64,000 nt of DNA from Paenibacillus polymyxa M1 (GTDB taxonomy: Bacteria; Bacillota; Bacilli; Paenibacillales; Paenibacillaceae). Positions within the stretch are counted from its first letter, which is position 1; the number at the start of each line of letters is the position of its first letter. The notes under the pieces were generated by a model. The model ran no database searches. It had not been told where the DNA came from and was given only the letters and a program-made list of their open reading frames with translations. Of this stretch, positions 1 through 64,000 are shown piece after piece. Position numbers and translations under genes: made by a program. The stretch is taken from the NCBI RefSeq assembly GCF_000237325.1, contig NC_017542.1, forward strand, positions 819,501-883,500. The letters are read 5' to 3'.

Positions 1-1433
1 GCATAGCCCCGGTACGTTGGTGTCGTATTAGGCTGCGGCATCAGGAAATCGGGGACCAGATAATCGGTATGATGGCCTTCCATCAGATTCGTCCAGATAG
101 CCACCTCCAGATAATCATCGACTGCCTTGATCTCAGAGGCCACGGGCTTCAGGACATTTTTCTCCGCCAGAAACTGGCCGTGAGTTAATCCCCAATCATC
201 GCCCCAGCCCCAGTAGCCGGCAAAGCTGTTGCGTTTGGCCTTATATTGCATCATCCAATCGTCAAACACCTTGTCCCTCAGATCGCCAGGCACATTCCAT
301 TGCGTGCTGTTGACCATGAAAGTGGAGTGACGCTGAAGTGCAGTGTCAACTGGCTCAATGGCATAGAACTGGAGAACGGTTTTTTCGCCGTTACCGTAGT
401 TCACCGTAATATTGTTGTGACCCAATCGTCCTAGTGTAAGTTCATATATTTTGTGGTTTGTAGGGGCATTTTCCAAATAGTTGATGGTCGTTTCGGAGGG
501 ATACTGCGCTGTGACAGAGGTAATGGATTTACGGGTATGCAGATCGAATTTAGCCTTGAGATTGGTCGGGACAATCATACCCGGAACCACCGTCACATCC
601 ACATGTCCCTCGCTGTATAGCCTGTCCTTTACAGCCTGCTCGTCTGCTACCTTGTAGAATTTAAAGGCATACGTTTTGCTTTCACCAGGGGCCAGCGACA
701 GACTGGTGCTCCCGAGATAACCACGGTTGGTGCTTTTGATGACATTGGAGTGGATATAGAACACATTCAGTCCCTCAGACCAGCCACCTTGCTCCATAGC
801 CCATGTACTGCCTGGATGCTCCTCGACTCTCCAGTGATCCTGATATTCGAGACCAGCACCCGTTGAGGCATCGGGCATCAGCAGGATATACGGTCCGATG
901 CCGCTAGGCCGTCCAGCGGTAATAAAGGAGCTGTGGTGACCTACAAAGGAGTGAGAGAGTACCCTGGTTTCATAGATTTGTTCGTTATTACCGCCGGACC
1001 AGTATTCGTTAAAAGGTAGCGGCAGCCCCCAATCTCCAATTTCCAGTGTTTGATTAGAGGTATTCGTTACTTTCATTTGCCAATGTAAATAGTCGTTAAC
1101 CAACGAATAGGTTTCATGTAAAGTGAAGTTGCGTATTCCCTGATGGTTTGAGGAATTTTGATAGGACACCTGGACACTGTTACCAGAAGAGGTGATCTGG
1201 CGCGCATCTGCAGAATTGCTTGTCCACGCCCGAGTCCAGGCCCCGTTACCGAGACGATAGGTGAACATAAGTTCACCCAGCCACTGATGATCTGACGTAT
1301 TTTGCTTAGGTGCGTTGGAGCCGTTCATGACATAATTCGTATTGAAGGTGTCTCCTGTCAGACGTAAGGAAGAGATATCCCCATAATTCCCGATCGAGAT
1401 GGAGAATATTTGATTAGATAGCTGTACTGCCAT
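1..1433 (-). CDS. DUF5695-like protein, 3' end outside window
   Basis: This is the 5' part of a minus-strand gene that runs off the left edge. The ATG at 1431-1433 follows a strong AGGAGGT ribosome site (about 1441-1448), and roughly 477 codons are open. The protein starts MAVQLSNQIFSISIGNYGD with no signal peptide or membrane segment, so it looks cytoplasmic. It has beta-sandwich-like composition, many aromatic residues and a Trp/Asp-rich stretch (YWGWGDDWGLTHGQF, around residue 410). From memory it resembles the DUF5695 proteins of Paenibacillus, which are suspected carbohydrate-active enzymes, but I cannot identify catalytic residues. The reading frame is sure; the family call is moderate and the function unknown. 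Confidence 0.75.
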   Translation of the reverse strand, partial: MAVQLSNQIFSISIGNYGDISSLRLTGDTFNTNYVMNGSNAPKQNTSDHQWLGELMFTYRLGNGAWTRAWTSNSADARQITSSGNSVQVSYQNSSNHQGIRNFTLHETYSLVNDYLHWQMKVTNTSNQTLEIGDWGLPLPFNEYWSGGNNEQIYETRVLSHSFVGHHSSFITAGRPSGIGPYILLMPDASTGAGLEYQDHWRVEEHPGSTWAMEQGGWSEGLNVFYIHSNVIKSTNRGYLGSTSLSLAPGESKTYAFKFYKVADEQAVKDRLYSEGHVDVTVVPGMIVPTNLKAKFDLHTRKSITSVTAQYPSETTINYLENAPTNHKIYELTLGRLGHNNITVNYGNGEKTVLQFYAIEPVDTALQRHSTFMVNSTQWNVPGDLRDKVFDDWMMQYKAKRNSFAGYWGWGDDWGLTHGQFLAEKNVLKPVASEIKAVDDYLEVAIWTNLMEGHHTDYLVPDFLMPQPNTTPTYRGY

Positions 1434-1584
1434 GCTATCAACCTCCTAACAAAGGTTCGTGAGTGTACTTCACATGTTAATATATGTGTCAAAAATACTT
1501 TTGCTACCTTATGCGTGAGAATTAATAGAAAATAGATTCATATAGATGTCCTAGAAGTCTATTCATAGTGGAGGTAGAGGTATC

Positions 1585-2223
1585 ATGAAAAATAAAATGG
1601 AGTCACCGAAGATTCCTGCGGACTTACCCATATTAAATGAAGAAATACGCTCCATACGATCCAAAGACGAACTTAGTGTGGGGGCAGTAGAGGAAATCAT
1701 GTTGGACAATATCGAAGCAGTTAAAGTTTCATTAGAGAAGATGACTTTTAAAAATGTAACCATCACAGAATCGTCATTGCCAGAAAGTGAATGGACAGAC
1801 GTCATTTTTGATAAATGTGATCTGTCTAATGTTAATTTTTCCGGTTCCTTTATCCATCGCGCAGAGTTCAGAAATTGTAAATTGCTTGGAACGGATTTTT
1901 CGAGAAGCAGATTCCAAAACGTTCGTTTTCTGGATTGCTTAGGGGATTATTCAATGTTCCGTTTTGCGAATTTCAAGCAAGTTGGTTTTGAGGATTGTTC
2001 TTTGATAAGTACAGATTTTTATCATTTAACGCTACAAAAAACCTCTTTTGCCCGTTGCAATCTGGATCAAGCCATCCTGTCGGGGTCCAAGCTCAAGGGG
2101 GTAGATCTCAGTGATTGCGAATTTGATGGAATACAAGTGGAGATAGAAGATTTGAATGGCTGCATCATCTCACCGCATCAGGCTTCATCATTTGTGGGCC
2201 TTTTGGGGCTAGTGATCAAATAA
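1585..2223 (+). CDS. Pentapeptide-repeat protein
   Basis: A 212-residue protein. After a 55-residue N-terminal lead it carries repeated A(D/N)LXX-like pentads (for example CDLSNVNFSGSF, CKLLGTDFSRSRF, CNLDQAILSGSKLKGVDL), the signature of a right-handed quadrilateral beta-helix. Such proteins are usually protein-interaction scaffolds; a few (Qnr, MfpA) protect DNA gyrase, but nothing here ties this one to that role. No signal peptide or membrane span is visible. The start is supported by GGAGGTAGAGG about 10 bases upstream. It stands alone, with a convergent DUF1259 gene downstream. The fold is confident, the function unknown. Confidence 0.88.
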   Translation: MKNKMESPKIPADLPILNEEIRSIRSKDELSVGAVEEIMLDNIEAVKVSLEKMTFKNVTITESSLPESEWTDVIFDKCDLSNVNFSGSFIHRAEFRNCKLLGTDFSRSRFQNVRFLDCLGDYSMFRFANFKQVGFEDCSLISTDFYHLTLQKTSFARCNLDQAILSGSKLKGVDLSDCEFDGIQVEIEDLNGCIISPHQASSFVGLLGLVIK

Positions 2224-2284
2224 GGGGTTCCTCACTGATTTTTAATACGGTCTCATGTCTAGCGCATGCTGTTTCCACCAATAA

Positions 2285-2311
2285 CAAAAGAAGATCCGCC
2301 TAAGCGGATCT
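2285..2311 (-). terminator. Rho-independent terminator of the DUF1259 gene
   Basis: An 8-bp perfect stem (AGATCCGC at 2292-2299 with GCGGATCT at 2304-2311) closes a 4-base loop. Read on the minus strand it is followed by TCTTTTG, so it fits termination of the leftward gene. It lies 60 bases beyond the convergent pentapeptide gene and may partly stop that transcript too. Confidence 0.7.
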
Positions 2312-2329
2312 CTGGCATTTATTAATAGC

Positions 2330-2767
2330 TTATTTTTTTTGAATAACCGGCCGTACAGGCTTCGTTGTCAAGACATTAAGGGCGTCACGCACTTCTGTGG
2401 CGAAAACAAGCGGCTTTTCTACTTTTTCAAAGTGGATGTACCAAAGGTTGGGGTTATCGAATAGCCAGTGATTGTGCAGTGCCGTCACTTTGATATCATG
2501 TTTACGAAGTCGAGAAATAAACGGATTAATTTCTGCGGTTAAAATCACGGTTTCGCCAAGACATAATCCTTTTCCGTTACGGCCAATACTTTCGAAAGAA
2601 AAAGCTTGGGGTATTGCAAGAAAGGATCGGGTCCTTTTCCCCAAAATGATTGGCTTGATGTTGTTTCTGACTGCAGATGCAGTACAAACTCCGTTAATGA
2701 TTTGAGGTGTTGCTTTTAATATATCGGCAAACCGTTTACAAAGTGGACTAACTGCCATTTCTCTCAC
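2330..2767 (-). CDS. DUF1259 (LppY/LpqO-type) protein
   Basis: A 145-residue protein matching the DUF1259 pattern from memory: the central 'TALHNHWLFDNPNLWYIHFE' segment (around residues 95-114) is the family hallmark, with two His and an Asn in the usual spacing. Many homologues are exported and come as two tandem DUF1259 domains. This copy has one domain and no signal peptide, so it is short and probably cytoplasmic. The domain has no established biochemical role. It is a single-gene unit with its own terminator downstream. Confidence 0.78.
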   Translation of the reverse strand: MREMAVSPLCKRFADILKATPQIINGVCTASAVRNNIKPIILGKRTRSFLAIPQAFSFESIGRNGKGLCLGETVILTAEINPFISRLRKHDIKVTALHNHWLFDNPNLWYIHFEKVEKPLVFATEVRDALNVLTTKPVRPVIQKK

Positions 2768-2880
2768 TCCAATTCTTTTAAGTTACTAGCATCATATGAA
2801 AAAGTAAGGGAATGGAAAGGGCAAGTCTTCTTTATCGTTAGTCTAATTTGCTATATATAAAGTGCGAATGGAGCACCCTT

Positions 2881-4419
2881 TTAAAGCTTCAGCTTTGCTC
2901 CGTGATACTTATGTTTGATACGATCCCAGGCCTGGCACAGACGCGTAACACCTTCGATAATTTGCTGCTCCGTTAAGTGGGCAAAGTTAAAGCAGGCTGA
3001 AGGAGGTCCTGGTGTCAGTTGGTAATCTGCGGCATCACGCCATGTGACTCCATAAAATCGTGCCATCTGCATCAAATGATGATACGGGGCAGGTCCATGC
3101 TTCCAGATGGCATAGGCGTGTAGACCACAATCGTTCTGATGCCAGTGAAACAGCTCACTCAACGGCTGTATTTCATGCTGGAACACGTCGTAGCGTGATC
3201 TGTATATTCGAGTCATCCGCCGCAAATGACGAATGTAGTCTCCGCGCATCATAAAACGTGCCAGTGCACGCTGTTCCAAGCGTGCAGGCGGCAGGGGATC
3301 GTATAGTCGTTTGGCAGCAGTAAGCGCTTGGGCCAACTCCACAGGCAGGATGGCAAAACCGAGTCGAAGGCTGCTGAACATACTTTTGGAAAAGGAACCG
3401 ACATAGATGACACAATCCGCGTGGTCTAATGCTTTTAACGGTTCAATAGGGCGTCCCGCCCAGCGGAATTCACTGTCATAATCATCCTCAATAATCCACG
3501 CCCCCTTGGACGCTGCCCATTGCAAAATATGTTGACGGCGTGTTAATGGCAATACAGCACCGGTTGGAAACTGCCGTCCAGGCGTAACAAACAGGAGCTT
3601 GGCATCCCAATCCTGTGGAATAATTCCATGCTGATCCAGTTCAGCAGCGTGTATCTGTCCGCCTGAGGCAGTTACTGCACGATAGATGCCGGAATAACAG
3701 GGATTTTCCAGTACAATGTTATCTTGTTCATGAATAAGCAGCTGACTTAGTAACGTGATCACTTCCATGGAACCGCTGCATAATACGACTTGTTCGGGGG
3801 TGGCCGTAATTCCGCGTGTTCTGCCAACATGATGACAAATTGCTTCACGCAGCCAGTTATCACCGTTCACTAGTGCAGGCATCGAGCCATCCGAGGGCTT
3901 TTGCAGATCTTTGCCGGCGGCAGCCAATGCACTTTTCCATGCGATCTGTGAGCTACCCTCCAATATAACTTCTTCTGCTTGAAAAGAAATCAAAGGCTGG
4001 TGTGCACCATCTCTATCTGTAGCATACACAGGAGTCGAGTATAAGGCTCGTTCCCTTTCGATCTGCATTATTCGTTGTCCCCATGCTGACAGAGCAGGGG
4101 CTTTTTGTTTTGTATTAGGTGAGTTTTGGTTTTGCTGGTCGATTAGAGATTCGTCTGGCAGCATTGCGGTCTGTTCCATAACAAACGTTCCTCTGCCTAC
4201 TACCGAATTCACATATCCTTCTGCCAACAGCATATCGTATGCTTCTTTAACACTCCCGCGCGAAATTCCATACATCACAGCCAGATCGCGACTGGAAGGC
4301 AGGCGCGTACCGCTGGCAAGGGAGCCAGTGAGAATCCCCTCTCGAAGAGCGTGATACAATGCCAAGTATTTAAAATGATATTTTTGAATCGCACGTTGAT
4401 AAGCAATCGTAATGTCCAT
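2881..4419 (-). CDS. MocR/PdxR-family transcriptional regulator
   Basis: A 512-residue protein. An N-terminal GntR-type winged helix (residues about 10-80, with SGTRLPSSRDLAVMYGISRG) is joined by a linker to a fold-type-I aminotransferase domain (about 120-500). The PLP-lysine region is 'YVGSFSKSMFSSLRLG', with Lys in the usual SFSK motif, and 'IIEDDYDSEFR' supplies the PLP-binding Asp. MocR proteins sense PLP or amino-acid adducts and usually control a divergent gene, here the PPOX-family gene at 4535. The start is backed by AGGAGAAAAG just upstream. Direct TTATATTGG repeats in the intergenic region are the likely operator. PLP synthesis control as in PdxR is possible, but no pdxS/pdxT is nearby. 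Confidence 0.9.
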   Translation of the reverse strand: MDITIAYQRAIQKYHFKYLALYHALREGILTGSLASGTRLPSSRDLAVMYGISRGSVKEAYDMLLAEGYVNSVVGRGTFVMEQTAMLPDESLIDQQNQNSPNTKQKAPALSAWGQRIMQIERERALYSTPVYATDRDGAHQPLISFQAEEVILEGSSQIAWKSALAAAGKDLQKPSDGSMPALVNGDNWLREAICHHVGRTRGITATPEQVVLCSGSMEVITLLSQLLIHEQDNIVLENPCYSGIYRAVTASGGQIHAAELDQHGIIPQDWDAKLLFVTPGRQFPTGAVLPLTRRQHILQWAASKGAWIIEDDYDSEFRWAGRPIEPLKALDHADCVIYVGSFSKSMFSSLRLGFAILPVELAQALTAAKRLYDPLPPARLEQRALARFMMRGDYIRHLRRMTRIYRSRYDVFQHEIQPLSELFHWHQNDCGLHAYAIWKHGPAPYHHLMQMARFYGVTWRDAADYQLTPGPPSACFNFAHLTEQQIIEGVTRLCQAWDRIKHKYHGAKLKL

Positions 4420-4429
4420 ACTTTTCTCC

Positions 4430-4465
4430 TTATATTGGACCAGTCATTTTCGTTTATATTGGGTC
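4430..4465. promoter_or_regulatory. Direct-repeat operator between mocR and PPOX gene
   Basis: Two direct copies of TTATATTGG(A/G)(C/T)C begin at 4430 and 4454, 24 bp apart, inside the divergent intergenic region. MocR regulators typically bind two direct repeats about two helical turns apart, so this is the likely site for the adjacent regulator, controlling itself and the rightward gene. The repeats are seen directly; the binding is inferred. Confidence 0.55.
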
Positions 4466-4534
4466 TTTTTAATAATCCATTTTCAACATAATCTGAAATG
4501 TATTGTTGGTCAATAGATGGAAGGAGAGATCCCT

Positions 4535-5146
4535 ATGAGAAGAAAAGAATTTACAGTGGCAGAACTAGAGGAAATAGAGCAGTTTCTAAGCGAGGTCAGT
4601 TTCGGATTTTTAGGCATGAACAGCGAGGATGGTTTTCCGCGTGTGGTTCCCTTGAATTTCGCTTATGGGAATGGCGTTTTTTATATTCATGGCAGCCGTG
4701 CTGGAGAAAAGATGGAACGAATGAAAGAGGATAACCGGGTCACTTTTTCAGCTGCCAAAGAGTATGCGCTCATTCCATCTTATTTTACAGATGAACATAT
4801 GGCATGTCCTGCGACTTCATTTTTTAAAAGTATTACCGTGCGTGGTCATGCGGAGCATGTAGTGGATTTGGAAGAAAAAGCATCAGCATTTTCCATTTTT
4901 ATGAGTAAGCTGCAAACGGAAGGCGGGTATGACACGATTGATGCCAACGATTCTCGGTATGCCTCACGTTTGAAAGGGGTCGCTCTGATCAAAATTGTAC
5001 CCGAGGAATGGACCGCCAAGTTTAAATTTGGCCAAAATGTTAAAGATCAGGAGCGCCAGCAAATTATCGACGGCTTGCAACAACGGGGGCTGGATGATGA
5101 TCTGATAACAATCTCAATGATGCGTAAATATTGTCCTCATCATTGA
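4535..5146 (+). CDS. PPOX-type (split-barrel) FMN-binding family protein
   Basis: A 203-residue protein of the pyridoxamine 5'-phosphate oxidase-like flavin split-barrel fold: 'SFGFLGMNSEDGFPRVVPLNF' (about 26-46), 'FYIHGSRAGEKMERMKEDNRVTF' (about 52-74), then 'SITVRGHAEHV'. These correspond to the barrel strands and phosphate-contacting region of nitroimidazole-resistance/PPOX-like proteins. An upstream in-frame ATG at 4517 overlaps the ribosome site AAGGAGAG (4521-4528), so the ATG at 4535 is the better start. It is divergent from a MocR regulator, a common pairing. The substrate is unknown and true PdxH activity cannot be claimed. Confidence 0.85.
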   Translation: MRRKEFTVAELEEIEQFLSEVSFGFLGMNSEDGFPRVVPLNFAYGNGVFYIHGSRAGEKMERMKEDNRVTFSAAKEYALIPSYFTDEHMACPATSFFKSITVRGHAEHVVDLEEKASAFSIFMSKLQTEGGYDTIDANDSRYASRLKGVALIKIVPEEWTAKFKFGQNVKDQERQQIIDGLQQRGLDDDLITISMMRKYCPHH

Positions 5147-5317
5147 TATATGTATAACGCCAACATAAAAATTTGATTTCGATATACTCACTCCTGCTCG
5201 CTCATCCATCTAATTGGTTAATTATACCTCGTAGGGAGATGCCCTTGATTTTCCAAAACCTTCAGTTCTTCTGTATTAGGACTTTTGAAGGACAGGTATA
5301 TATCATCCTCAAGCCCG

Positions 5318-5346
5318 TTGTTCTTACTGCAAAGGAATTTTATAAT
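5318..5346 (+). promoter_or_regulatory. Sigma-A promoter for the TetR gene
   Basis: TTGTTC at 5318-5323, a 17-bp spacer and TATAAT at 5341-5346 lie 33 bp before the TetR start. Its position also argues that the preceding 230 bp are non-coding leader. Confidence 0.5.
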
Positions 5347-5378
5347 ACGATAGATTTGTGGCGTAAGGGGGCAAGACC

Positions 5379-5984
5379 GTGATGAGAGCGGGAGTCAGAA
5401 GTCGGGAAAGTCGACGGTTGTTACTGGAAGCGGGGGCTGAAGAGTTCGCTCAGACGGGGTTTTATCAGACAAAGGTAAGTTCGATCGCGGCGCGTGCAGG
5501 ATTGACGCAGCCGGATTTTTATATTCATTTTGAAAGCAAGGAACAGATGTATGAGGAGCTTGTGGAGAGCTTTCGTAATTTGGTGAATGAGACAGTACAG
5601 AGCATGAAGGTAGACCCGGATCAGAGCGAGACTGAAATTTTGAGACGGGGACAAGTGTTTCTGGAGGCTATTTTTCGCGTGTTGTCTAATAATCCGGCGA
5701 TCACTCGTGTCGGATTTTACCAGGCAGCAGACTCGGTGCGCATTAAGGCGGAAATGGCAGAGCACATCAAAAAACATCTGATGGCAGCACAACGATGGGG
5801 TTCCTGCCGTGAGGAACTGGACCCTGAACTGACAGCAGAATGCGTGATCGGTTTGATAGAACGGCTGACGTTAACGAAATTGCTGCCTGGGCGCGAAAGT
5901 CCGTCTGTTCTTGCCATGCAGGCACGAAACCTACTGTATCGTGGTATGCTGGCTTCCGAAGGATACGGAACCGTAGAATCTTAA
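5379..5984 (+). CDS. TetR/AcrR-family transcriptional regulator
   Basis: A 201-residue regulator. The N-terminal helix-turn-helix is classic TetR: 'LLLEAGAEEFAQTGFYQTKVSSIAARAGLTQPDFYIHFESKEQMYEELV' begins around residue 14. The C-terminal ligand domain is not recognisable. It can start at GTG 5379 or ATG 5382; AAGGGGG at 5365-5371 serves either. No obvious target gene is adjacent: the next rightward genes are two tiny sporulation proteins. Its effector is unknown. Confidence 0.88.
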   Translation: MMRAGVRSRESRRLLLEAGAEEFAQTGFYQTKVSSIAARAGLTQPDFYIHFESKEQMYEELVESFRNLVNETVQSMKVDPDQSETEILRRGQVFLEAIFRVLSNNPAITRVGFYQAADSVRIKAEMAEHIKKHLMAAQRWGSCREELDPELTAECVIGLIERLTLTKLLPGRESPSVLAMQARNLLYRGMLASEGYGTVES

Positions 5985-6078
5985 CCCACATTTGGGCGTC
6001 AGGCGCGGCATTTGTCCCTATCATGGACGGTAACATAAGCATAAGATGCTCTTGTAAACCATGAAGGGAGGAATCACC

Positions 6079-6180
6079 ATGTCTGGAGTAGGCGCTGGTT
6101 ATGGAGCTTTTACATCTACAGGAGCGATTCTAGTACTTTTCATTCTGCTCGTTATTATTTCCAAAGCATTCGTTATCTAA
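6079..6180 (+). CDS. YjcZ-family small sporulation protein (33 aa)
   Basis: A 33-residue ORF, MSGVGAGYGAFTSTGAILVL followed by FILLVIISKAFVI, preceded by GGGAGG. A Gly-rich N-terminus followed by one hydrophobic helix ending in a Lys/Arg is the YjcZ family pattern, which is sporulation-associated in Bacillus. It is probably a single-span membrane peptide. A close paralogue follows 66 bases downstream, suggesting a tandem duplication. Confidence 0.85.
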   Translation: MSGVGAGYGAFTSTGAILVLFILLVIISKAFVI

Positions 6181-6246
6181 TTCTCAGCTCAAAAATTTGA
6201 TTTCGGGCGATTTGTTGTAATCGACAGAGGGAGGAGGAATTCTGAG

Positions 6247-6369
6247 ATGGGTGAAGTAGAAAGAGGTTGTGGTTGTGGCGGTGGCGGTTATGGCATGTTT
6301 ACTTCCACTGGTGTTATTCTGGTACTCTTCATTTTGCTGGTTATCATCACACGTACTATTTTCATCTAA
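6247..6369 (+). CDS. YjcZ-family small sporulation protein (40 aa)
   Basis: A 40-residue paralogue of the preceding gene. It has an extended Cys/Gly-rich head (MGEVERGCGCGGGGYG) before the shared 'FTSTGxILVLFILLVII' membrane helix. GAGGGAGGAGG about 10 bases upstream is a very strong ribosome site. The two cysteines in a CGC arrangement are absent from the first copy. Expected location is the spore or forespore membrane, inferred from the family. Confidence 0.88.
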   Translation: MGEVERGCGCGGGGYGMFTSTGVILVLFILLVIITRTIFI

Positions 6370-6434
6370 AGCGATATTCATGGGCTTGAGCGCCGATGTT
6401 TCGGGTCTATGACCATGCAATCCCAAATAGGAAT

Positions 6435-6466
6435 CGCCTCTAACAGAGGCGGTTTCTTTTTATTTT
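6435..6466 (+). terminator. Terminator after the YjcZ pair
   Basis: CGCCTC (6435-6440) pairs with GAGGCG (6446-6451) around a TAACA loop, followed by GTTTCTTTTTATTTT. A canonical intrinsic terminator that separates the YjcZ genes from the MerR operon. Confidence 0.85.
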
Positions 6467-6473
6467 AAAGTTT

Positions 6474-6516
6474 ACGTTGACGTTAACGTTATATAGGCGT
6501 AGTATTTATATATAAT
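6474..6516 (+). promoter_or_regulatory. Promoter/operator of the MerR-MFS operon
   Basis: ACGTT occurs three times at an exact 6-bp period (6474, 6480, 6486), creating TTGACG (6477-6482) and a GTTAAC palindrome. AT-rich -10 candidates (TATTTA at 6504, TATAAT at 6511) follow at unusually long spacers. MerR regulators act on promoters with lengthened spacers, so autoregulation by the next gene is plausible. The exact promoter elements are uncertain. Confidence 0.45.
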
Positions 6517-6537
6517 CTTTTTCATAAGGTGGGTGTC

Positions 6538-6993
6538 ATGGTTACGTATAAAATTGATGAGGTCGCGAAACAAAGCGGTTTGACCAAGCGAACTATTCGT
6601 TATTATGAGGAAATCGGCTTATTGCCCTCCCCGCAGCGCAGTGAAGGAAATATGCGGCTGTATACGCAGGAGGATGTGGATTTACTAAAAAAAATAGTGA
6701 GTGCCAAGGAAGTGCTTGGTTTTTCTTTGCAAGAGCTTCAGCGTTACATGTCCGCAGCGGAAATGCTCAAGGGGCAGCGGGAGGAATATCGCGAGCGAAC
6801 GGAGCACTTGCAACCAATCGAGCGACGGGCCATGTTGGAGGATATGGAACGTACGCTGAACGAACAGTTGGAATTAATGGAGGGGAAAATCAACAGCATC
6901 CGTATGCTCCAGACTGAATTGGAAGAGCTGCGGATCAGGGTTCGTGAACGCAAAATCCTTTTGGATGAGGAACTTGAACACGACCCATCATAA
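6538..6993 (+). CDS. MerR-family regulator (YfmP-like)
   Basis: A 151-residue regulator with an N-terminal MerR winged helix (YKIDEVAKQSGLTKRTIRYY, then EEIGLLPSP and GNMRLYTQEDV) and a long C-terminal coiled coil rich in Glu/Arg (about 85-145) for dimerisation. There is no large ligand domain. A GTG at 6529 lies inside the AAGGTGG ribosome site, so ATG 6538 is preferred. It is 40 bp ahead of an MFS exporter. In B. subtilis the MerR protein YfmP represses the MFS pump YfmO, and this pair has the same layout. Confidence 0.88.
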   Translation: MVTYKIDEVAKQSGLTKRTIRYYEEIGLLPSPQRSEGNMRLYTQEDVDLLKKIVSAKEVLGFSLQELQRYMSAAEMLKGQREEYRERTEHLQPIERRAMLEDMERTLNEQLELMEGKINSIRMLQTELEELRIRVRERKILLDEELEHDPS

Positions 6994-7033
6994 CAAGAAT
7001 ATTTACATTCAGATGTGGAGGTAACATCATAAT

Positions 7034-8245
7034 ATGAGTTCACAACATGCATTACCTGAAGAGTTAAAAGAACGCTCAGGCTTCCTGTCTCAACCTAAAG
7101 CCGTATGGGCGGTCGCCTTTGCTTGTGTTATTTCATTTATGGGTCTGGGATTAGTCGATCCGATTCTTCCGGCCATTGCCGATCAGCTTCATGCTACGAA
7201 AAGCCAAGTGTCATTGCTGTTTACCAGCTATAATCTGGTGACAGGCGTTGCGATGCTGATTACGGGCGTCGTATCAAGTCGATTGGGTGTCAAATGGACG
7301 CTACTAACCGGGATTTTATTTATTATTGTGTTTGCCGGATTGGGCGGTACGGCCAATACAGTTGGCGGAATTGTAGGCTACCGAGCAGGCTGGGGTTTGG
7401 GGAATGCTTTGTTTATCGCAACAGCGTTATCTGCGATTGTTGGTCTGTCCACTTCTGGAACAGCTAAAGCGATTATTTTGTATGAAGCGGCTTTGGGCCT
7501 CGGGATTTCAGTCGGCCCGCTGCTAGGTGGTGAGTTAGGTTCCATTTCCTGGCGTGGTCCGTTTTTCGGTGTAGCCGGACTGATGGTAGTGGGATTTTTG
7601 TTCATTACGTTTATGTTGCCTTCGATTCCAAAGCCCAAAAAACGTGGCTCCATTGCCGATCCGTTCAAAGCGCTTAGTTATCCAGCTTTACTCACGCTCG
7701 GCATTGTGGCGTTGTTATATAACTTTGGATTTTTTACGTTGATGGCGTATTCTCCATATGTAATGCATTTAGACGAGCATGGTTTGGGTTACGTGTTTTT
7801 TGGTTGGGGAATTATGCTGGCCTTTACCTCGGTGTTTGTAGCACCAAAGATTCAAGCACGCTTGAGCGTGGTATCTTCCATTAGTATCATGCTGACGCTA
7901 TTTGCCATTGATTTAGGTGTTATGGCGATTGGGACGGTAGCTGGTTCGCCAACGACTGTCATTGTCGCCGTCATTGTAGCTGGTATTTTTCTGGGGATTA
8001 ATAATACATTGATTACCACTGCTGTTATGCAGGCTGCTCCAGTGGAGCGCTCGACAGCATCTGCGGCCTACAGCTTTATGCGTTTTTTGGGCGGGGCCAT
8101 TTCGCCGTGGCTTGCAGGGAAGCTGTCAGAGTGGTACTCAGCAGAAACCCCGTTTTATTTTGGAGCATTGATGGTACTGATTGGTGTAGCTGTGCTGATC
8201 GTACGTCGTCGACATATGCAGGATATTCAGGTAGATGCACACTAA
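7034..8245 (+). CDS. MFS transporter (YfmO-like exporter)
   Basis: A 403-residue major facilitator with about 12 hydrophobic segments. 'GLGLVDPILPAIADQLHATKSQVSLLFTSYNL' matches the first-helix region of DHA1 drug-exporter relatives, and 'GISVGPLLGGELGSISWRGPFF' (about 156-177) is the antiporter motif C region. The C-terminus is cytoplasmic and basic. It follows a MerR gene and precedes UspA and an aldehyde dehydrogenase, all on one strand at spacings under 45 bp, suggesting export of a toxic aldehyde or aromatic compound together with oxidative detoxification. The substrate is inferred only. Confidence 0.88.
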   Translation: MSSQHALPEELKERSGFLSQPKAVWAVAFACVISFMGLGLVDPILPAIADQLHATKSQVSLLFTSYNLVTGVAMLITGVVSSRLGVKWTLLTGILFIIVFAGLGGTANTVGGIVGYRAGWGLGNALFIATALSAIVGLSTSGTAKAIILYEAALGLGISVGPLLGGELGSISWRGPFFGVAGLMVVGFLFITFMLPSIPKPKKRGSIADPFKALSYPALLTLGIVALLYNFGFFTLMAYSPYVMHLDEHGLGYVFFGWGIMLAFTSVFVAPKIQARLSVVSSISIMLTLFAIDLGVMAIGTVAGSPTTVIVAVIVAGIFLGINNTLITTAVMQAAPVERSTASAAYSFMRFLGGAISPWLAGKLSEWYSAETPFYFGALMVLIGVAVLIVRRRHMQDIQVDAH

Positions 8246-8272
8246 CATTGAACTTCTGGGGAGGAAAAGAAT

Positions 8273-8701
8273 ATGAGCGAATTCAAACAGATTCTGGTCG
8301 CGATTGATGGTTCGGAACACGCTATGAAGGCATTGGAGACAGCCAAAACGTTGTCTAAGCAGCTTCAGGGAAACCTGCATCTGACCGTATTGCATGTAAA
8401 TCCGACTTTATCCATGAATGAGCCCCCGGTTGGGATTGATGTGGATGAGCGGATCGAAGAGGAAGGCCGTCATATTCTGGAGCCTGCAGCCGACTATTTG
8501 AAGGACGAGGGCATTTCGTACCGTATGCTGGCGGGTCATGGTGATCCGGCGAGTGTTATTTGCGAGAGTGCAAAGCAGGAAAAGGCGGATATGATCATTA
8601 TGGGAACACGGGGACAGGGACTTGTTTCAGAGCTGATCCTGGGTAGTGTGAGTCATCATGTGATTCAGCATGCACCTTGTCCGGTACTGACGGTAAAATA
8701 G
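8273..8701 (+). CDS. Universal stress protein UspA family
   Basis: A 142-residue single UspA domain. It opens 'KQILVAIDGSEHAMKALETA' and closes with the nucleotide-binding motif GTRGQGLVSELILGSVS..HAPCPVLTV, the G-2x-G-9x-G(S/T) type of ATP-binding Usps. GGGAGG precedes the ATG. It is 27 bp downstream of the MFS gene and 43 bp upstream of the aldehyde dehydrogenase, so probably co-transcribed and induced by the same stress. Confidence 0.93.
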   Translation: MSEFKQILVAIDGSEHAMKALETAKTLSKQLQGNLHLTVLHVNPTLSMNEPPVGIDVDERIEEEGRHILEPAADYLKDEGISYRMLAGHGDPASVICESAKQEKADMIIMGTRGQGLVSELILGSVSHHVIQHAPCPVLTVK

Positions 8702-8744
8702 ATGTTAAAAGGAACATTGATATAGAGAAAAGGAGGAAAAAAGC

Positions 8745-10163
8745 ATGCAGCAGCATTTATTTATTGGTGGTGAATGGCAAGTAGCTTCATCATATACGAC
8801 ACTGAAATCACCGTATTCTGGGGAAGTCATTGCTGAGGTAGCAGAGGCCACTGCTGAGGATGCCAAGACCGCTATTCAGGCCGCATCTGATGCACGTGCA
8901 GTGATGCGGGCCATGCCAGCGCACCAGCGGTCAGCTATTTTGGAGAAGCTGGCTGACCTGCTGGAAGAGCGGCGTGAGGATGCAGCACGTATCATTGCAC
9001 GCGAAGCGTCCAAGCCATGGAAGGCTGCGCTCGCGGAAGTTGATCGGACCGTGCAAACCTACAAGTTCGCAGCCGAAGAAGCCAAGCGCATTCACGGGGA
9101 AACCATTCCGCTGGATGCAGCACCGGGCGGCGAGGGCCGAATGGCCTACACGCTTAAAGAACCTGTCGGGGTAGTAGGAGCTATTACACCATTTAACTTC
9201 CCGATGAACCTGGTCGCTCATAAAGTGGGCCCTGCGCTGGCAGCAGGCAATACGGTTGTATTGAAGCCTGCGGAGCAGACACCGCTATCGGCTTACTTGA
9301 TCGCGGAACTGCTGGAGCAGGCTGGGTTGCCTGCGGGCGCTCTTAACGTGATCAGCGGCGATGGTAAAACCATTGGCGACGTACTTGTCACTGATCCGCG
9401 CGTTAGCTATATCACTTTTACCGGTAGTCCGGCGGTCGGTACAGAAATTCGCTCCAAGGCTGGCTTGAAGCGGGTCACGCTGGAGCTGGGTTCCAACGCG
9501 GCTGTTATTATTGACCGTGATACGGATGTGGACGCGGTCATCGACCGTTGTGTAAGTGGAGCCTTTGCCAATCAGGGGCAGGTATGTATCTCGGTTCAAC
9601 GTATTTACGTTGTCGATGAGCTGTATGATACATTTGTATCCCGATTTGTAGAGGCGACTCAACGTTTAAAAATTGGAGATCCGCTAGACCCGGACACGGA
9701 CGTATCGGCGCTCATCTCAGCCAAGGATGTCGAGCGTGTTCGTGAGTGGCTGGAGGAAGCAGTCCAGGCAGGCGCGAGGATCGCTCTGGGTGGGCATACC
9801 GAAGGAGGGATTCTGGAGCCAACCGTATTGCTCGATGTGGACCCGACTTCCAAGGTATCCTGCCGCGAAGTGTTTGCCCCACTTGTGCTGATTCATTCCG
9901 TTAGCTCTGTAGATGAGGCTGTGAATCATGTGAATAATTCAATTTATGGCTTACAGGCGGGAATTTACACACGTAATATCACGACCGCGCTGGATGCAGC
10001 GGACAAGCTTGAGGTGGGAGGCGTGATGATCAATGACATACCAAGCTTCCGTGTTGACCATATGCCGTATGGCGGTGTGAAGCAAAGTGGCACCGGACGC
10101 GAAGGTGTAAAGTACGCTATGGAAGAAATGCTGGAAACCAAGCTGATCGTTATTAAACGGTAA
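8745..10163 (+). CDS. NAD(P)-dependent aldehyde dehydrogenase
   Basis: A 472-residue ALDH-superfamily enzyme. Visible motifs are 'AITPFNFPMNLVAHKVGPALAAGNTVVLKPAEQTP' (cofactor binding, about 142-176), 'FTGSPAVG', the general-base Glu in 'TLELGSNA' (about 248-255), and the catalytic Cys in 'ANQGQVCIS' (about 277-285). It is full length for the family and closest in feel to lactaldehyde/glyceraldehyde-3-phosphate (non-phosphorylating) or vanillin-type enzymes; the substrate cannot be fixed from sequence. AAAGGAGG precedes the start. It is the last gene of the MerR-MFS-UspA-ALDH unit and is followed by a terminator. Confidence 0.92.
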   Translation: MQQHLFIGGEWQVASSYTTLKSPYSGEVIAEVAEATAEDAKTAIQAASDARAVMRAMPAHQRSAILEKLADLLEERREDAARIIAREASKPWKAALAEVDRTVQTYKFAAEEAKRIHGETIPLDAAPGGEGRMAYTLKEPVGVVGAITPFNFPMNLVAHKVGPALAAGNTVVLKPAEQTPLSAYLIAELLEQAGLPAGALNVISGDGKTIGDVLVTDPRVSYITFTGSPAVGTEIRSKAGLKRVTLELGSNAAVIIDRDTDVDAVIDRCVSGAFANQGQVCISVQRIYVVDELYDTFVSRFVEATQRLKIGDPLDPDTDVSALISAKDVERVREWLEEAVQAGARIALGGHTEGGILEPTVLLDVDPTSKVSCREVFAPLVLIHSVSSVDEAVNHVNNSIYGLQAGIYTRNITTALDAADKLEVGGVMINDIPSFRVDHMPYGGVKQSGTGREGVKYAMEEMLETKLIVIKR

Positions 10164-10176
10164 ATAGCTATATAGA

Positions 10177-10238
10177 AGCCTATCTGAAGGACATCGAAAA
10201 TGCTTTGCGTATGTCTGCTCATTAGATAGGCTTTTTTT
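10177..10238 (+). terminator. Terminator of the MerR-MFS-Usp-ALDH operon
   Basis: AGCCTATCT (10177-10185) pairs with AGATAGGCT (10224-10232), followed by seven T. The enclosed 38 bases contain a second short pairing (ACAT/ATGT), giving a long hairpin. Confidence 0.85.
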
Positions 10239-10318
10239 CTCATTATTTGCGCGAATGTCAGATGAAAATAAAGTGTTAGACTGAAAAATATTTGGATAAA
10301 GCGTATTTAGCTTGAGTT

Positions 10319-11113
10319 TTAAACCGTTGGAACTGTTCCACCGTCAATATTATATTCACTTCCTGTAATAGAAGCGGCCCGGTCGGATACCAGAAAAGCA
10401 ACAAGCTCAGCGACTTCTTCTGGTAGTCCTGGACGACCAATTGGAATTCCTCCCAACGAGTCCATTAGTTGCTTTAATGCACTTTCTCGGTCGCCTGTCG
10501 TCTCAGCAATCCGATCAATCAAACTTTGTGCTGCCTTCGTTTCGATAAAGCCTGGCGCAACTGTATTAATACGAATGCCTTGAGGCGAAAACTGCTTGGA
10601 TAATCCTTTGCTGTAAGTAGTTAAAGCTGCTTTGGCCGCGGCATAAGCCAATGTTGCATCATATAGAGGCAAGCGACGTTGAATAGATGAAATATGAATA
10701 ATAACACCTGAACCCTTTTCCACCATAGCTGGCAGCAGTCCACGGTCTAAACGAACGGCAGCAAACAGATTGGCGTTAAAAGTTTGCTGCCAATGCTCGT
10801 CCGTCAAGACAAGAGCTCCCCCGGATGGGGCTGACGAGCCTCCAACATTGTTGACAAGAATATCTACATCGCCTAGGCGCTCAAGAACGCTGGTTACCAC
10901 TTTATCTACACCTTCAGGCGTACTAATATCGGCTGGAATAAATAGATCCGGATTTTCTAAATTAACTGGAGTAGTTCGAGCCGTAGTAATTACAGTAGCA
11001 CCTGCAGCCGTAAGTCTCTTAGCAATAGCCTCTCCCATTCCTTGGGTACCGCCTGTGACCAAGGCCCTTTTGCCTTTAAACTCACTTAAAATGCTTTCTA
11101 ATTGAAAACTCAT
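10319..11113 (-). CDS. SDR-family oxidoreductase
   Basis: A 264-residue short-chain dehydrogenase/reductase. It has the cofactor motif TGGTQGMG (about 21-28), NNVGG in place of NNAG (about 90-94), catalytic Ser in 'IHISSIQRR' and the catalytic YAAAK (about 157-161), ending with the '[16 protein letters not shown]' tail. An in-frame TTG at 11140 lies before the AGGAGGAATT ribosome site, so ATG at 11113 is the start. It is the promoter-distal gene of an NTF2/DUF1330/SDR unit with spacings of 84 and 32 bp, apparently under the WYL regulator upstream. Confidence 0.92.
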
Positions 11114-11197
11114 GTGAATAATTCCTCCTAATTTTGACAATGTGGTTGAGAACTACCTCTAGGTATCTTCACTCCGAGTTCACTTGTTTTGCGAACC

Positions 11198-11485
11198 TTA
11201 CACACTATCGACAATGATACCCCGGTACCGCCCTCCGCGCAGTCGATGCTTTAGGGCTTTTTGATAGGCTGGACTAAAGTACCAAGCTTGTGCTTCCTCA
11301 AAAGTGGGGAATTCCAAGATGGCCAGCCCTTCAATATCGGGTCCTTCGAGGACCTGGTATGCGCCATACATTGCTAGGGGTTTGACGGAATGTCCCGCCA
11401 AACCTGCCGGTGCCAACTGAGAATAGAGTTGGAGTTCAGTTTGATCGGTACTCTGTTCACGTATAAAAACAACATAAGCGGGCAT
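11198..11485 (-). CDS. DUF1330 family protein
   Basis: A 95-residue ferredoxin-like-fold protein matching DUF1330: 'PAYVVFIREQSTDQTELQLYS' at the start and 'GLAILEFPTFEEAQAWYFSPAYQ' (about 54-76), the most conserved family stretch. DUF1330 proteins are small dimeric alpha/beta barrels of unclear role, often encoded with oxidoreductases as here. It sits between the NTF2-like and SDR genes. Confidence 0.87.
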   Translation of the reverse strand: MPAYVVFIREQSTDQTELQLYSQLAPAGLAGHSVKPLAMYGAYQVLEGPDIEGLAILEFPTFEEAQAWYFSPAYQKALKHRLRGGRYRGIIVDSV

Positions 11486-11517
11486 ATACGTTTTCCCTTT
11501 CTTATTTTTTAATTTCT

Positions 11518-11868
11518 TTATGGAAGTGTAATAATCAGTTCTTTAATTTTATGGTTGTTTACTAGAAATTGGTGTTTAAGTAGGAGTGGGTCGGGAAGAT
11601 TCGATTTATCAAAGTCTCCGTCTACTTTCGCAATTACGACGATGGTATTATTAATGTCATCCATATCCACGATCTCGAAGGTGACATTCGGCTCCAATAT
11701 TTCTGCTTCACACCATGATTTTATGGCTTCCTTACCTTTGATTTCGCGATGGTTATCTAAGATCAACGCATCTTTATCGAAAGCGGATGTAAATGCTTCA
11801 AGTCGGGATTTGTTCGCTGATGTAAAGTAAGTTTCTACTGCTGGTGGCATGGATCTATGTGAATTCAT
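11518..11868 (-). CDS. Nuclear transport factor 2 / SnoaL-like protein
   Basis: A 116-residue cone-shaped alpha+beta protein of the NTF2-like superfamily: 'VETYFTSANKSRLEAFTSAFDKDALILDNHREIKGKEAIKSWCEAEI' is the typical N-terminal helix pair plus hairpin. Such proteins bind or isomerise small hydrophobic ligands, or are inert ligand binders. The first gene of a leftward unit with DUF1330 and SDR genes. The AGGAGGTTGAAGAATC leader supports the start at 11868. Confidence 0.82.
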   Translation of the reverse strand: MNSHRSMPPAVETYFTSANKSRLEAFTSAFDKDALILDNHREIKGKEAIKSWCEAEILEPNVTFEIVDMDDINNTIVVIAKVDGDFDKSNLPDPLLLKHQFLVNNHKIKELIITLP

Positions 11869-11936
11869 TGATTCTTCAACCTCCTATGGTGAGTATGTGG
11901 TGAGCGATAACTTCAAACTCATCATAGCAGTAATAA

Positions 11937-11962
11937 TATGACTACATGATGTCTTATTATAG
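11937..11962 (-). promoter_or_regulatory. Putative WYL-regulator operator, site A
   Basis: TATGACTACATGATGTC followed by TTATTATAG lies about 70 bp upstream of the NTF2-like start and overlaps the end of the WYL gene. It matches a second site in front of the WYL gene at about 21 of 27 positions and contains ATGAC-N8-GTC(T/A)T dyad symmetry. Confidence 0.5.
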
Positions 11963-12868
11963 AGGATCATTTAAATTTCTTTTCATCGTTTCTAAATGAG
12001 ACAATATTCTTGTACGTACTTGTTCGGGGCTAACCTCTATAAGGAGGGGACCAAAGGACAGCAGATAACTGTCCAACCAATTGCCTACAGGAAATTGTGC
12101 CGTGACGGTATAAGAGCCGTCTTCCCTCTGAGTAATTGTTTTCTCGGCAAATTCATCGTATACGCGGTAAGCTCCTTGAGCAGAAATGTGAAGAGTTACT
12201 TCAATGGTATGAAGCAAGTCGTTCATCTTTGTATCTGTAGCTGCTACGACTGTTCTTGGCTCATAACTAATTTCGGTAACTACAATCTCTTTCATTCGGC
12301 TAATCTTAAATACACGATAACTTTCGGTATTTAAACAGTAACCTTCCACATACCAGGATTTATCTTTAAACAAGAGCTTGGCAGGTTCGATGCTACGATA
12401 ACTCTGTTCCCCGGCGACGTTATAATAGCGGAACTTTATAACACGGTTTGTGATTATTGCGTTGCGTATAAGAGTGAATAGCTGTCTCTGGCTGTTTTGG
12501 CTTCCCCATGGCGAAAAATCTACTTCGATCCAGTTTCCCATTTCTTTTTTAAAAAGCCTACTCAACTTGTTTAGCACTTCTTCTACCTGTGGGATGGTAG
12601 CTGTAGCCACACTCTGAAGGGCCATTAAGATATCATCTTGTTCCTGCTCGGACAGTAAAGAGGTGTTAAAGACATAACCCTCCATCAATGATATTCCGCC
12701 ACCTTTGCCTCTACTGCTGTAGATGGGAATCCCAGCTGCGCTTAAGGCATCTATGTCCCGATAAATTGTTCGTGTGGAAACCTCAAAATGCTCTGCCAAT
12801 TCATCAGCAGTCACTTTTTTCTTATGGAGTAACATATAAACGATTTCAAATTGTCTGCTTAACGGCAT
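11957..12868 (-). CDS. HTH/WYL-domain transcriptional regulator (YafY-type)
   Basis: A 303-residue DeoR-like/WYL regulator. The N-terminal HTH_11 domain is 'RQFEIVYMLLHKKKVTADELAEHFEVSTRTIYRDIDALSAAGIPIYSSRGKGGG', and the WYL core appears as 'KSWYVEGYCLNTESYRVFKISRM' (about 180-200). GAGAGGTGAAGCTT precedes the ATG at 12868; an upstream in-frame start at 12892 is less well placed. It adjoins the leftward NTF2/DUF1330/SDR unit, and similar dyads lie before both units, so autoregulation plus control of that unit is likely. The ligand is unknown. Confidence 0.9.
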   Translation of the reverse strand: MPLSRQFEIVYMLLHKKKVTADELAEHFEVSTRTIYRDIDALSAAGIPIYSSRGKGGGISLMEGYVFNTSLLSEQEQDDILMALQSVATATIPQVEEVLNKLSRLFKKEMGNWIEVDFSPWGSQNSQRQLFTLIRNAIITNRVIKFRYYNVAGEQSYRSIEPAKLLFKDKSWYVEGYCLNTESYRVFKISRMKEIVVTEISYEPRTVVAATDTKMNDLLHTIEVTLHISAQGAYRVYDEFAEKTITQREDGSYTVTAQFPVGNWLDSYLLSFGPLLIEVSPEQVRTRILSHLETMKRNLNDPL

Positions 12869-12897
12869 AAGCTTCACCTCTCTCGGTAGCATACACC

Positions 12898-12927
12898 TTA
12901 TAACATGACATTATAAAGTCATATTAA
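12898..12927 (-). promoter_or_regulatory. Putative WYL-regulator operator, site B
   Basis: Read on the minus strand: ATATGACTTTATAATGTC then ATGTTATAAG, about 35-60 bp before the WYL start. ATATGAC-N8-GTCATGT is an inverted repeat. It shares ATATGACTxxATxATGTCxTxTTATA with site A at 11937. Confidence 0.5.
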
Positions 12928-13055
12928 GTGATTGCTCTACATCACACCCTAATGGGCATCAACTGGGGGACTTTATTTACTTTGAACAGCGATAATAACA
13001 CTGCCTTGGATCAGATCTTTTTACAATCTTTTATATAAAGTTGAACCAAAAGCAC

Positions 13056-13124
13056 TTGCAAAATAAAAAGGAATAAACTATACTGAGGCCAGTTAGTTAG
13101 TGATTGATCAATTACTAACTAACT
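13056..13124 (+). promoter_or_regulatory. Sigma-A promoter and 34-bp palindromic operator
   Basis: TTGCAA (13056-13061), a 17-bp spacer and TATACT (13079-13084) form a good promoter. Right at the expected start point lies a 34-bp palindrome (13091-13124) with perfect 11-bp arms AGTTAGTTAGT / ACTAACTAACT and core ATTGATCAAT, with one mismatched pair. It is a strong operator candidate for the reductase gene at 13290. Confidence 0.7.
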
Positions 13125-13243
13125 GATTAACAAGCAACGAGGTAACATTCATGAGCAAGAGACTGCTTCAAGTTTACTAAATGTATCTTTATTGGAACTA
13201 TGGATTGATAAAGATTCAGTTAGATGAAGAAGTATGAAGTTAT

Positions 13244-13260
13244 GTAATTAATCAATCACT
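13244..13260 (+). promoter_or_regulatory. Second, half-length copy of the operator
   Basis: On the minus strand this reads AGTGATTGATTAATTAC, 16 of 17 bases identical to the centre of the palindrome at 13091-13124. It lies immediately before the ribosome site of the reductase gene. The two copies are about 145 bp apart across an untranslated leader that contains only a doubtful 9-codon ORF (13151-13180, MSKRLLQVY). Confidence 0.5.
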
Positions 13261-13289
13261 CATTTTATTTGTAAATGGAGGAGAAAAAG

Positions 13290-13856
13290 ATGAAACATCT
13301 TATTATTTACGCGCATCCATCTGAGGGAAGCTTTAATCATGCAATTTTGACCACTGCAGTGGAGGGGCTAAAGCAAAAAGGACATGATGTGGTGGTTCGT
13401 GATCTGTATGATATCGGCTTTCAACCTGTAGTCAGCAGTAGCGAGATTATTGGAGGAATCGGAGAAGATATTGTGCGGGAACAGCAGTTTTTGCAATGGG
13501 CAGAGGTGATCACCTTTATTTATCCGATTTGGTGGACGGGGATGCCAGCCATCATGAAGGGATATATTGACCGCGTATTCTCTTACGGATTTGCTTACAA
13601 ATATGTAAACGGGGTGCAGATGGGACTGCTCAAGGGGAAGAAGGTCATCATCCTCAACACACAAGGGAAATCACATGCGGAATATGCCAGCAATGGCATG
13701 GATCAAGCACTTCGCTTGACGTCCGACAAAGGCATATTTGAATATTGTGGGCTTGACGTCATGTATCATCTATTCTTCGAGTCCGTACCACAATCCGATG
13801 AGGATACGCGCAAGACGTGGCTTCGCCAGATTGCAGACATGGCCAGCAAAGCCTAA
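13290..13856 (+). CDS. NAD(P)H oxidoreductase, flavodoxin-like fold (KefF/YwrO type)
   Basis: A 188-residue protein of the NQO/flavodoxin_2 family. 'HLIIYAHPSEGSFNHAI' is the FMN phosphate loop and 'ITFIYPIWWTGMPAIMKGYIDRVFSYGFAY' (about 76-105) is the family's FMN/active-site signature. Such enzymes reduce quinones, nitro compounds or azo dyes by two electrons. GGAGGAG is contained in the upstream in-frame ATG at 13275, so ATG 13290 is the start. A strong promoter with a palindromic operator and a second operator copy flank the leader, suggesting induction by electrophiles through an unlinked repressor. Confidence 0.92.
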   Translation: MKHLIIYAHPSEGSFNHAILTTAVEGLKQKGHDVVVRDLYDIGFQPVVSSSEIIGGIGEDIVREQQFLQWAEVITFIYPIWWTGMPAIMKGYIDRVFSYGFAYKYVNGVQMGLLKGKKVIILNTQGKSHAEYASNGMDQALRLTSDKGIFEYCGLDVMYHLFFESVPQSDEDTRKTWLRQIADMASKA

Positions 13857-13873
13857 TAAAAATAGGTTAAGGA

Positions 13874-13908
13874 GAAGAAGGCTTGTGATATTAAGCCTTC
13901 TTCTTTTG
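13874..13908 (+). terminator. Terminator after the NAD(P)H oxidoreductase
   Basis: GAAGAAGGCTT (13874-13884) pairs perfectly with AAGCCTTCTTC (13893-13903), followed by TTTT. Confidence 0.85.
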
Positions 13909-13968
13909 GAATGTGACAATAAATATGTTTGATAGTGCAGTAAAACTGAATTGGTAATTTAACAGGGC

Positions 13969-14832
13969 CTATATAGTGATATCTATGCCTTGAGTATGAA
14001 TGCTTACCGAAGATTTAGATAGCTTGATGGTCTGAGCAAACAATTGATCGAAGGATTTACGGTCCACAAGCCCTTTGTACGAGACAACGTTATCCATCGC
14101 GTCCAGCTCCTTGCTTTTCACCTTGCTGGTGACGGCCTCAAGGATGTGTTGATCCAAGTTGTTTGCTTTTTGGAATTCACTTCTGACTTGGGACAGAGTG
14201 GAGCCATAACTTTCGAGCTTCGCCAATACGTTAGCAAATAGGCTTCGGATATCGTCGCTTTCAGTAATATGGTCAAGTCCTAATGTTTGGGGACTCACAT
14301 CCAAGAGATTGAAACCCGTCTGCTGCGTTGTACTATCTTTAGGCTGGATAACCTCTTGGAATGCTCCATCGGTGGCTTTGTTATACATTTTGGCAGTTCC
14401 TTTTAAGAATCCCCCATATAAACCTGTAATTGTATCCGTCATTTCTTGAAGATGTTCCTTGATTTCAGACTTCGCTTGCTCCTTATATTCTAAAGATGCG
14501 TTACTTTGGTCAATCTTATCCAATTCATCCAGCCAAGGATCTACCGAGTTTTTCAGGCTTTGATGCAATGCAGTATATATTCCTTGTACGACCCCTAATC
14601 CCCGATCAATGAGAGCGCTTTGAGTCAATCCATCATCTAGCGCACTTTTGTTATTCATTTGCTTCAAATCCAGCATTTTCTCTGTACGTTCACTTTTTTC
14701 CGCCTGGGCATTCTGCTGCATACGGGAAGCAATCTGCTGGTTGAGCTGTTGAACCGTCGAGTTATTGATTGAATTCCCTTGTTTGCTGATGCGATTGAAA
14801 GCTACTGGCAGAGATGCATTGTTTAACCTCAT
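13969..14832 (-). CDS. Hypothetical all-helical protein
   Basis: A 287-residue protein I do not recognise. It is polar, Gln/Lys/Ser-rich and predicted mostly helical, with no signal peptide or membrane span. The first residues (MRLNNASLPVAFNRISKQGN) faintly recall flagellin N-termini, and the region at 220-250 (LESYGSTLSQVRSEFQKAN) is heptad-like; neither is enough for a call. The start is set by TAGGAGGTA before ATG 14832; the frame extends 17 codons upstream without a ribosome site. Single gene. Confidence 0.7.
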   Translation of the reverse strand: MRLNNASLPVAFNRISKQGNSINNSTVQQLNQQIASRMQQNAQAEKSERTEKMLDLKQMNNKSALDDGLTQSALIDRGLGVVQGIYTALHQSLKNSVDPWLDELDKIDQSNASLEYKEQAKSEIKEHLQEMTDTITGLYGGFLKGTAKMYNKATDGAFQEVIQPKDSTTQQTGFNLLDVSPQTLGLDHITESDDIRSLFANVLAKLESYGSTLSQVRSEFQKANNLDQHILEAVTSKVKSKELDAMDNVVSYKGLVDRKSFDQLFAQTIKLSKSSVSIHTQGIDITI

Positions 14833-15315
14833 TAAATTCGTACCTCCTATGTATATTGAATATGGATACGCATACTCTATCAATATCGGCAGAGATCGAG
14901 AAAAATTAAAGGAAAGTGCACGCGCATTCGTATACCCTCCCTGTTAAACAAGCATTCTAATTAGTGATAGGCTGGTCTGACCTGTATTCCTCATTTTTTC
15001 CAAAATAATACGCTTGGCCGCTGCTATAGCTTTTGGTCGAGGGTGGTTTACCGTAGAAAAATGAATAAATAAATGAAATGACCTTCTCTAATTAAAGAAG
15101 GTCATTTTTTAATTCAGGAACCATTATTAAATGTAGCACAGCCTTCTGCTTATAGGCGTTCTCGCTTGCAATTCATCCAGTAGTTCTTTATACCTAGTAT
15201 AGATTTTTCGCATATGCATTTTGTCGGTTAGCTATGATGCTGCGTATCACGGTTCAAAATTAGCTGTACATGATGAAATCTCTGGTGTATACCTATGTAG
15301 GATAGCAAGCTGTAG
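14833..15315. other. Intergenic stretch without genes
   Basis: About 480 bp between two leftward genes. It holds the promoter side of the helical hypothetical, a short ATGAATAAATAA remnant before a terminator at 15076-15107, and AT-rich sequence in which I see no gene or RNA. Confidence 0.6.
15076..15110. terminator. Bidirectional terminator
   Basis: AAATGACCTTC (15076-15086) pairs perfectly with GAAGGTCATTT (15097-15107), flanked by T-runs in both directions. It stops the leftward AbrB-type transcript; no intact rightward gene precedes it. Confidence 0.75.
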
Positions 15316-15780
15316 TTATAGCAATTTTTTGAGCTGGGATATACGGGCTTGGGAAACCTCAAGCATTTTGGCATATTCGTGCTGTGCTGCATTGGGCTGC
15401 TTTTGCATTAATTCTTTGAGACTTTCAATCATCTGCTGTGTTGATCGCCGTAGACGTTTGGGCTCTTTATTCGACCGTTGTCCGTTGGCTAAAGCTGATT
15501 TGGCTGGTCTCAGGACAGGACTGAAATTTAACCCCTTCTTTAAACTTTCAATACATTCTTTACAAATAAAACTGTCTCTAAAATAAGTCAATTGTTCTGC
15601 TGAACCACACATTTTACACGTCACCCCGGTATATTTTCGAAAGGCGAGAATACCAGTTTCCTCATCTGCGAAAATCTCAACAGGATCACCCACATTAAAA
15701 TCCATAGAAATTCGCATTTCTTTGGGAATGACGATACGGCCTAACGCATCTAGGGGACGTGTCATACCTGTACTTTTCAA
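15316..15780 (-). CDS. AbrB-type regulator with zinc ribbon and C-terminal HTH
   Basis: A 154-residue protein in three parts. Residues 1-50 are an AbrB/SpoVT swapped-hairpin domain (MKSTGMTRPLDALGRIVIPK, then EMRISMDFNVGDPVEIF). Residues 55-76 form a CxxC-x14-CxxC zinc ribbon (Cys 55, 58, 73, 76). Residues 133-154 form an HTH-like end (AQHEYAKMLEVSQARISQL). The AbrB of B. subtilis (94-96 aa) lacks the last two. The start is TTG at 15780, seven bases after AAGGAGGT. It probably binds DNA as a dimer or tetramer; targets are unknown. Confidence 0.85.
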   Translation of the reverse strand: MKSTGMTRPLDALGRIVIPKEMRISMDFNVGDPVEIFADEETGILAFRKYTGVTCKMCGSAEQLTYFRDSFICKECIESLKKGLNFSPVLRPAKSALANGQRSNKEPKRLRRSTQQMIESLKELMQKQPNAAQHEYAKMLEVSQARISQLKKLL

Positions 15781-16028
15781 ATGATAACCTCCTTTTTTAT
15801 ATCCTTATAATACTAAATAATTATGATAAAAAAGAATAGGCTTAGAGAAGCAATCGCATATATTAAGTAAACTGTTGAAAAGTATACAAGTAATTCCCAT
15901 AATATGTTTGTTTAATGGTGGAAAACGTGTTGAGGAATTATAGGGGATTGCCGATATATATTCAGAATCAATATTCTAGTTGGCAAAGAAATTTTTAGTA
16001 ATATACGTTAAGGGGCTGTGAATTACAT

Positions 16029-16943
16029 ATGAGAATATTTCAGTTTTGGAAGAAAAATAAAAAAACTGTGGTGGCAATCAATTTGGACACTGCTATTCCT
16101 GCAGCCATTATAAAGGTTGGCGGATTAGTAGATCAGCCAGAGCAATTCACCGCCGAGGCGAAAAATTCGGCGGCTATGCTGGGAGAAGAGGCATTGCCTC
16201 TATTCCCGCGTTATTTTTTCGGGACTGAGCTGCAGAAGCCAGAGAGTTTGGCGGGAAAGTACGAAGGTTTGGGTGACTGGCTGCATATTCAACAGGATGC
16301 TATTTTTGAGATTATCTACAATTACAGGGAAAAGGCGATTCCCATGCTGTATGAGGTGGCGTTCGGGGTATACGATTGGACGCAGTATAAGGCGGTGCGG
16401 ATACTAACTCGGTTAGCCCGTGAAGGCCTTCATACCGACCAGATTGTGGACGATATTATCAGCCATGTCGACGATTTTCGTTATGAGGCACAAATGCCTA
16501 CATTCTATTTTCTGTCCGGACTGACGGGCAATAAGAAAGTTGCCGCGTTGCTGCAAAGGCATTTCCTTGAGAATCTGGAATACGATCCGATTGATGCCTT
16601 TGATATTTTCGAGAATTTGCACCGTTGTTCGCCTGATGTTGCCATGAGACATGCCGATTTTCTCAAAGCCATTGCCCGTGGTGAAGGCCTAGAAGGCCGC
16701 TCTCCGTTACTGGACGGAGCGATAGGGACTACCGATGAGAACGGCAAGCAAGAGTACCACTGGCCTGATGATGAACCTGTCGAAGAGCACCACCAATTAC
16801 GAGCGGCCATATTTTATTACCAGTTGAATTCTCACGATGAAGAGGTCAATCGGCTGTTGGATCAATGGGAAGTGAGCCATCCGGAGGAGAATGTAAGGCG
16901 TTATATTGGGAAATTGCGAGGGGAAGGACAGGGAGAGAGCTAA
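16029..16943 (+). CDS. Hypothetical protein, HEAT-like helical
   Basis: A 304-residue protein with no family I recognise. After a basic start (MRIFQFWKKNKKTVV) the body is acidic, with helical pairs such as 'YREKAIPMLYEVAFGVYDWTQYKAVRILTRLAREG' and 'HTDQIVDDIISHVDDF' that look like HEAT/armadillo-type repeats. There is no membrane span or catalytic motif. It may be a scaffold or immunity-type protein, but that is speculation. A single gene between an AbrB-type and a MerR regulator, with GGGGCTGTG as a weak ribosome site. Confidence 0.72.
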   Translation: MRIFQFWKKNKKTVVAINLDTAIPAAIIKVGGLVDQPEQFTAEAKNSAAMLGEEALPLFPRYFFGTELQKPESLAGKYEGLGDWLHIQQDAIFEIIYNYREKAIPMLYEVAFGVYDWTQYKAVRILTRLAREGLHTDQIVDDIISHVDDFRYEAQMPTFYFLSGLTGNKKVAALLQRHFLENLEYDPIDAFDIFENLHRCSPDVAMRHADFLKAIARGEGLEGRSPLLDGAIGTTDENGKQEYHWPDDEPVEEHHQLRAAIFYYQLNSHDEEVNRLLDQWEVSHPEENVRRYIGKLRGEGQGES

Positions 16944-17057
16944 CTGTTCAGTTTGTGAATAGGGAAATCCTAATTTTGCACTCTTTTCTATGAAAACTTA
17001 TACTTATCGTTACAGCTGACTTGAAGCGAAAATACAAGAACGAGGAGGGGATCAACC

Positions 17058-17429
17058 ATGTACTCCATTAAAGAAGTTGAAATCAGGAGCGGATTGCCCG
17101 CATCTACCCTTCGTTATTATGAAAAAGAGGGCATTCTACCTGATGTCGGTCGGGATGAAGGTGGGAGAAGGGTATATACCGAGAAACAAATGGATTGGAT
17201 CAGGTTCCTTATGGCTATGAAAGACACAGGAATGACCATTGAAGAAATTAAGGCATACCTTGAGCTAAATGTAAAAGGAGAAGCCACGATCCAAGAGCGA
17301 AGAGATTTCCTGGTTGCTCACAAAAAGAAAGTGGAAGAACATATGGCACAAACGCAACACAATTTGGAGAAAATTATTCAAAAGATCGCTTACTACGATC
17401 ATGTGGTCATGGGAAAAAGCTTCTCTTAG
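17058..17429 (+). CDS. MerR-family regulator, short type
   Basis: A 123-residue MerR regulator: winged helix 'YSIKEVEIRSGLPASTLRYYEKEGILPDVGRDEGGRRVYTEKQM' followed by a dimerisation coil (about 75-115). Length and the 'YYEKEGILP' motif fit the AdhR/YhdM-like aldehyde-responsive subgroup, but the conserved Cys of AdhR is not present. GAGGAGGGG precedes the ATG. No partner oxidoreductase is adjacent, so its target is elsewhere or only itself. Confidence 0.88.
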   Translation: MYSIKEVEIRSGLPASTLRYYEKEGILPDVGRDEGGRRVYTEKQMDWIRFLMAMKDTGMTIEEIKAYLELNVKGEATIQERRDFLVAHKKKVEEHMAQTQHNLEKIIQKIAYYDHVVMGKSFS

Positions 17430-17453
17430 TCGCCAGATCGAATTGAATATATG

Positions 17454-17494
17454 AAGCCCCCAGCCTATTTGAAATACGCTGTAGGGCTTTTTTT
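17454..17494 (+). terminator. Terminator after the short MerR gene
   Basis: AAGCCCCCAGC pairs, with one bulge, with GCTGTAGGGCTT, followed by seven T (17488-17494). Confidence 0.75.
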
Positions 17495-17613
17495 GTATAG
17501 ATATCTAAAGATACCTGCTGTAGGTCGCAAGTATGAAAAATCGTTGGCAATTAGGCGGTTCACAATGTGCTTACAGGGTAAAAGTGTAGTACCAAGGTGG
17601 GGAAGTGGGGGTA

Positions 17614-17644
17614 TTGACTCTCACGCCACGTGAGGCTGTAGACT
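17614..17644 (+). promoter_or_regulatory. MerR-type promoter with 19-bp spacer and palindrome
   Basis: TTGACT (17614-17619) and TAGACT (17639-17644) are separated by 19 bp, not 17. The spacer carries the inverted repeat CTCACG-CCA-CGTGAG (17620-17634). This is the textbook layout of BmrR/Mta/TipAL-activated promoters, 25 bp before the TipA-like gene, so autoactivation is strongly suggested. Confidence 0.85.
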
Positions 17645-17669
17645 GTGAAAGCAAGGGAGGTGAAGCGGA

Positions 17670-18434
17670 ATGGCTTATACGGTTAAGGAAGTATCTAATC
17701 TGTCGGGAATCAGCGTTCGAACTTTGCATTATTATGATGAAATTGGATTGCTGAAACCACATCATATCGGAAATAATGGATATCGCTATTACGAACAGGA
17801 ACAACTGTTGAGGCTTCAGCAAATCATGGTGTATAGGGAACTGGATTTGCCTTTATCCGAAATTGGCAATGTGCTGGAGCAAACCAAGGAACAAAAGGCT
17901 GAGGTTTTGCAGGTGCATCGAGCCAATATTGAGGCCAAGGTCTTCCGCTTGCATACTCTCCTTCAGACCATCGACGAAACGGTGGCTCATTTGAAAGGAG
18001 AACAAACGATGGAACCAGAGCAAATGTACCAAGGGTTTAACCCGGAAAAACAAGAAATGTATGAACGTGATCTGACGGAACGTTATGGTTCACAGGTCGA
18101 AGAGAAGGTTCAGGAGAGTAAGACTGCGACGACGAACTGGAGCAAAGAGGATTATTTGGATTCGCAGGCAGAGGCAGATCAGATTCATCGGGAGTTGGCT
18201 GAAGCCATGAATAAGGGATTGAAGCATAACAGTGTAGAAGTACAGGCGCTGATCCGCCGTCATCTTCAATGGGTAAGCCGATTTTATACCCCTACAGCAG
18301 AAATTTATAGCGGGCTGGGAGACTTGTATGTAGAACATGAGGATTTCAGTAAAATGTATGAAGGCTATCACCCTGGGCTGGCTGAGTATTTGCGAGACGG
18401 AATGAAGGAGCTGGCCAAGCGGGAATTAACCTAG
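17670..18434 (+). CDS. MerR-family activator with TipAS ligand domain (Mta/TipAL-like)
   Basis: A 254-residue protein. The MerR winged helix is 'YTVKEVSNLSGISVRTLHYYDEIGLLKPHHIGNNGYRYYEQEQL'; then a coiled coil (about 75-115); then a TipAS domain (about 130-250) with the family pattern 'YQGFNPEKQEMYERDLTERYG' and 'SRFYTPTAEIYSGLGDLYVEHEDF'. TipAS domains bind thiopeptide and other hydrophobic antibiotics. Full length for the family. It has its own 19-bp-spacer promoter and GGGAGGTGAAGCGG ribosome site. No exporter is adjacent. Confidence 0.93.
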   Translation: MAYTVKEVSNLSGISVRTLHYYDEIGLLKPHHIGNNGYRYYEQEQLLRLQQIMVYRELDLPLSEIGNVLEQTKEQKAEVLQVHRANIEAKVFRLHTLLQTIDETVAHLKGEQTMEPEQMYQGFNPEKQEMYERDLTERYGSQVEEKVQESKTATTNWSKEDYLDSQAEADQIHRELAEAMNKGLKHNSVEVQALIRRHLQWVSRFYTPTAEIYSGLGDLYVEHEDFSKMYEGYHPGLAEYLRDGMKELAKRELT

Positions 18435-18466
18435 CAATAGTTGATGAAAGGGCTATAAGTAATATG

Positions 18467-18516
18467 AAAAAGGGTGAACAACAAACCAATCGACGGCCTG
18501 CTGTTCACCCTTTTTT
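18467..18516. terminator. Bidirectional terminator
   Basis: AAAAAGGGTGAACA (18467-18480) pairs perfectly with TGTTCACCCTTTTT (18502-18515). It is shared by the converging TipA-like and Gln-rich genes. Confidence 0.9.
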
Positions 18517-18528
18517 GTGTAAAGCAGC

Positions 18529-19005
18529 TTACATGCCGCTTGGTGCTGTTCTCATGCCTTGTTGACTGCTGTTTCCGAACTGCTGCATGTTACTACTGCC
18601 TGCAAAATGCTGTCCGGTCGTCCCCATATGTTGCGGAAAGTTGTGATTCATGTGGCTTCCTGTACTAAAGGCGGATGGTTGCATACTACGGGAAGCATAG
18701 TTATCGCCAAATCCAGGTTGAGTCATTTGGTTGCTCGAGCGGATGGTGTTTTCCAGCTGACTACACAGTTGAATAACTTGTTGGTATTGCTGCATAGCTT
18801 TTTGGTGGTCCTGGATTGCGGTTTGGATCATTTGAGCCGCATTACGTTCACGTTGCATCAGGCTTTCAAGGCTGGATGCATTTTGTTGCTCTTGTTGCAG
18901 CAACTGTTGATACATAGCGGTTCCTTGCTGTGTTTGTTGTACCAATTGCTGAATAATTTGTTCACATTGATGAATTTGTTGTTGCGGAGCCATGTTATTG
19001 AACAT
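18529..19005 (-). CDS. Glutamine-rich coiled-coil protein, probably spore-related
   Basis: A 158-residue protein. Residues 5-95 are a Gln-rich coiled coil (many QQ pairs, heptad-like 'CEQIIQQLVQQTQQGTAMYQQLL'), and residues 96-158 are a disordered Met/Gln/Ser/Gly/His-rich tail. This resembles small spore-coat or spore-associated proteins of Bacillaceae in composition, but I cannot assign a family. AAGGAGATTGATGATCA precedes the ATG. Function unknown. Confidence 0.75.
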   Translation of the reverse strand: MFNNMAPQQQIHQCEQIIQQLVQQTQQGTAMYQQLLQQEQQNASSLESLMQRERNAAQMIQTAIQDHQKAMQQYQQVIQLCSQLENTIRSSNQMTQPGFGDNYASRSMQPSAFSTGSHMNHNFPQHMGTTGQHFAGSSNMQQFGNSSQQGMRTAPSGM

Positions 19006-19095
19006 TGATCATCAATCTCCTTCGCCGGATAGTTTAGGTTTTAGGACCCTCATATATTGTGGCGAAGGAAGAGCATATATATGCACAATTTTTGG

Positions 19096-19575
19096 TTACA
19101 GGCTGGATACCAGAATAGCCGTAAATTCCTCTAGGAATACACGATCTTCGTGATCAAATCGGCTTTTTAGCGGGCTGTCAATGTCCAGCACCCCAATCAG
19201 CTCATCGTTCTTGATTAGAGGGATAACGATTTCGCTATTGGAAGCAGCGTCACAGGCGATATGTCCTGGAAATGCATGTACATCGTCAATGACAAGTGTT
19301 CGCCGTTCAGCTGCTGCGGTACCGCAAACGCCGCGCCCCAGTGGAATCCGTATACATGCGGGTAAACCCTGGAAGGGACCTAGTACAAGCTCAGTCCCAT
19401 CATAAAGATAGAAGCCACTCCAGTTCACATCTGGAAGAAAGTGACCCAGTAACGCTGAAGCGTTCGCTAAATTGGCAATCCTATTGGATTCATCGTGAAC
19501 AAGTGCCCGGAGTTGTCCGAGAACGGATTCGAATTGTTCCTGACGTGTTCCTTCGTAAGGGATAGTTTGAAACAT
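19096..19575 (-). CDS. Free methionine-(R)-sulfoxide reductase, GAF type
   Basis: A 159-residue GAF-domain enzyme of the fRMsr (YtsP/YebR) family. The three family cysteines are present: Cys74 (LPACIRIPLG), Cys84 (GVCGTAA) and Cys108 (GHIACDAASNSEIVIP). 'NWSGFYLYDG' and 'IGVLDIDSPLKSRFDHED' are further hallmarks. It reduces free Met-R-O using thioredoxin in the cytoplasm. Full length; single gene with AGGAGCG upstream. Confidence 0.93.
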   Translation of the reverse strand: MFQTIPYEGTRQEQFESVLGQLRALVHDESNRIANLANASALLGHFLPDVNWSGFYLYDGTELVLGPFQGLPACIRIPLGRGVCGTAAAERRTLVIDDVHAFPGHIACDAASNSEIVIPLIKNDELIGVLDIDSPLKSRFDHEDRVFLEEFTAILVSSL

Positions 19576-19927
19576 GTAGAGTCCACGCTCCTAACATTAA
19601 ATTTTCATATTAACTGTTGTATATATCACCAAAAATAGGTAATTGTGCAAATCGCTTTTACCATTGGTTAATTAATTTAAGATATAACGATTGTACATAT
19701 TCAGTCAAGTAGAAAATAGCACTACCGTCTTGGAATAATCACCTTACTCTAACAGCAGCACAATTCCCTATCTGTACAAGCAGCGCTGACGGCAAAGCTT
19801 TACGTTTTAGCGGGACATATAATATAGAAAGTAATTCAGCGAGGGTTGCCCTCATCTGTTTCCAGCTTCTCCCCTATGGGTAAAAACAATGTAACATGTT
19901 GGCTTAGGCCAGAGAGGAGTTACAATT
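19576..19927. other. Divergent intergenic region
   Basis: About 350 bp between the leftward fRMsr gene and a rightward small winged-helix gene. It should hold both promoters; the left half is very AT-rich. I find no convincing gene, riboswitch or repeat in it. Confidence 0.55.
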
Positions 19928-20233
19928 ATGCATGCAGATGTTCAGAACTTGTTTATCCGTATACAGATGCTTTCTTATGCACATCAGGACGATTTGACGG
20001 TGAGAGATATACAACCTGTACTCGAAGAACGCGGATACCGCGTAGGAGAACGTGAAGTCAAGCAGGAGCTGGAAAACCTGACACAGGAAAACTTTCTGAC
20101 GCCGCATGATGATATGTTCAGCCTTACCGGCGCAGGGATCGAAGAATTGCAGGAGATTCAGTCAATGCTAGGCGTATTGTACGAAGATGTTGTGAAAAAT
20201 CCAGCGCAAGTCGCTGCCCGTGCCTCTTCTTAA
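19928..20233 (+). CDS. Small winged-helix-like hypothetical protein
   Basis: A 101-residue protein. 'DDLTVRDIQPVLEERGYRVGEREVKQELENLTQENFLTP' (about 20-58) looks like a winged helix with a recognition helix, followed by a short helical tail. Possibly a DNA- or RNA-binding protein, but no named family is evident. AGAGGAGTTACAATT supports the ATG. Single gene. Confidence 0.75.
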   Translation: MHADVQNLFIRIQMLSYAHQDDLTVRDIQPVLEERGYRVGEREVKQELENLTQENFLTPHDDMFSLTGAGIEELQEIQSMLGVLYEDVVKNPAQVAARASS

Positions 20234-20270
20234 AAGAATAGGGACACAAAAAAATCATATAAAAATAAAA

Positions 20271-20322
20271 GGTAGCCCTCTTCATTCCTGATTCCAGGAA
20301 GCGGAGGGCTAATTTGATTTTA
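20271..20322. terminator. Hairpin after the small winged-helix gene
   Basis: TAGCCCTC (20273-20280) pairs with GAGGGCTA (20304-20311) with an inner TTCCTG/CAGGAA pairing; only an interrupted T-run follows on each side. Confidence 0.55.
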
Positions 20323-20420
20323 TAGGGTCTGTCCACTTTAATAAGGTTGTGTTTGTTGGAGGTGTATGCTTAAATGTAGCGTATATTTGTTGTATTTTGA
20401 TGCTGGAAGGATGATGGAAC

Positions 20421-21017
20421 ATGTGTGCATATGCAAGTAAGGGGCATATACCACTGCTGGAAAGCCCGCGTCTTCGGCTGCGAAGGATGGAAAGTCGGGA
20501 TGCGGCTACGATGTTCGCTTGCTGGTCTGACCCGGAGGTTCACCGTTATATGAATCTTTCCGGTATGTCAGGACGTGAGGATGCTGAGGATATGATTGGG
20601 CTGTTGAATGAGCTGGCGAAGACGGAGGATGCGCTGCGCTGGGGGATCGAGCTGAAGGACAACGGGAAGCTGATTGGAAGTTGCGGCTTTAATTATTGGC
20701 AGACAGAGGGAGCTTATAAAGCCGAGATTGGCTATGAGTTGGCCAAGCCTTATTGGCGACAGGGCTATATGACAGAGGCGCTTCGCTTGGTGCTTTCATT
20801 CGGATATGGCACGATCCGATTAAATCGGATTGAAGCGCTGGTGGACCCGCGCAATACAGGCTCGCAAGCCCTGCTGTCCTCGATGGGCTGGACCCAGGAA
20901 GGGCTGTTACGGCAGGTACAGCATACATCTACAGGTTTTAAGGATATGCTGATGTACTCATTACTGCATGAAGAATGGCTCAGACTGGAGGTACAACGAA
21001 ATGCTGTTTCAGTATAA
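20421..21017 (+). CDS. GNAT acetyltransferase, RimJ/RimL type
   Basis: A 198-residue GNAT: 'SPRLRLRRMESRDAATMFACWSDPEVHRYM' at the front, acetyl-CoA loop 'IGYELAKPYWRQGYMTEALRLVLSFGY' (about 105-131) and 'NRIEALVDPRNTGSQALLSSMGW'. It could acetylate a ribosomal protein N-terminus or another amine. The last 17 bases overlap the next gene, so it is translationally coupled to the ECF transporter T component, an unusual partner. Confidence 0.9.
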   Translation: MCAYASKGHIPLLESPRLRLRRMESRDAATMFACWSDPEVHRYMNLSGMSGREDAEDMIGLLNELAKTEDALRWGIELKDNGKLIGSCGFNYWQTEGAYKAEIGYELAKPYWRQGYMTEALRLVLSFGYGTIRLNRIEALVDPRNTGSQALLSSMGWTQEGLLRQVQHTSTGFKDMLMYSLLHEEWLRLEVQRNAVSV

Positions 21018-21756
21018 CGGCGGTTCGTCGCCGCTGCACAGGCTTGGACCGTTAAGTAAGCTTATATGGGTGGGATGCTTTAGTCTTCTGTCGATGTCAT
21101 GGGATTCGACGCTACGGGAAGCGGCACTCTTGGCGGTACTGATCGCTGTGGCTGGCTTGGGTGCACGGTTGACCCTGGCACGACAACTTCGCGCTATGTC
21201 GTTCCTGATTGGTTTAGGGATTCCATATTTTATACTGTCTATCCTAGCGATTCGAGAAGGACATGAAGTGGCTTCATGGGGACCCATTGTGGTTACAGCT
21301 GAGGGACTGGATATCGCGGGGGCATTAACGCTGCGGATTTTTGTATTGTTTTTGGCATCCTATATCTATCTCTCGACGACCGATCCCCGAGATTTTGTGC
21401 AGGCTTTGAATCTGCGCTTGCGTGTGCCTTATCGGTTTGCGTTCGGTATTTCAGTGGCGTTGACGTTTCTACCCTTATTGGAAGAAGAAGGGCGAACAAT
21501 TATGGCTGCACGACGTGTCCGTGGACAGGAGCCACCACGAGGATGGAGCAATCGGTTATCATGGTGGAGCGGGTATGCGGCTGCTGTGTTGGTGAATGCT
21601 GTGAGACGGGTTCAGCAGACAGCACTGGCTATGGAGGGCAAAGGTTTTGGCGCTTATGCAGAACGGACGTATTTTCGTACACTGAAAAATGGGCGTTTAG
21701 GCTACGTATATGCTGTGATTGCTGTATTCGCTACGGCTGTTTTATGGTGGGTATGA
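21001..21756 (+). CDS. ECF transporter T component (CbiQ/YkoC-like)
   Basis: A 251-residue membrane protein with five or six hydrophobic segments. The two short Ala-Arg-Gly coupling motifs of EcfT appear as 'MAARRVRGQEPP' (about 169-180) and 'AMEGKGFGA' (about 207-215). It couples the ATPase to the substrate-binding S component. ATG 21001 has GGAGGT 10 bases upstream and overlaps the GNAT gene; the longer in-frame start at 20968 lacks a ribosome site. T, S and A genes follow in that order, like B. subtilis ykoC, ykoE and ykoD (thiamine-precursor uptake). Confidence 0.9.
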   Translation: MLFQYNGGSSPLHRLGPLSKLIWVGCFSLLSMSWDSTLREAALLAVLIAVAGLGARLTLARQLRAMSFLIGLGIPYFILSILAIREGHEVASWGPIVVTAEGLDIAGALTLRIFVLFLASYIYLSTTDPRDFVQALNLRLRVPYRFAFGISVALTFLPLLEEEGRTIMAARRVRGQEPPRGWSNRLSWWSGYAAAVLVNAVRRVQQTALAMEGKGFGAYAERTYFRTLKNGRLGYVYAVIAVFATAVLWWV

Positions 21757-21781
21757 TAAAGAAGCAGCCCCTTTTTTTTGC

Positions 21782-21824
21782 TCTCATTGTCAACTTGTTA
21801 AATAAAATTAGGTTGACAATGAGA
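21782..21824 (+). promoter_or_regulatory. 13-bp inverted repeat at the S-component promoter
   Basis: Perfect 13-bp arms TCTCATTGTCAAC (21782-21794) and GTTGACAATGAGA (21812-21824) surround 17 AT-rich bases. The right arm contains TTGACA (21813-21818), with TACATT at a 17-bp spacer (21836-21841). It could be an operator or a leader hairpin. No thiamin-pyrophosphate riboswitch motif is visible. Confidence 0.6.
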
Positions 21825-21919
21825 CAGCGGATGAATACATTTATACAGTAACAGTTTGTACAAGGGCCAGAGTCTATGACCTTGTATACTAGATTATGGA
21901 GAGGAGTCAAGAAATATAT

Positions 21920-22507
21920 ATGAAAGAATCTCGTATTTTTGCCAAGTTTACAACGCTGGATATCGTGTTAATGGCCATGCTGGCTACGTTGAACGGCGTC
22001 ATGACTGTGTATTTGTCGATGATTAACAAAACGTTAAACAGTCTGGGAGGGCCTATTGCAACTTCCGCTATCGTCGGGCTGTACATGATATATGGTTTGC
22101 TGGCCTATTATATTATTCGTAAGCCAGGTACGGCGGTAATTGCTTATGCCTTTGGCGCAGTAGTGCAGTCTTTTATGGGCTCTGCCTATGGAATTGCGTC
22201 TATCATCGCGGCGGCTGTCTGCTATATGGTTGTGGCGGAACTGGTATTTGCTCTTTTGCGATATCGCCGCTGGAACACAGTTTCACTGATGCTGGCGGGC
22301 GGAGCCATGGTTCCGCTGTGGTTTATCGTGGCAGCCAATATGTTTGGCTATATGCATTGGGGATGGAAGGTGCTGACGATTGCACTGGTCGTTCGTATCC
22401 TGAGCGGCATTGTCCTGTGTGGTCTGCTGACGAAAGTACTGGGCGATGCCTTAAATGGAACGGGGCTGTTAAAACGCTTTGAACTGGGACGCGCTTCACG
22501 TGCATAA
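21920..22507 (+). CDS. ECF transporter S component (YkoE-like)
   Basis: A 195-residue protein with about six membrane helices. 'GGPIATSAIVGLYMIYGLLAYYIIRKPGTAVIAYAFGAVVQSFMGSAYGI' carries the 'IRKPG' and 'A..V..F.G' features of YkoE, the HMP/thiamine-precursor S component. It binds the vitamin; the T and A proteins supply energy. GAGAGGAG at 21898-21906 favours ATG 21920 over ATG 21896, which overlaps it, although the spacing is long. The substrate is inferred from the family only. Confidence 0.85.
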   Translation: MKESRIFAKFTTLDIVLMAMLATLNGVMTVYLSMINKTLNSLGGPIATSAIVGLYMIYGLLAYYIIRKPGTAVIAYAFGAVVQSFMGSAYGIASIIAAAVCYMVVAELVFALLRYRRWNTVSLMLAGGAMVPLWFIVAANMFGYMHWGWKVLTIALVVRILSGIVLCGLLTKVLGDALNGTGLLKRFELGRASRA

Positions 22508-22561
22508 CCAAGGCTATGCATGGCTATAGCTTGAACAATAGGGATCGAGGGTATTTCGGTT

Positions 22562-24121
22562 ATGAATGAACGTAGTGATCATGCTTCTGAGAATAGAGTG
22601 GCTGTTTCCTTGAGGAATTTTGGCTATCGGTATGATGACCAGGTGGAGCCAGCGTTACATGGTCTGACGCTGGACATTGCGGTGGGCGAGCATGTAGCCA
22701 TTGTTGGAGCTAGCGGAAGTGGAAAGTCTACGCTGTGCCAGCTGCTTCATGGCGGGTTGTCCCGTTCTGGCGAGGGTGAACGGACGGGAGAGCTGACCGT
22801 GTACGGGATGGACCCCGACACCGCTGAATTGGCTACGGTCGCCACCACTGTCGGCGTCGTGCTTCAGGACCCGGATGCCCAGCTAGTGCAGGGAATCGTC
22901 GAAGACGAAATTGCTTTTGGACCGGAGAATCTGCGCGTGCCTCCGGCAGAAATAGAACAGCGCCTTGCCGCTGCACTGGAGGCCGTCGGCCTGGCATCCG
23001 AGCGCGGCTCCTTCGTGCGGCGCCTCTCGGGAGGTCAGCGCCAACGCACCGCCATTGCTGCGGTGCTGGCGCTGGAAGCGCCGCTGGTCGTGTTCGACGA
23101 CGCAGCCGCGCAGTTGGACCCGCCGGCTGTACGGGACTTCGTCCTGCTATGTCGGCGGCTCCATGCCGCAGGCCGGACGGTGATCACTGCGTCCGGCCGT
23201 ATAGATGATGGCGCGCGTGCAGCACAGCGCGTCATCGTGCTGAAGGGCGGGACTATGCTGCTGCAAGGTCCGCCCGAAGAGCTGCTGCGCGAGCATGGGG
23301 CGCAGCTGGCAGCCTGGGGGCTGCTCCCCTCTTCCGCAGGGAGGGAAGACATGCCGCGTGAGCCGGGGGTGAATTCCGGCTCGGCGGCTAACTGCGCTGG
23401 GCAGCCGTTGCTGGAGGTGAAGGGATTGCCCTTCACCTACCCCGGCAGCCAGCGTCCGGCGCTCAAGGGCGTGAGTCTTGCCCTTGCGCCTGGCGAACGA
23501 GCCGTAATGCTGGGCGAGAACGGCTCTGGCAAAACCACGCTGGGCAAGCTGCTTATGGGTCTACTCCCCGCACCGAAGGGATGCATGTGGTGGGAGGGGC
23601 AGGATATGGCGAAGCTGCCCATTCATCAACTGGCTGCCGGGATCGGTTATGTGTTCCAGCAACCAGAGCATCAGTTTGCAGCTGCAACGGTGTGGGAAGA
23701 GTGCTTGTACAGCGTGCGCGCCAAGTTTGGTTTACGGATCGGAGATCCGATTCCCGCCGCCTATGAGGAACGAGCGCATCGCTTACTGGCAGCCGCCAGG
23801 CTGGGCCACAGGCTAGAGGTTTCGCCATACCTGTTAAGTGGAGGCGAAAAAAGGCTTTTGAGCGTTGCGGCGCAGTTTATCCTACCCAAAAAGCTTTACA
23901 TTTTGGATGAGCCAACTGCGGGAACGGATTACGAAGGGGCGAATAGCCTGCTCCGTATGTGTACAGAGCAGGCTGCTGAAGGCGCGGCTTTTCTAATCAT
24001 TACCCATGATATACAGATAGCTGAACGCTTTGCCAGCCATGTTCTTCGTATGGAAGAGGGGTATCTCTATAAAACGGAAGATAGCGGGAGTTATCATACG
24101 ATTACAGTTGACAAAAATTAA
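22562..24121 (+). CDS. ECF transporter ATPase with two ABC domains (YkoD-like)
   Basis: A 519-residue fusion of two nucleotide-binding domains. Domain 1 (about 10-240): Walker A GASGSGKST, signature LSGGQ, but Walker B reads VVFDDAAAQLD (Asp in place of the catalytic Glu) and the H-loop is 'VITASGRIDD' with no His. Domain 2 (about 275-510): Walker A GENGSGKTT, signature LLSGGE, Walker B YILDEPTAGTD and H-loop 'IITHD', all intact. So one ATP site is predicted to be catalytically weak. The interior (about 22950-23500) is clearly more GC-rich than the neighbours. It works with the T and S components just upstream. Confidence 0.92.
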   Translation: MNERSDHASENRVAVSLRNFGYRYDDQVEPALHGLTLDIAVGEHVAIVGASGSGKSTLCQLLHGGLSRSGEGERTGELTVYGMDPDTAELATVATTVGVVLQDPDAQLVQGIVEDEIAFGPENLRVPPAEIEQRLAAALEAVGLASERGSFVRRLSGGQRQRTAIAAVLALEAPLVVFDDAAAQLDPPAVRDFVLLCRRLHAAGRTVITASGRIDDGARAAQRVIVLKGGTMLLQGPPEELLREHGAQLAAWGLLPSSAGREDMPREPGVNSGSAANCAGQPLLEVKGLPFTYPGSQRPALKGVSLALAPGERAVMLGENGSGKTTLGKLLMGLLPAPKGCMWWEGQDMAKLPIHQLAAGIGYVFQQPEHQFAAATVWEECLYSVRAKFGLRIGDPIPAAYEERAHRLLAAARLGHRLEVSPYLLSGGEKRLLSVAAQFILPKKLYILDEPTAGTDYEGANSLLRMCTEQAAEGAAFLIITHDIQIAERFASHVLRMEEGYLYKTEDSGSYHTITVDKN

Positions 24122-24156
24122 GGATATGTAGACAATAATATATATACATCGTACAC

Positions 24157-24188
24157 AACAGGCGGCCTATATAGGCCGCCTGTTTACG
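24157..24188 (+). terminator. Terminator of the ECF operon
   Basis: A perfect 28-bp palindrome: 14-bp arms AACAGGCGGCCTAT (24157-24170) and its complement (24171-24184). T-content is low on both sides, so it may act mainly through the very stable stem. Confidence 0.65.
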
Positions 24189-24268
24189 ATTATGCAGTGC
24201 GGGTAATCATCCAAGCTGGGAAGGAAAAACCGTACAGATACAACACAGTTTTTACAAGGAAAGGATTT

Positions 24269-25810
24269 GTGATTTGCTTGGGAAACGATAAACCTATGAA
24301 GCGCGGGCTCGTGCTGACAGGTGTTCTATTGGCCACTTTTCTGGCCGCGATTGAAGGAACGGTTATCGGTCCAGCAGGACCGACAATTGTGAGTGAACTG
24401 GGCAGTGTGAGTTTGCTCAGCTGGATTTTTACGGCATATTTGCTGACGATGGCTGTAACCACGCCTATTTTCGGCAAACTTAGCGATTTGTTTGGCCGAA
24501 AACCCATTTTTCTAATTGGGTGCTCGTTATTTGTGGTTGGCTCTTTGCTTTGTATGCTGGCTGGTAGTATGGAGCAGCTTATTTTATACCGGGCTATTCA
24601 AGGGATTGGAGCAGGCGGTGTCATTCCTGTTACCTTTACCATTATCGGTGATATATACAAAATGGAGGAACGTGGTAAAGTCCAAGGCATGATCAGCTCG
24701 GTATGGGGGATTTCTTCCCTTGTCGGGCCTCTCTTGGGCGGTTACGTGGTCACCTATTTTGGCTGGGAATGGATTTTTGGCTTTAACGTTCCCTTTGGAT
24801 TTCTGGCTATGTTCTTCATCGCCCGTTACCTGCGGGAACAGGTAAGCAAGCGTACCGCACGTATCGACGTGGCGGGAGCAGTTACCTTTACCATCGGGAT
24901 GACGGCACTCTTGCTCGTATTGGCCCTGGGGGGACAGTATATCGACTGGGCTTCTCCTGAATTGCTGGCCTTGGCTGCGGTGGCTATTTTGTTCCTGGTT
25001 TTGTTTTTGGTTATCGAAAAGCGCGCTCAGGAACCGATGGTGCCTCTGAAGCTGTTTCGGATACGGGATATCGCTTTTTCCTGTGCCGCTGCACTACTCG
25101 TCAGTACCCTGCTAATCGGGCTGACTAGCTATCTTCCACTATGGATTCAGGGCGTACACGGTGGAGATGCCGCTTCATCTGGTCTTGCACTGGCACCAAT
25201 GTCCGTAGGCTGGCTGTTTGGCTCCATGATCGGTGGACGCATTTTGCTGACGCTGGGTTCGCGTCGAACCTCTTTGATCGGGCTGACCCTGATTGTATTG
25301 GGAGCTTTCGTCATGACCTTGATGGACCAAACGGCTCCGATCTGGCTGCTGTTCTTGTCTACATTATTGTATGGACTGGGATTCGGCTTCTCGATGACCG
25401 TGTTCACGATTATTGCTCAGTCCTCGGTCGGATTCCAGCTGCGTGGTGCATCTACAGCCTTGAATACGTTCCTGCGCACGTTGGGACAAACAATTGGGGT
25501 TGCAGCCTTCGGTTCATGGCTGAATTATCGCATTGCTGCCCAGACAGCGGACGGACAGCTCACTCAGCAAGGGGTTACGCAGGAGGATATCAATGGTCTG
25601 CTGGCCCCGCATGCTTCACAGAGTCTAAGTGACAAGGTTGCCGGATTACTCCGGTCTGTACTGGAAAACAGTCTGCATTCCCTGTTCGTGATCATGGTCG
25701 TTATTGCAGTGATTAGCTGGTTTGTTGTCCTCGGCTTGCGGAACCGCCCACCGGGTACGGAAGAAGAGGCAGATCAGCGTATAAAGGCACCACAAAGAGA
25801 ACACGCATAA
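24269..25810 (+). CDS. MFS transporter, DHA2/EmrB family (14 TM)
   Basis: A protein of about 513 residues with 14 hydrophobic segments. 'ATFLAAIEGTVIGPAGPTIVSELG' (helix 1), 'TAYLLTMAVTTPIFGKLSDLFGRKP' (motif A) and 'RAIQGIGAGGVIPVTFTIIGDIY' (motif B) place it with EmrB/QacA-like proton-drug antiporters. GTG 24269 sits just after AAGGAAAGGA; ATG 24296 is the alternative and makes the cytoplasmic head nine residues shorter. Single gene with a terminator downstream; substrate unknown. Confidence 0.9.
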   Translation: MICLGNDKPMKRGLVLTGVLLATFLAAIEGTVIGPAGPTIVSELGSVSLLSWIFTAYLLTMAVTTPIFGKLSDLFGRKPIFLIGCSLFVVGSLLCMLAGSMEQLILYRAIQGIGAGGVIPVTFTIIGDIYKMEERGKVQGMISSVWGISSLVGPLLGGYVVTYFGWEWIFGFNVPFGFLAMFFIARYLREQVSKRTARIDVAGAVTFTIGMTALLLVLALGGQYIDWASPELLALAAVAILFLVLFLVIEKRAQEPMVPLKLFRIRDIAFSCAAALLVSTLLIGLTSYLPLWIQGVHGGDAASSGLALAPMSVGWLFGSMIGGRILLTLGSRRTSLIGLTLIVLGAFVMTLMDQTAPIWLLFLSTLLYGLGFGFSMTVFTIIAQSSVGFQLRGASTALNTFLRTLGQTIGVAAFGSWLNYRIAAQTADGQLTQQGVTQEDINGLLAPHASQSLSDKVAGLLRSVLENSLHSLFVIMVVIAVISWFVVLGLRNRPPGTEEEADQRIKAPQREHA

Positions 25811-26419
25811 AAAATAATATACTTCTTTCATTATAAGAGACAGTCCGGTACACCAATAAGGGGCCGGGCTGTTTCTTTATGCTAAGGTCTCTTCTCCTAC
25901 TGATTTAGCAAAATAGCCACCTCGTATAGGACCGATAAATTCCCCAGTATATAAAAAAGAAAATAAAACCCCCTAGAGATTGCGATATATTCATATCGAA
26001 TAGGTAACGAAATGGTAAAAAAGTCTTAAAAAATTGTAACTAAAAATTTGTTTCTGTATTGAGCCGTACAGTACTAAGGAACCATTTTTTTGAACCCGCT
26101 TCCAAATCGGGCTTTGTATGATTTATTTAAGAACGATTTTGCATGTGAATGAAGCAACCAACCAAGCAAAATGGGATACGAAAAAAAATCAAGTAACAAA
26201 TTTTTCTGAATGTAATAAGAATGAAAAAACAGGGATTTTCAGAAAATTACTAGGAAAATATGAGGATGAAATTTATAGAGGAATCTGTTTTCTTCCCTCA
26301 CATAATAGGGATTTTCAGTCTATATCAATCGTTTGACATACCATATAAAATGGCCCTACCAACCAAAAAGTTGGGTTTCAAATCTAGAAATCATAATCAG
26401 ATTAAGGGAGATGGAGTAC
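25811..26419. other. sacB upstream region
   Basis: About 600 AT-rich bases. It starts with a terminator for the MFS gene (25837-25880, GAGACAG.CCGG / CCGG.CTGTTTC). It also holds a small dyad CGATAT-N4-ATATCG (25983-25998), two direct copies of AGGGATTTTCAG (26231 and 26307), and CCAAC-N6-GTTGG followed by GTTT (about 26358-26377) in the probable leader. No RAT-type antiterminator site like that of B. subtilis sacB is recognisable. A 72-codon ORF at 26118-26336 has no ribosome site and is not called. Confidence 0.5.
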
Positions 26420-27919
26420 TTGAAGTTTAACAAATGGTTTAGTAAAGCAGCCACTGCAACAGTAGCAACTACCTTACTGTTAGGAGGCGGCGTTCAGGCT
26501 TTTGCAAAGGGAAATGACGAGGCAGATTCCAAAGCAGACAGTGCATTTACCCAAATTACGCGTAGTGACATGCTGAATATTTTCAAACAGCAAGGTAAAG
26601 AGAAATATGAGGTTCCGTCCTTCGATGCCTCTACAATTAAAAATATTCCTTCTGCTATTGGTCACGATAGCTCAGGCAAGCAGATTGATCTGGATGTCTG
26701 GGACAGCTGGCCGTTACAAAATGCCGATGGCACAGTGGCTAATTACAAGGGATATAATATCGTTTTTGGATTGGCAGGCGATCCTAAAAGAGGCGAGGAT
26801 ACATTTATATATCTGTTCTATCAAAAAGCGGGTGATACTTCACTGAGCGGCTGGAAAAATGCTGGTAGAGTATTTAAAGACAATGATAAACTGCTCTCCA
26901 ACGATCCGATTCTCAAAAATCAGTCAGAAGAATGGTCCGGCTCAGCTACCTTAACCTCTGATGGACAAGTACGTTTATTCTATACCAGCAGACAGCCGTA
27001 TGACCCGAATAACAAATTATACGGCAAGCAAACCTTGAGCACGGCTCAAATTAATGTCTCTCAGCCTGATGATAAGACACTGAAAGTAGATGGAGTCGAG
27101 GATTTGAAATCGATCTATGACGGTGGAGATGGTAAAACCTATCAAAATGTACAGCAAAGCGTCGGAATAGATATGGATAATCATACTCTTCGAGACCCTC
27201 ACTATGTCGAGGATCAAGGCCACAAATATATTATATTTGAAGCCAACACAGGAACAGAGACAGGCTATCAGGGCGAAGATTCGATTCAAAACCCAGCTTA
27301 TTATGGCGGCAATAAGAATTTCTTCGAGGAAGAGCAACAAAACCTGCTGCAAAGTCCTAAGAAAAAGGGAGCTGAGCTAGCGAACGGCGCACTGGGCATC
27401 GTTGAATTGAATGATGATTATACGTTGAAAAATGTAATGCCTCCTTTGATTGCATCCAATCTGGTAACAGATGAAATTGAACGGGCGAATGTGTTCAAAA
27501 TGAACGGTTTGTGGTATTTATTTACGAGTACAAGAGGTTCTAAGGTGACTGTAGATGCGATCGGTGACGATGATATTTACATGCTGGGTTATGTTTCTAC
27601 TTCCTTGACAGGGCCTTATAAACCGTTGAATGGAACCGGTCTCGTTCTTCATCAGGATCTGGATCGTGATGATATTACCTGGACGTATGCCCATTTTGCT
27701 ATCCCGCAAGGCAAAGGCAATAACGTAGTCGTTTCGAGTTATATGACCAATCGTGGGCTTTTCCCGGATCACAAATCTACTTTTGCACCAAGCTTCCTGC
27801 TGAATATTAAAGGTTCGAAAACTTCTGTTGTGAAAAACGGTATTCTGGAACAAGGGCAAATCACGATTGATCCAGCGAATGACAAAAAAGAAAACCAAAA
27901 TGAGTACGGAAAGAAATAA
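26420..27919 (+). CDS. sacB: Levansucrase (GH68), secreted
   Basis: A 499-residue levansucrase that splits sucrose and polymerises the fructosyl unit into beta-2,6 levan outside the cell. Signal peptide MKFNKWFSKAATATVATTLL with cleavage after VQAFA. Catalytic triad regions are visible: nucleophile Asp in 'DVWDSWP', stabiliser in 'LRDPHY', acid/base in 'TDEIERANVF'. The best start is TTG 26420, nine bases after AAGGGAG (26404-26410); the ATG at 26411 abuts the ribosome site and is unlikely. It is followed after 105 bp by endolevanase levB, the same order as in B. subtilis. Regulation differs or is hidden, as no SacY-type site is seen. Confidence 0.95.
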   Translation: MKFNKWFSKAATATVATTLLLGGGVQAFAKGNDEADSKADSAFTQITRSDMLNIFKQQGKEKYEVPSFDASTIKNIPSAIGHDSSGKQIDLDVWDSWPLQNADGTVANYKGYNIVFGLAGDPKRGEDTFIYLFYQKAGDTSLSGWKNAGRVFKDNDKLLSNDPILKNQSEEWSGSATLTSDGQVRLFYTSRQPYDPNNKLYGKQTLSTAQINVSQPDDKTLKVDGVEDLKSIYDGGDGKTYQNVQQSVGIDMDNHTLRDPHYVEDQGHKYIIFEANTGTETGYQGEDSIQNPAYYGGNKNFFEEEQQNLLQSPKKKGAELANGALGIVELNDDYTLKNVMPPLIASNLVTDEIERANVFKMNGLWYLFTSTRGSKVTVDAIGDDDIYMLGYVSTSLTGPYKPLNGTGLVLHQDLDRDDITWTYAHFAIPQGKGNNVVVSSYMTNRGLFPDHKSTFAPSFLLNIKGSKTSVVKNGILEQGQITIDPANDKKENQNEYGKK

Positions 27920-28024
27920 GTAGGTATTTAAGCAGTATGTCCGAAGGTGGCAGTCGGTAGCAACCCGATCTGTCGTCCATCGGACGATACATAACGATGC
28001 AATGAAGTAAGGAGGATCGTCATA

Positions 28025-29617
28025 ATGAGAAAAAAAGCTCCCAAGAACATTTGGATACGATCCGTAGTAGTCATCACAGGCTTAACGATATTTATAGCTA
28101 TGGGATGGAATATGTACCAACAGGATGCTGGTAAACCACCTAAACCTGCTGCAACTCCAAAAAATCAAGCGAATCAAAGTAAGCATACAACACCGACCTA
28201 TCGCGCAGCCTATCATTTTACCGTCCCGGATAAGTGGAAAAATGATCCACAGCGGCCGATTTATATGGATGGGGAATATCATTATTATTATTTATATAAT
28301 CGTGATTACCCTCATAAGAACGGTACAGAATGGCGCCATGCCACATCCACCGACCTGGTTCATTGGAAAGATGAAGGGGTGGCGATTCCCAAATATACGA
28401 ACCCGAATGGAGATCCTTGGTCCGGTTCGGTCGTGATCGACGATCATGGCACCGCTGGTTTTGGAAAAGGCGCACTTGTAGCCATTGTCACACAGCCCTC
28501 CGCAGATGGAGGAAAGCAGGAACAATTTCTGTGGTACAGTAAGGATAAAGGCAAGACGTTTACTTCTTACCGCAACAAGCCTGTGATGTCCAACCCTGGT
28601 ACGAAGGATTTCAGAGATCCCAAGATCGTCCGGGATACTGGGCGTAATCAATGGGTGATGGTCATGGCAGAGGGAACGAAGATTGGCTTTTATAAGTCTA
28701 AAAATTTAAAGGATTGGCAGTTTACGAGTGGCTTTCAAACAGAAAATATCGGGCTTGTGGAATGTCCTGACCTTTACCAGATGCGCGCAGATGATGGGAC
28801 CTATCAATGGATTCTGGGCGCGAGCGCCAATAGTAAACCAACCGGTGGACCCAACACATATGCCTATTGGACGGGAGATTTTAATGGAGAAGCATTTCTC
28901 CCTGATCGCAATGATCCTGATTGGCTGGATTATGGCTTTGACTGGTATGGTGCGGTTACGTTCGAGGATGGCAAAGCCAAAGACCAATACAGTCACCGTT
29001 ATGCGCTGGCCTGGATGAACAATTGGGATTATGCCAATAACACGCCTACCCTAAAAGAAGGCTTTAATGGAATGGATTCAGTTGTTCGCCAAATTCGGTT
29101 GAAGCGTACATCTGATGTCGGCTATCGCTTGGTTTCACAGCCTGTACCAGCTTTGGAGCAATTCCCAGTTGCAACGGAATCATTGGGGAAGATCCAAGTA
29201 GATGGGACTCACACGCTTCCGATAGCAGGTGATGCCTATCAGTTAGAGGCGGATGTATCTTGGTCAACGATCAAAAATACAGGATTGAGGCTTCGAGAGT
29301 CTGCGGATGGCAAGCGTCATGTAGATGTGGGTGTTTCGGTGGAGGGTCAATACTCTTATGTAAACAGAGCGAACACCGGGCAGCCGGATCAGAGTGGAAA
29401 ATATGTAGAGAGTAAGGCGCCTTTTGATATCAACAAGAAAAATGTCCACTTGAAGATTCTCGTCGATAAAACCAGCATCGAAGTCTTTGTAGATGATGGA
29501 GAAGTAGCTTATTCCTCCTTAATATTCCCACGCTTAGAGGATCGGGGAATTACTCTTTTTTCAGATGGCGGTAAGGCTATTTTTAATAATGTAGTGATCA
29601 AACATTTTAGTCATTAA
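28025..29617 (+). CDS. levB: Endolevanase / levan beta-fructosyl hydrolase (GH32)
   Basis: A 530-residue GH32 enzyme. The N-terminus (residues 10-30) is one hydrophobic helix with a basic head, a signal peptide or anchor. The five-blade propeller has the nucleophile in 'WKNDPQRPIY' (about 72-81), stabiliser 'FRDPKI' and acid/base 'ECPDLY'; a C-terminal beta-sandwich ends with the typical 'KILVDKTSIEVFVDDGEVAYSSLIFP'. It hydrolyses levan to levanbiose and other short products. It lies 105 bp downstream of sacB with AAGGAGG before the ATG, so synthesis and trimming of levan are encoded together. Confidence 0.93.
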   Translation: MRKKAPKNIWIRSVVVITGLTIFIAMGWNMYQQDAGKPPKPAATPKNQANQSKHTTPTYRAAYHFTVPDKWKNDPQRPIYMDGEYHYYYLYNRDYPHKNGTEWRHATSTDLVHWKDEGVAIPKYTNPNGDPWSGSVVIDDHGTAGFGKGALVAIVTQPSADGGKQEQFLWYSKDKGKTFTSYRNKPVMSNPGTKDFRDPKIVRDTGRNQWVMVMAEGTKIGFYKSKNLKDWQFTSGFQTENIGLVECPDLYQMRADDGTYQWILGASANSKPTGGPNTYAYWTGDFNGEAFLPDRNDPDWLDYGFDWYGAVTFEDGKAKDQYSHRYALAWMNNWDYANNTPTLKEGFNGMDSVVRQIRLKRTSDVGYRLVSQPVPALEQFPVATESLGKIQVDGTHTLPIAGDAYQLEADVSWSTIKNTGLRLRESADGKRHVDVGVSVEGQYSYVNRANTGQPDQSGKYVESKAPFDINKKNVHLKILVDKTSIEVFVDDGEVAYSSLIFPRLEDRGITLFSDGGKAIFNNVVIKHFSH

Positions 29618-29654
29618 AAAAGTCCACCCATGAATATAAGGGTGGACTTTTCTG
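29618..29654 (+). terminator. Terminator of sacB-levB
   Basis: AAAAGTCCACCC (29618-29629) pairs perfectly with GGGTGGACTTTT (29640-29651), starting one base after the levB stop. Confidence 0.9.
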
Positions 29655-29737
29655 TGTAAATCTAAATTTTCGTTTAGCACAGCTATAAGATTGTTCGTTT
29701 ATTCACAAACGATCAGTTGCTAAAATTACTATTCGTT

Positions 29738-30202
29738 CTATTTGTGATAAGGTGACAGATTATCAGCGCTACGGCCCAATTTTTTGAGCAAGCCGATGAG
29801 TTGATCTCTTTCGGTTTCGCTGATTCCGCTAAAGGCACGTTCAATCTGACGTGTATAATCAGGATAAATTTCATCCATGACGCGTTGTCCTTCGTCCGTC
29901 AACTCTGCATATATAATACGACGATCTTGGTCGCACGGGTGACGGTGCAAATAACCGCGGCTCTCCAGCTTGTCGATCACATAAGTGACATTTCCGCTTT
30001 GCAGAAGCAACTTGGCTCCAATTTGTTGAATTGGCTGTGCTCCCTTGTGATATAAAACTTCCATCACGGCGAAGGCCGTTGGGTTGAAGCCCACCGTTTT
30101 GATGCCAGCAACCGCATGTTCGTTTACACTTTTGAATGACTTGGCAAACACGCTATACAAATGCATGGATTGCTGTGTCACCAATGTTCGGTAATCTATC
30201 AT
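29738..30202 (-). CDS. MarR-family transcriptional regulator
   Basis: A 154-residue MarR winged-helix protein: 'GFNPTAFAVMEVLYHKGAQPIQQIGAKLLLQSGNVTYVIDKLESRGYLHRHPCDQDRRIIYAELTDEG' covers the HTH and wing with the conserved D-R-R. Its single Cys is in the wing, not at the N-terminus as in OhrR. AAGGCGG before ATG 30202 fixes the start; the frame extends 41 codons upstream without signals. Targets are unknown; the divergent neighbour is a hypothetical gene. Confidence 0.9.
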   Translation of the reverse strand: MIDYRTLVTQQSMHLYSVFAKSFKSVNEHAVAGIKTVGFNPTAFAVMEVLYHKGAQPIQQIGAKLLLQSGNVTYVIDKLESRGYLHRHPCDQDRRIIYAELTDEGQRVMDEIYPDYTRQIERAFSGISETERDQLIGLLKKLGRSADNLSPYHK

Positions 30203-30488
30203 CTTCATTCCGCCTTTATGTATGGATTTGGGCATCCTTTGACCGCTCGGTTCGGATGACCGGGCAACCATACCCTTACTACTAGCATAAAGGGATTTAC
30301 GTAGGGAAAACATGCGATTTGTCACAGTAGCTGCTTTTTTAATTATTTAATTTCAAAGCTTTAAGGTAAATTTTTGAAAAATAAAGGTTTCGAATGTAAA
30401 AATACCGTTCCGATTGGTTATATTAACAAATAACATACCTAATGAACCCAAATAACAAAATAAGATAAATTCAGAGGAGATGAAGCAC

Positions 30489-30911
30489 ATGGATACGGGT
30501 TCTTTCCGTTTTCAATTTCGTGATCCGCAGCAAGCCGCCCAAGCCTGTGAAACATTAAAGGAGATTGGATACTCTGCCAGCACGAACGGTGATACAGGCC
30601 TCAGTGTTCACGTTGAGAACCAGGATGTGCTGTCTGCATTAGAGATTTGCCAAGCTTATGAAGGAAGTATAATTGAGACAGGAGTTCTCACTTATCGTCC
30701 AGGTAAACAAAGTAATATCGGTATGCAAAATCCAGGTTATAGCCCAGAGGATTGGATTATTCCAGCGCACATCATCAATGAAGACTGGAGCGAGGCGTAT
30801 AAAAACGGCTCTTCCCAAACGTTTACGAACACAACACAGGAACACAACGTCAGCTCTGATCAACAACCGGAGGACGATGTGGACGGTTTTTCAGGAAGCG
30901 TCCATACCTGA
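30489..30911 (+). CDS. Hypothetical protein with ferredoxin-like head
   Basis: A 140-residue protein. Residues 1-60 (SFRFQFRDPQQAAQACETLKEIGYSAS...LSVHVENQDVLSALEICQAY) look like a beta-alpha-beta ferredoxin-like unit; the remainder is acidic, Asn/Gln/Ser-rich and probably disordered. Similar small proteins are found in spore formers, but I cannot name a family. GAGGAG at 30474-30479 is too close to ATG 30480, so ATG 30489 is used. Followed by a very strong terminator. Confidence 0.72.
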   Translation: MDTGSFRFQFRDPQQAAQACETLKEIGYSASTNGDTGLSVHVENQDVLSALEICQAYEGSIIETGVLTYRPGKQSNIGMQNPGYSPEDWIIPAHIINEDWSEAYKNGSSQTFTNTTQEHNVSSDQQPEDDVDGFSGSVHT

Positions 30912-30945
30912 CAATTGTGTTCGCACTGGTTGCACAGTTTGGAAT

Positions 30946-30993
30946 AAAAAGGTTCCTTTAAGCCATGATTAATGGCTTGAAGGAACCTTTTTT
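30946..30993 (+). terminator. Strong terminator
   Basis: A 20-bp nearly perfect stem: AAAAAGGTTCCTT-TAAGCCAT against ATGGCTTGAAGGAACCTTTTTT. Confidence 0.92.
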
Positions 30994-31105
30994 CATCATG
31001 AGAAACAGCTGAAAAGGACATTGTGAAAACTAAGATTCTTGGATCGTGCATAAGGGCAGCAATCGTAGGAAATACCAAAAGAAGTTCAGAAAGGAGGTTT
31101 TGATC

Positions 31106-31291
31106 TTGCAAAAACTTGGAGTTCACGAAAAGTTGGAATTGCATGAGCTGCTTACGTTTAAAACAACTTGTATTACAAAAACTCAAACCATGCTTCCCTT
31201 AGTCTCAGATTCAAATTTAAAAAATATTTTACAGCAGGATATCAGTGGCGGTACACAAGATATTCAACAGCTTAGAAATCTGCTTGTATAA
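31106..31291 (+). CDS. Small spore coat-associated protein, CotF-like N-terminal piece
   Basis: A 61-residue protein. The start is TTG 31106, eight bases after AAGGAGG (31091-31097). 'LGVHEKLELHELLTFKTTCITKTQTMLPLVSDSNLKNIL' matches, from memory, the front helix pair of CotF-type spore coat proteins. The next gene, 16 bp away, supplies the longer CotF-like partner, so the two are probably made together in the mother cell. Confidence 0.75.
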   Translation: MQKLGVHEKLELHELLTFKTTCITKTQTMLPLVSDSNLKNILQQDISGGTQDIQQLRNLLV

Positions 31292-31307
31292 TTTAAGGAG
31301 GAATAAC

Positions 31308-31607
31308 GTGAATTCTTTTATTGAGAATATGACCGGTACGACCCCCATGACCGATCAGGTGATTGCTTCAGATCTGTTAATTTCAGCTAAAAGTGGGATC
31401 AAAAACTACGCCGCGGCCTTAACAGAGTCCACCAGCTCAGAAGTTCGAAATGTTCTTTGTGACCAATTGAGCAAAGCTGTTAATCTTCATGAGCAAATTT
31501 TTAATTATATGAAGAACAATGGTTACTACAACGCCTATGATCCGGATCAACAAATTCAAATGGATATTCAAAATGCAGACAAGGCACTTTCTTTGTCCAA
31601 AATGTAA
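31308..31607 (+). CDS. Spore coat protein CotF family
   Basis: A 99-residue CotF-family protein: 'TDQVIASDLLISAKSGIKNYAAALTESTSSEVRNVLCDQLSKAVNLHEQIFNYMKNNGYYNAYDPDQQI' is the four-helix ferritin-like core with the C-terminal 'GYYNAYDP' signature. The start is GTG 31308 after AAGGAGGAATAAC. It pairs with the 61-residue protein just before it. Expected in the spore coat. A terminator follows. Confidence 0.9.
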   Translation: MNSFIENMTGTTPMTDQVIASDLLISAKSGIKNYAAALTESTSSEVRNVLCDQLSKAVNLHEQIFNYMKNNGYYNAYDPDQQIQMDIQNADKALSLSKM

Positions 31608-31620
31608 AACGTTTAATTAA

Positions 31621-31667
31621 AAAGAAGCATCAGCAAACCTTTAATCGAGCTTGCTGATGCTTCTTTA
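31621..31667 (+). terminator. Terminator of the cotF-like pair
   Basis: AAAGAAGCATCAGCAA (31621-31636) pairs perfectly with TTGCTGATGCTTCTTT (31651-31666). Confidence 0.9.
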
Positions 31668-31764
31668 TTACAAATTAAATTGACTTTCACATGAAATATG
31701 GAGAAGAAGGCAATCATAAAAAAACAAGAAATAGGTCTCAAATTCAGAATAGGGTGATTTTCGT

Positions 31765-33105
31765 ATGGGCAAGTCTTCAGCGGGCAAACAAAAAGAGCAA
31801 AAACTAAAATGGTGGCAGCTGAGCTTGTTAGGAGTTGCAGGCACCATCGGTACAGGGTATTTCCTCGGGTCTAGTTTAGCAATTTCCATTGGTGGTCCAG
31901 CCGTGCTGATTGCTTACTTCTTGGCAGCAGTTGGAACGTATGTGGTGTTTGACGCCCTTTCGCGCATGACAGCAGATCATCCAGAACAGGGCTCTTTCCG
32001 TTCCTATGCTCAAAAAGCATTTGGCAATTGGGCAGGCTTCGGCAGTGGCTGGGTGTATTGGTTCTCGGAATTGCTTATTAATGGGAGTCAACTAACCGCG
32101 CTGTCTATATTTTCACGCTTTTGGTTTCCTCAGGTACCGATGTGGATTTTTGCGGCAGGCTTCGGGCTCTTAGGGCTTGTGATTGTTTTTTTTGGCAATA
32201 AGGGTTTTGATCGTGTAGAAAATGTACTCGCGATCATTAAGATAGCGGCTCTTGTGATGTTTTTGGTCCTAGCGGTAGCGCTTTTGGCAGGCTGGATCGG
32301 AGGAGGTAAATATAATCCGAAGTTCCCTCTCAGCTTCAAAGACTTTTTTCCAACCGGTAGCATAGGGTTATGGTCATCTTTTATTTTTGCCTTTTATGCA
32401 TACGGAGGTATTGAAGTGCTCGGAATTATGTCTAACCGACTTCAAAACCCGGAGGAAGCACCCAAAGCAGGAAAGGTCATGTTGATGACGCTGGTTGCAG
32501 TGTATGTGCTTTCGATTGGGCTGGCTGTGTCTATGGTACCATTAAGTGCCTTTAATCCGAAGGAAAGCCCTTTTGTACTTGCGCTCAGTAGCGATCATCT
32601 GGCCTTTGTGCCTCATTTGTTTAACGGAGTCCTGATTATTGCAGGGTTCTCCACGATGACAGCATCGCTATATGCAGAGACTTCGATGATGATTACCCTT
32701 GCTCAGGAAGGAGATGCGCCCACACTGTTCTCACGAAAGTGGAAGGGCAAATATCCTCTTTATGCACTCAGTTTGATCTCTGTTGGATTAATCTCAGCAA
32801 TCGTATTATCGTTGCTGCTACCGGGGAAAGTGTATGAATATATCACAACAGCTGCGGGCTTAATGCTGTTATATAACTGGTGCTTTATTTTGCTGTCTTC
32901 AGGTAAGTTACTGGAATCAAGCACATCGAGCAATATCAAACGCTGGATTGGATTATTGCTGATCGCTTTGGCTGTAGTCGGGGCCTTTTTTCATAAGCTT
33001 AGCCGCCCTGGGGTTTACATCAGTTTACTGCTGGTCTTGTTAATTGCAATATGTGACCTCATTGTTCAATGGGTGCGTCGAAAGCACGGCAAGGAGTCTC
33101 GTTAA
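31765..33105 (+). CDS. Amino-acid permease, APC superfamily
   Basis: A 446-residue permease with about 12 membrane helices. The substrate-binding unwound segment of helix 1 is 'GVAGTIGTGYFLGSSLAISIGGPAVLIAYFLAAV', and 'FAFYAYGGIEVLGIMSNRLQNPEEAPKAGK' (about 210-239) is the helix 6 motif, both typical of AAT-type amino-acid transporters. Substrate unknown. It converges on a LysE-type exporter gene. Confidence 0.9.
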   Translation: MGKSSAGKQKEQKLKWWQLSLLGVAGTIGTGYFLGSSLAISIGGPAVLIAYFLAAVGTYVVFDALSRMTADHPEQGSFRSYAQKAFGNWAGFGSGWVYWFSELLINGSQLTALSIFSRFWFPQVPMWIFAAGFGLLGLVIVFFGNKGFDRVENVLAIIKIAALVMFLVLAVALLAGWIGGGKYNPKFPLSFKDFFPTGSIGLWSSFIFAFYAYGGIEVLGIMSNRLQNPEEAPKAGKVMLMTLVAVYVLSIGLAVSMVPLSAFNPKESPFVLALSSDHLAFVPHLFNGVLIIAGFSTMTASLYAETSMMITLAQEGDAPTLFSRKWKGKYPLYALSLISVGLISAIVLSLLLPGKVYEYITTAAGLMLLYNWCFILLSSGKLLESSTSSNIKRWIGLLLIALAVVGAFFHKLSRPGVYISLLLVLLIAICDLIVQWVRRKHGKESR

Positions 33106-33125
33106 CTTTATCAAGAAGACAAGCG

Positions 33126-33758
33126 TTAGCGTAAAAAAAGCAATTGAAATGCCTGTACACCAAAATAAAAGCCAAAGCCTACAAGAGATAGACCTGACAT
33201 CCAAGAGATGGTTTTAAGCAATCCGGGTTTGAGAAATCTACGGAAAACACTTGAAGCGGCTGCCATCGTCACATCCCACGCCAACACGCCCAGTACAATC
33301 GCTCCGCTGTAAATCAATAGCTGTTGTACTGGATATGTATTAGCAACGTTGGCCAGTATGGAACCGTAAATACCAAGCCAGAAAAGGATGGAGAGGGGAT
33401 TAAACAACGACATCAGGAAGCCCGCAACAAAGGAGTTGGTTAGGGTATTGCCATTTCCCCTTAATTCGGATTCTGAAATCACACCAGCATTTTTGATGCT
33501 TTCAAGACCTGTATACACAAGCACGAAAAAACCAAACAGCCATAAAAAAGCTTTGACAAATGGGGAATTAAGAAGGTGGATCATTCCCAAATAGACAAGC
33601 ATCATATAGATAATGTCTGCTGTGATTGCACCTAGCCCAATAAACCAGGCGTGCCAAAATCCATTTTTAATACCTCGATCTAACTGTGCGGCATTGATGG
33701 GTCCAATGGGAGCTGAAAGTGACAGACCCAGAAAAACATACCCGATAAATGTATTAAT
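33126..33758 (-). CDS. LysE-family amino-acid exporter, ATT start
   Basis: A 210-residue LysE/YisU-type exporter with six hydrophobic helices. The family N-terminus (NTFIGYVFLGLSLSAPIGPI, with the 'APIGP' motif) is encoded upstream of the first ATG (33605): the frame runs back to an ATT at 33756-33758, placed seven bases after AAGGAGG, with no ATG, GTG or TTG that fits. Starting at 33605 would remove the first helix and the APIGP motif. Either ATT is used as a rare start or an ATG has mutated. The APC permease converges on its 3' end, and it is divergent from the frl-like locus, whose deglycase would release an amino acid. Confidence 0.85.
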   Translation of the reverse strand: MNTFIGYVFLGLSLSAPIGPINAAQLDRGIKNGFWHAWFIGLGAITADIIYMMLVYLGMIHLLNSPFVKAFLWLFGFFVLVYTGLESIKNAGVISESELRGNGNTLTNSFVAGFLMSLFNPLSILFWLGIYGSILANVANTYPVQQLLIYSGAIVLGVLAWDVTMAAASSVFRRFLKPGLLKTISWMSGLSLVGFGFYFGVQAFQLLFLR

Positions 33759-33799
33759 GGTGTTTTCCTCCTTGATTATTTATTGGACGTTATGTATTT

Positions 33800-33953
33800 G
33801 TCTCATTTAGTTTATTCGGACAAACCCATATGTAAGACCATATTTTTTTGTGCGTATAGGGTAGGCTTAGCCTCGTTATGTGCTGACCCAATGAATGAAA
33901 CCAATCCGAAAAGCAGCTTTAATCCTTACACAAAAGGGTTAGAGCTTTTTTTT
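33800..33953 (+). ncRNA. Possible small RNA or leader ending in an orphan terminator
   Basis: A strong intrinsic terminator (13-bp stem, two G-U pairs: 33915-33927 with 33934-33946, then eight T to 33953) reads rightward but follows no gene and ends 10 bp before the frlB promoter. The 100-150 bases before it include the pairing GGGT/ACCC around an inner GGC/GCC. It may be a small RNA, a condensed riboswitch, or insulation against transcription into frlB. The 5' end is a guess. Confidence 0.35.
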
Positions 33954-33963
33954 ATGAGGGGAC

Positions 33964-34027
33964 TTGACACTTTCGATGAAAGCGCTTATATTTATCTCGT
34001 AAACAATACGTTATATAACGTTATATA
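33964..34027 (+). promoter_or_regulatory. frlB promoter with cre-like site and operator palindromes
   Basis: TTGACA (33964-33969), a 17-bp spacer and TATATT (33987-33992). TGAAAGCGCTTATA (33977-33990) overlaps the -10 and resembles a CcpA cre site. Just downstream, TATATAACGTTATATA (34012-34027) is a perfect 16-bp palindrome, overlapped by ACGTTATATAACGT (34008-34021). The ATAACGTTAT core recurs before the GntR and amidohydrolase genes. The expected outcome is catabolite repression plus repression by the GntR protein. Confidence 0.75.
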
Positions 34028-34043
34028 GAAGGAGAGATAAAAA

Positions 34044-35012
34044 ATGAATGTACAACAGACGATTCAGACGATTAATGAACAAGCGAATGGGAAGATTTCT
34101 GAGGTTTATTTAGTAGCCTGCGGGGGCTCACTAGTTGATATGTATCCTTCAAAATATTTTCTGGATAGTGAAGCAAAGAAACTGGTAGCAGGGATGTATA
34201 CAGCGAATGAGTTTGTACATGCGTTGCCCAAACGATTGGGGGCACACTCAGTGGTCATCGTTTGTTCCCACGGTGGAAATACTCCAGAATCGGTCGCAGC
34301 TGCTAAATCTGCCAAAGAGAAAGGTGCTTATACCATTGGCTTAACCCACAATAGTGAAGCGAGCCTGCTTAACTATTCGGATTATTCCTTCCTTTACGAG
34401 TGGGGGGATGAGAGCGATGTTAAAAACAACCCGATGGCCATTATTCTAGAACTTACGGTTGAACTGCTTCAAATCACTGAGGGCTATGCGCATTACCCAG
34501 CTTTCCAGAATGGATTGGGAGCAATCAATGGGATTATTAACCGGGCCAAAGTCCAAGTTGAACCGCGCGCTCAAGTATTCGCTGACAGATACCGCAATGA
34601 GGAACTCTTTTATATCCTGACCAGCGGAGCATCTTATGGACATGCTTATGGCTTTGCCATCTGCTCGCTGATGGAAATGCAATGGCTTCATGCAGCTTCT
34701 ATCCATTCCGGTGAATTCTTCCATGGCCCATTTGAAGTAACGGATAAGGAAACTCCATTTATTCTGATGATCAACGAAGGACGTACACGGGCGCTGGATG
34801 AGCGGGCACAGACTTTCCTGAATCAGTATGCCGAGAAAGTGGAAGTGATTGATGCAAAGGAGCTTGGCATCGGAACGATTGCAGACGAAGTGGTAGAGTT
34901 TTTTAACCCGGTTTTATTTTACAGCATTGTATGTGTGTATCGTGAAGCACTAGCAAATGTACGCAACCACCCATTGGAAACTCGCCGTTATATGGGCAAA
35001 GTAGCTTACTAA
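34044..35012 (+). CDS. frlB: Fructoselysine-6-phosphate deglycase-like SIS protein
   Basis: A 322-residue double-SIS-domain protein close to FrlB/YurP. 'VYLVACGGSLVDMYPSKYFLDSEAKKL', 'VIVCSHGGNTPESVAAAKSAKEKGAYTIGLTH', 'LMEMQWLHAASIHSGEFFHGPFEVTD' and the terminal 'HPLETRRYMGKVAY' match FrlB landmarks. FrlB splits fructoselysine 6-phosphate, or other fructosamine 6-phosphates, into the amino acid and glucose 6-phosphate. AAGGAGAG precedes the ATG. It is followed 28 bp later by the FrlD-type kinase. The exact Amadori substrate is not readable from sequence. Confidence 0.9.
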   Translation: MNVQQTIQTINEQANGKISEVYLVACGGSLVDMYPSKYFLDSEAKKLVAGMYTANEFVHALPKRLGAHSVVIVCSHGGNTPESVAAAKSAKEKGAYTIGLTHNSEASLLNYSDYSFLYEWGDESDVKNNPMAIILELTVELLQITEGYAHYPAFQNGLGAINGIINRAKVQVEPRAQVFADRYRNEELFYILTSGASYGHAYGFAICSLMEMQWLHAASIHSGEFFHGPFEVTDKETPFILMINEGRTRALDERAQTFLNQYAEKVEVIDAKELGIGTIADEVVEFFNPVLFYSIVCVYREALANVRNHPLETRRYMGKVAY

Positions 35013-35040
35013 GCGCACCTACCAACAGGAGGAAACCATC

Positions 35041-35853
35041 ATGAAGGTTCTAGGCATTGGCGATAATGTGGTAGATAAATATGTTCATCTGCGCATGATG
35101 TACCCTGGCGGCAATGCGCTTAATTTCAGTGTGTTTGCCAAAAAAGCGGGAGTGGATGCAGCCTTTATAGGCGTGTTTGGGGACGATCACGAAGCACGGC
35201 ATGTAGAACATACCCTCCGTGAGCTTGACATCGATATTTCACGGTGCAGATATCACAGCGGTGAGAACGGCTGTGCACGTGTAACCCTGGAAGACGGAGA
35301 CAGAGTATTTCTGGGCAGTAATGAGGGGGGAGTGACACGTCTCCATCCATTGGAACTGAGCGAAGATGACAAGGATTATCTTGGCGGATTCGACCTGATT
35401 CATACTGGCTTGTACAGCCATACAGGCCACTTGCTGCCCGAGTTGGAGACACTGGGAATTCCTATTTCCTTTGATTTTTCAGATGATTTTACAGATACAC
35501 AGGTAGAACAATATATCATGCATGCCGATTTTGCATTCTTCTCTTGCAGCCATATGACGGATGAAGAGACACAGAATTTTATCCGTTCCAATCGAAAAAA
35601 AGAGGGGCAAATTCTGGTCGCCACACGTGGCGGTGACCGATCTATCGCCTATGATGGTACGAAGTTCTATTTTCAAATGCCCGATTCCGTTGACGCTGTG
35701 GATACCATGGGAGCAGGCGATTCTTATATAACTGCTTTTTTACTGAGCTTTTTGGAAAAAGGCAACATTCAGGCTGCTATGGCAGAAGGCTCAAGGCTTG
35801 CCGCCCAGAGCTGCCTGGTAGAAGGTTCCTTCGGATACGGCGTTCATTATTGA
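35041..35853 (+). CDS. frlD: Fructoselysine 6-kinase-like PfkB sugar kinase
   Basis: A 270-residue PfkB-family kinase like FrlD: 'GIGDNVVDKYVHLRMMYPGGNALNFSVFAKKAG' at the front (substrate lid and GGNA), 'FDFSDDFTD', and the ATP/anion-hole motif 'DTMGAGDSYITAFLLSF' (about 221-237) with the catalytic Asp. It would phosphorylate the Amadori compound at C6 for FrlB. GGAGGAAACC supports the start. Short for PfkB (often 300+) but equal to FrlD. Confidence 0.9.
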   Translation: MKVLGIGDNVVDKYVHLRMMYPGGNALNFSVFAKKAGVDAAFIGVFGDDHEARHVEHTLRELDIDISRCRYHSGENGCARVTLEDGDRVFLGSNEGGVTRLHPLELSEDDKDYLGGFDLIHTGLYSHTGHLLPELETLGIPISFDFSDDFTDTQVEQYIMHADFAFFSCSHMTDEETQNFIRSNRKKEGQILVATRGGDRSIAYDGTKFYFQMPDSVDAVDTMGAGDSYITAFLLSFLEKGNIQAAMAEGSRLAAQSCLVEGSFGYGVHY

Positions 35854-35916
35854 CGATCCTTTTCGAATATCTTCACTTGTAAGAATATGTAACCTTTGAT
35901 ACTCTAAGTGAGAGTG

Positions 35917-35930
35917 ATATAACGTTATAT
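35917..35930 (+). promoter_or_regulatory. Operator palindrome before the GntR gene
   Basis: ATATAACGTTATAT, a 14-bp perfect palindrome 18 bp before the GntR start, identical to the core of the site at the frlB promoter. It implies autoregulation. Confidence 0.75.
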
Positions 35931-35948
35931 GACAAGTGAGGGTACATT

Positions 35949-36662
35949 ATGTTAAATTCAGACCAAGCGGAGCCATTATATATTCAATTACAAAAAGCGG
36001 TCAAAACCGCAATTCATAATGGAACATTTACGCAAGGAAGTCGTATACCGACCGAAACAGAATTAAGCGAAATGTATAATGTAAGTCGAATTACTGTAAG
36101 GAAAGCAATTGCCGAATTAGTTCATGAAGGTTATCTGACCAAACGTCAGGGAAAAGGAACCTTTGTCAATATCCCCAAAATTGGACGGAAGATTGAGCAT
36201 GTGATCAGCTTTACGGCTGCTTGCAAATCCAACGGGCTTTCTTCACACAGTGAGGTTACAAAACGTGAAATCATAGCAGCAGATGAAGAAATTGCACATC
36301 AGTTGCAGCTATCGCCAGGAGAAAAAGTGTTATTTATCCAGCGTAAAAGATATGCGGATGATCGTCCCCTGATGCTGGAAAACAATTTTTATCCTTATGA
36401 ACGCTTTGCATTTCTAATGCACGAGCAGTTGGAGGGGTCTGTATACGAACTGCTGCGGCAAAAATACAGCATCGACCCTAACCAGCCAGGAGAGACGATA
36501 TTACAAATTGCCTTGGCGGATGAAAATCAGGCCAAATTGCTGGAGACGGCGATCGGGCAGGCGTTGTTTTACATGCATACCATTATCTATGACCAGCATG
36601 GAAGCCCGGTTCATGTAGGAAAACAGTACATCATCGGAGACCGCTACCAATTCTCCATATAA
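35949..36662 (+). CDS. GntR/UTRA-family regulator (FrlR-like)
   Basis: A 237-residue GntR-HutC regulator. The winged helix is 'IPTETELSEMYNVSRITVRKAIAELVHEGYLTKRQGKGTFV' (about 33-73); the UTRA ligand domain follows (about 95-235, 'LQLSPGEKVLFIQRKRYADDRPLMLENNFYPYERF'). HutC-type regulators bind phosphorylated sugars or amino-acid derivatives. The three ATAACGTTAT sites around frlB, this gene and the amidohydrolase are its likely operators. In B. subtilis FrlR represses the frl operon; the role here is inferred from that. Confidence 0.92.
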   Translation: MLNSDQAEPLYIQLQKAVKTAIHNGTFTQGSRIPTETELSEMYNVSRITVRKAIAELVHEGYLTKRQGKGTFVNIPKIGRKIEHVISFTAACKSNGLSSHSEVTKREIIAADEEIAHQLQLSPGEKVLFIQRKRYADDRPLMLENNFYPYERFAFLMHEQLEGSVYELLRQKYSIDPNQPGETILQIALADENQAKLLETAIGQALFYMHTIIYDQHGSPVHVGKQYIIGDRYQFSI

Positions 36663-36736
36663 TCCGTTACCTGTTATGCAAGGTAGTTCAGGTACGTCTG
36701 GCTTCTGCTTCCATCCAATAGGGAGAAGCAGAAGCA

Positions 36737-36762
36737 TTGACATAACGTTATATTACGTCATG
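36737..36762 (+). promoter_or_regulatory. Operator/-35 of the amidohydrolase-carrier unit
   Basis: TTGACA (36737-36742) runs into ATAACGTTAT (36742-36751), the same palindromic core as at 34012 and 35917, and TGACATAACG...TTACGTCA extends the dyad. A -10 at 17 bp is poor (ATGTTG). Repressor binding would block the -35. Confidence 0.65.
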
Positions 36763-36796
36763 TTGTTAGGTGAATCAATCATGAGGTGGTGAAACT

Positions 36797-38380
36797 ATGC
36801 AAGGGATGAAAGATACATTAGCAGACAAAGTATTACTCTCCAATGCTATTTTTAATGGATTGGAAAATGAAGCTTCGCCCGGGTTTATTGCAGTGCGAGG
36901 AGAACGTATTGCAGCAGTGGGGCATCCGGAAGAGGCACAAGCCTGGATAGGATCGGAAACGGTTGTCTATGATCTGGGCGATGCCTTTATCATGCCGGGA
37001 ATTCATGACAACCATGTATTTTTCACCGGATATATGTCAATGCATCGGGGCGTGGATCTGACGCATACAGCCTCAAGTGAAGAAGCAGTGCAACTACTGC
37101 TGCAAGAGGCAAACCACCTTCCATCAGGAAAAGATGTAACCGCTTACGGTTGGAGCGAGGAAAAATGGGGTGAGCTGCCTGAGCCAAGCTTGTTGGATGG
37201 ATTGTTTCCCGATCGGGCGGTCATCGCCATCAACCAAAATAAAAGTTACTGCTGGATGAATCGATTGGCTGAGGAGAGATATCAATTTTCGCCAGATCAA
37301 TGCAGTGCCGAAGCACGCGCTTTACTGCTCCAAGCTATGATGCAGGACCGTAGCCTTGTCCAACAAGAGTTTATGGAATTTTGCCGCCTGCTGGCTGCAC
37401 GAGGGGTTACTTCTATAAAAGATATTGGCTTTGACCGGCATAGCGAGCTGCTTCCAATTCTAGAGGAATTGAAAGAAACAGGTGAACTTCCACTCCGGTT
37501 TCATTTCTCGCTGGAACCGGTTGTCGAACCGTTTGATATAAGTATTGGTATCAAGTATAAGGCACTTTATCATGGAGACCTTATTCGTTTTCAAGGCTAC
37601 AAGCTGATGCTTGACGGCGTCGTAGCCGATCATACAGGGGATATGTTGGAGCCTTACGCAGATATGCCTGGAGTCACGAATTTGAGGGCGGTCGATTACG
37701 AAAAAATTGAAGCCTCAGTTCTGGAAGCGGACAGCCAGGGGATCAAATGCTGCCTAACTGCAGAAGGCGATGCTGCGATTCGCCAAGCAGTATCCATGAT
37801 TGAAAAATGCCGCGCGCAGCAAGGCAATCACCTTATCAGACATTCGATCAGTGATCTGGAGTATCCTCATCCAGATGACCTGAACAGAATGGGAGAAAAC
37901 GAAATTTTTGCCGAGGTCTATGCTCAGATTTTGCTGCTAAATCCCTCTTACGAAGAGGCTTATATGTCTGCTGTGGCAGGCAAAGAGAATGAAAACCGTT
38001 TTTATAATTATAAGTCCATGCTGGAAGCTAACGTGCCGATCACTATAGGTACTGATTTGCCTTTATTTATCACCAGTGTCCCCGATTCGCTGTATGCGGC
38101 CTCTCACCGATTATTCCCGGATGGCTCACCTGCTGGAGGCTGGTATCCTGACCAAGGAATGCCGGCATCCGAAGTTTTAAAGGCATGGACCATTAATGGA
38201 GCCAAACATTGTTATATGGAAGAGGTTACAGGTACGCTGGAGGCTGGAAAATATGCTGACATCGCCGTTTTTGATCGCGACCTCCTTAATGCATCCGCTG
38301 GTGACATCAGGGATGCCCAAGTGATATTGACCATTATGGGAGGGAAGGTTACGTATAACCATTCTTGGAATGAGGGATAA
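36797..38380 (+). CDS. YtcJ-like amidohydrolase with altered metal ligands
   Basis: A 527-residue protein of the Amidohydro_3/YtcJ group. The composite N- and C-terminal barrel edge (LADKVLLSNAIFNG..., TLEAGKYADIAVFDRDLL) and an 'HSISDLEYPHPDD' motif are present. The usual metal motif after 'MPG' reads 'IHDNHVFFTG', so the second His of HxH is Phe, and the usual 'HAIGD' segment reads 'LTAEGD'. It may use a different metal set or substrate. It shares the frl operator core and is 3 bp from the YfcC carrier gene, suggesting hydrolysis of an acylated or peptide-linked form of the imported compound. The substrate is an inference. Confidence 0.82.
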   Translation: MQGMKDTLADKVLLSNAIFNGLENEASPGFIAVRGERIAAVGHPEEAQAWIGSETVVYDLGDAFIMPGIHDNHVFFTGYMSMHRGVDLTHTASSEEAVQLLLQEANHLPSGKDVTAYGWSEEKWGELPEPSLLDGLFPDRAVIAINQNKSYCWMNRLAEERYQFSPDQCSAEARALLLQAMMQDRSLVQQEFMEFCRLLAARGVTSIKDIGFDRHSELLPILEELKETGELPLRFHFSLEPVVEPFDISIGIKYKALYHGDLIRFQGYKLMLDGVVADHTGDMLEPYADMPGVTNLRAVDYEKIEASVLEADSQGIKCCLTAEGDAAIRQAVSMIEKCRAQQGNHLIRHSISDLEYPHPDDLNRMGENEIFAEVYAQILLLNPSYEEAYMSAVAGKENENRFYNYKSMLEANVPITIGTDLPLFITSVPDSLYAASHRLFPDGSPAGGWYPDQGMPASEVLKAWTINGAKHCYMEEVTGTLEAGKYADIAVFDRDLLNASAGDIRDAQVILTIMGGKVTYNHSWNEG

Positions 38381-38382
38381 AC

Positions 38383-39813
38383 ATGAACATCACGAATAAA
38401 AAATGGAAATTATCCTTGCCCCATAGTTATACCTTAATATTCTTGATTATTATTACAGTCGCCGCGTTGACATGGGTTGTACCCAGCGGTCAATTTGAGC
38501 GTCATGAAGTGACAGTGAACGGTGTGACCAAAACGGCAATCGTTTCAGGAACCTATCACTCTGTACCCAAAACAGGGGAGAACGGCGATTTAAGACAGGG
38601 AATCCCTCAGATCCTTAGCGCTCCTATTGAGGGGATTATCAATGCCGCCGATGTCGTCTCTTTTGTTCTTATTGTAGGCGGCTCCTTCGGTATTATTCTG
38701 CAGACAGGCGCCATTGATCGTGCGCTGACAGCTCTTGCCAGGCGGTTGAAGAATAAAGGGATTTTGCTTATTCCCATTGCTATGGTTATCTTCAGTCTCG
38801 GAGGTTCTACCTTTGGGATGAGTGAAGAAATTATTCCACTTTATGCGATTTTCATTCCGTTGATGTTTGCCTTGGGTTTCGACTCTATGACAGCGATTCT
38901 TATTTTATTTCTGGGAACGCAAATTGGCTATGTTGGTTCGACTGTCAATCCATTTTCAGTGTTGATTGCCCAGGGAATCGCAGGAGTGGAGGGGAATCCT
39001 CAGCTCTGGCTGAGATTTATCGAATGGCTTGTATTTACGATGATTTCTATTGCTTTTACGATGTGGTATGCGCACCGGGTGAAGCGAAATCCGGAGAAAT
39101 CCCTCGTGTTTCAAAGTGATATTATAAACCGCGAGCAATTTATTAAGGAAAGCACAGGCGAGGACGTCGTCTTCACATTCCGGGACAAATTAATTATAGG
39201 TGGATTTATTGTAACGCTTGGAGCGATTGTCTGGGGAATTTTGGTCAAAGGCTGGTATATGACTGAGATCGGCGCCCTTTTCTTTGCCCTTGGTATTTTT
39301 GTTGGGGTTGTCACCAAAATGAGTCAGAAGGAGATAGCTGAGAATTTTGTAAAAGGATGCGGAGAATTTATCTACGCCGCGGTGATCATAGGCCTCGCCC
39401 GCGGAATTCTGATTATCGCAGAACAGGGGATGATTATTGATACCGTATTGAATGCACTTGCAAGCGTCCTGGAAGGTTTGCCAAGTTATTTATTCACGAC
39501 TATTATGTTGCTTGCGCATAATATCATTACTTTCCTCGTTCCCTCTTCTTCGGGGGAAGCTGCACTAACCATGCCTGTACTTGCACCGCTTGGCGATCTT
39601 GTAGGCATTAATCGTGAAGCCGTAGTCACAGCGTACCAATTTGGTAACGGGTTAACCAATCTCATTTCACCGACAGGTGGAGTGCTGCTGGCAGGATTGG
39701 CCATTGCCCGGATCAGCTTTGGACAGTGGCTGAAGGTAATCTTCAAACTATTCCCGATTCTATGGCTGATAGCTGCTATTTTTGCCGCGATATCGGCTGC
39801 GGTGGGTATGTAA
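38383..39813 (+). CDS. YfcC-family carrier (ArcD/DcuC superfamily)
   Basis: A 476-residue membrane protein with about 12 helices. 'PHSYTLIFLIIITVAALTWVVPSGQFER' at the start and 'GGSTFGMSEEIIPLYAIFIPLMFALGFDSMTAILILFLGTQIGYVGSTVNPFSVLIAQGIAG' (about 145-206) are YfcC hallmarks; 'LVPSSSGEAALTMPVLAPLGDLVG' is the second half of the repeat. These carriers move amino acids, peptides or related anions with H+ or Na+. The gene starts 3 bp after the amidohydrolase stop, so both are co-transcribed. It probably takes the place of the FrlONM ABC importer or the FrlA permease seen elsewhere. Confidence 0.9.
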   Translation: MNITNKKWKLSLPHSYTLIFLIIITVAALTWVVPSGQFERHEVTVNGVTKTAIVSGTYHSVPKTGENGDLRQGIPQILSAPIEGIINAADVVSFVLIVGGSFGIILQTGAIDRALTALARRLKNKGILLIPIAMVIFSLGGSTFGMSEEIIPLYAIFIPLMFALGFDSMTAILILFLGTQIGYVGSTVNPFSVLIAQGIAGVEGNPQLWLRFIEWLVFTMISIAFTMWYAHRVKRNPEKSLVFQSDIINREQFIKESTGEDVVFTFRDKLIIGGFIVTLGAIVWGILVKGWYMTEIGALFFALGIFVGVVTKMSQKEIAENFVKGCGEFIYAAVIIGLARGILIIAEQGMIIDTVLNALASVLEGLPSYLFTTIMLLAHNIITFLVPSSSGEAALTMPVLAPLGDLVGINREAVVTAYQFGNGLTNLISPTGGVLLAGLAIARISFGQWLKVIFKLFPILWLIAAIFAAISAAVGM

Positions 39814-39828
39814 TCAATCAAATGAGGG

Positions 39829-39860
39829 CCCCTGTCTGTTAGAGACAAGGGTTTCTTTTT
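39829..39860 (+). terminator. Terminator after the YfcC gene
   Basis: CCCCTGTCT-GTT-AGAGACAAGGG hairpin followed by TTTCTTTTT. Confidence 0.75.
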
Positions 39861-39981
39861 GTGTTTGTGAAACAAGTCCTCTTATTTAGGAAGGCTACTC
39901 ATTTCTTTCCCAATATGGTGTATAAGTTTACGCGGAAAATAAATAATATGGATAGCATTTTCCTAAGGAGGAAATAAACTG

Positions 39982-41652
39982 ATGCTTGCTGATAACAGAT
40001 TACTCATTGCTGCTCTAGGCGGTGTTAATGAAATTGGAAAAAATATGTATTTCATCCAATACGATCAGGATATTGTCGTCATTGATTGTGGCTCCAAGTT
40101 TCCCAATGAAAATTTGCCTGGTATTGACCTCATTGTACCGGATGTCACCTATCTGCTGGAGAATCAGGATAAAGTTAGAGCGCTCATTGTAACCCATGGA
40201 CATGAGGATCACATCGGGGGCATTCCTTATTTACTGAAGCAGATCAACATTCCGGTATTCGGGACAAAGCTCACCATCGAATTAATTAAGATTAAGCTAA
40301 AGGAACATAATCTTTTACGTGATGCCGAGCTTCATCTTATAGATGCGGATTCTACCATTGATGTGGGGAAGATTCAGACATCCTTTTTCACTACTGTCCA
40401 CAGTATCCCAGATTGTCTGGGTGTTTTTTTTCAGACACCGGAAGGAAATGTGGTCCATACCGGGGATTTCAAATTTGATATGTCTCCTGTCAGCGGACCT
40501 TTTCCGGATCTTCATCGCATGGCTGAAATCGGAAAGAAAGGGGTTAAGGTGCTTCTCTCCGAAAGTACGAATGCGGAAAGACCAGGATTTACGCCTTCAG
40601 AACGCTTGGTTGGCGGGCACATTCTGGATGCATTCGCTCGAGCCAAGCAGCAGGTATTTATCTCCACGTTCGCTTCCAATGTGAATCGTGTCCAGCAGGT
40701 CATTGACGCTGCTGTGGAAACAGGCCGCAAACTGGTCTTACTCGGACGCAGCATGGTAAATGTGGTAACGGTGGCTAAAGAGTTGGGCTTCTTGCACATG
40801 CCCGAGGATTTGTTGATTGAGGCTGGAGAAACGGAGCGGTATCCTGCAGAAAAAATTGCAGTTTTATGTACAGGAAGTCAGGGTGAACCGATGGCTGCAT
40901 TGTCCCGTTTAGCTAATTCCCTGCATCCCAAAATCGAAATATTGCCTGGGGATACCGTCATCATTGCTGCGGGAGCGATACCGGGAAATGAGCGAAATCT
41001 TTCCCAAGTTATCGATAACCTGTACGTACTGGGCGCTAACGTTATTTATGGATCAGGCAGCGCTACGGGGATGCACGTATCCGGTCATGGCAGCCAAGAA
41101 GAGTTAAAGTTAATGATGACCCTGATGAAACCCCAGTATTTAATTCCTATACATGGTGAATTCAGAATGCTGCATCAGCATCGTCAGCTAGCAGAATCAG
41201 TCGGTATTCCTATGGAAAACGTATTTATTGTCCAAAACGGAGAGACAATTCAAATCGCAGAGGGAAGGGCATCCCTGGGTCCCAAAGTACCATCCGGCAA
41301 TAGCCTGGTAGACGGGCTGGTAACTGGTGATGTGGGCAATATTGTACTGCGGGACCGTAAAAAACTTGCCTCAGACGGAATGCTGATTATTGTGATGACT
41401 TTGAGCAAAAACGAAAAGCAAATGCTTGCAACGCCAGAAGTCATATCAAGAGGCTTTGTATTTGTTAAGGATTCCGAAGAGCTGATGAATCAGATTCGAG
41501 ACACGATTATGGCCACAGTGAACGAGTTAACAGAAATCGAAATGAGTCAGTGGGGCTTGATTAAGCAGATGTTAAAGGATAATGTGGGTCAGTTTATTTA
41601 CAGCCAAACCAAGAGAAGACCTATGATTTTACCTATCATTATTGAGGTTTAG
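39982..41652 (+). CDS. Ribonuclease J family exo/endoribonuclease
   Basis: A 556-residue RNase J: metallo-beta-lactamase plus beta-CASP domains. It opens 'LLIAALGGVNEIGKNMYFIQYDQDIVVIDCGSKFPNENLPGIDLIVPDVTYL'; the zinc motif is 'VTHGHEDHIGG' (HxHxDH), with 'HTGDFKFD' and 'LLSESTNAERPG' as further ligands. The C-terminal domain is present. It degrades and matures mRNA and rRNA 5' ends with RNase Y partners. CTAAGGAGG gives a strong start. It lies apart from def/ykqA-type neighbours, so it could be the accessory paralogue (J2-like) instead of the main J1. Confidence 0.93.
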   Translation: MLADNRLLIAALGGVNEIGKNMYFIQYDQDIVVIDCGSKFPNENLPGIDLIVPDVTYLLENQDKVRALIVTHGHEDHIGGIPYLLKQINIPVFGTKLTIELIKIKLKEHNLLRDAELHLIDADSTIDVGKIQTSFFTTVHSIPDCLGVFFQTPEGNVVHTGDFKFDMSPVSGPFPDLHRMAEIGKKGVKVLLSESTNAERPGFTPSERLVGGHILDAFARAKQQVFISTFASNVNRVQQVIDAAVETGRKLVLLGRSMVNVVTVAKELGFLHMPEDLLIEAGETERYPAEKIAVLCTGSQGEPMAALSRLANSLHPKIEILPGDTVIIAAGAIPGNERNLSQVIDNLYVLGANVIYGSGSATGMHVSGHGSQEELKLMMTLMKPQYLIPIHGEFRMLHQHRQLAESVGIPMENVFIVQNGETIQIAEGRASLGPKVPSGNSLVDGLVTGDVGNIVLRDRKKLASDGMLIIVMTLSKNEKQMLATPEVISRGFVFVKDSEELMNQIRDTIMATVNELTEIEMSQWGLIKQMLKDNVGQFIYSQTKRRPMILPIIIEV

Positions 41653-41705
41653 GAATAGCGGTAAACGTTAAAACAAGATGGAGTTTGTTCAATACGCGAT
41701 TACTC

Positions 41706-41751
41706 AAAAAAAGACTTAAATCAGCAATACAACTGATTTAAGTCTTTTTAA
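41706..41751 (+). terminator. Terminator of the RNase J gene
   Basis: AAAAAGACTTAAATCAG (ending 41724) pairs perfectly with CTGATTTAAGTCTTTTT (41733-41749). Confidence 0.9.
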
Positions 41752-41869
41752 TTCCTATTTTTCTTGAAAATTGCGGTTGTAATGGCGGTTTGTAGCGAAG
41801 CGGAGGATTTGAATCTGGAGAAGGGCCAGCGATCGTAAGATCAAAGCCTACGCGTAGTGCCTCCCACTC

Positions 41870-43132
41870 CTACATCTCGTTTAAAGCCGCTTGCGTCCCT
41901 GCTGTATGCCCTGTCGTAAACGCCGCTGTAATATTATAGCCTCCAGTGTAGCCGTGAATATCCAGAATCTCACCGCAGAAAAACAAGCCAGGCATCAGCT
42001 TGGACTCCATCGTTTTCGGATTAATTTCCTTCAAATTCACACCACCCCCGGTAACAAATGCTTCCTTCAGGGAGAGCGTCCCATTCACACGAATGGGAAA
42101 CGCCTTGATTCGATGGGCGAGTTCTTGCCATTGCTGCTTGGGAATATGATCATAGGTCAAATCTTCACGCAGTTCAGCTTGCTGAAGCAACAATGGAATC
42201 ATGCGTTCCGGTAAATAAGGTTTAAGCACGTTTTTGATCGCCTTTTTAGCATCGACCGATGCCAGTTCCAGTGTCTCACGGTAGACTTCATCAGCATGTT
42301 TGTGAGGCTGTAAATCGAGAGTTAACAATACTGTGTTTACCTTATCCTTTTTCATTCCCTTGACGACAAACTGACTGCAACGCAAAGCGGTTGGACCAGA
42401 CAAACCAAAATGCGTGAAAATCATATCTCCTTCATGAACGACAACCTTCTTTTGTTTCGCATTCCATACGGTCAGGCTGATGTTTCGTAAGGAGAGTCCC
42501 TGAAGCTCTTTTGTCTGGATAAACGTCTCGCCTGACGTTAGCGGGACCTCTGTTGGATATAGTTCTGTAATGGTATGCCCAGCTTGCTCTGCCCATGCAT
42601 AGCCGTCACCTTCCGAGCCTGTGTGCGGGACGGATTTGCCACCGACTGCGACAATGACGTTACGGCTACGCAGCATTTCACCGGAACGCAGCCGCACACC
42701 AGCTGTATGACCTTCTTTGTAAATCACCTCTTGAACAGGGCAGCTTGTCCGAATCTCGACTCCTTGAGAGCGTACCTTATTAATCAAAGCATCGACGACC
42801 GTTTTGGCTTTGTCCGTTACTGGAAACATACGCCCGTTGTCTTCTTCCTTTAAGGCTATACCTAGTTGTTCAAAGAAGGCGATGATATCCCGATTGCCGA
42901 AAGCAGCCAGGGCACTGTGCAGAAAACGGCCATTGCCGGGAATGTGGCGAATAAGTTCATCCAGCTCTTTTGCATTGGTGACATTGCAGCGACCTCCGCC
43001 GGAGATCCCCAGCTTTCGTCCAAGTTTATTTCCCTTTTCCACTAAAAGCACCTTGGCGCCCTCGCCACTGGCAGCAGCCGCTGCCATTAAGCCGGCTGAG
43101 CCGCCTCCGATCACAATAACGTCGTAAGTCAT
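41870..43132 (-). CDS. NAD(P)/FAD-dependent oxidoreductase, HI0933/BaiN (YhiN) family
   Basis: A 420-residue flavoprotein: 'YDVIVIGGGSAGLMAAAAASGEGAKVLLVEKGNKLGRKLGISGGGRCNVTN' is the Rossmann FAD motif followed by the family-specific 'GRKxxxSGGGRCN'; the end is 'LFFCGEILDIHGYTGGYNITAAFTTGHTAG'. The family is widespread, with little established biochemistry apart from a few reductases. ATG 43132 follows AGGAAGAGG; a TTG at 43156 is in frame but precedes that site. It is transcribed leftward, away from the histidine kinase. Confidence 0.92.
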   Translation of the reverse strand: MTYDVIVIGGGSAGLMAAAAASGEGAKVLLVEKGNKLGRKLGISGGGRCNVTNAKELDELIRHIPGNGRFLHSALAAFGNRDIIAFFEQLGIALKEEDNGRMFPVTDKAKTVVDALINKVRSQGVEIRTSCPVQEVIYKEGHTAGVRLRSGEMLRSRNVIVAVGGKSVPHTGSEGDGYAWAEQAGHTITELYPTEVPLTSGETFIQTKELQGLSLRNISLTVWNAKQKKVVVHEGDMIFTHFGLSGPTALRCSQFVVKGMKKDKVNTVLLTLDLQPHKHADEVYRETLELASVDAKKAIKNVLKPYLPERMIPLLLQQAELREDLTYDHIPKQQWQELAHRIKAFPIRVNGTLSLKEAFVTGGGVNLKEINPKTMESKLMPGLFFCGEILDIHGYTGGYNITAAFTTGHTAGTQAALNEM

Positions 43133-43424
43133 AGGCCTCTTCCTTTTCGTCGACAAATTTTCAAAAAAATTCAGAATAGCGTAACAGATTTTCCATCATA
43201 TCGTAATACCGTCTCTTTAGATAGACTTTGAGCACAGTAGCTGCGTATATCTCTTATTTTACAGGAGTATAAAAACCGTAAAAACGATCCTCTAATATAT
43301 ATCCGGTATTTAGCAGAATTTGTCGTTCTACACCGGGATTTTAACACATATATTGTAATATATTGTAGCCTGTGCTTTAATTCAACTAACGGCGTCAAGG
43401 AAAGATGATGAGGGGGAGAAGTCC

Positions 43425-45164
43425 TTGTTAATTGCGTTGAAGGAAAGTGTGCTCCAAGTTCTCCTTGCCGTTATATCGGCGGGTTTTTTCTCTATATTAA
43501 CGGATTATGGGGACAAGAAAAAGGTTTGGGCAGGCAATCTGCTTCCCGGACCTCATCAAGGAATACTTTATCTGTGTTGCTTGCCAGCTATATTGCTATG
43601 TTCGCTCTTTCAATACCAGCCTCCATATGGCCTACCTTCCAATCTCGGTATTATTCCCCTTGCTGTAGGCGTCATGTATGGTACACGTCGCACTTCCTTT
43701 GTTCTCGCTGCTTCTGCATTGACGGGTGTTCTAATTATAGCGCAGTCGATAGAAATGTCCCCAATGTATGTGGGCACTGCTTTTATCCTTTTTCCTTTTA
43801 TGCTACTGCATGTCAAGTTTTTTCAAAGAGGAACATTGTTGGACAAAAAGCTCGTAATTTTCACATATGTTGTGGCTGATATGCTGCTTAAGGCATTATT
43901 ACCGCTATTGTGGGGCAAACAGAACATTTCAGTATACATTCCTGATCTGCTTACAACGTTTTGGAATGTTGCTGTAGGTGTGTTGGCAAGTTTTACGGTC
44001 GTAAGTCTGATGCATAATTCCTTTGAGAAACTGACGTTGCGGCGAGATGTAACTGAGTTTACGAGCAAATATTTAATCGAAGTGGATAAGCTGCGTCAAG
44101 TCATGGATTTGATGCCGTTATCTCTTGTTACTTTGGACAGCGAAGAACGAGTTATACATATGAACAAAACGATGCTGGAGCTCTACCGGGACTTCGATCC
44201 CTATATTACGCTGCCTGAGGTTGTAGGCCGTCCTTTAAACTCGTTGTACGTTTTTAGCGCTTCGCCTGTAGTCAACGAACGAGTTGCGAAAGCCTTGGAA
44301 GGAGAAGCAGGCGCTGATTTTATAAATGTATCTCCCAAAGTATTCTTCTCCAGTTTCCTTCCTATTCGAGATAAACATATCAATCAAACGACAGGTGTCA
44401 TTATCGCCTTGCAGGACATCACAGAGCTGGAGACGCTGCGCAGTGAGTTGGGCAATTTCGAGAGGCTCAGTCTGGTCGGACAAATGGCAGCGGGCATTAC
44501 TCATGAAATACGTAATCCGATGGCGGTTGTGCGCGGGTTTTTACAGCTTATGCGCGAGAAGAGTCCTGATTCTCTAAGTCATTATTACCGCATCGTGATG
44601 GAGGAGCTGGATCGGGCGAACGGGATTATTAATGATTTTCTTTCCCTGGCCCAGAATCGGATTGTCGAGAAGGAGCAGTGTCATCTGCATGATATCATTC
44701 GTGAACTAACACCTCTTTTGTGGGCAGATGCGAACCTGAGGGGACAGACGATTGAGTTAAAACTGGAGGATCATGTAACGATGCTGCATCTGAATCCTAA
44801 GGAAATCAAGCAATTGCTGCTTAACTTATCGCGTAATGCGATGGAAGCTATGGGGGAAAAGGGTGTGCTGACCATTTCTACTCATGAAGAAGAGGATTTT
44901 GTCGAACTGGAAGTGAGGGATACAGGTCCGGGAATTCCGCCAAAACAGCTTGAAAAGCTGTTCCAGCCTTTTTACACAACCAAAACGAAAGGTACAGGTT
45001 TGGGTCTGGCCTTATGTCAAAGTATAGTGGAGCGTCATCACGGTACGATTGCCGTAGATTCGGTGGAGGGAATGGGCACACAGTTTAAAGTCCGTTTGCG
45101 CAGAACCATTCCGACTTATCGGGAGCATTCTGAGACTCCTGTCATAAATTCGATACAGAAATAA
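43425..45164 (+). CDS. Orphan sensor histidine kinase with 5TM sensor
   Basis: A 579-residue kinase. Residues 1-190 are five or six membrane helices of the 5TM-5TMR/LytS-like type, then a PAS-like domain (about 215-335, 'MDLMPLSLVTLDSEERVIHMNKTM'), HisKA with phospho-acceptor 'GQMAAGITHEIRNPMAVVRGFLQLM' (about 352-376), and an ATPase with 'LNLSRNAMEAM' (N box) and 'DTGPGIP'/'GTGLGLA' (G boxes). The layout resembles the KinB/KinC-type kinases of the sporulation phosphorelay, which are also orphans, and no response regulator is adjacent. The start is TTG 43425 after GAGGGGGAGA. Confidence 0.92.
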   Translation: MLIALKESVLQVLLAVISAGFFSILTDYGDKKKVWAGNLLPGPHQGILYLCCLPAILLCSLFQYQPPYGLPSNLGIIPLAVGVMYGTRRTSFVLAASALTGVLIIAQSIEMSPMYVGTAFILFPFMLLHVKFFQRGTLLDKKLVIFTYVVADMLLKALLPLLWGKQNISVYIPDLLTTFWNVAVGVLASFTVVSLMHNSFEKLTLRRDVTEFTSKYLIEVDKLRQVMDLMPLSLVTLDSEERVIHMNKTMLELYRDFDPYITLPEVVGRPLNSLYVFSASPVVNERVAKALEGEAGADFINVSPKVFFSSFLPIRDKHINQTTGVIIALQDITELETLRSELGNFERLSLVGQMAAGITHEIRNPMAVVRGFLQLMREKSPDSLSHYYRIVMEELDRANGIINDFLSLAQNRIVEKEQCHLHDIIRELTPLLWADANLRGQTIELKLEDHVTMLHLNPKEIKQLLLNLSRNAMEAMGEKGVLTISTHEEEDFVELEVRDTGPGIPPKQLEKLFQPFYTTKTKGTGLGLALCQSIVERHHGTIAVDSVEGMGTQFKVRLRRTIPTYREHSETPVINSIQK

Positions 45165-45189
45165 TTGTGCAAAGATGTAACCGGATTTT

Positions 45190-45219
45190 TTGCAAATTAC
45201 GTGAAAAAGATTGTATAAT
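45190..45219 (+). promoter_or_regulatory. Sigma-A promoter of the bacilliredoxin gene
   Basis: TTGCAA (45190-45195), an 18-bp spacer and TATAAT (45214-45219), 87 bp before the coding start. Confidence 0.6.
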
Positions 45220-45306
45220 GGGCTTTAGATGTCCATGCCTTTACTACGGCAAAGGGTGAAATTAGAAATGTAGTATACATGATTTAGTGAAAAGGAGTGA
45301 AAGAAT

Positions 45307-45741
45307 ATGTCTATGTCTTTCGATCAATATATGAGAGATTCAGTTCAGCCTATGCGCGATGAACTGACGAATCTTGGGATTCAGGAACTGCGTACTTCTG
45401 AAGATGTGGAGGCTAAGCTGCCTGATGCTAAAGGTACAGTGCTGGTGGTTGTGAACTCGGTATGCGGTTGTGCCGCAGGCCAATGCCGCCCGGGTATAGC
45501 TGAAGCGCTGAAGCATGATATAACGCCGGATCATCTGTATACGGTTTTTGCGGGACAGGATAAGGAAGCAACGGCGAAGGCTCGCGAATTTTTCGCGCCG
45601 TATCCGCCATCTTCCCCTTCGATCGCGTTACTGAAAGACGGCGAACTGGTTCACTTTATCGAGCGTCATCAGATCGAAGATCGTTCGGCAGATCAGATTG
45701 CTGCTGATTTGACCAGTGCATTTGACCGTTTTTGCCGGTAA
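45307..45741 (+). CDS. Bacilliredoxin BrxA/BrxB family
   Basis: A 144-residue DUF1094/bacilliredoxin. The active-site motif is 'VNSVCGCAAGQCRPG', with Cys-Gly-Cys at about residues 53-55. 'MSFDQYMRDSVQPMRDELTNLGIQEL' and 'FAPYPPSSPSIALLKDGELVHFIERHQIE' are family signatures. It removes bacillithiol from S-bacillithiolated proteins in the cytoplasm. Which of the A and B paralogues this is cannot be told. AAAAGGAGTGAAAGAAT precedes the ATG. Confidence 0.94.
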   Translation: MSMSFDQYMRDSVQPMRDELTNLGIQELRTSEDVEAKLPDAKGTVLVVVNSVCGCAAGQCRPGIAEALKHDITPDHLYTVFAGQDKEATAKAREFFAPYPPSSPSIALLKDGELVHFIERHQIEDRSADQIAADLTSAFDRFCR

Positions 45742-45843
45742 GACTGCTCAAGCTATGCCCCCGCATTTTTCGCCTGCGAAACTTGCCGGGGCTTTTGCGT
45801 GTTGGCTTGTGAAGGAAATTCCTAAAAAAGAGGTGCTTATCTG

Positions 45844-46653
45844 ATGAGTTTGCAGGAACAGATTATTGCTGAATTGGGAGTACAGCCTACGATCAACGTA
45901 GAGGCGGAGGTCCGCAAGCGTGTGGATTTCCTCAAGTCGTACGTAACAAAAACAGGAAGCAAAGGGCTGTTGATCGCCATCAGTGGCGGGATTGACAGTG
46001 CCGTAGCAGCCGCCTTGTGCAAGCAGGCTACAGATGAGTTGACACAGGAGCAAGGGCAAGAATACAAAACACTGGGTGTATTCCAGCCCTATGGTCAACA
46101 GGAAGATATCGAGCATAGCTACGCGGTGGCTAAAGCGTTCAACCTGAAATATGCCGGGGAAACGAACATTAAGGAAGCCGTGGATACGATTGCCGTGGAA
46201 GTAGAGCACACATTAAAGGATATCGGTCTGGAACGTTCCATTACTCCGCAAGTGAGAGGAAATGTAAAGGCAAGAACACGTATGGTGGTTCAGTACGCAC
46301 TTGCGAATGAACTGAACCTGCTCGTCGTGGGTACAGATCACGCTTCAGAAGCCATTACAGGCTTTTATACCAAATGGGGTGATGGTGCGGTCGATATTAC
46401 ACCGCTCAGCACTCTCAACAAACGTCAGGTGCGTTTGCTGGCCAGCTATCTTGGAGTTCCGCAGGCTATTTTGGACAAAGCGCCTACAGCAGGATTGTGG
46501 GAAGGCCAGACGGATGAAAAGGAACTGGGAATCTCCTACGAAGCAAACAGCGACTACCTGGAGGGCAAAGAAATTGACCCGGCGGCCCGCGAAAAGCTGG
46601 AAAGCTATTTTACACGTACAGCACATAAGCGGACAAGCATTCCGGGAGTGTAA
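45844..46653 (+). CDS. nadE: NH3-dependent NAD+ synthetase
   Basis: A 269-residue NadE of the ammonia-dependent type: ATP pyrophosphatase loop 'LLIAISGGIDSAVAAAL' (about 41-57), 'GNVKARTRMVVQYALANELNLLVVGTDHASEAITGFYTKWGDGA' (NaAD/ATP site) and 'PTAGLWEGQTDEKELGISYE'. There is no glutaminase domain. It makes NAD+ from nicotinic acid adenine dinucleotide. 100 bp after the bacilliredoxin gene, with AGAGGTG before the ATG. Confidence 0.96.
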   Translation: MSLQEQIIAELGVQPTINVEAEVRKRVDFLKSYVTKTGSKGLLIAISGGIDSAVAAALCKQATDELTQEQGQEYKTLGVFQPYGQQEDIEHSYAVAKAFNLKYAGETNIKEAVDTIAVEVEHTLKDIGLERSITPQVRGNVKARTRMVVQYALANELNLLVVGTDHASEAITGFYTKWGDGAVDITPLSTLNKRQVRLLASYLGVPQAILDKAPTAGLWEGQTDEKELGISYEANSDYLEGKEIDPAAREKLESYFTRTAHKRTSIPGV

Positions 46654-46697
46654 GCATTAATCATTTTGGAATTGTAAAATGCTAAGCTAAATAAATG

Positions 46698-46725
46698 CGG
46701 CGATCCGCCCGGCGGATCGCCGTTT
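46698..46725. terminator. Shared terminator between nadE and the hydrolase
   Basis: GGCGATCCGCC (46699-46709) and GGCGGATCGCC (46711-46721) form a very stable hairpin followed by GTTTG; it lies between converging genes. Confidence 0.65.
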
Positions 46726-46744
46726 GTATTGAGGGGGCTACTGC

Positions 46745-47572
46745 CTAATTAGTGATCCGGTCAATGAAGCGGCGGGTTTCGGTAATTGCCTGATCCAGTT
46801 GAAGACTGCCTCCCTGGAATGGATGAACGGTGTTAAAGGTATGATTGCCGCCTTGAATTTGTACCCACTCGATGTCGGGACGAACGGAGGTGAGCTGGGC
46901 AGAGCCTTCCCGTAGACGTTTGGAGTCTTCGGTTCCCTGGATAAGTACAGCTGGGAGCTGGCTATTGGCAAGCCTGTCTACAATGGAAAAACGCTCGCGA
47001 TTGTGCTCCAGGTCGTCCAGAATGATAGCATCAAGCGGAAGCTGTTGCCCGGTTCTGGCGTTCTGCACATAGCTGCGTCCCTTGGCACGCATTTCTTCTT
47101 TTTGTGGTAAAGTAAACAGATCAAGATTGGTTACGCCATTCCATGAAATGACGCCCGCAATCTCGCCGGGATGATCTAGTGCATATACAAAGCAGCTTCC
47201 CGCACCTCGGCTATGTCCTAACAGAAACAACGGCAATTCTCTGAATTCATGGCGTGCTCTCAGATCGGACAGCAATAGTTCCAAATCCTCTTGTTCGCGG
47301 CTATAAGTGTTGCGTGCGAACTTTTCCAGCTCGGTAAAATTCTCCAGATCCTCACCTATGCCATTATGTGAAAAATTGAAGGTTACTACGTGGTTATCCA
47401 TACTTAATGCTTCTGCAATAAAGGGGAACATACCCCAATCCTTAAATCCTTTGTAGCCATGAGCGATGATGAGCAGGCTCTTGGCCGTATTTTTAGCGGG
47501 AAACCATGAGGCCCGGATCACCGCATCTGTTCCTGCATCAGTACCAGCTTCAACCACAATCGTTTCTGACAT
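46745..47572 (-). CDS. Alpha/beta hydrolase
   Basis: A 275-residue serine hydrolase. 'LLIIAHGYKGFKDWGMFPFIAEAL' is the oxyanion-hole strand, 'LFLLGHSRGAGSCF' the nucleophile elbow (GxSxG, about 115-128), and 'IQGGNHTFN' carries the catalytic His near the end. No signal peptide; cytosolic. Substrate unknown. It has AAGGAAGGAT upstream and is divergent from acpS. Confidence 0.9.
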   Translation of the reverse strand: MSETIVVEAGTDAGTDAVIRASWFPAKNTAKSLLIIAHGYKGFKDWGMFPFIAEALSMDNHVVTFNFSHNGIGEDLENFTELEKFARNTYSREQEDLELLLSDLRARHEFRELPLFLLGHSRGAGSCFVYALDHPGEIAGVISWNGVTNLDLFTLPQKEEMRAKGRSYVQNARTGQQLPLDAIILDDLEHNRERFSIVDRLANSQLPAVLIQGTEDSKRLREGSAQLTSVRPDIEWVQIQGGNHTFNTVHPFQGGSLQLDQAITETRRFIDRITN

Positions 47573-47753
47573 CCTATCCTTCCTTTCTACGGGAGTTTTT
47601 TAACCGGCATATCCGCGAATTTAAAGCATTCACTGATTGCCTCTCTCATTTTAACATATTTTGGTGACGCTTTTACGCCTTTGCGACTCGCCAGGGTGTG
47701 GACGCACTGTTACAATAGATCCAGTAAAGTAAAAAAGGGCGGGGAATACCCAA

Positions 47754-48158
47754 ATGATCTACGGAATTGGACATGATGTGCTGGAAATAAGCCGTATGGC
47801 TCATATTTTGGCAGGTAAATATGCAGATGCATTTTTGAATCGGGTGTTGACCCCGGCAGAACGCGAGCTTGCAGTGGAACGCAAGGGAAGGCTAGCGGAG
47901 TTCGTAGCAGGGCGCTTTGCTGCCAAGGAAGCCATAACGAAAGCCTTTGGCTGTGGAATTGGACAAATCATCGGGTTCAGCGATATGGAAATTTTACCTG
48001 AACCGGGGGGGAAGCCCGTAGTTTATTTGTCTTCGTCTGCGTGGGATCGACTGAGATTACCGAATACGGGTGACTCGAATTACAGCATTCACTTGAGTAT
48101 TACACATCAGCCTAACATTGCCTCTGCTTTTGTGATTGTCGAATATAAGGAGACGTGA
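47754..48158 (+). CDS. acpS: Holo-[acyl-carrier-protein] synthase
   Basis: A 134-residue AcpS: 'MIYGIGHDVLEISRM' carries the Mg-binding Asp, and 'RLAEFVAGRFAAKEAITKAFGCGIG' the WxAKEA-type motif (FAAKEA). It transfers phosphopantetheine from CoA to ACP. mutY follows 4 bp later. GGGCGGGG precedes the start. Confidence 0.96.
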   Translation: MIYGIGHDVLEISRMAHILAGKYADAFLNRVLTPAERELAVERKGRLAEFVAGRFAAKEAITKAFGCGIGQIIGFSDMEILPEPGGKPVVYLSSSAWDRLRLPNTGDSNYSIHLSITHQPNIASAFVIVEYKET

Positions 48159-48162
48159 TGTG

Positions 48163-49395
48163 ATGACTACAAATACATTGGAACAAAAGCGTTACTTCAG
48201 TTTTGAACTGTTGAATTGGTATACACGTAACAAACGCGACTTGCCGTGGCGCCGCCATCGCAATCCTTTTTATATCTGGATTTCGGAAATTATGCTTCAG
48301 CAGACACGTGTCGATACGGTCATTCCGTATTTTAATCGCTTTATTGCACGTTTTCCGACGATTGAAGCGCTGGCGGAAGCGCCCGAGGAGGATGTTCTCA
48401 AGCTGTGGGAAGGGCTGGGGTATTATTCGCGGGCCCGGAATTTGCAAACGGCGGCGAAACAGGTAGTTGAGCTTCACGGTGGGCAGGTGCCAGATGATAC
48501 GCAGGCTGTTGCTGCACTGAAAGGAGTAGGTCCGTATACGACGGGGGCGATTATGAGCATTGCCTTTAATCGGCCAGAGCCTGCTGTAGACGGGAATGTG
48601 ATGCGTGTGCTGTCGCGTTATTTTCTCATTGAAGAGGATATCATGAAGGGCAGCACGCGAGCGCATATGGAAAGTCTGGTCAGGGAGCTGATTCCCGAAG
48701 GAAGAGCCTCCGATTTTAATCAGGCGCTGATGGAGCTGGGGGCGCTGGTCTGCACGCCAAAGTCGCCTCATTGTCTGACCTGTCCGGTCATGGAGCATTG
48801 CTCGGGCAGGCTGGCAGGCCGCGAGGAGACGCTGCCAGTCAAAACAAAAGCGAAGCCGCCGCGGCTGGAGCCTCGCTCCGTCGCCCTTATCGAGGGTAGC
48901 GGTGCCAACGCAGGCCGCCTGCTTGTGCGCCAGCGCCCGGCCAAGGGCCTGTTGGCCCGTATGTGGGAGCTGCCGCACGAGCTTGCCGGGCCGGAGGGCT
49001 ACAACGGTCCGGTGCCGGATGAGCCAGCCATGGATCACCTGGCAGCTCATTTGTTGGCAGAGGGCGTGCATGCTCGCCCGGTGCGGTTCGTACGTGAGGC
49101 AGAGCACACGTTCAGCCACATTCACTGGAACCTGCGTGTGTTCCAGTATGAAGAGGTCGCCGTCCCTGCCGGGGAGGCGGGCGAACAGCCGCTGGCTGCC
49201 GAGCAGCGGGCCAGCTACAGCGCCGCGGCGAAGCCAGGTGCGTTGATTGCGCTGGCTGAGCAGGTGGAGCACGCACATAATGCGCTGCCGGCGGGGTACC
49301 GCTGGATCAGCGAAGCAGATATGTCCACCTTGGCGTTTCCCAAGGTGTTCCTGGATCTGATCAACGAATATTATGCAAAGCAAAAAGAGAACTGA
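48163..49395 (+). CDS. mutY: A/G-specific adenine glycosylase
   Basis: A 410-residue MutY. N-terminal HhH-GPD glycosylase domain: 'IWISEIMLQQTRVDTVIPYFNRF' (catalytic Glu), 'LKGVGPYTTGAIMSIAFNRPEPAVDGNVMRVLSRYF' (hairpin and catalytic Asp); iron-sulfur loop 'CTPKSPHCLTCPVMEHC' (C-x6-C-x2-C-x5-C); C-terminal NUDIX_4 domain recognising 8-oxoG (about 245-405). It removes A opposite 8-oxoG. ATG 48163 follows AAGGAGA inside the acpS end. The 3' third is distinctly GC-rich, which also opens a long false antisense frame. Confidence 0.96.
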   Translation: MTTNTLEQKRYFSFELLNWYTRNKRDLPWRRHRNPFYIWISEIMLQQTRVDTVIPYFNRFIARFPTIEALAEAPEEDVLKLWEGLGYYSRARNLQTAAKQVVELHGGQVPDDTQAVAALKGVGPYTTGAIMSIAFNRPEPAVDGNVMRVLSRYFLIEEDIMKGSTRAHMESLVRELIPEGRASDFNQALMELGALVCTPKSPHCLTCPVMEHCSGRLAGREETLPVKTKAKPPRLEPRSVALIEGSGANAGRLLVRQRPAKGLLARMWELPHELAGPEGYNGPVPDEPAMDHLAAHLLAEGVHARPVRFVREAEHTFSHIHWNLRVFQYEEVAVPAGEAGEQPLAAEQRASYSAAAKPGALIALAEQVEHAHNALPAGYRWISEADMSTLAFPKVFLDLINEYYAKQKEN

Positions 49396-49482
49396 TGTTA
49401 ATAATATAACTGTCAGCAAAAAATAAAGGATCGTCTAATAGGTCGAGTATCAAATTCCATTTATTTGACTCCCACTCAAAAA

Positions 49483-49521
49483 AGCAGTGACCCGCAAGTC
49501 GAAAGACTAGGCTTCACTGCT
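49483..49521. terminator. Hairpin between mutY and the CBO0543 remnant
   Basis: AAGCAGTGA and TCACTGCTT form a 9-bp perfect stem around a 21-base loop; on the minus strand the AAAAAAG side becomes a T-run, fitting the leftward remnant. Confidence 0.5.
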
Positions 49522-49554
49522 TCTATTGTGCTATCGCTTGGCTTGGAGATTCGT

Positions 49555-49915
49555 CTATTTCTCTGCCCATTTCAAAACCAGTATATATAAGTAAACTAGT
49601 ACAAATGCAATACCGTAAGAAATGAAAGTCCATAAATAATTCCAGCCAATGCTATAAGTAACCCAGCCCAGCCAAACAGCGCATAGTTCAGCAACTGTTG
49701 TCACAGTGGTAAAAATAATAATCGTAAGAAATGGACTCTTCTTCCATTTTTTGATCAAGTACACCATGAGTGAAACTAGTACAGGATATACTCCTATGTT
49801 GAAAGGCAAGGTTGAAAAGGATGCATCTTTTGTGATTGTGTTACTCGCCAAAAATCAAAATGTTTGCCAATTGCATTAAACAGAAATCCTACTGTTGAAC
49901 CAAACGGAACGACAG
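49555..49915 (-). pseudogene. CBO0543-family membrane protein, truncated and frameshifted
   Basis: An open 98-codon frame (49555-49851) encodes the C-terminal part of a CBO0543-type membrane protein: 'DASFSTLPFNIGVYPVLVSLMVYLIKKW...VAELCAVWLGWVTYSIGWNYLWTFISY', three to four helices. Immediately upstream, in a different frame, the DNA reads 'GSTVGFLFNAIGKHFDFWRVT', which looks like the segment that should precede it. So there is an indel near 49835-49850, and the N-terminal half is missing. The family has no known function. Confidence 0.7.
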
Positions 49916-50185
49916 AACAATTCGGGAATTTAATGAGCAACTAAAAGGGATTAGCTTCACGGAATCGCTCGACGAGAGTACCCTCGCCTCCATAACAACG
50001 GACACCATCTGGTGTTCGTTTTTTTGCTTACTGATACTCAAAGAGAGTCCCTCTGGTTCTAGTATCCACTCCTCCATCGCCGAACACGATAGACCCCTGT
50101 TCTTCCCCATGAATATTTATCACTATTTTACACATATTACATGTATATCATGATTTAAGTTTTTTGAAGGGGGACCGTCATCGTC
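49916..50185. other. Unassigned stretch before the germination remnant
   Basis: About 270 bp. A rightward frame reads 'REFNEQLKGISFTESLDES' and goes on without start or ribosome site; it could be another gene fragment, but I cannot identify it. Confidence 0.35.
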
Positions 50186-50416
50186 ATGGCAAGATTACTC
50201 GAGGCGAAATTAGATCATCTAAAAAAGATCCTGGATCATCTTCCTGATGTCGTCTTCAAAAAAATGGATGTGGGACAAACGGGAATCCGTGAAGGCCGCT
50301 CTCAGGTTAATCTGGAACAACTGAAGGAAGAATTGGTACAGCAGGCGGCTTTTACGATCAATGCGAAAGAAGGAACAGATCTTGAGGCGTGTGTGATAGA
50401 AGTGTTATCAGGATGA
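50186..50416 (+). CDS. Hypothetical 76-aa protein
   Basis: Starts at ATG 50186 after AAGGGGG. A polar, helical 76-residue product (KLDHLKKILDHLPDVVFKKMD...EELVQQAAFTINAKEGTD) with no family I recognise. Its stop at 50416 lies directly before an open frame encoding the end of a Ger(x)C lipoprotein, so it may be a rearranged or fused remnant instead of a real gene. Confidence 0.4.
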   Translation: MARLLEAKLDHLKKILDHLPDVVFKKMDVGQTGIREGRSQVNLEQLKEELVQQAAFTINAKEGTDLEACVIEVLSG

Positions 50417-50417
50417 A

Positions 50418-50798
50418 GTTGAGGATACCCATAGCAAACTTATCCCTCACGTCAAAGGGGAGGCTCTCTCATTCACGGTTCGTATCAAAACAGCTGTCAA
50501 ACTAAACGAAAACTCGGTTATTTCTTCGGAGTTCTTGAAGGAACCGTTCATCCGAACCGCTAAAGAAACGGTGCAAGATGAAATCAAACAGATCGTGCTC
50601 CAATCATTAAGCAAGCTCCAGAAAGAAATGAAAGCAGACGTAGCCGGCTTCGGTTCAAAGGTAAAAGTGAACTATCCCGCCTACTGGGATCGTGTAAAAG
50701 ACAATTGGCAGGATACATTCAGTGAAATACCGATCGACGTTCGGGTTGAAGTACAGATTAAACGAACAGGTGCTTTATGCAAAAGGAGAGGGAGCGTA
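50418..50798 (+). pseudogene. Ger(x)C germination lipoprotein, C-terminal stub
   Basis: This frame encodes only domain III of a GerAC-type germinant-receptor lipoprotein: 'LSFTVRIKTAVKLNENS', 'FIRTAKETVQDEIKQIVLQSLSKLQKEMKADVAGFGSKVKVNYPAYWDRVKDNW' and the ending 'DVRVEVQIKRTGALCK'. The signal peptide, lipobox and the first two domains (about 250 residues) are gone. There is no stop codon before the next gene: the frame runs straight into the GerAB-type permease. It cannot make a working lipoprotein. Confidence 0.85.
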
Positions 50799-51920
50799 AT
50801 GCCCAACATACCTTCCATGAAACAGGATGAAATTTCTACTATACAAGCTCTATTAACAGTAACTTCGACCGTGTACGCTGTGGGAATTGTCAGTTTACCA
50901 CGAACCATCACGGAACAGACGCAAACGCCTGACGTGTGGCAGGGGCTTTTGCTGGCAAGTCTGTTTGGTGTCGGCGTCGTTTTTATCAACGTGAAATTGT
51001 GTCGGCGATTTCCAGGGAAGACGTTCTATGAGCTCAATTCTGTGATCGCAGGTAAATTTATCAGCCTTTTCATCAATATTGCGTTCATGGTATATTGCGT
51101 GATGATCTGCTCTCTTGTATCCAGAATGATGGCAGAATTCCTCAAAGCCCTTGCATTGGAGAGAACTCCGGTAAGCATGATTCTCTTGCCGTTCCTTCTG
51201 CTTATTGGTTATTTGACCTCGGGCGGTCTTCATGCGATGGTTCGCTTGGTCGAGCTTTTCTTTCCCTTAACCTTTATTGTTTATTTATTGCTGATCATTC
51301 TCAATATCAATCATTTTGACATTGATAATTTGCTCCCTGTTTTCCATCAAGGGTGGGGGCCGATCCTCAAATCTCTTAAAGTTGTACCTTTTTCGACGCT
51401 GGGTTTTGAATCCATGCTCATATTAACTAATTTTATGGTCAATCCACAAAAAGCATGGAAAGCGGGGGGGATTGGCTACTCGATTGCAATGGCTTTGTAT
51501 GTCATGATGGTAACGATGGTCGTTGGCTGTATGTCGGTAGAAGAAGTTTCCCGATTGCAATGGCCGGTCGTTTCTTTTGCGCAGCAAATTGAATTCCCCG
51601 GTTCGTTCCTGGAACGGTTTGAAATATTTTTTATCATTTTATGGACAATCAAAATTTTCATGACCGCCTCAAATTATTATTTCTATCTTGTAGCCGGGAT
51701 CAGCCAGCTCACCCAAAAGTGGAACGGATACATTTTTTATCTTCCGTTAATTATCATATTTGCCGTCAGCATCTATCCTCAAAATTTTATTCAAATAGAT
51801 AACTTTGATACAGTAACGGGGTATTTTGGAATAATCATATGCGCGGCAGTACCATTGGTGCTTCTTCTCATTTCCATGATCTTCTGCATAAGGGGAAACC
51901 TAGATGGGAAACGTTCATAA
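50799..51920 (+). CDS. GerAB/GerXB-family spore germination permease
   Basis: A 373-residue membrane protein with ten helices of the APC-like GerAB family: 'QDEISTIQALLTVTSTVYAVGIVSLPRTITEQTQTPDVWQGLLLASLFGVGVVFINVKLCRRFPGKTFYELN' is the conserved N-terminal part. It would sit in the spore inner membrane and bind the germinant, but it needs GerA and GerC partners; here gerC is a stub and no gerA is in view. ATG 50799 follows AAGGAGAGGGA. It appears intact but stranded. Confidence 0.88.
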   Translation: MPNIPSMKQDEISTIQALLTVTSTVYAVGIVSLPRTITEQTQTPDVWQGLLLASLFGVGVVFINVKLCRRFPGKTFYELNSVIAGKFISLFINIAFMVYCVMICSLVSRMMAEFLKALALERTPVSMILLPFLLLIGYLTSGGLHAMVRLVELFFPLTFIVYLLLIILNINHFDIDNLLPVFHQGWGPILKSLKVVPFSTLGFESMLILTNFMVNPQKAWKAGGIGYSIAMALYVMMVTMVVGCMSVEEVSRLQWPVVSFAQQIEFPGSFLERFEIFFIILWTIKIFMTASNYYFYLVAGISQLTQKWNGYIFYLPLIIIFAVSIYPQNFIQIDNFDTVTGYFGIIICAAVPLVLLLISMIFCIRGNLDGKRS

Positions 51921-51979
51921 TGTAATTGGTCATTCACCCCTAAAATGATAATAAATAGGGGTAGTGAAAATATGAACAT

Positions 51980-52218
51980 TGATGATGTCCGAGGCTGCAT
52001 GGAGTCTGCTCTTGGTCAACCGTCTGGCGTTTTCAGGCATTTATCGTGCGAATCCTCTTGGAGGCATGCGTGGTGATCCAAAGATCTTACTCTCACGCTG
52101 GAATCCGGATGATCTATGTAAACGTATCAACACGATTCATTCTATGAGTGACCGGTTTACTGTCCAAAACCGGGATGCTTTAGAATTTATAGAGGACCAG
52201 TTTTGGTATAAGGGGTAG
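51980..52218 (+). pseudogene. D12-class DNA adenine methylase, internal fragment
   Basis: About 75 codons match the middle of Dam/D12-type N6-adenine methylases: 'EAAWSLLLVNRLAFSGIYRANPLGGMRGDPKILLSRWNPDDLCKRINTIHSMSDRFTVQNRDALEFIEDQFWY'. The N-terminal SAM loop (FxGxG) and the catalytic DPPY that should follow are both absent. A chance ATG at 51979 makes it look like an ORF. It is a remnant of a restriction-modification or phage/ICE methylase. Confidence 0.82.
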
Positions 52219-52471
52219 CGCCAACATTTTGACCGTTTTTATGCTTAGCTTTATCGGACATGCATTTTCATCGTTCCTGATGACCTTAGCGGACGTAACG
52301 AACCGTTTTTCGGCATACTGATGAGCGCTAATGATGTATAGTGGACAACGACTTAGAGTAAGAAAAGCCCGTTTTTTATGCTCCCTTAGCGTATATTTTC
52401 GTTAAAATATTGGTTGGACCCCATTTAGAGGCATGACTAAGAAACCCTCTGCTCCTACAGAAATTTATGGA
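52219..52471. other. Non-coding debris between remnants
   Basis: About 250 bp without a gene. It contains a GAAAAGCCCGTTTTTTATG stretch and AT-rich sequence; no transposon ends could be matched. Confidence 0.4.
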
Positions 52472-53040
52472 TTAATATGGTAATATGGTAATTTTACAGA
52501 CAATAGGGCTCGTTTTTACTAAGTATGGCGTATATGTATGTATAAGCTGATTTACGGAAATTTCCTCCATTTGTGTCTCTAATATTTCGAGTTGAGACTG
52601 AAAAGCAAGTAATAAGGTAATCATTCCTTCTAAAACGTAATGTTGAGAGATGCTTCGGTTGACCTTGGCTTTTTGCTTCAGCGCTATGTCTAGCAGCTCT
52701 GCTCTATCGTTAATCCACTTCCTAGAGTGAGAGAGCCTGGCATGTTCAAACAAAGATTGAGAGGCATTTTTGACCTTACCCTGAAGGCAAGCTTGTATGA
52801 GCTTCATCCCATGCCCGGTGCGGCTTTAAATCGCCGCGGTAGAACATTTCAGCTAAGTGCCAAGCGTCTGCTGCATCTGTTTTAACTTTGCGTAACGTAG
52901 TCCCGCGTGCTCGCTTAGATTGCAAGGGATTCACAATGAGATGTTCAATTTCTTCTCGTATGAGAAATGAAACGAGCCCACGATGATTCCAACCTCATAG
53001 CTTCGCTTGTTATACGGGATCGCATGCCCCAACCAGCTCA
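52472..53040 (-). pseudogene. IS110-family transposase, decayed
   Basis: On the minus strand, about 52810-52940 encodes 'NPLQSKRARGTTLRKVKTDAADAWHLAEMFYRGDLKPHRAW', the KTDxxDA part of the DEDD catalytic core of IS110 transposases. A different frame continues with a coiled-coil-like stretch (52472-52807, '...LLLAFQSQLEILETQMEEI'). Stops and shifts interrupt the upstream half, and the C-terminal Transposase_20 domain is missing. No terminal repeats are expected for IS110. Inactive. Confidence 0.75.
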
Positions 53041-53270
53041 AACATGGTCGTTGGTGATAGTGGGAGAACAGTTTTCTTGACGGGGTTATTTATTTCCCTA
53101 ATACCACCTAGTTCTTCCCGGCTATCGTCATCTTAAAACACCTATTAAAATAGGCCAACCAAATTTTTGGTTGACCTAATAATACGAAATAAAGTCCTAG
53201 ACTGTCGCTGTTCCATTGAACTAACGTATCCTATTAGTGCAGTCATATCACTCTTTCCCTATGGTTTCTT

Positions 53271-53308
53271 CATAAACGCTACTTACATACTGTTGTCAGT
53301 AGTGTTTT
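53271..53308. repeat. Imperfect inverted repeat
   Basis: AAACGCTACT (53271-53280 region) and AGTAGTGTTT (about 53295-53304) pair at 9 of 10 positions around a 14-base loop, followed by TTGTA. Possibly an old terminator. Confidence 0.35.
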
Positions 53309-53317
53309 TGTATATGT

Positions 53318-53530
53318 TCGGTAGTGGCGGCCGACAATCACACTGTCATCATCGAGTTCCACGTCCACGATGTCGATGCCGAATATTACGAGCGCTTGAA
53401 GCCGTTTGTCGATGAGTGGGTAAAGGAATCTACCACAATGCCGTGGGGGAACCGTGTCGTTCTGTTTCGCGATCCCGACGGCAATCTTGTTAACCTCTTC
53501 GCCTTTCCACCATTGCTTTTCTTTCCCTAG
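53318..53530 (+). pseudogene. Glyoxalase/VOC-family protein, C-terminal fragment
   Basis: About 68 codons: 'VIIEFHVHDVDAEYYERLKPFVDEW' and 'PWGNRVVLFRDPDGNLVNLF', the second half of a VOC (glyoxalase/bleomycin-resistance) domain including the metal-ligand-type 'FRDPDGN' strand. The N-terminal beta-alpha-beta unit is missing and no ribosome site precedes it. A stub. Confidence 0.75.
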
Positions 53531-53561
53531 AATCGTTGCTACAACCTTATCCACGATACGC

Positions 53562-54554
53562 TTAATTTATTTCATTATATCGTTCGACTGCCTTGCTTAG
53601 CTTATAATTGAAATTCTCAGGCGTGCCATCCGTAGTGTTCAGGAACTGGCCGTTCAGATCAGAATCAGATACAGGTTCCTTTTTATTGATGCGTTCAATG
53701 ATTTTCGAAGCGGCCGCTTTTGCCTCAGTGGCTGAATCAACATAGCTCTCGATACTGAAGCTGTTAATCCCTTCTTTTTGAACTCGTTTCTTGTCTTTTG
53801 AGATTGTCATGAGCGTACTCAGATCTGCGGTCATAATGTCGTATTTGGCTTTAAACTTCGTCATATCAAGCTGCAGCACGTTGTCGGCGGTGATTCCCTG
53901 CTCATCCATTTCAATGGCCGTAGCCTCGGCATCTATCATAAACTTCAAGGCATTATACCTAATCTGCTGGTCTGAATCCTTGAGTTTTTGCAGTTCAGCC
54001 AGACGCTGCTCGTTACCCAATTTTTGCAAAGCCGTGAAGTATTGTTTGGCGACAGTCTCGTAAGCGAGATTGGCACTTACAAGCTTGGTATGCAGCTGTT
54101 TTCCTTTTGCGAAATTATCATCCACGTAGCCTTTTGTATCGTAGTAGGCTTTCATTTCGTCCAGGACGGACAACAGATCATTGATGACTGGTGTCAGTTT
54201 GATCACTACGGGGTCTACGTTCGAAAAAGCAGGTTGGCTTGCGGTATAGCCGTTCGCTTTATCAACAATTTCCCGCTCAGTTTCAGTAACGCCGAGCATG
54301 ATGAAGCTGAAGTTCTTGTCGATTACAGGCTGTGTATCACCTCCGAACTTCTCGAAATAATGAACCAGAACCTCATTGATTCTGCCTGTCATCAAGTTAT
54401 TCAGTGTCACATACGCATTGTATTTTTCGATTTCTTTGCTCTCACCGGACGTAACGCCTGCAGGCGCTTGATCCACGGTGGATGTAATGGCAGAACAAGC
54501 GGACAACATTGTACCTAAAATGATAATGGCAATAAAAAATGATAGCTTTCTCAA
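53562..54554 (-). CDS. Lipoprotein, YiiG/DUF3829 family
   Basis: A 330-residue lipoprotein with signal MRKLSFFIAIIILGTML and lipobox LSAC (Cys about 20). The mature part is helical: 'EKYNAYVTLNNLMTGRINEVLVHYFEKFG' opens the DUF3829 region, and it ends 'NFNYKLSKAVERYNEIN'. It would be attached to the outer face of the membrane; function unknown. The start is TTG 54554 after CGGAGGAATC. Single intact gene beside the remnant zone. Confidence 0.85.
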   Translation of the reverse strand: MRKLSFFIAIIILGTMLSACSAITSTVDQAPAGVTSGESKEIEKYNAYVTLNNLMTGRINEVLVHYFEKFGGDTQPVIDKNFSFIMLGVTETEREIVDKANGYTASQPAFSNVDPVVIKLTPVINDLLSVLDEMKAYYDTKGYVDDNFAKGKQLHTKLVSANLAYETVAKQYFTALQKLGNEQRLAELQKLKDSDQQIRYNALKFMIDAEATAIEMDEQGITADNVLQLDMTKFKAKYDIMTADLSTLMTISKDKKRVQKEGINSFSIESYVDSATEAKAAASKIIERINKKEPVSDSDLNGQFLNTTDGTPENFNYKLSKAVERYNEIN

Positions 54555-54791
54555 AATAGTGATTCCTCCGACTGAGTATTTTTAACGTGCTTTTCTTTTG
54601 TAAGGTGTCTGAATAGGAGAGAGAACAACTGCCCTCTTCTGGTCGATTAAATTCCCTCTTCGCCGCATATTAATGTTGGTTGTGAAATAATCTAATCAAT
54701 TTTAAAATTATTTGGTGAATGGGTCTTGAGACTTGAGTAGCATAATTTTATAAATTTCTTTGTCGTCAATTTAAAGAAGATGTAACATGAG

Positions 54792-54817
54792 TAATGATAA
54801 GGCCGGCCTAATGATAA
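54792..54817. repeat. 9-bp direct repeat around an 8-bp palindrome
   Basis: TAATGATAA (54792-54800), GGCCGGCC (54801-54808), TAATGATAA (54809-54817). The repeats are exact and directly adjacent to the palindrome. It fits a 9-bp target duplication with a transposon excision footprint, or an engineered triple-stop/FseI cassette. Confidence 0.7.
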
Positions 54818-54943
54818 ATCGTAATCGATCAGCTTGAGACGTGCGGTGGAGATCCAGTTGCCGTTGCGGCTGCTCTGGCTGTCCGGAATTAAAGGAGTTA
54901 TTATTTTTCTCGAACAACCAAGCTATCCTGTCCGTTCGTATTA

Positions 54944-54981
54944 TGAGGTCAGCCAGTTTTTACTGGTTGACCTCTTTGTTC
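54944..54981. terminator. Terminator-like hairpin
   Basis: GAGGTCAGCCAG and CTGGTTGACCTC pair around TTTTTA (one G-U pair), then TTTGTT. It lies 50 bp beyond the end of the leftward AraC gene and at the end of the putative gene tail. Confidence 0.5.
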
Positions 54982-55026
54982 ATAAGAGGTTTATTATGGG
55001 CAGCCGAGGTAGAACGTCAAAGCGTT

Positions 55027-55848
55027 TTATTTTTGGTGATTTCTTCGGTATTCGGATGGAGTCATCTTGTTGACTGTTTTGAACATTTTGGAAAACAGCA
55101 ATACATCTTTATACCCTACAGACCGAGCAATATCTCCGATTTTCAGGGAAGTATTTTTTAAGAGGGAGCAAGATTTTTCAATCCTCAAATGCAATAAAAA
55201 TTCCTGTGGTGACTTATTGAGTTGCTGTTTAAATAAACGATGCAAATACGAGCGGTCTATTGAAATGTACTTGGCAATGTCACTTACGGTAATGAAGTGT
55301 GAATAGTTTTGTTGAATAAAGAGAAGCGCTTCTTTGATATACCGCTGCTGTCTTACCTCATTGTTGACTTCCTGATTAGGGTAAAGTTCAAACATCAGAT
55401 ACAGGAATTCATACAGCTTGGATGTAAGCAACAGGTCTTTGTTGGATTTCAGCGTAGAAGAAACGACGATACTTTCCATACAGCGAGCAAGATTGCCCTC
55501 CGCTTCAAACCGGAAAATGGGATTGTCCCTATGGATACAGGTCCGGCTTAGATATTCTTTTGCTTGCACCCCATTAAAACCGATCCAGGCATATTCCCAT
55601 GGGTCGACTTCATCCGCTTCGTAGTAAATTAAAACCTTCGGCTCAATAAAGAAAGCATCGTTTTTCTCCAAATGATAGATTTTATCGTTGACTTTAAAGA
55701 TCCCTTTTCCTTTTAAAATAAAATGCACCATATACCCGCTTCGAATGGCTGGACCATAAGAGTGTTTGCTGGTACAGCTCTCTTTGCCACAAGTGTATAG
55801 ATTGAGATCCAAGTTGTTATAGGAATGATTGGAAAAATGCGAACTCAT
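55027..55848 (-). CDS. AraC-family regulator of the alpha-galactoside locus
   Basis: A 273-residue AraC/XylS regulator. An N-terminal cupin-like sugar-binding domain ('VHFILKGKGIFKVNDKIYHLEKNDAFFIEPKVLIYYEADEVDPWEYAWIGFNG', about 42-94) is typical of MsmR/RafR-type activators. The C-terminal double HTH is 'ITVSDIAKYISIDRSYLHRLFKQQLNKSPQEFLLHLRI' and 'LKIGDIARSVGYKDVLLFSKMFKTVNKMTPSEYRR'. Divergent from the GH36 gene; direct repeats between them are the likely site. Confidence 0.92.
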   Translation of the reverse strand: MSSHFSNHSYNNLDLNLYTCGKESCTSKHSYGPAIRSGYMVHFILKGKGIFKVNDKIYHLEKNDAFFIEPKVLIYYEADEVDPWEYAWIGFNGVQAKEYLSRTCIHRDNPIFRFEAEGNLARCMESIVVSSTLKSNKDLLLTSKLYEFLYLMFELYPNQEVNNEVRQQRYIKEALLFIQQNYSHFITVSDIAKYISIDRSYLHRLFKQQLNKSPQEFLLHLRIEKSCSLLKNTSLKIGDIARSVGYKDVLLFSKMFKTVNKMTPSEYRRNHQK

Positions 55849-55909
55849 TTGTTTTCACCTCTTAATTCATCTCTGCATATTATCACACCGTTTCATATAG
55901 AGTCTACAT

Positions 55910-55939
55910 TATTCCATATAATTATTAAAACTATTCCAT
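55910..55939 (+). promoter_or_regulatory. AraC-type direct-repeat operator
   Basis: TATTCCAT occurs at 55910-55917 and 55932-55939, 22 bp apart (about two helical turns), between the divergent araC-type and GH36 genes. AraC-family dimers commonly bind such direct half-sites. Confidence 0.6.
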
Positions 55940-56022
55940 TATGATTAGGGTGTAAGAAACAAGGAAACAACATAATTTATAGTTTTTGAAAATATTACTA
56001 TTGGCGCTACAAGGGGGTCACT

Positions 56023-58215
56023 ATGGCTATAATCATCGATAAAGAGAAGCTTTTATTCCATTTACAAGGCAGCAATACCAGTTATGTCATGCAGGTTATA
56101 CGAGATGGTTATTTAGCCCATCTGTATTGGGGAAAGAAAATTCAGAACTATCGGGGAAGCAATAAAATCATCTTTATGGATAGAGGGTTTTCACCCAATC
56201 CGGATGGGGCGGATCGAGCTTTTTCACTGGATACCATCCCGCAAGAATATCCGTCATTTGGAAATAGTGATTTCAGGATTCCTGCGTATCAGCTTCAATT
56301 GGAGAATGGTTCTACAGTGACAGATTTTCGGTATAAAGAACATCGGGTTTACCAAGGCAAAGCAAAATTGAAAGGGCTTCCTTCTACGTATGCGGAGGAT
56401 GATGGCGAAGTAGAAACACTGGAAATCATCCTTGAAGATCCATTAATTGATGTAAAGATTGTACTATCCTATAGCCTATATCCAAAGCGGGATGTCATTA
56501 CCCGTTCTGTCCGTTTTGATAATGAAGGCCAGCAGCAGCTAAAACTGCTTAGAGCGTTAAGTGCCAGTGTGGATTTTCGAGATGATGAGTATGAACTCAT
56601 TACCTTGTACGGTGCGCATAACAATGAAAAAAATATAGCAAGGAGAAAAGTTTTACCTGGAATTCAAATGGTAGACAGCTGCCGTGGCGCCAGTAGCCCT
56701 CATCAGGCACCCTTTATGGCACTTGTAAGAGAAGGGACAGATGAAGATCAGGGCGAAGTATACGCCTTTAATCTGGTGTACAGCGGGAACTTTACGGCCC
56801 AGACGCAGGTAGATTCCTATCGGAACACTAGAGTCACGATGGGGATTAATCCTTTTGATTTCACATGGCTGCTTGGACCGGAGGAGTCGTTCCAAACGCC
56901 GGAAGTGGTTATGGTATACACCGAAAATGGCTTGGGCGGCATGTCGAGAATTTATCATGAATTATACAGGAACAGATTATGTCGTGGACCATTTCGTGAC
57001 AAGGAACGGCCGATCCTGATTAATAACTGGGAAGCCACCTACTTTAACTTTGATGCCGACAAGATTGAGCAGTTGGCGAAGGAAGCTCAAAATGTAGGAG
57101 TGGAGCTGTTTGTATTGGATGATGGGTGGTTTGGGAAACGAGATGATGACAATACTTCATTAGGCGATTGGGTGGTGGACCGTCGCAAACTTCCAGATGG
57201 ATTGCCGGATCTTGCCAATCGCATTCGAAATCTGGGTATGGAGTTTGGTTTGTGGTTTGAACCTGAGATGGTATCCATAGACAGTGATTTATACAGAAGG
57301 CATCCCGATTGGTGTATCCATGTCCCTGATCGTCCGTATACGCTGGGAAGAAATCAGCTTATGTTGGATTTATCAAGGAAGGAAGTGTGTGAGTACATCG
57401 TTAAGTCGGTTTCCGATATTTTATCGAACGTTCCAATTACTTATGTAAAATGGGACATGAATCGTCACATGACAGATGTGGGTTCGGCCGCCTTGCCACC
57501 TGAGAGACAAAGGGAGACGGCGCATCGTTATATCCTGGGACTCTACAGTATTATGGAAGAGCTTACATCGCAGTTTCCTCATGTCTTATTCGAAAGCTGT
57601 TCTAGTGGAGGAGGCCGTTTTGATGCCGGTATGCTCTATTACATGCCTCAGACCTGGACGAGTGACAATACAGATGCCATTTGCCGACTGAAAATTCAAT
57701 GGGGGACAAGTCTTGTCTATCCTCCGATTACGATGGGCGCACACGTCTCCACCGTACCCAACCATCAAGTGGGCAGAATAACACCATTGGAGACCAGAGG
57801 TTATGTCGCTATGGCCGGGAATTTAGGTTATGAGCTGGATTTGACGACATTAACTGTTGAAGAAAAAGAAGTTGTGAAAAAGCAGATAGCTCTATATAAG
57901 GAAATGAGATCGCTCATTCAGTTTGGAAACTTTTACAGAATCATTAATCCGTTTGATGAAAATGAAGCCGCATGGAGCTTTGTGTCAGAGGATCAAACGG
58001 AAATGGCGGCCAGTTATTTCAAGGTTTTATCCCAACCGGCTGCCGCGATTAAAACGTTAAAATTCAAAGGTCTGAATCCAGACTACATTTACAGAAATAT
58101 AGAAACTGGTGAGCTGTTTGGCGGTGATGAATTAATGCATGTCGGCATAACGCTTGCCAGGGTAAAACAGGATTTTCTAGGCATGTTCTGGAGGTTTGTT
58201 AAAGAAGACATCTGA
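56023..58215 (+). CDS. Alpha-galactosidase, GH36
   Basis: A 730-residue GH36 enzyme, the usual length of Bacillus/Geobacillus AgaN-type tetrameric enzymes. The nucleophile Asp is in 'YVKWDMNRHMTD' (about 478), the acid/base Asp in 'SCSSGGGRFDAGMLYYMPQTWTSDNTDA' (about 526-553), with 'VLDDGWFGKRDDDNTSLGDW' in the barrel. No signal peptide, so it acts inside the cell on raffinose, melibiose or similar galactosides. Followed 24 bp later by a PTS EIIBC gene. Confidence 0.95.
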   Translation: MAIIIDKEKLLFHLQGSNTSYVMQVIRDGYLAHLYWGKKIQNYRGSNKIIFMDRGFSPNPDGADRAFSLDTIPQEYPSFGNSDFRIPAYQLQLENGSTVTDFRYKEHRVYQGKAKLKGLPSTYAEDDGEVETLEIILEDPLIDVKIVLSYSLYPKRDVITRSVRFDNEGQQQLKLLRALSASVDFRDDEYELITLYGAHNNEKNIARRKVLPGIQMVDSCRGASSPHQAPFMALVREGTDEDQGEVYAFNLVYSGNFTAQTQVDSYRNTRVTMGINPFDFTWLLGPEESFQTPEVVMVYTENGLGGMSRIYHELYRNRLCRGPFRDKERPILINNWEATYFNFDADKIEQLAKEAQNVGVELFVLDDGWFGKRDDDNTSLGDWVVDRRKLPDGLPDLANRIRNLGMEFGLWFEPEMVSIDSDLYRRHPDWCIHVPDRPYTLGRNQLMLDLSRKEVCEYIVKSVSDILSNVPITYVKWDMNRHMTDVGSAALPPERQRETAHRYILGLYSIMEELTSQFPHVLFESCSSGGGRFDAGMLYYMPQTWTSDNTDAICRLKIQWGTSLVYPPITMGAHVSTVPNHQVGRITPLETRGYVAMAGNLGYELDLTTLTVEEKEVVKKQIALYKEMRSLIQFGNFYRIINPFDENEAAWSFVSEDQTEMAASYFKVLSQPAAAIKTLKFKGLNPDYIYRNIETGELFGGDELMHVGITLARVKQDFLGMFWRFVKEDI

Positions 58216-58239
58216 TTCAGCTAGAGGAGGGTCCAGGAG

Positions 58240-59679
58240 ATGGAAGCAAAAGAAAAGCAATATAAGCAAATTTCTCAAGAAATTTTAAAAAATATCGGTG
58301 GTGAAGATAACATTATCGGTGTGGCCCATTGTGCCACAAGATTAAGAATTGTACTTGAGGACAATGAAAAAGCGGAATTAAAAAAGATTGAAGATATTGA
58401 TCTGGTTAAAGGTGTGTTCATAGCGGGGGATCAACTGCAGATCATTTTCGGAGCAGGGCTGGTCAATAATATCTATGCCGTGTTCTCCAAACTGACCGGA
58501 ACAGAAGATATGTCATTAAGTGATGTCAAATCGAAGTCCGCACAAAAGCAAAATCCTTTTCAAAAAGCCATTAAATCGCTGTCAGATGTCTTCATTGAGA
58601 TCATGCCTGGAATTCTTGCCGCCGCATTGTTAATGGGGATCACCGGTCTATTAGGCCAGAAGGGGCTATTCGGCCCTAAATCGATTGTGGAGATGTATCC
58701 AATTTTCCAAGGGATCAATCGCTTTGTTCAAATCGTTTCCACAGGTATTTTCACCATCCTGCCGCTGCTTGTTGTTTATTCTGCAACCAAGAGATATGGC
58801 GGCCGTCCGATTCTGGGGCTTGTGCTGGGTGCGATTATGCTTCATCCAGCCTTGGCGGATGCCTTTGAGGTAGCTAAAGGGAGCCAAAATCCGGAATCGA
58901 TCAGTCTTTTCGGCCTTCCCGTACAGTTGGTAGGCTTTCAGGGCGGTATTATTATTGCTCTGATGATGGGATATGTGGTAGCCAAGTTGGATCAGTTTTT
59001 TAACAAAAAGGTTCCAGACATGATTAAACTATTTTTGGCTCCTTTGCTGACGGTCTTTGTTTCTTCTCTGCTATTGTTTACGATTATCGGCCCTCTTGGG
59101 CGGGAGCTAGCCAGTCTGGTGACTGTTTCGTTGCTTTGGATGACGCAAAACCTAGGAATATTCGGCTTTATGTTTTTTGCAGGTATTCAGCAGATCATCG
59201 TTATTACAGGTTTGCACCATGTTATGGGCGCGGTAGAAGCACAGCTGTTAACTGACACAGGCAGAAATTTTATCAATCCATTGGCATCGGTAGCTTTGAT
59301 GGCTCAAGGGGGCGCCGTATTGGGGTATATTCTTTTGAATCGCAAAGACACCAAGGTTAAAGAACTGGGTTACTCTGCATTCGGGTCTGTACTTTTTGGA
59401 ATCTCGGAACCCGCGATCTTCGGGGTCACTTTGAAGTATAAGTTCCCTCTGGTTGCTGGATGTCTCGGAGGAATGGTTGCCGGAGCATATGTATATTTAA
59501 GCAAGCTGACAGCCATAGGATTCGGAACCACGGCTCTTCCTGGCTTTGCAATTGCAGCGTCAGATAACCACGGTCATATCAATTATCTTGTCGCTCATCT
59601 TATTGCCCTGATATGTGGAGCATTATTTACATTGGCTTATGGTGTTATCAAGAGCAAGAGGTCAAAAGCAATACTTTAA
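58240..59679 (+). CDS. PTS EIIBC component, glucose/sucrose (Glc) superfamily
   Basis: A 479-residue PTS permease. The EIIB domain is at the N-terminus with phospho-Cys31 in 'IIGVAHCATRLRIVLED'; EIIC has about ten membrane helices (about 115-475, 'FIEIMPGILAAALLMGITGLLGQKGLFGP', 'GISEPAIFGVTLKYKFPLVAG'). It is close in layout to SacP/ScrA and TreP; EIIA is absent and must come from another protein. Paired with GH36, it may import a galactoside. The sugar is not readable from sequence. Confidence 0.9.
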   Translation: MEAKEKQYKQISQEILKNIGGEDNIIGVAHCATRLRIVLEDNEKAELKKIEDIDLVKGVFIAGDQLQIIFGAGLVNNIYAVFSKLTGTEDMSLSDVKSKSAQKQNPFQKAIKSLSDVFIEIMPGILAAALLMGITGLLGQKGLFGPKSIVEMYPIFQGINRFVQIVSTGIFTILPLLVVYSATKRYGGRPILGLVLGAIMLHPALADAFEVAKGSQNPESISLFGLPVQLVGFQGGIIIALMMGYVVAKLDQFFNKKVPDMIKLFLAPLLTVFVSSLLLFTIIGPLGRELASLVTVSLLWMTQNLGIFGFMFFAGIQQIIVITGLHHVMGAVEAQLLTDTGRNFINPLASVALMAQGGAVLGYILLNRKDTKVKELGYSAFGSVLFGISEPAIFGVTLKYKFPLVAGCLGGMVAGAYVYLSKLTAIGFGTTALPGFAIAASDNHGHINYLVAHLIALICGALFTLAYGVIKSKRSKAIL

Positions 59680-59708
59680 GAAATGAGTCGAAGTGTATGC
59701 ATAAAAAG

Positions 59709-59748
59709 GAGTAGAAGGAGCTTGAAGGCTCTTTTCTACTCATTTTTA
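59709..59748 (+). terminator. Terminator of the galactosidase-PTS unit
   Basis: GAGTAGAA (59709-59716) pairs with TTCTACTC (59734-59741), with an inner AGC/GCT pairing, followed by ATTTTT. Confidence 0.8.
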
Positions 59749-59764
59749 ATTGCGGATATTATAC

Positions 59765-60253
59765 CTATATGGATGGATCGCTCTCAATCAGTCCTTTGCC
59801 AATTACATTGGCTGAAACCGGGGCCTTGCCGAGCTCACGCGACCATACGGACAACTGTCCGATATGATGAATTTGGTGGGCAATGACATGGCGCATCACC
59901 TCTCCCCAGGCATCGATCGCAATTCTGCCGTCCGGGAGGTGATCTTCAAACCTTTTTCGTTCCAGACCTTCATGCCAGGCGAGGACGAACGGCTCCACAT
60001 CGAGTCGAAACTTCGCGTCCAGCTCGCGGACTTTATCCAGCGTATTATACTGAGAGAAGTCCTCCTGGAAATCAGGTTTGCCTTGAATGATTTGAACCCA
60101 GCTCCATTCTACATCAACGATATGAAAGAGCGTTTTTAGAATGCCGCCAGCCCCGCCAATACGTTCTTTCAGCAGTTCCTCCTGCGGCACCTCTTCACAC
60201 CAGCGATACCATTGTTCTCGAACCATCCAGTTATAACGAAAAAAAGTCTGCAT
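59765..60253 (-). CDS. DinB-family protein
   Basis: A 162-residue DinB/YfiT-like four-helix bundle. The metal-binding triad is visible: His44 in 'TLFHIVDVEW', plus the pair in 'RHVIAHQIHHIGQLSVW'. Such proteins are thiol-dependent S-transferases or metal hydrolases (bacillithiol-linked in some). GGAGGGTAATGG precedes the ATG. Converges on the PTS gene. Confidence 0.88.
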   Translation of the reverse strand: MQTFFRYNWMVREQWYRWCEEVPQEELLKERIGGAGGILKTLFHIVDVEWSWVQIIQGKPDFQEDFSQYNTLDKVRELDAKFRLDVEPFVLAWHEGLERKRFEDHLPDGRIAIDAWGEVMRHVIAHQIHHIGQLSVWSRELGKAPVSANVIGKGLIESDPSI

Positions 60254-60314
60254 CCATTACCCTCCTGGGACTGTAATAAAGAATGATTTCCACCAGTTTA
60301 CCACAGAATGCCAA

Positions 60315-60359
60315 AAGGGCTGTCTCATTCGTAGAAAATCTACTTTTGAGACAGCCCTT
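60315..60359 (-). terminator. Terminator of sodA
   Basis: AAGGGCTGTCTCA (60315-60327) pairs with TGAGACAGCCCTT (60347-60359), followed on the minus strand by TTTTGG. Confidence 0.8.
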
Positions 60360-60390
60360 CATGATTTAGGATAAGAATGTTGCTACTGGC

Positions 60391-61005
60391 TTATTTCTTT
60401 GCAGCCGCGTAACGTTTGTTAACTTCATCCCAGTTGATTACATTGTAGAAAGCTGCAATGTAATCTGGGCGTTTGTTTTGATATTTCAGGTAGTAAGCAT
60501 GCTCCCAAACGTCCAGTCCAAGTACCGGAGTCAGACCTTCGAACAGCGGGCTATCTTGGTTTGGAGTGCTAGTGATTGCCAGTTTGCCGTCTTTGCCGAC
60601 AACCAGCCAAGCCCAGCCGCTACCAAAACGAGTTGTAGCTGCTTTAGTGAAGTCTTCTTTAAATTTGTCATAGCCGCCCAGTTCGTTGTTGATTGCTTCA
60701 GCAATTGCACCTGTTGGCTGTCCACCGCCGTTAGGACCGATAACTTCCCAGAACAGGCTGTGGTTGTGGTGTCCACCACCGTTATTGCGAACCGCAGTGC
60801 GGATGCTTTCAGGAACGCTGTCCAGATTGGAGATCAGATCCTCCAGGCTTTTGCTTTGCAGTTCAGGAGCGCTCTCCAGAGCTGCATTTAAGTTCGTAAC
60901 ATATGTGTTATGGTGACGATCATGGTGAATTTCCATTGTCAGTGCATCAAAGTGTGGTTCCAGTGCGTCTTTTGCGTAAGGAAGTTCTGGTAATTGAAAT
61001 GCCAT
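60391..61005 (-). CDS. sodA: Superoxide dismutase, Mn/Fe type
   Basis: A 204-residue SOD. Metal ligands are all in place: the first His in '[17 protein letters not shown]', the second in '[11 protein letters not shown]', Asp and His in '[19 protein letters not shown]'. The sequence type ([19 protein letters not shown]) fits a Mn enzyme. Cytoplasmic. GGAGGGA precedes the ATG. A sigma-B-like promoter lies about 50 bp upstream. Confidence 0.97.
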
Positions 61006-61054
61006 AATAAAATCCCTCCTGGTTATATGGTTGGGTAAGTGTTCCTATGTAATA

Positions 61055-61078
61055 ATACCCTCGATAGTTATATTAAAC
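61055..61078 (-). promoter_or_regulatory. Sigma-B-like promoter of sodA
   Basis: On the minus strand GTTTAA (61078-61073), 12 bp and GGGTAT (61060-61055) match the B. subtilis sigma-B consensus exactly, 50 bp before the sodA start. It implies general-stress control if the organism has sigma-B or a factor of similar specificity. Confidence 0.6.
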
Positions 61079-61216
61079 CGCATCCAGCCTATTTTTTCAA
61101 CATTTTTGTTTGTAAAATACCAAACTGAGCAATAGGGCCTGGTAGATAGCATGTCCAAAAACCCGATTGGAATACGTAATACATAGGTAAAAAGAGGTAA
61201 ATTTGACCTTCAAAAA

Positions 61217-61244
61217 TGTAAACGCTTTATATATAGCGCTTACA
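61217..61244. promoter_or_regulatory. 28-bp palindrome with cre-like halves
   Basis: TGTAAACGCT-TTATATAT-AGCGCTTACA: two facing half-sites each like the first ten bases of a CcpA cre (TGTAARCGCT). The outer arms pair except for one position. Its role is unknown; neither half is a complete cre. Confidence 0.45.
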
Positions 61245-61332
61245 TGAGAAAAAGGGATGTATTCCGTCAAAAAGTATGGTTTAATGGTCAAGGAAGCAGA
61301 ATTTTCGGCTTTTTTGTCGTCTGCTATAAGCT

Positions 61333-61351
61333 GTCATGTCTATGACATGAC
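61333..61351. repeat. 19-bp inverted repeat GTCATGTC-TAT-GACATGAC
   Basis: Perfect 8-bp arms with a 3-base centre, between sodA and the GNAT gene; a candidate repressor site. Confidence 0.5.
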
Positions 61352-61526
61352 GAACTTGAGGGCATACACCCTTTACCTGTTCTTCATTTCATATATAGCA
61401 GATCGTATGCATTTTTATCATAATGCCTTGTGATTAACACCATGATAAGCGCTTTATGGATTTATGTAAAAATGACGGTGCTGTCTCAATTTTTTTATTA
61501 TGCTTACGAAAAGGGAGATATTACTT

Positions 61527-61952
61527 ATGCACGTTCGTTCCTTTCAATTAAGTGATGTGAATTCAGTTACGGAACTCATGCAAATTGCCTTGTCAGAGGA
61601 GTGCTACAAAGAGACGGTGGGGGCTTTTGCCCGTCAGCTTTCGTGGGATTCCGGTTTGATCGTCGTTGCCGAAGAAGAGGGAGAGATCGTTGGTGCCCTG
61701 ATTGGCACGATTGATCAGAATCATGGTTGTTACTATCGTATTGCTATTCACCCGGATCATCGTCGGATGGGAATTGGGAAATCGCTTGTGGAGCTTATGG
61801 AGCAACGTTTTCAGCAACGTAAGGTTAGCCGTATTTGGGTAGCCGGGGACAAGCATAACAGTGCGGCCATGCCGTTGTACGAAGCTATGGGCTACGGAGC
61901 AAGCCAGATTTTACAGGCGTTTCAGAAGCTGAGTATTTTGGCACCTCATTAA
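61527..61952 (+). CDS. GNAT-family N-acetyltransferase
   Basis: A 141-residue GNAT, RimI-like: 'MHVRSFQLSDVNSVTELMQIAL' start and acetyl-CoA loop 'YYRIAIHPDHRRMGIGKSLVELMEQRF' (about 71-97, RRMGIG), then 'VAGDKHNSAAMPLYEAMGYG'. ATG 61527 follows AAGGGAG; an in-frame ATG at 61500 precedes that site. Substrate unknown. Confidence 0.9.
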   Translation: MHVRSFQLSDVNSVTELMQIALSEECYKETVGAFARQLSWDSGLIVVAEEEGEIVGALIGTIDQNHGCYYRIAIHPDHRRMGIGKSLVELMEQRFQQRKVSRIWVAGDKHNSAAMPLYEAMGYGASQILQAFQKLSILAPH

Positions 61953-62071
61953 TCGGCAATCGATATACAGAAATGAAGTATAATATTTACATTTAGAGCA
62001 TATCTGAGTAACCGTTGCAATCGGGTACGGGATATGCTTTTCTATTTATAACAGGGTTGAGGAGGTTAATT

Positions 62072-62656
62072 ATGGATGCTTTGACTCCTTCGTCAGACCT
62101 GCTTCCTTCACCGGAAACGTCCAAACAGGCAGGTCGCTCTGGTTACATACGCGATTGGTTAGTTACTCTGCTGATTGCAATGGTCGTCTTGTTGCTTCTA
62201 AACCTGTTTGTATTTAACTTGTCCACGGTCAGAGGACATTCGATGCAACCGACGCTAACGGAAAGCCAGCATTTGTTCGTTAATAAGCTGGTTTATAATT
62301 TTCATGATCCGGGGAGAGGGGACATTGTGATTTTAAAAGATCCTGATTCCAAACTGTCCAGCCCAAGATTTTTAGTGAAAAGAGTCATAGGTATTCCCGG
62401 AGATGTCATTCGGATTGAGCATAATCATTTGTATGTAAACGGCGAGCTGCTAATTGAGCCGTACACCAACTCGGACGTGGAGGATGGTGATTACGGTCCT
62501 TTTACAGTGGAGCCGGAACACTTTTTTGTCATGGGAGATAATCGCCATACGGCTGCAAGCAAGGATAGCCGGTATTTTGGCAGCGTTAAGTCTGAAGATT
62601 TACTGGGACGTGCAGAGTTTATATTTTGGCCGATCTCGGAGTGGAAGTGGCTATGA
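62072..62656 (+). CDS. lepB: Type I signal peptidase
   Basis: A 194-residue SPase I (SipS-type). Cytoplasmic head 1-30, one membrane helix (about 31-53, 'LVTLLIAMVVLLLLNLFVF'), catalytic Ser in 'VRGHSMQPTL' and Lys in 'RFLVKRVIGIPGD', box E in 'FFVMGDNRHTAASKDSRYFG'. It removes signal peptides on the outer face, e.g. from levansucrase. GAGGAGG before ATG 62072; the frame upstream lacks a ribosome site. Confidence 0.95.
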   Translation: MDALTPSSDLLPSPETSKQAGRSGYIRDWLVTLLIAMVVLLLLNLFVFNLSTVRGHSMQPTLTESQHLFVNKLVYNFHDPGRGDIVILKDPDSKLSSPRFLVKRVIGIPGDVIRIEHNHLYVNGELLIEPYTNSDVEDGDYGPFTVEPEHFFVMGDNRHTAASKDSRYFGSVKSEDLLGRAEFIFWPISEWKWL

Positions 62657-62746
62657 GCAACGATAGTCTGAAATCAATGCGGAATACGTGCGAACCGATC
62701 AGAGTTATAACGGTCAGCGGTTCCCAATCAGGAAAGGAAGAGAACG

Positions 62747-63184
62747 ATGAAAGAAGTGATGGTTTATACCGACGGTGCTTGTTCGGGGAACCCGGGCCCA
62801 GGGGGCTGGGGGATCATTTTGTTGTATGGAGAGCACCGCAAGGAGCTGTCGGGTGCCGAAAAGATGACGACAAACAACCGTATGGAGATCAAGTCGGTGA
62901 TTGAAGCGCTGAAGCTGCTCAAGGAGCCGTGCCGTGTAAAAGTACACAGTGACTCTGCCTATGTCGTCAATTGCTTCAAACAAGGCTGGATTAAGAATTG
63001 GCTCCGTAATGGCTGGCGAAACAGTAAAAATCAGCCGGTGGAGAACAAGGAACTATGGGAAGAACTGTGGGAACTGATGGGTAAGCATGAGGTTGAATAT
63101 GTGAAGGTGAAAGGTCACAGTGACAACGAACTGAATAATCGCTGTGATTTTCTGGCGACAAGTGCTGTTAAAAATTTACGGTAG
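62747..63184 (+). CDS. rnhA: Ribonuclease HI
   Basis: A 145-residue type 1 RNase H. Catalytic residues are all present: Asp in 'YTDGACSGNPGPGGWG', Glu in 'TTNNRMEIKSVI', Asp in 'VHSDSAYVV' and Asp in 'SDNELNNRCDFLA'. The basic handle (CFKQGWIKNWLRNGWRNSKNQPV) is kept, as in E. coli RNase HI. It removes RNA from RNA-DNA hybrids. AAGGAAGAGAACG precedes the start. Confidence 0.95.
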   Translation: MKEVMVYTDGACSGNPGPGGWGIILLYGEHRKELSGAEKMTTNNRMEIKSVIEALKLLKEPCRVKVHSDSAYVVNCFKQGWIKNWLRNGWRNSKNQPVENKELWEELWELMGKHEVEYVKVKGHSDNELNNRCDFLATSAVKNLR

Positions 63185-63214
63185 CATCTGTTGCTGTTTT
63201 CTGTTGAAATTTGA

Positions 63215-63244
63215 GATATGAGAATGTTGCAACATTCTCATATC
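63215..63244. promoter_or_regulatory. 30-bp perfect palindrome between rnhA and queG
   Basis: 15-bp arms GATATGAGAATGTTG and its exact complement, with no central gap. There is no T-run, so a terminator is unlikely; it lies 35 bp before the queG start and overlaps the expected promoter or leader. Confidence 0.65.
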
Positions 63245-63279
63245 CGTAATGATAAAAGTGGAAGAGAGGTGAGTATCGG

Positions 63280-64000
63280 ATGCAACGCGAATTAACTCGG
63301 ACGGCTACCGGAACGGCTTCGACTTGGGCTTCGCTCAAGCAGGAAATTATTGAGGCAGCTCCAGGGCTGGGTATCGACTCCATCGGGTTCGCATCCGCCG
63401 ATCCCTTTCTGTCTCTGAAAGCTATATTGGAAGAGCATCGTGCTAAAGGCTATGAGTCCGGCTTTGAAGAGCCCGATATTGATAAGCGCATCTATCCGGA
63501 GCTGTATGGCTCGCAGCCTGCATCCCTGATTGCCATTGCGGTGGCGTATCCTTCCAAAATGAAGGACCCGCCGAAGTCGGACAAGGGCAAGTACCGTGGT
63601 ATTTTGGCGCGTTCAGCCTGGGGTAAAGATTATCATCTGGTATTGCGTGAAGCGATGGAAAAGCTTGAGGCTTTTATAAGTGAGCGGGTACCTGATGCAG
63701 TGTTAAAAAACATGGTGGATACCGGAGAACTGTCGGATCGAGCTGTTGCGGAACGCGCAGGGATTGGCTTTAGCGGCAAAAATACGATGATGATTTCACC
63801 GACACTGGGATCATGGATTTATCTGGGGGAGCTGTTGACGAACATTCCTTTCCAGCCAGATGAACCGGTTACGGATGGTTGCGGAGAGTGCACCAAATGT
63901 TTGGATGCATGTCCTACCGGCGCGCTTGTAGGTCCGGGACAGCTGAATGCCCAGCGGTGTGTGTCCTTTTTGACGCAAACCAAGGGCTTTTTGGACGAGG
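63280..64000 (+). CDS. queG: Epoxyqueuosine reductase, 3' end outside window
   Basis: The first 240 codons of QueG, cut by the right edge. 'LGIDSIGFASADPF' at the front, cobalamin-domain segment 'GKYRGILARSAWGKDYHLVLREAMEKL', the active-site region 'MVDTGELSDRAVAERAGIGFSGKNTM', and the start of the first 4Fe-4S cluster motif 'CGECTKCLDACPTGAL'. It makes queuosine from epoxyqueuosine in tRNA. ATG 63280 follows GAGAGGTGAG. Confidence 0.95.
   Translation, partial: MQRELTRTATGTASTWASLKQEIIEAAPGLGIDSIGFASADPFLSLKAILEEHRAKGYESGFEEPDIDKRIYPELYGSQPASLIAIAVAYPSKMKDPPKSDKGKYRGILARSAWGKDYHLVLREAMEKLEAFISERVPDAVLKNMVDTGELSDRAVAERAGIGFSGKNTMMISPTLGSWIYLGELLTNIPFQPDEPVTDGCGECTKCLDACPTGALVGPGQLNAQRCVSFLTQTKGFLDE

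What the first reader, a model, noticed from the sequence alone, without database searches (positions are those of the whole stretch)
33964..39813. Non-standard Amadori-compound (frl-like) regulon with shared operator
FrlB-like deglycase, FrlD-like kinase and a GntR/UTRA regulator are followed by an amidohydrolase and a YfcC-family carrier. ATAACGTTAT occurs before frlB (34012-34027), the regulator (35917-35930) and the amidohydrolase (36742-36751), which ties all five genes into one regulon. Known frl systems use an ABC importer (Bacillus) or an APC permease (E. coli), not YfcC, and do not include this amidohydrolase. The combination suggests uptake of a modified or peptide-linked fructosamine, de-blocking, phosphorylation and deglycation.
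Basis: partly seen in the sequence, partly recalled or inferred. Interest (0 to 1): 0.75.

Follow-up and report, generated by a model that had tools for sequence, protein, structure and literature searches.

The report
Mobile sugar-amine operon with odd enzyme
This Paenibacillus carries a self-regulated five-gene operon, also found in Klebsiella relatives, enterococci and bifidobacteria, that most likely feeds on sugar-amino-acid (Amadori) compounds and includes a protein of a well-known enzyme family whose usual metal-binding site has been rebuilt.

Summary
Five genes (SIS deglycase, PfkB kinase, GntR/UTRA regulator, amidohydrolase-fold protein "AmdH", YfcC/DcuC carrier) lie at 34044-39813, with ATAACGTTAT before three of them. 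Enterococcus and one Citrobacter copy are on plasmids. All 30 rows with an orthologous regulator (29 loci plus window) carry a related operator (ACGT-N6-ACGT) before the deglycase; five loci with other regulators or order do not. The cassette's deglycases form one clade (100/99), beside fra-like loci with Dcu carriers (98/77). The "de-blocking hydrolase" idea is weakened: AmdH has HxF for HxH, and two other metal histidines are replaced in 31 and 34 of 34 members, against 0 of 42 relatives outside the cassette, while new polar residues are near-invariant. That suggests a rebuilt active site of unknown chemistry. Substrate and repressor binding are untested. New variant of Amadori operon.

The parts
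33964..33992 (+). promoter-like TTGACA-17-TATATT before the deglycase gene
   Evidence: 11 of 12 consensus positions; such matches are not enriched in the region, 15 found against 13.2 in shuffles
33977..33989 (+). cre-like site TGAAAGCGCTTAT between -35 and -10 (CcpA catabolite control, inferred; consensus recalled)
   Evidence: pattern TGNAANCGNT at this place in 15 of 16 named Bacillales YfcC-type loci (L139 has C for the first T), in none of 3 Enterococcus, 5 Bifidobacterium and 5 enterobacterial loci
   Evidence: equivalent site before the deglycase gene in 30 of 30 rows with an orthologous regulator; only exact ACGTYATATRACGT in the genome
34044..35012 (+). fraB/frlB-like 6-phospho-fructosamine deglycase (SIS domain, 322 aa)
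35041..35853 (+). fraD/frlD-like fructosamine 6-kinase (PfkB, 270 aa)
   Evidence: PRK09813 213 bits, cut-off 247
35917..35935 (.). operator 2: exact palindrome ATATAACGTTATAT at 35917-35930, ACGTTATATGACAA (12 of 14) at 35922-35935
   Evidence: decamer exact in 7 of 7 close relatives
35949..36662 (+). GntR/UTRA regulator, probably the repressor (237 aa)
36745..36758 (.). operator 3 (ACGTTATATTACGT, 13 of 14), before the amidohydrolase gene
   Evidence: decamer exact in 7 of 7 close relatives
36797..38380 (+). AmdH: Amidohydro_3-fold protein with rebuilt active site (F75 for His; T321 and D353 for metal His)
38383..39813 (+). YfcC/DcuC-family carrier, starts 2 bp after amdH

Best explanation
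It is a dedicated Amadori-compound (fructosyl-amine) catabolic operon, a third type beside the frl-type and fra-like loci of the same genome. Inferred course: the YfcC/DcuC carrier imports the compound; the PfkB kinase phosphorylates C6 of the sugar; the SIS deglycase splits it into glucose 6-phosphate and the free amine or amino acid. The GntR/UTRA protein represses from ACGT-N6-ACGT operators until the substrate or its 6-phosphate accumulates; in Bacillales CcpA probably adds glucose repression. AmdH is an amidohydrolase-fold protein of the same pathway, probably cytoplasmic. Because its histidine metal site is replaced by a conserved set of Phe, Thr/Asn, Asp, Glu, Tyr, Gln and an extra Lys, I think it most likely performs a non-classical step on the Amadori compound itself (isomerisation, epimerisation or ring/lactam opening) rather than ordinary metal-type amide hydrolysis. 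Shown here: gene content, conserved linkage, operator footprint, deglycase clade, active-site replacement. Inferred: every reaction, the substrate class, location and repression.
For: Linkage: the deglycase and kinase genes lie in 34 of 35 loci found by AmdH sequence; all five genes in 30 of 35. Pairwise identities of the five genes rise together (Spearman 0.83-0.97, 27 rows, not corrected for species relatedness). Operator: 30 of 30 against 0 of 5. Deglycase: solved relatives 9otj 337, 3fkj 311, 3eua 278 bits; the MEMQW segment, whose Glu is Ala in 9otu, is kept, and FraB E214A is a catalytically dead Salmonella mutant (PMC12755824, passages). Tree: cassette deglycases one clade, 100/99. AmdH: F75 34/34, K208 33/34, E373, Y375, Q377 34/34 in the cassette and 0 of 42 in controls. 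Model pLDDT 94.5; H73, K269, T321, D353, E373 lie at or near predicted strand ends, D420 just after one.
Against: No activity, binding or growth data exist. AmdH diverges most of the five (mean identity 0.50; the others 0.56-0.68), is broken in congeneric G045, is in two pieces in Klebsiella L110 and is interrupted by IS16 in an E. faecium plasmid, so it may be dispensable. One cassette (L186) also has an FrlC-like gene. K208 lies mid-strand in the model, so its place in the active site is unsure. The operator pattern was derived from the same upstream regions in which it was then counted, and many loci are related. Sites before the regulator and AmdH are clear only in part of the Bacillales.
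Confidence: 0.72

Rival explanations
1. One reading: a modified or peptide-linked fructosamine is imported and AmdH, an ordinary metal-dependent hydrolase, removes the block before phosphorylation and deglycation.
For: AmdH matches Amidohydro_3 (E 2e-49); its best solved relatives are annotated metal-dependent hydrolases; H73 34/34, K269 33/34 and D420 34/34 are kept, and 3 of 34 keep the first beta-site His.
Against: HxH is HxF in 34 of 34, the second beta-site His is Asp or Asn in 34 of 34, the first is lost in 31 of 34; controls keep them in 41/41 (1 gap), 42/42 and 42/42.
Confidence: 0.2
2. AmdH is a non-catalytic amidohydrolase-like protein (a pseudoenzyme), for example a partner or stabiliser of the carrier or kinase.
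For: Loss of metal ligands; lowest mean identity of the five; broken copies in G045, L110 and L210.
Against: A new set of residues is kept across three phyla: N72, E373, Y375, Q377 34/34, K208 33/34, D353 32/34, each 0 of 42 in controls. Drift would hardly give this.
Confidence: 0.12
3. The operon is a fra operon (fructose-asparagine/aspartate) with carrier and accessory enzyme swapped; the substrate is the same.
For: Deglycase clade lies next to the clade of Dcu-carrier, fra-like loci (98/77); same set of roles (GntR, deglycase, kinase, carrier, accessory enzyme).
Against: The same genome has a fra-like locus whose deglycase is much closer to 9otj (517 against 337 bits) and which has a DcuA/DcuB carrier. 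Of 6 further such loci in relatives, 4 lie in genomes that also have the cassette (G908, G914, G979, G1029), so the two are probably not redundant.
Confidence: 0.2

Closest known systems
Salmonella fra operon (fraR, fraBDAE; fructose-asparagine)
   Same: GntR regulator, SIS deglycase, PfkB kinase, non-ABC non-PTS carrier, one accessory enzyme (PMC4072780, PMC12755824, passages)
   Different: Carrier is DcuA-family, not DcuC/YfcC; accessory enzyme is a periplasmic asparaginase, not an amidohydrolase-fold protein. No named Salmonella sequence was in the tree; fra-like loci there were recognised by Dcu carrier and similarity to 9otj
Bacillus subtilis frlBONMD-frlP
   Same: Deglycase, kinase, GntR-type repressor FrlR (PMC12632257, passages)
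   Different: ABC importer; no amidohydrolase in the operon as described there; deglycase less similar (3eua 278 bits; 3eua as the B. subtilis protein is recalled)
E. coli frl (FrlA APC permease, FrlB, FrlC, FrlD, FrlR)
   Same: Kinase scores 213 of the 247 bits needed for fructoselysine 6-kinase
   Different: No FrlA or FrlC in the locus; deglycase 97 of 430 bits. The frl-type locus of this genome is elsewhere (L071)
Amidohydrolase superfamily, Amidohydro_3 (3icj, 3igh)
   Same: Near full-length profile match, E 1.5e-61; high-confidence model of mixed helices and strands
   Different: Metal ligands replaced
K. pneumoniae Kp13 genes KP01294, KP01295, KP01297
   Same: Deglycase, kinase and an adjacent transporter already proposed for Amadori use (PMC3904158, passages); probably this cassette
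   Different: KP01296 is not mentioned in the main text; identity with the cassette was not checked by sequence

Membership tests
Amadori-catabolic (frl/fra-type) operon | SIS deglycase plus PfkB 6-kinase genes side by side | tested here: met
Amadori-catabolic (frl/fra-type) operon | Growth on, or activity with, an Amadori compound | not testable with these tools
   needs bench work
Salmonella fra operon | DcuA/DcuB-family carrier FraA | tested here: not met
   window carrier is DcuC/YfcC; DcuA_DcuB is in the other locus L070
Salmonella fra operon | Asparaginase FraE | tested here: not met
   none among the seven proteins of 31765-39813 scanned
Salmonella fra operon | Deglycase in the FraB clade | tested here: inconclusive
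   separate clade next to the Dcu-carrier clade, 98/77, below the tool's threshold; no named Salmonella sequence in the tree; 9otj taken as Salmonella FraB by inference
E. coli frl operon | APC permease FrlA and epimerase FrlC in the locus | tested here: not met
   the upstream APC permease (31765-33105) has no FrlA hit among the 25 families listed and is not found within about 5 kb upstream of the cassette in G060 and G059; no FrlC-like domain among the scanned proteins
B. subtilis frl operon | ABC importer genes | tested here: not met
   none among the scanned proteins
Amidohydrolase superfamily (fold) | Homology to Amidohydro_3 over the domain | tested here: met
Binuclear metal-dependent amidohydrolase (function) | HxH, Lys, His, His, Asp metal ligands (ligand set recalled) | tested here: not met
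   HxF, Lys, Thr, Asp, Asp in the window; pattern in 34 cassette rows against 42 controls
YfcC carrier family | NCBIfam YfcC equivalog cut-off (500 bits) | tested here: not met
   393 bits; Pfam DcuC is met (387 bits, cut-off 23)
GntR/UTRA (HutC-type) repressor | GntR and UTRA domains | tested here: met
GntR/UTRA (HutC-type) repressor | Binding to the conserved operator | not testable with these tools
   only co-segregation of operator and regulator shown

The most novel reading that the evidence does not exclude
AmdH is a new enzyme type within the amidohydrolase fold: the binuclear metal site has been dismantled and replaced by a conserved Lys/Glu/Tyr/Asp site that works on the ketoamine of Amadori compounds (for example through a Schiff base on K269 or K208, or a hard metal held by Asp/Glu), giving an isomerase, an epimerase or a second, phosphate-independent deglycating step. 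It would be the signature gene of a horizontally mobile third class of Amadori utilisation shared by Bacillota, Enterobacteriaceae and Actinomycetota.
Probability: 0.35. Interest if true: 0.8.

Novelty: new variant of a known kind. Interest (0 to 1): 0.6.

Why it matters
Use of Amadori compounds can give gut bacteria a nutrient of their own: fra in Salmonella is the worked example (PMC4072780, passages), and its deglycase is called a drug target (PMC12051030, title and start of abstract). This cassette is a further route, present in Klebsiella relatives and on Enterococcus plasmids (105 of 133 matching records typed conjugative), with a defined operator that lets the regulon be called in other genomes. 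AmdH makes a concrete test of how an amidohydrolase barrel changes chemistry.

Tried and rejected
The upstream APC permease (31765-33105) as the uptake gene: rejected, it is not found within about 5 kb upstream of the cassette in G060 and G059 and has no FrlA hit. AmdH as a plain replacement of the epimerase FrlC: weakened, one cassette has both (L186). Viral contigs: no relative of AmdH. E. coli: no near match to the Klebsiella cassette in a collection of 5,426 genomes (near mode only). Whether the P. polymyxa 'frl operon' of PMC11271205 is this locus could not be told from its text. A paper on E. raffinosus megaplasmids has none of six terms for the pathway (PMC10323788). Literature searches that could have shown the five-gene set; I saw no description in their listings or the passages read, in an open-access library that lacks most subscription papers. 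No paper was read whole.

Rows dropped before counts; 26 of the 30 five-gene loci plus the window (L119, L139, L142, L153 left out). L139 (broken amdH) left out; the 34 cassette rows are the window and 33 loci, near-copies included; the 41 controls leave out L026, L029 and L039 (fragments of cassette amdH), L038 (short hit) and L085 (a cassette); L152 is the 42nd. None of the controls has a deglycase, kinase or YfcC match in its held DNA (mostly 1.5 kb each side). L119, L120, L128, L139 and, of the second draw, L176, L183, L184, L185, L197 and L200 left out; L197 is not a duplicate and could have stayed.
Full report
OBSERVATION. The five ORFs are at 34044-35012, 35041-35853, 35949-36662, 36797-38380 and 38383-39813, all on the plus strand. 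Pfam gives SIS, PfkB, GntR+UTRA, Amidohydro_3 and DcuC. ATAACGTTAT is exact at 34015, 35919 and 36742 and nowhere else in the window; genome-wide it has 9 places against 7 for a reversed control, so its clustering, not its frequency, is notable. A TTGACA-17-TATATT promoter-like match lies at 33964-33992, with a cre-like TGAAAGCGCTTAT at 33977-33989 (the cre consensus is recalled).

CLOSE RELATIVES. Of 75 genomes of the genus searched (own included), 8 have the deglycase at 93% or more and 7 have full-length AmdH. In the 7 relatives among these 8 the order is the same as in the window and all 21 sites are exact. AmdH is broken in G045 and the carrier in G059. G007, G062 and G063 keep only scraps of the cassette, amdH pieces above all, at the same place, so it was probably lost there.

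OTHER AMADORI LOCI IN THE SAME GENOME. L070 (contig 1, about 1.82 Mb) has a divergent GntR gene, a deglycase (49% to the window's), kinase, a DcuA/DcuB carrier and an FrlC-like epimerase. Its deglycase scores 517 bits against 9otj. I take 9otj to be Salmonella FraB: the record says only 'SIS domain protein', but its variant 9otu has Glu to Ala in MEMQW, which fits the published FraB E214A (PMC12755824); no paper I saw names the entry. L071 (about 0.62 Mb) has FrlC-like, FrlA-like APC permease (565 bits, cut-off 800), deglycase, kinase and GntR genes, the E. coli type. The window locus is thus a third type.

DISTRIBUTION. Records of the plasmid collection with AmdH relatives include Klebsiella (L109, L110; both look chromosomal, L110 being 5.4 Mb and both having pyrBI and argF as neighbours), a Citrobacter freundii plasmid named pA-NDM-202212 (L111), Enterococcus raffinosus (L112) and E. 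faecium (L113), each with matches to all five genes together. In L110 the amdH match is in two pieces and has no annotated gene. The E. faecium cassette matches 133 records, all Enterococcus, 126 over at least 80% of its length. Of the 12 rows listed there, 10 span about 7.03 kb instead of 5.56 kb; in the one I read, IS16 lies inside amdH. A scan of one genome per species with AmdH motifs gave 35 loci. The deglycase and kinase genes lie in 34 of 35; all five genes in 30 of 35 (in L119 and L142 the carrier, in L139 amdH, is in pieces). L132, L149, L150 and L151 lack YfcC; a Na+/H+ antiporter-family carrier was found in L149 and L150 by Pfam, reads alike in L132 and L151, and is 80% identical in L200, the same contig as L132. 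L132 and L149 have a distant GntR gene (29%); L150, and by its reading L151, a LacI-type one. L152 (Pedobacter) has no match to the other four genes. Order is B-D-R-AmdH-YfcC in Bacillota and Bifidobacterium, B-D-AmdH-YfcC-R in Enterobacteriaceae, R-YfcC-AmdH-B-D in Olsenella. The scan chose loci by AmdH sequence, not context, but sees only relatives that share two short AmdH motifs.

OPERATOR. Before the deglycase gene, ACGTYATATRACGT is matched 14/14 in 26 rows; four enterobacterial loci have 12/14 but a full ATACGT-N6-ACGTAT. These 30 (29 named loci plus the window) are all the rows with a regulator at 46% or more identity; at most 1 of 200 first-order random sequences reached each score. 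L148 (regulator 42%, other gene order), L132, L149, L150 and L151 have no such site (8-10 of 14, p 0.175 or more). Caveats: the pattern was read from these same regions before it was counted, and many rows are kin. Before the regulator and AmdH the sites are clear only in Bacillales and not in all of them; in five Neobacillus and Bacillus loci a 13/14 site lies before yfcC; two Enterococcus loci have a 12/14 ATATAACGTTATAT-like site there; two enterobacterial loci have a weak one before amdH. The sites read as tandem GTYATATRAC decamers at 10-bp spacing (my reading).

DEGLYCASE TREE. With 76 rows, cassette deglycases form one clade (30 rows, 100/99) and the loci with Dcu carrier another (7 rows, 100/100), joined 98/77; the NhaC-type loci fall near the APC/frl type. 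The tool warns about long branches, L148 above all, and the root is a midpoint. So AmdH goes with two deglycase branches and two carrier types. In the second draw AmdH is in 7 of 51 stretches.

AMDH. The 34 cassette rows show H73 34/34, F75 34/34, K269 33/34 (N in L148), position 321 T24 N6 H3 S1, 323 E31 D2 Q1, 353 D32 N2, D420 34/34. The 42 relatives outside the cassette (20-29% identity for the 41, and L152) show H and H at 73 and 75 in 41 of 41 (1 gap), K 39 of 39 (3 gaps), H 42, I/N/T, H 42 and D 42; none has a deglycase, kinase or YfcC match in its held flanks. Cassette-specific residues include N72, E373, Y375 and Q377 (34/34) and K208 (33/34), each 0 of 42 in controls. Controls and cassette rows include near-copies. 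AlphaFold gives mean pLDDT 94.5 and pTM 0.93; no coordinates were available and no superposition was made (fold searches failed). The solved relatives 3icj and 3igh keep the histidines in the printed alignment. So the site looks rebuilt rather than decayed; the chemistry is open.

LITERATURE. fra and frl facts come from passages of PMC4072780, PMC12755824, PMC12632257 and PMC5270733. PMC12755824 states that fra genes occur in a few Klebsiella and Citrobacter. PMC3904158 proposed Amadori use for deglycase KP01294, kinase KP01295 and transporter KP01297 of K. pneumoniae Kp13; KP01296 is not mentioned, and I infer that it is amdH because in this cassette, not in fra, the carrier is the second gene after the kinase. 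PMC11271205 reports an frl operon in P. polymyxa group A without its genes in the text. I saw no description of the five-gene set or of AmdH's site in searches.

VERDICT. The operon and its operator are real and widely shared; Amadori catabolism is very likely; the substrate and AmdH's reaction are unknown; the peptide de-blocking model is not favoured.

Noticed in passing
L070 (G000 contig 1, 1812000-1831000), locus positions 8026-13196: A separate fra-like locus: divergent GntR, FraB-like deglycase, kinase, DcuA/DcuB carrier, FrlC-like epimerase. Not all ORFs of the stretch were scanned for an asparaginase.
   Followed up: partly
L071 (G000 contig 1, 613000-632000), locus positions 6602-11646: A separate E. 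coli-type frl locus: FrlC-like, FrlA-like APC permease, deglycase, kinase, GntR.
   Followed up: partly
window 33977-33989: cre-like site TGAAAGCGCTTAT inside the promoter, shared by 15 of 16 named Bacillales YfcC-type cassettes, not by the Enterococcus, Bifidobacterium or enterobacterial ones.
   Followed up: partly
L210 4109-6595: IS16 lies inside amdH in an E. faecium plasmid; 10 of the 12 plasmid rows listed have the same longer span.
   Followed up: partly
L079, L080, L081: Scraps of the cassette (amdH above all) next to RNase J mark its probable loss in three relatives.
   Followed up: yes
L186 about 6176: An FrlC-like epimerase match (34%) sits inside one Paenibacillaceae cassette, between the regulator and AmdH.
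   Followed up: no
L144 and L153, upstream of the deglycase gene: These two Bifidobacterium loci seem to carry a second tandem operator in front of the deglycase (read by eye).
   Followed up: no
L148 8001-9542: The Olsenella AmdH has also lost the conserved Lys (N at position 269) but keeps one beta-site His, a further variation of the site.
   Followed up: no
G000, the six other ATAACGTTAT places (L004-L009): Six exact decamers elsewhere in the genome; only 50 bases around each were looked at, not the genes.
   Followed up: no
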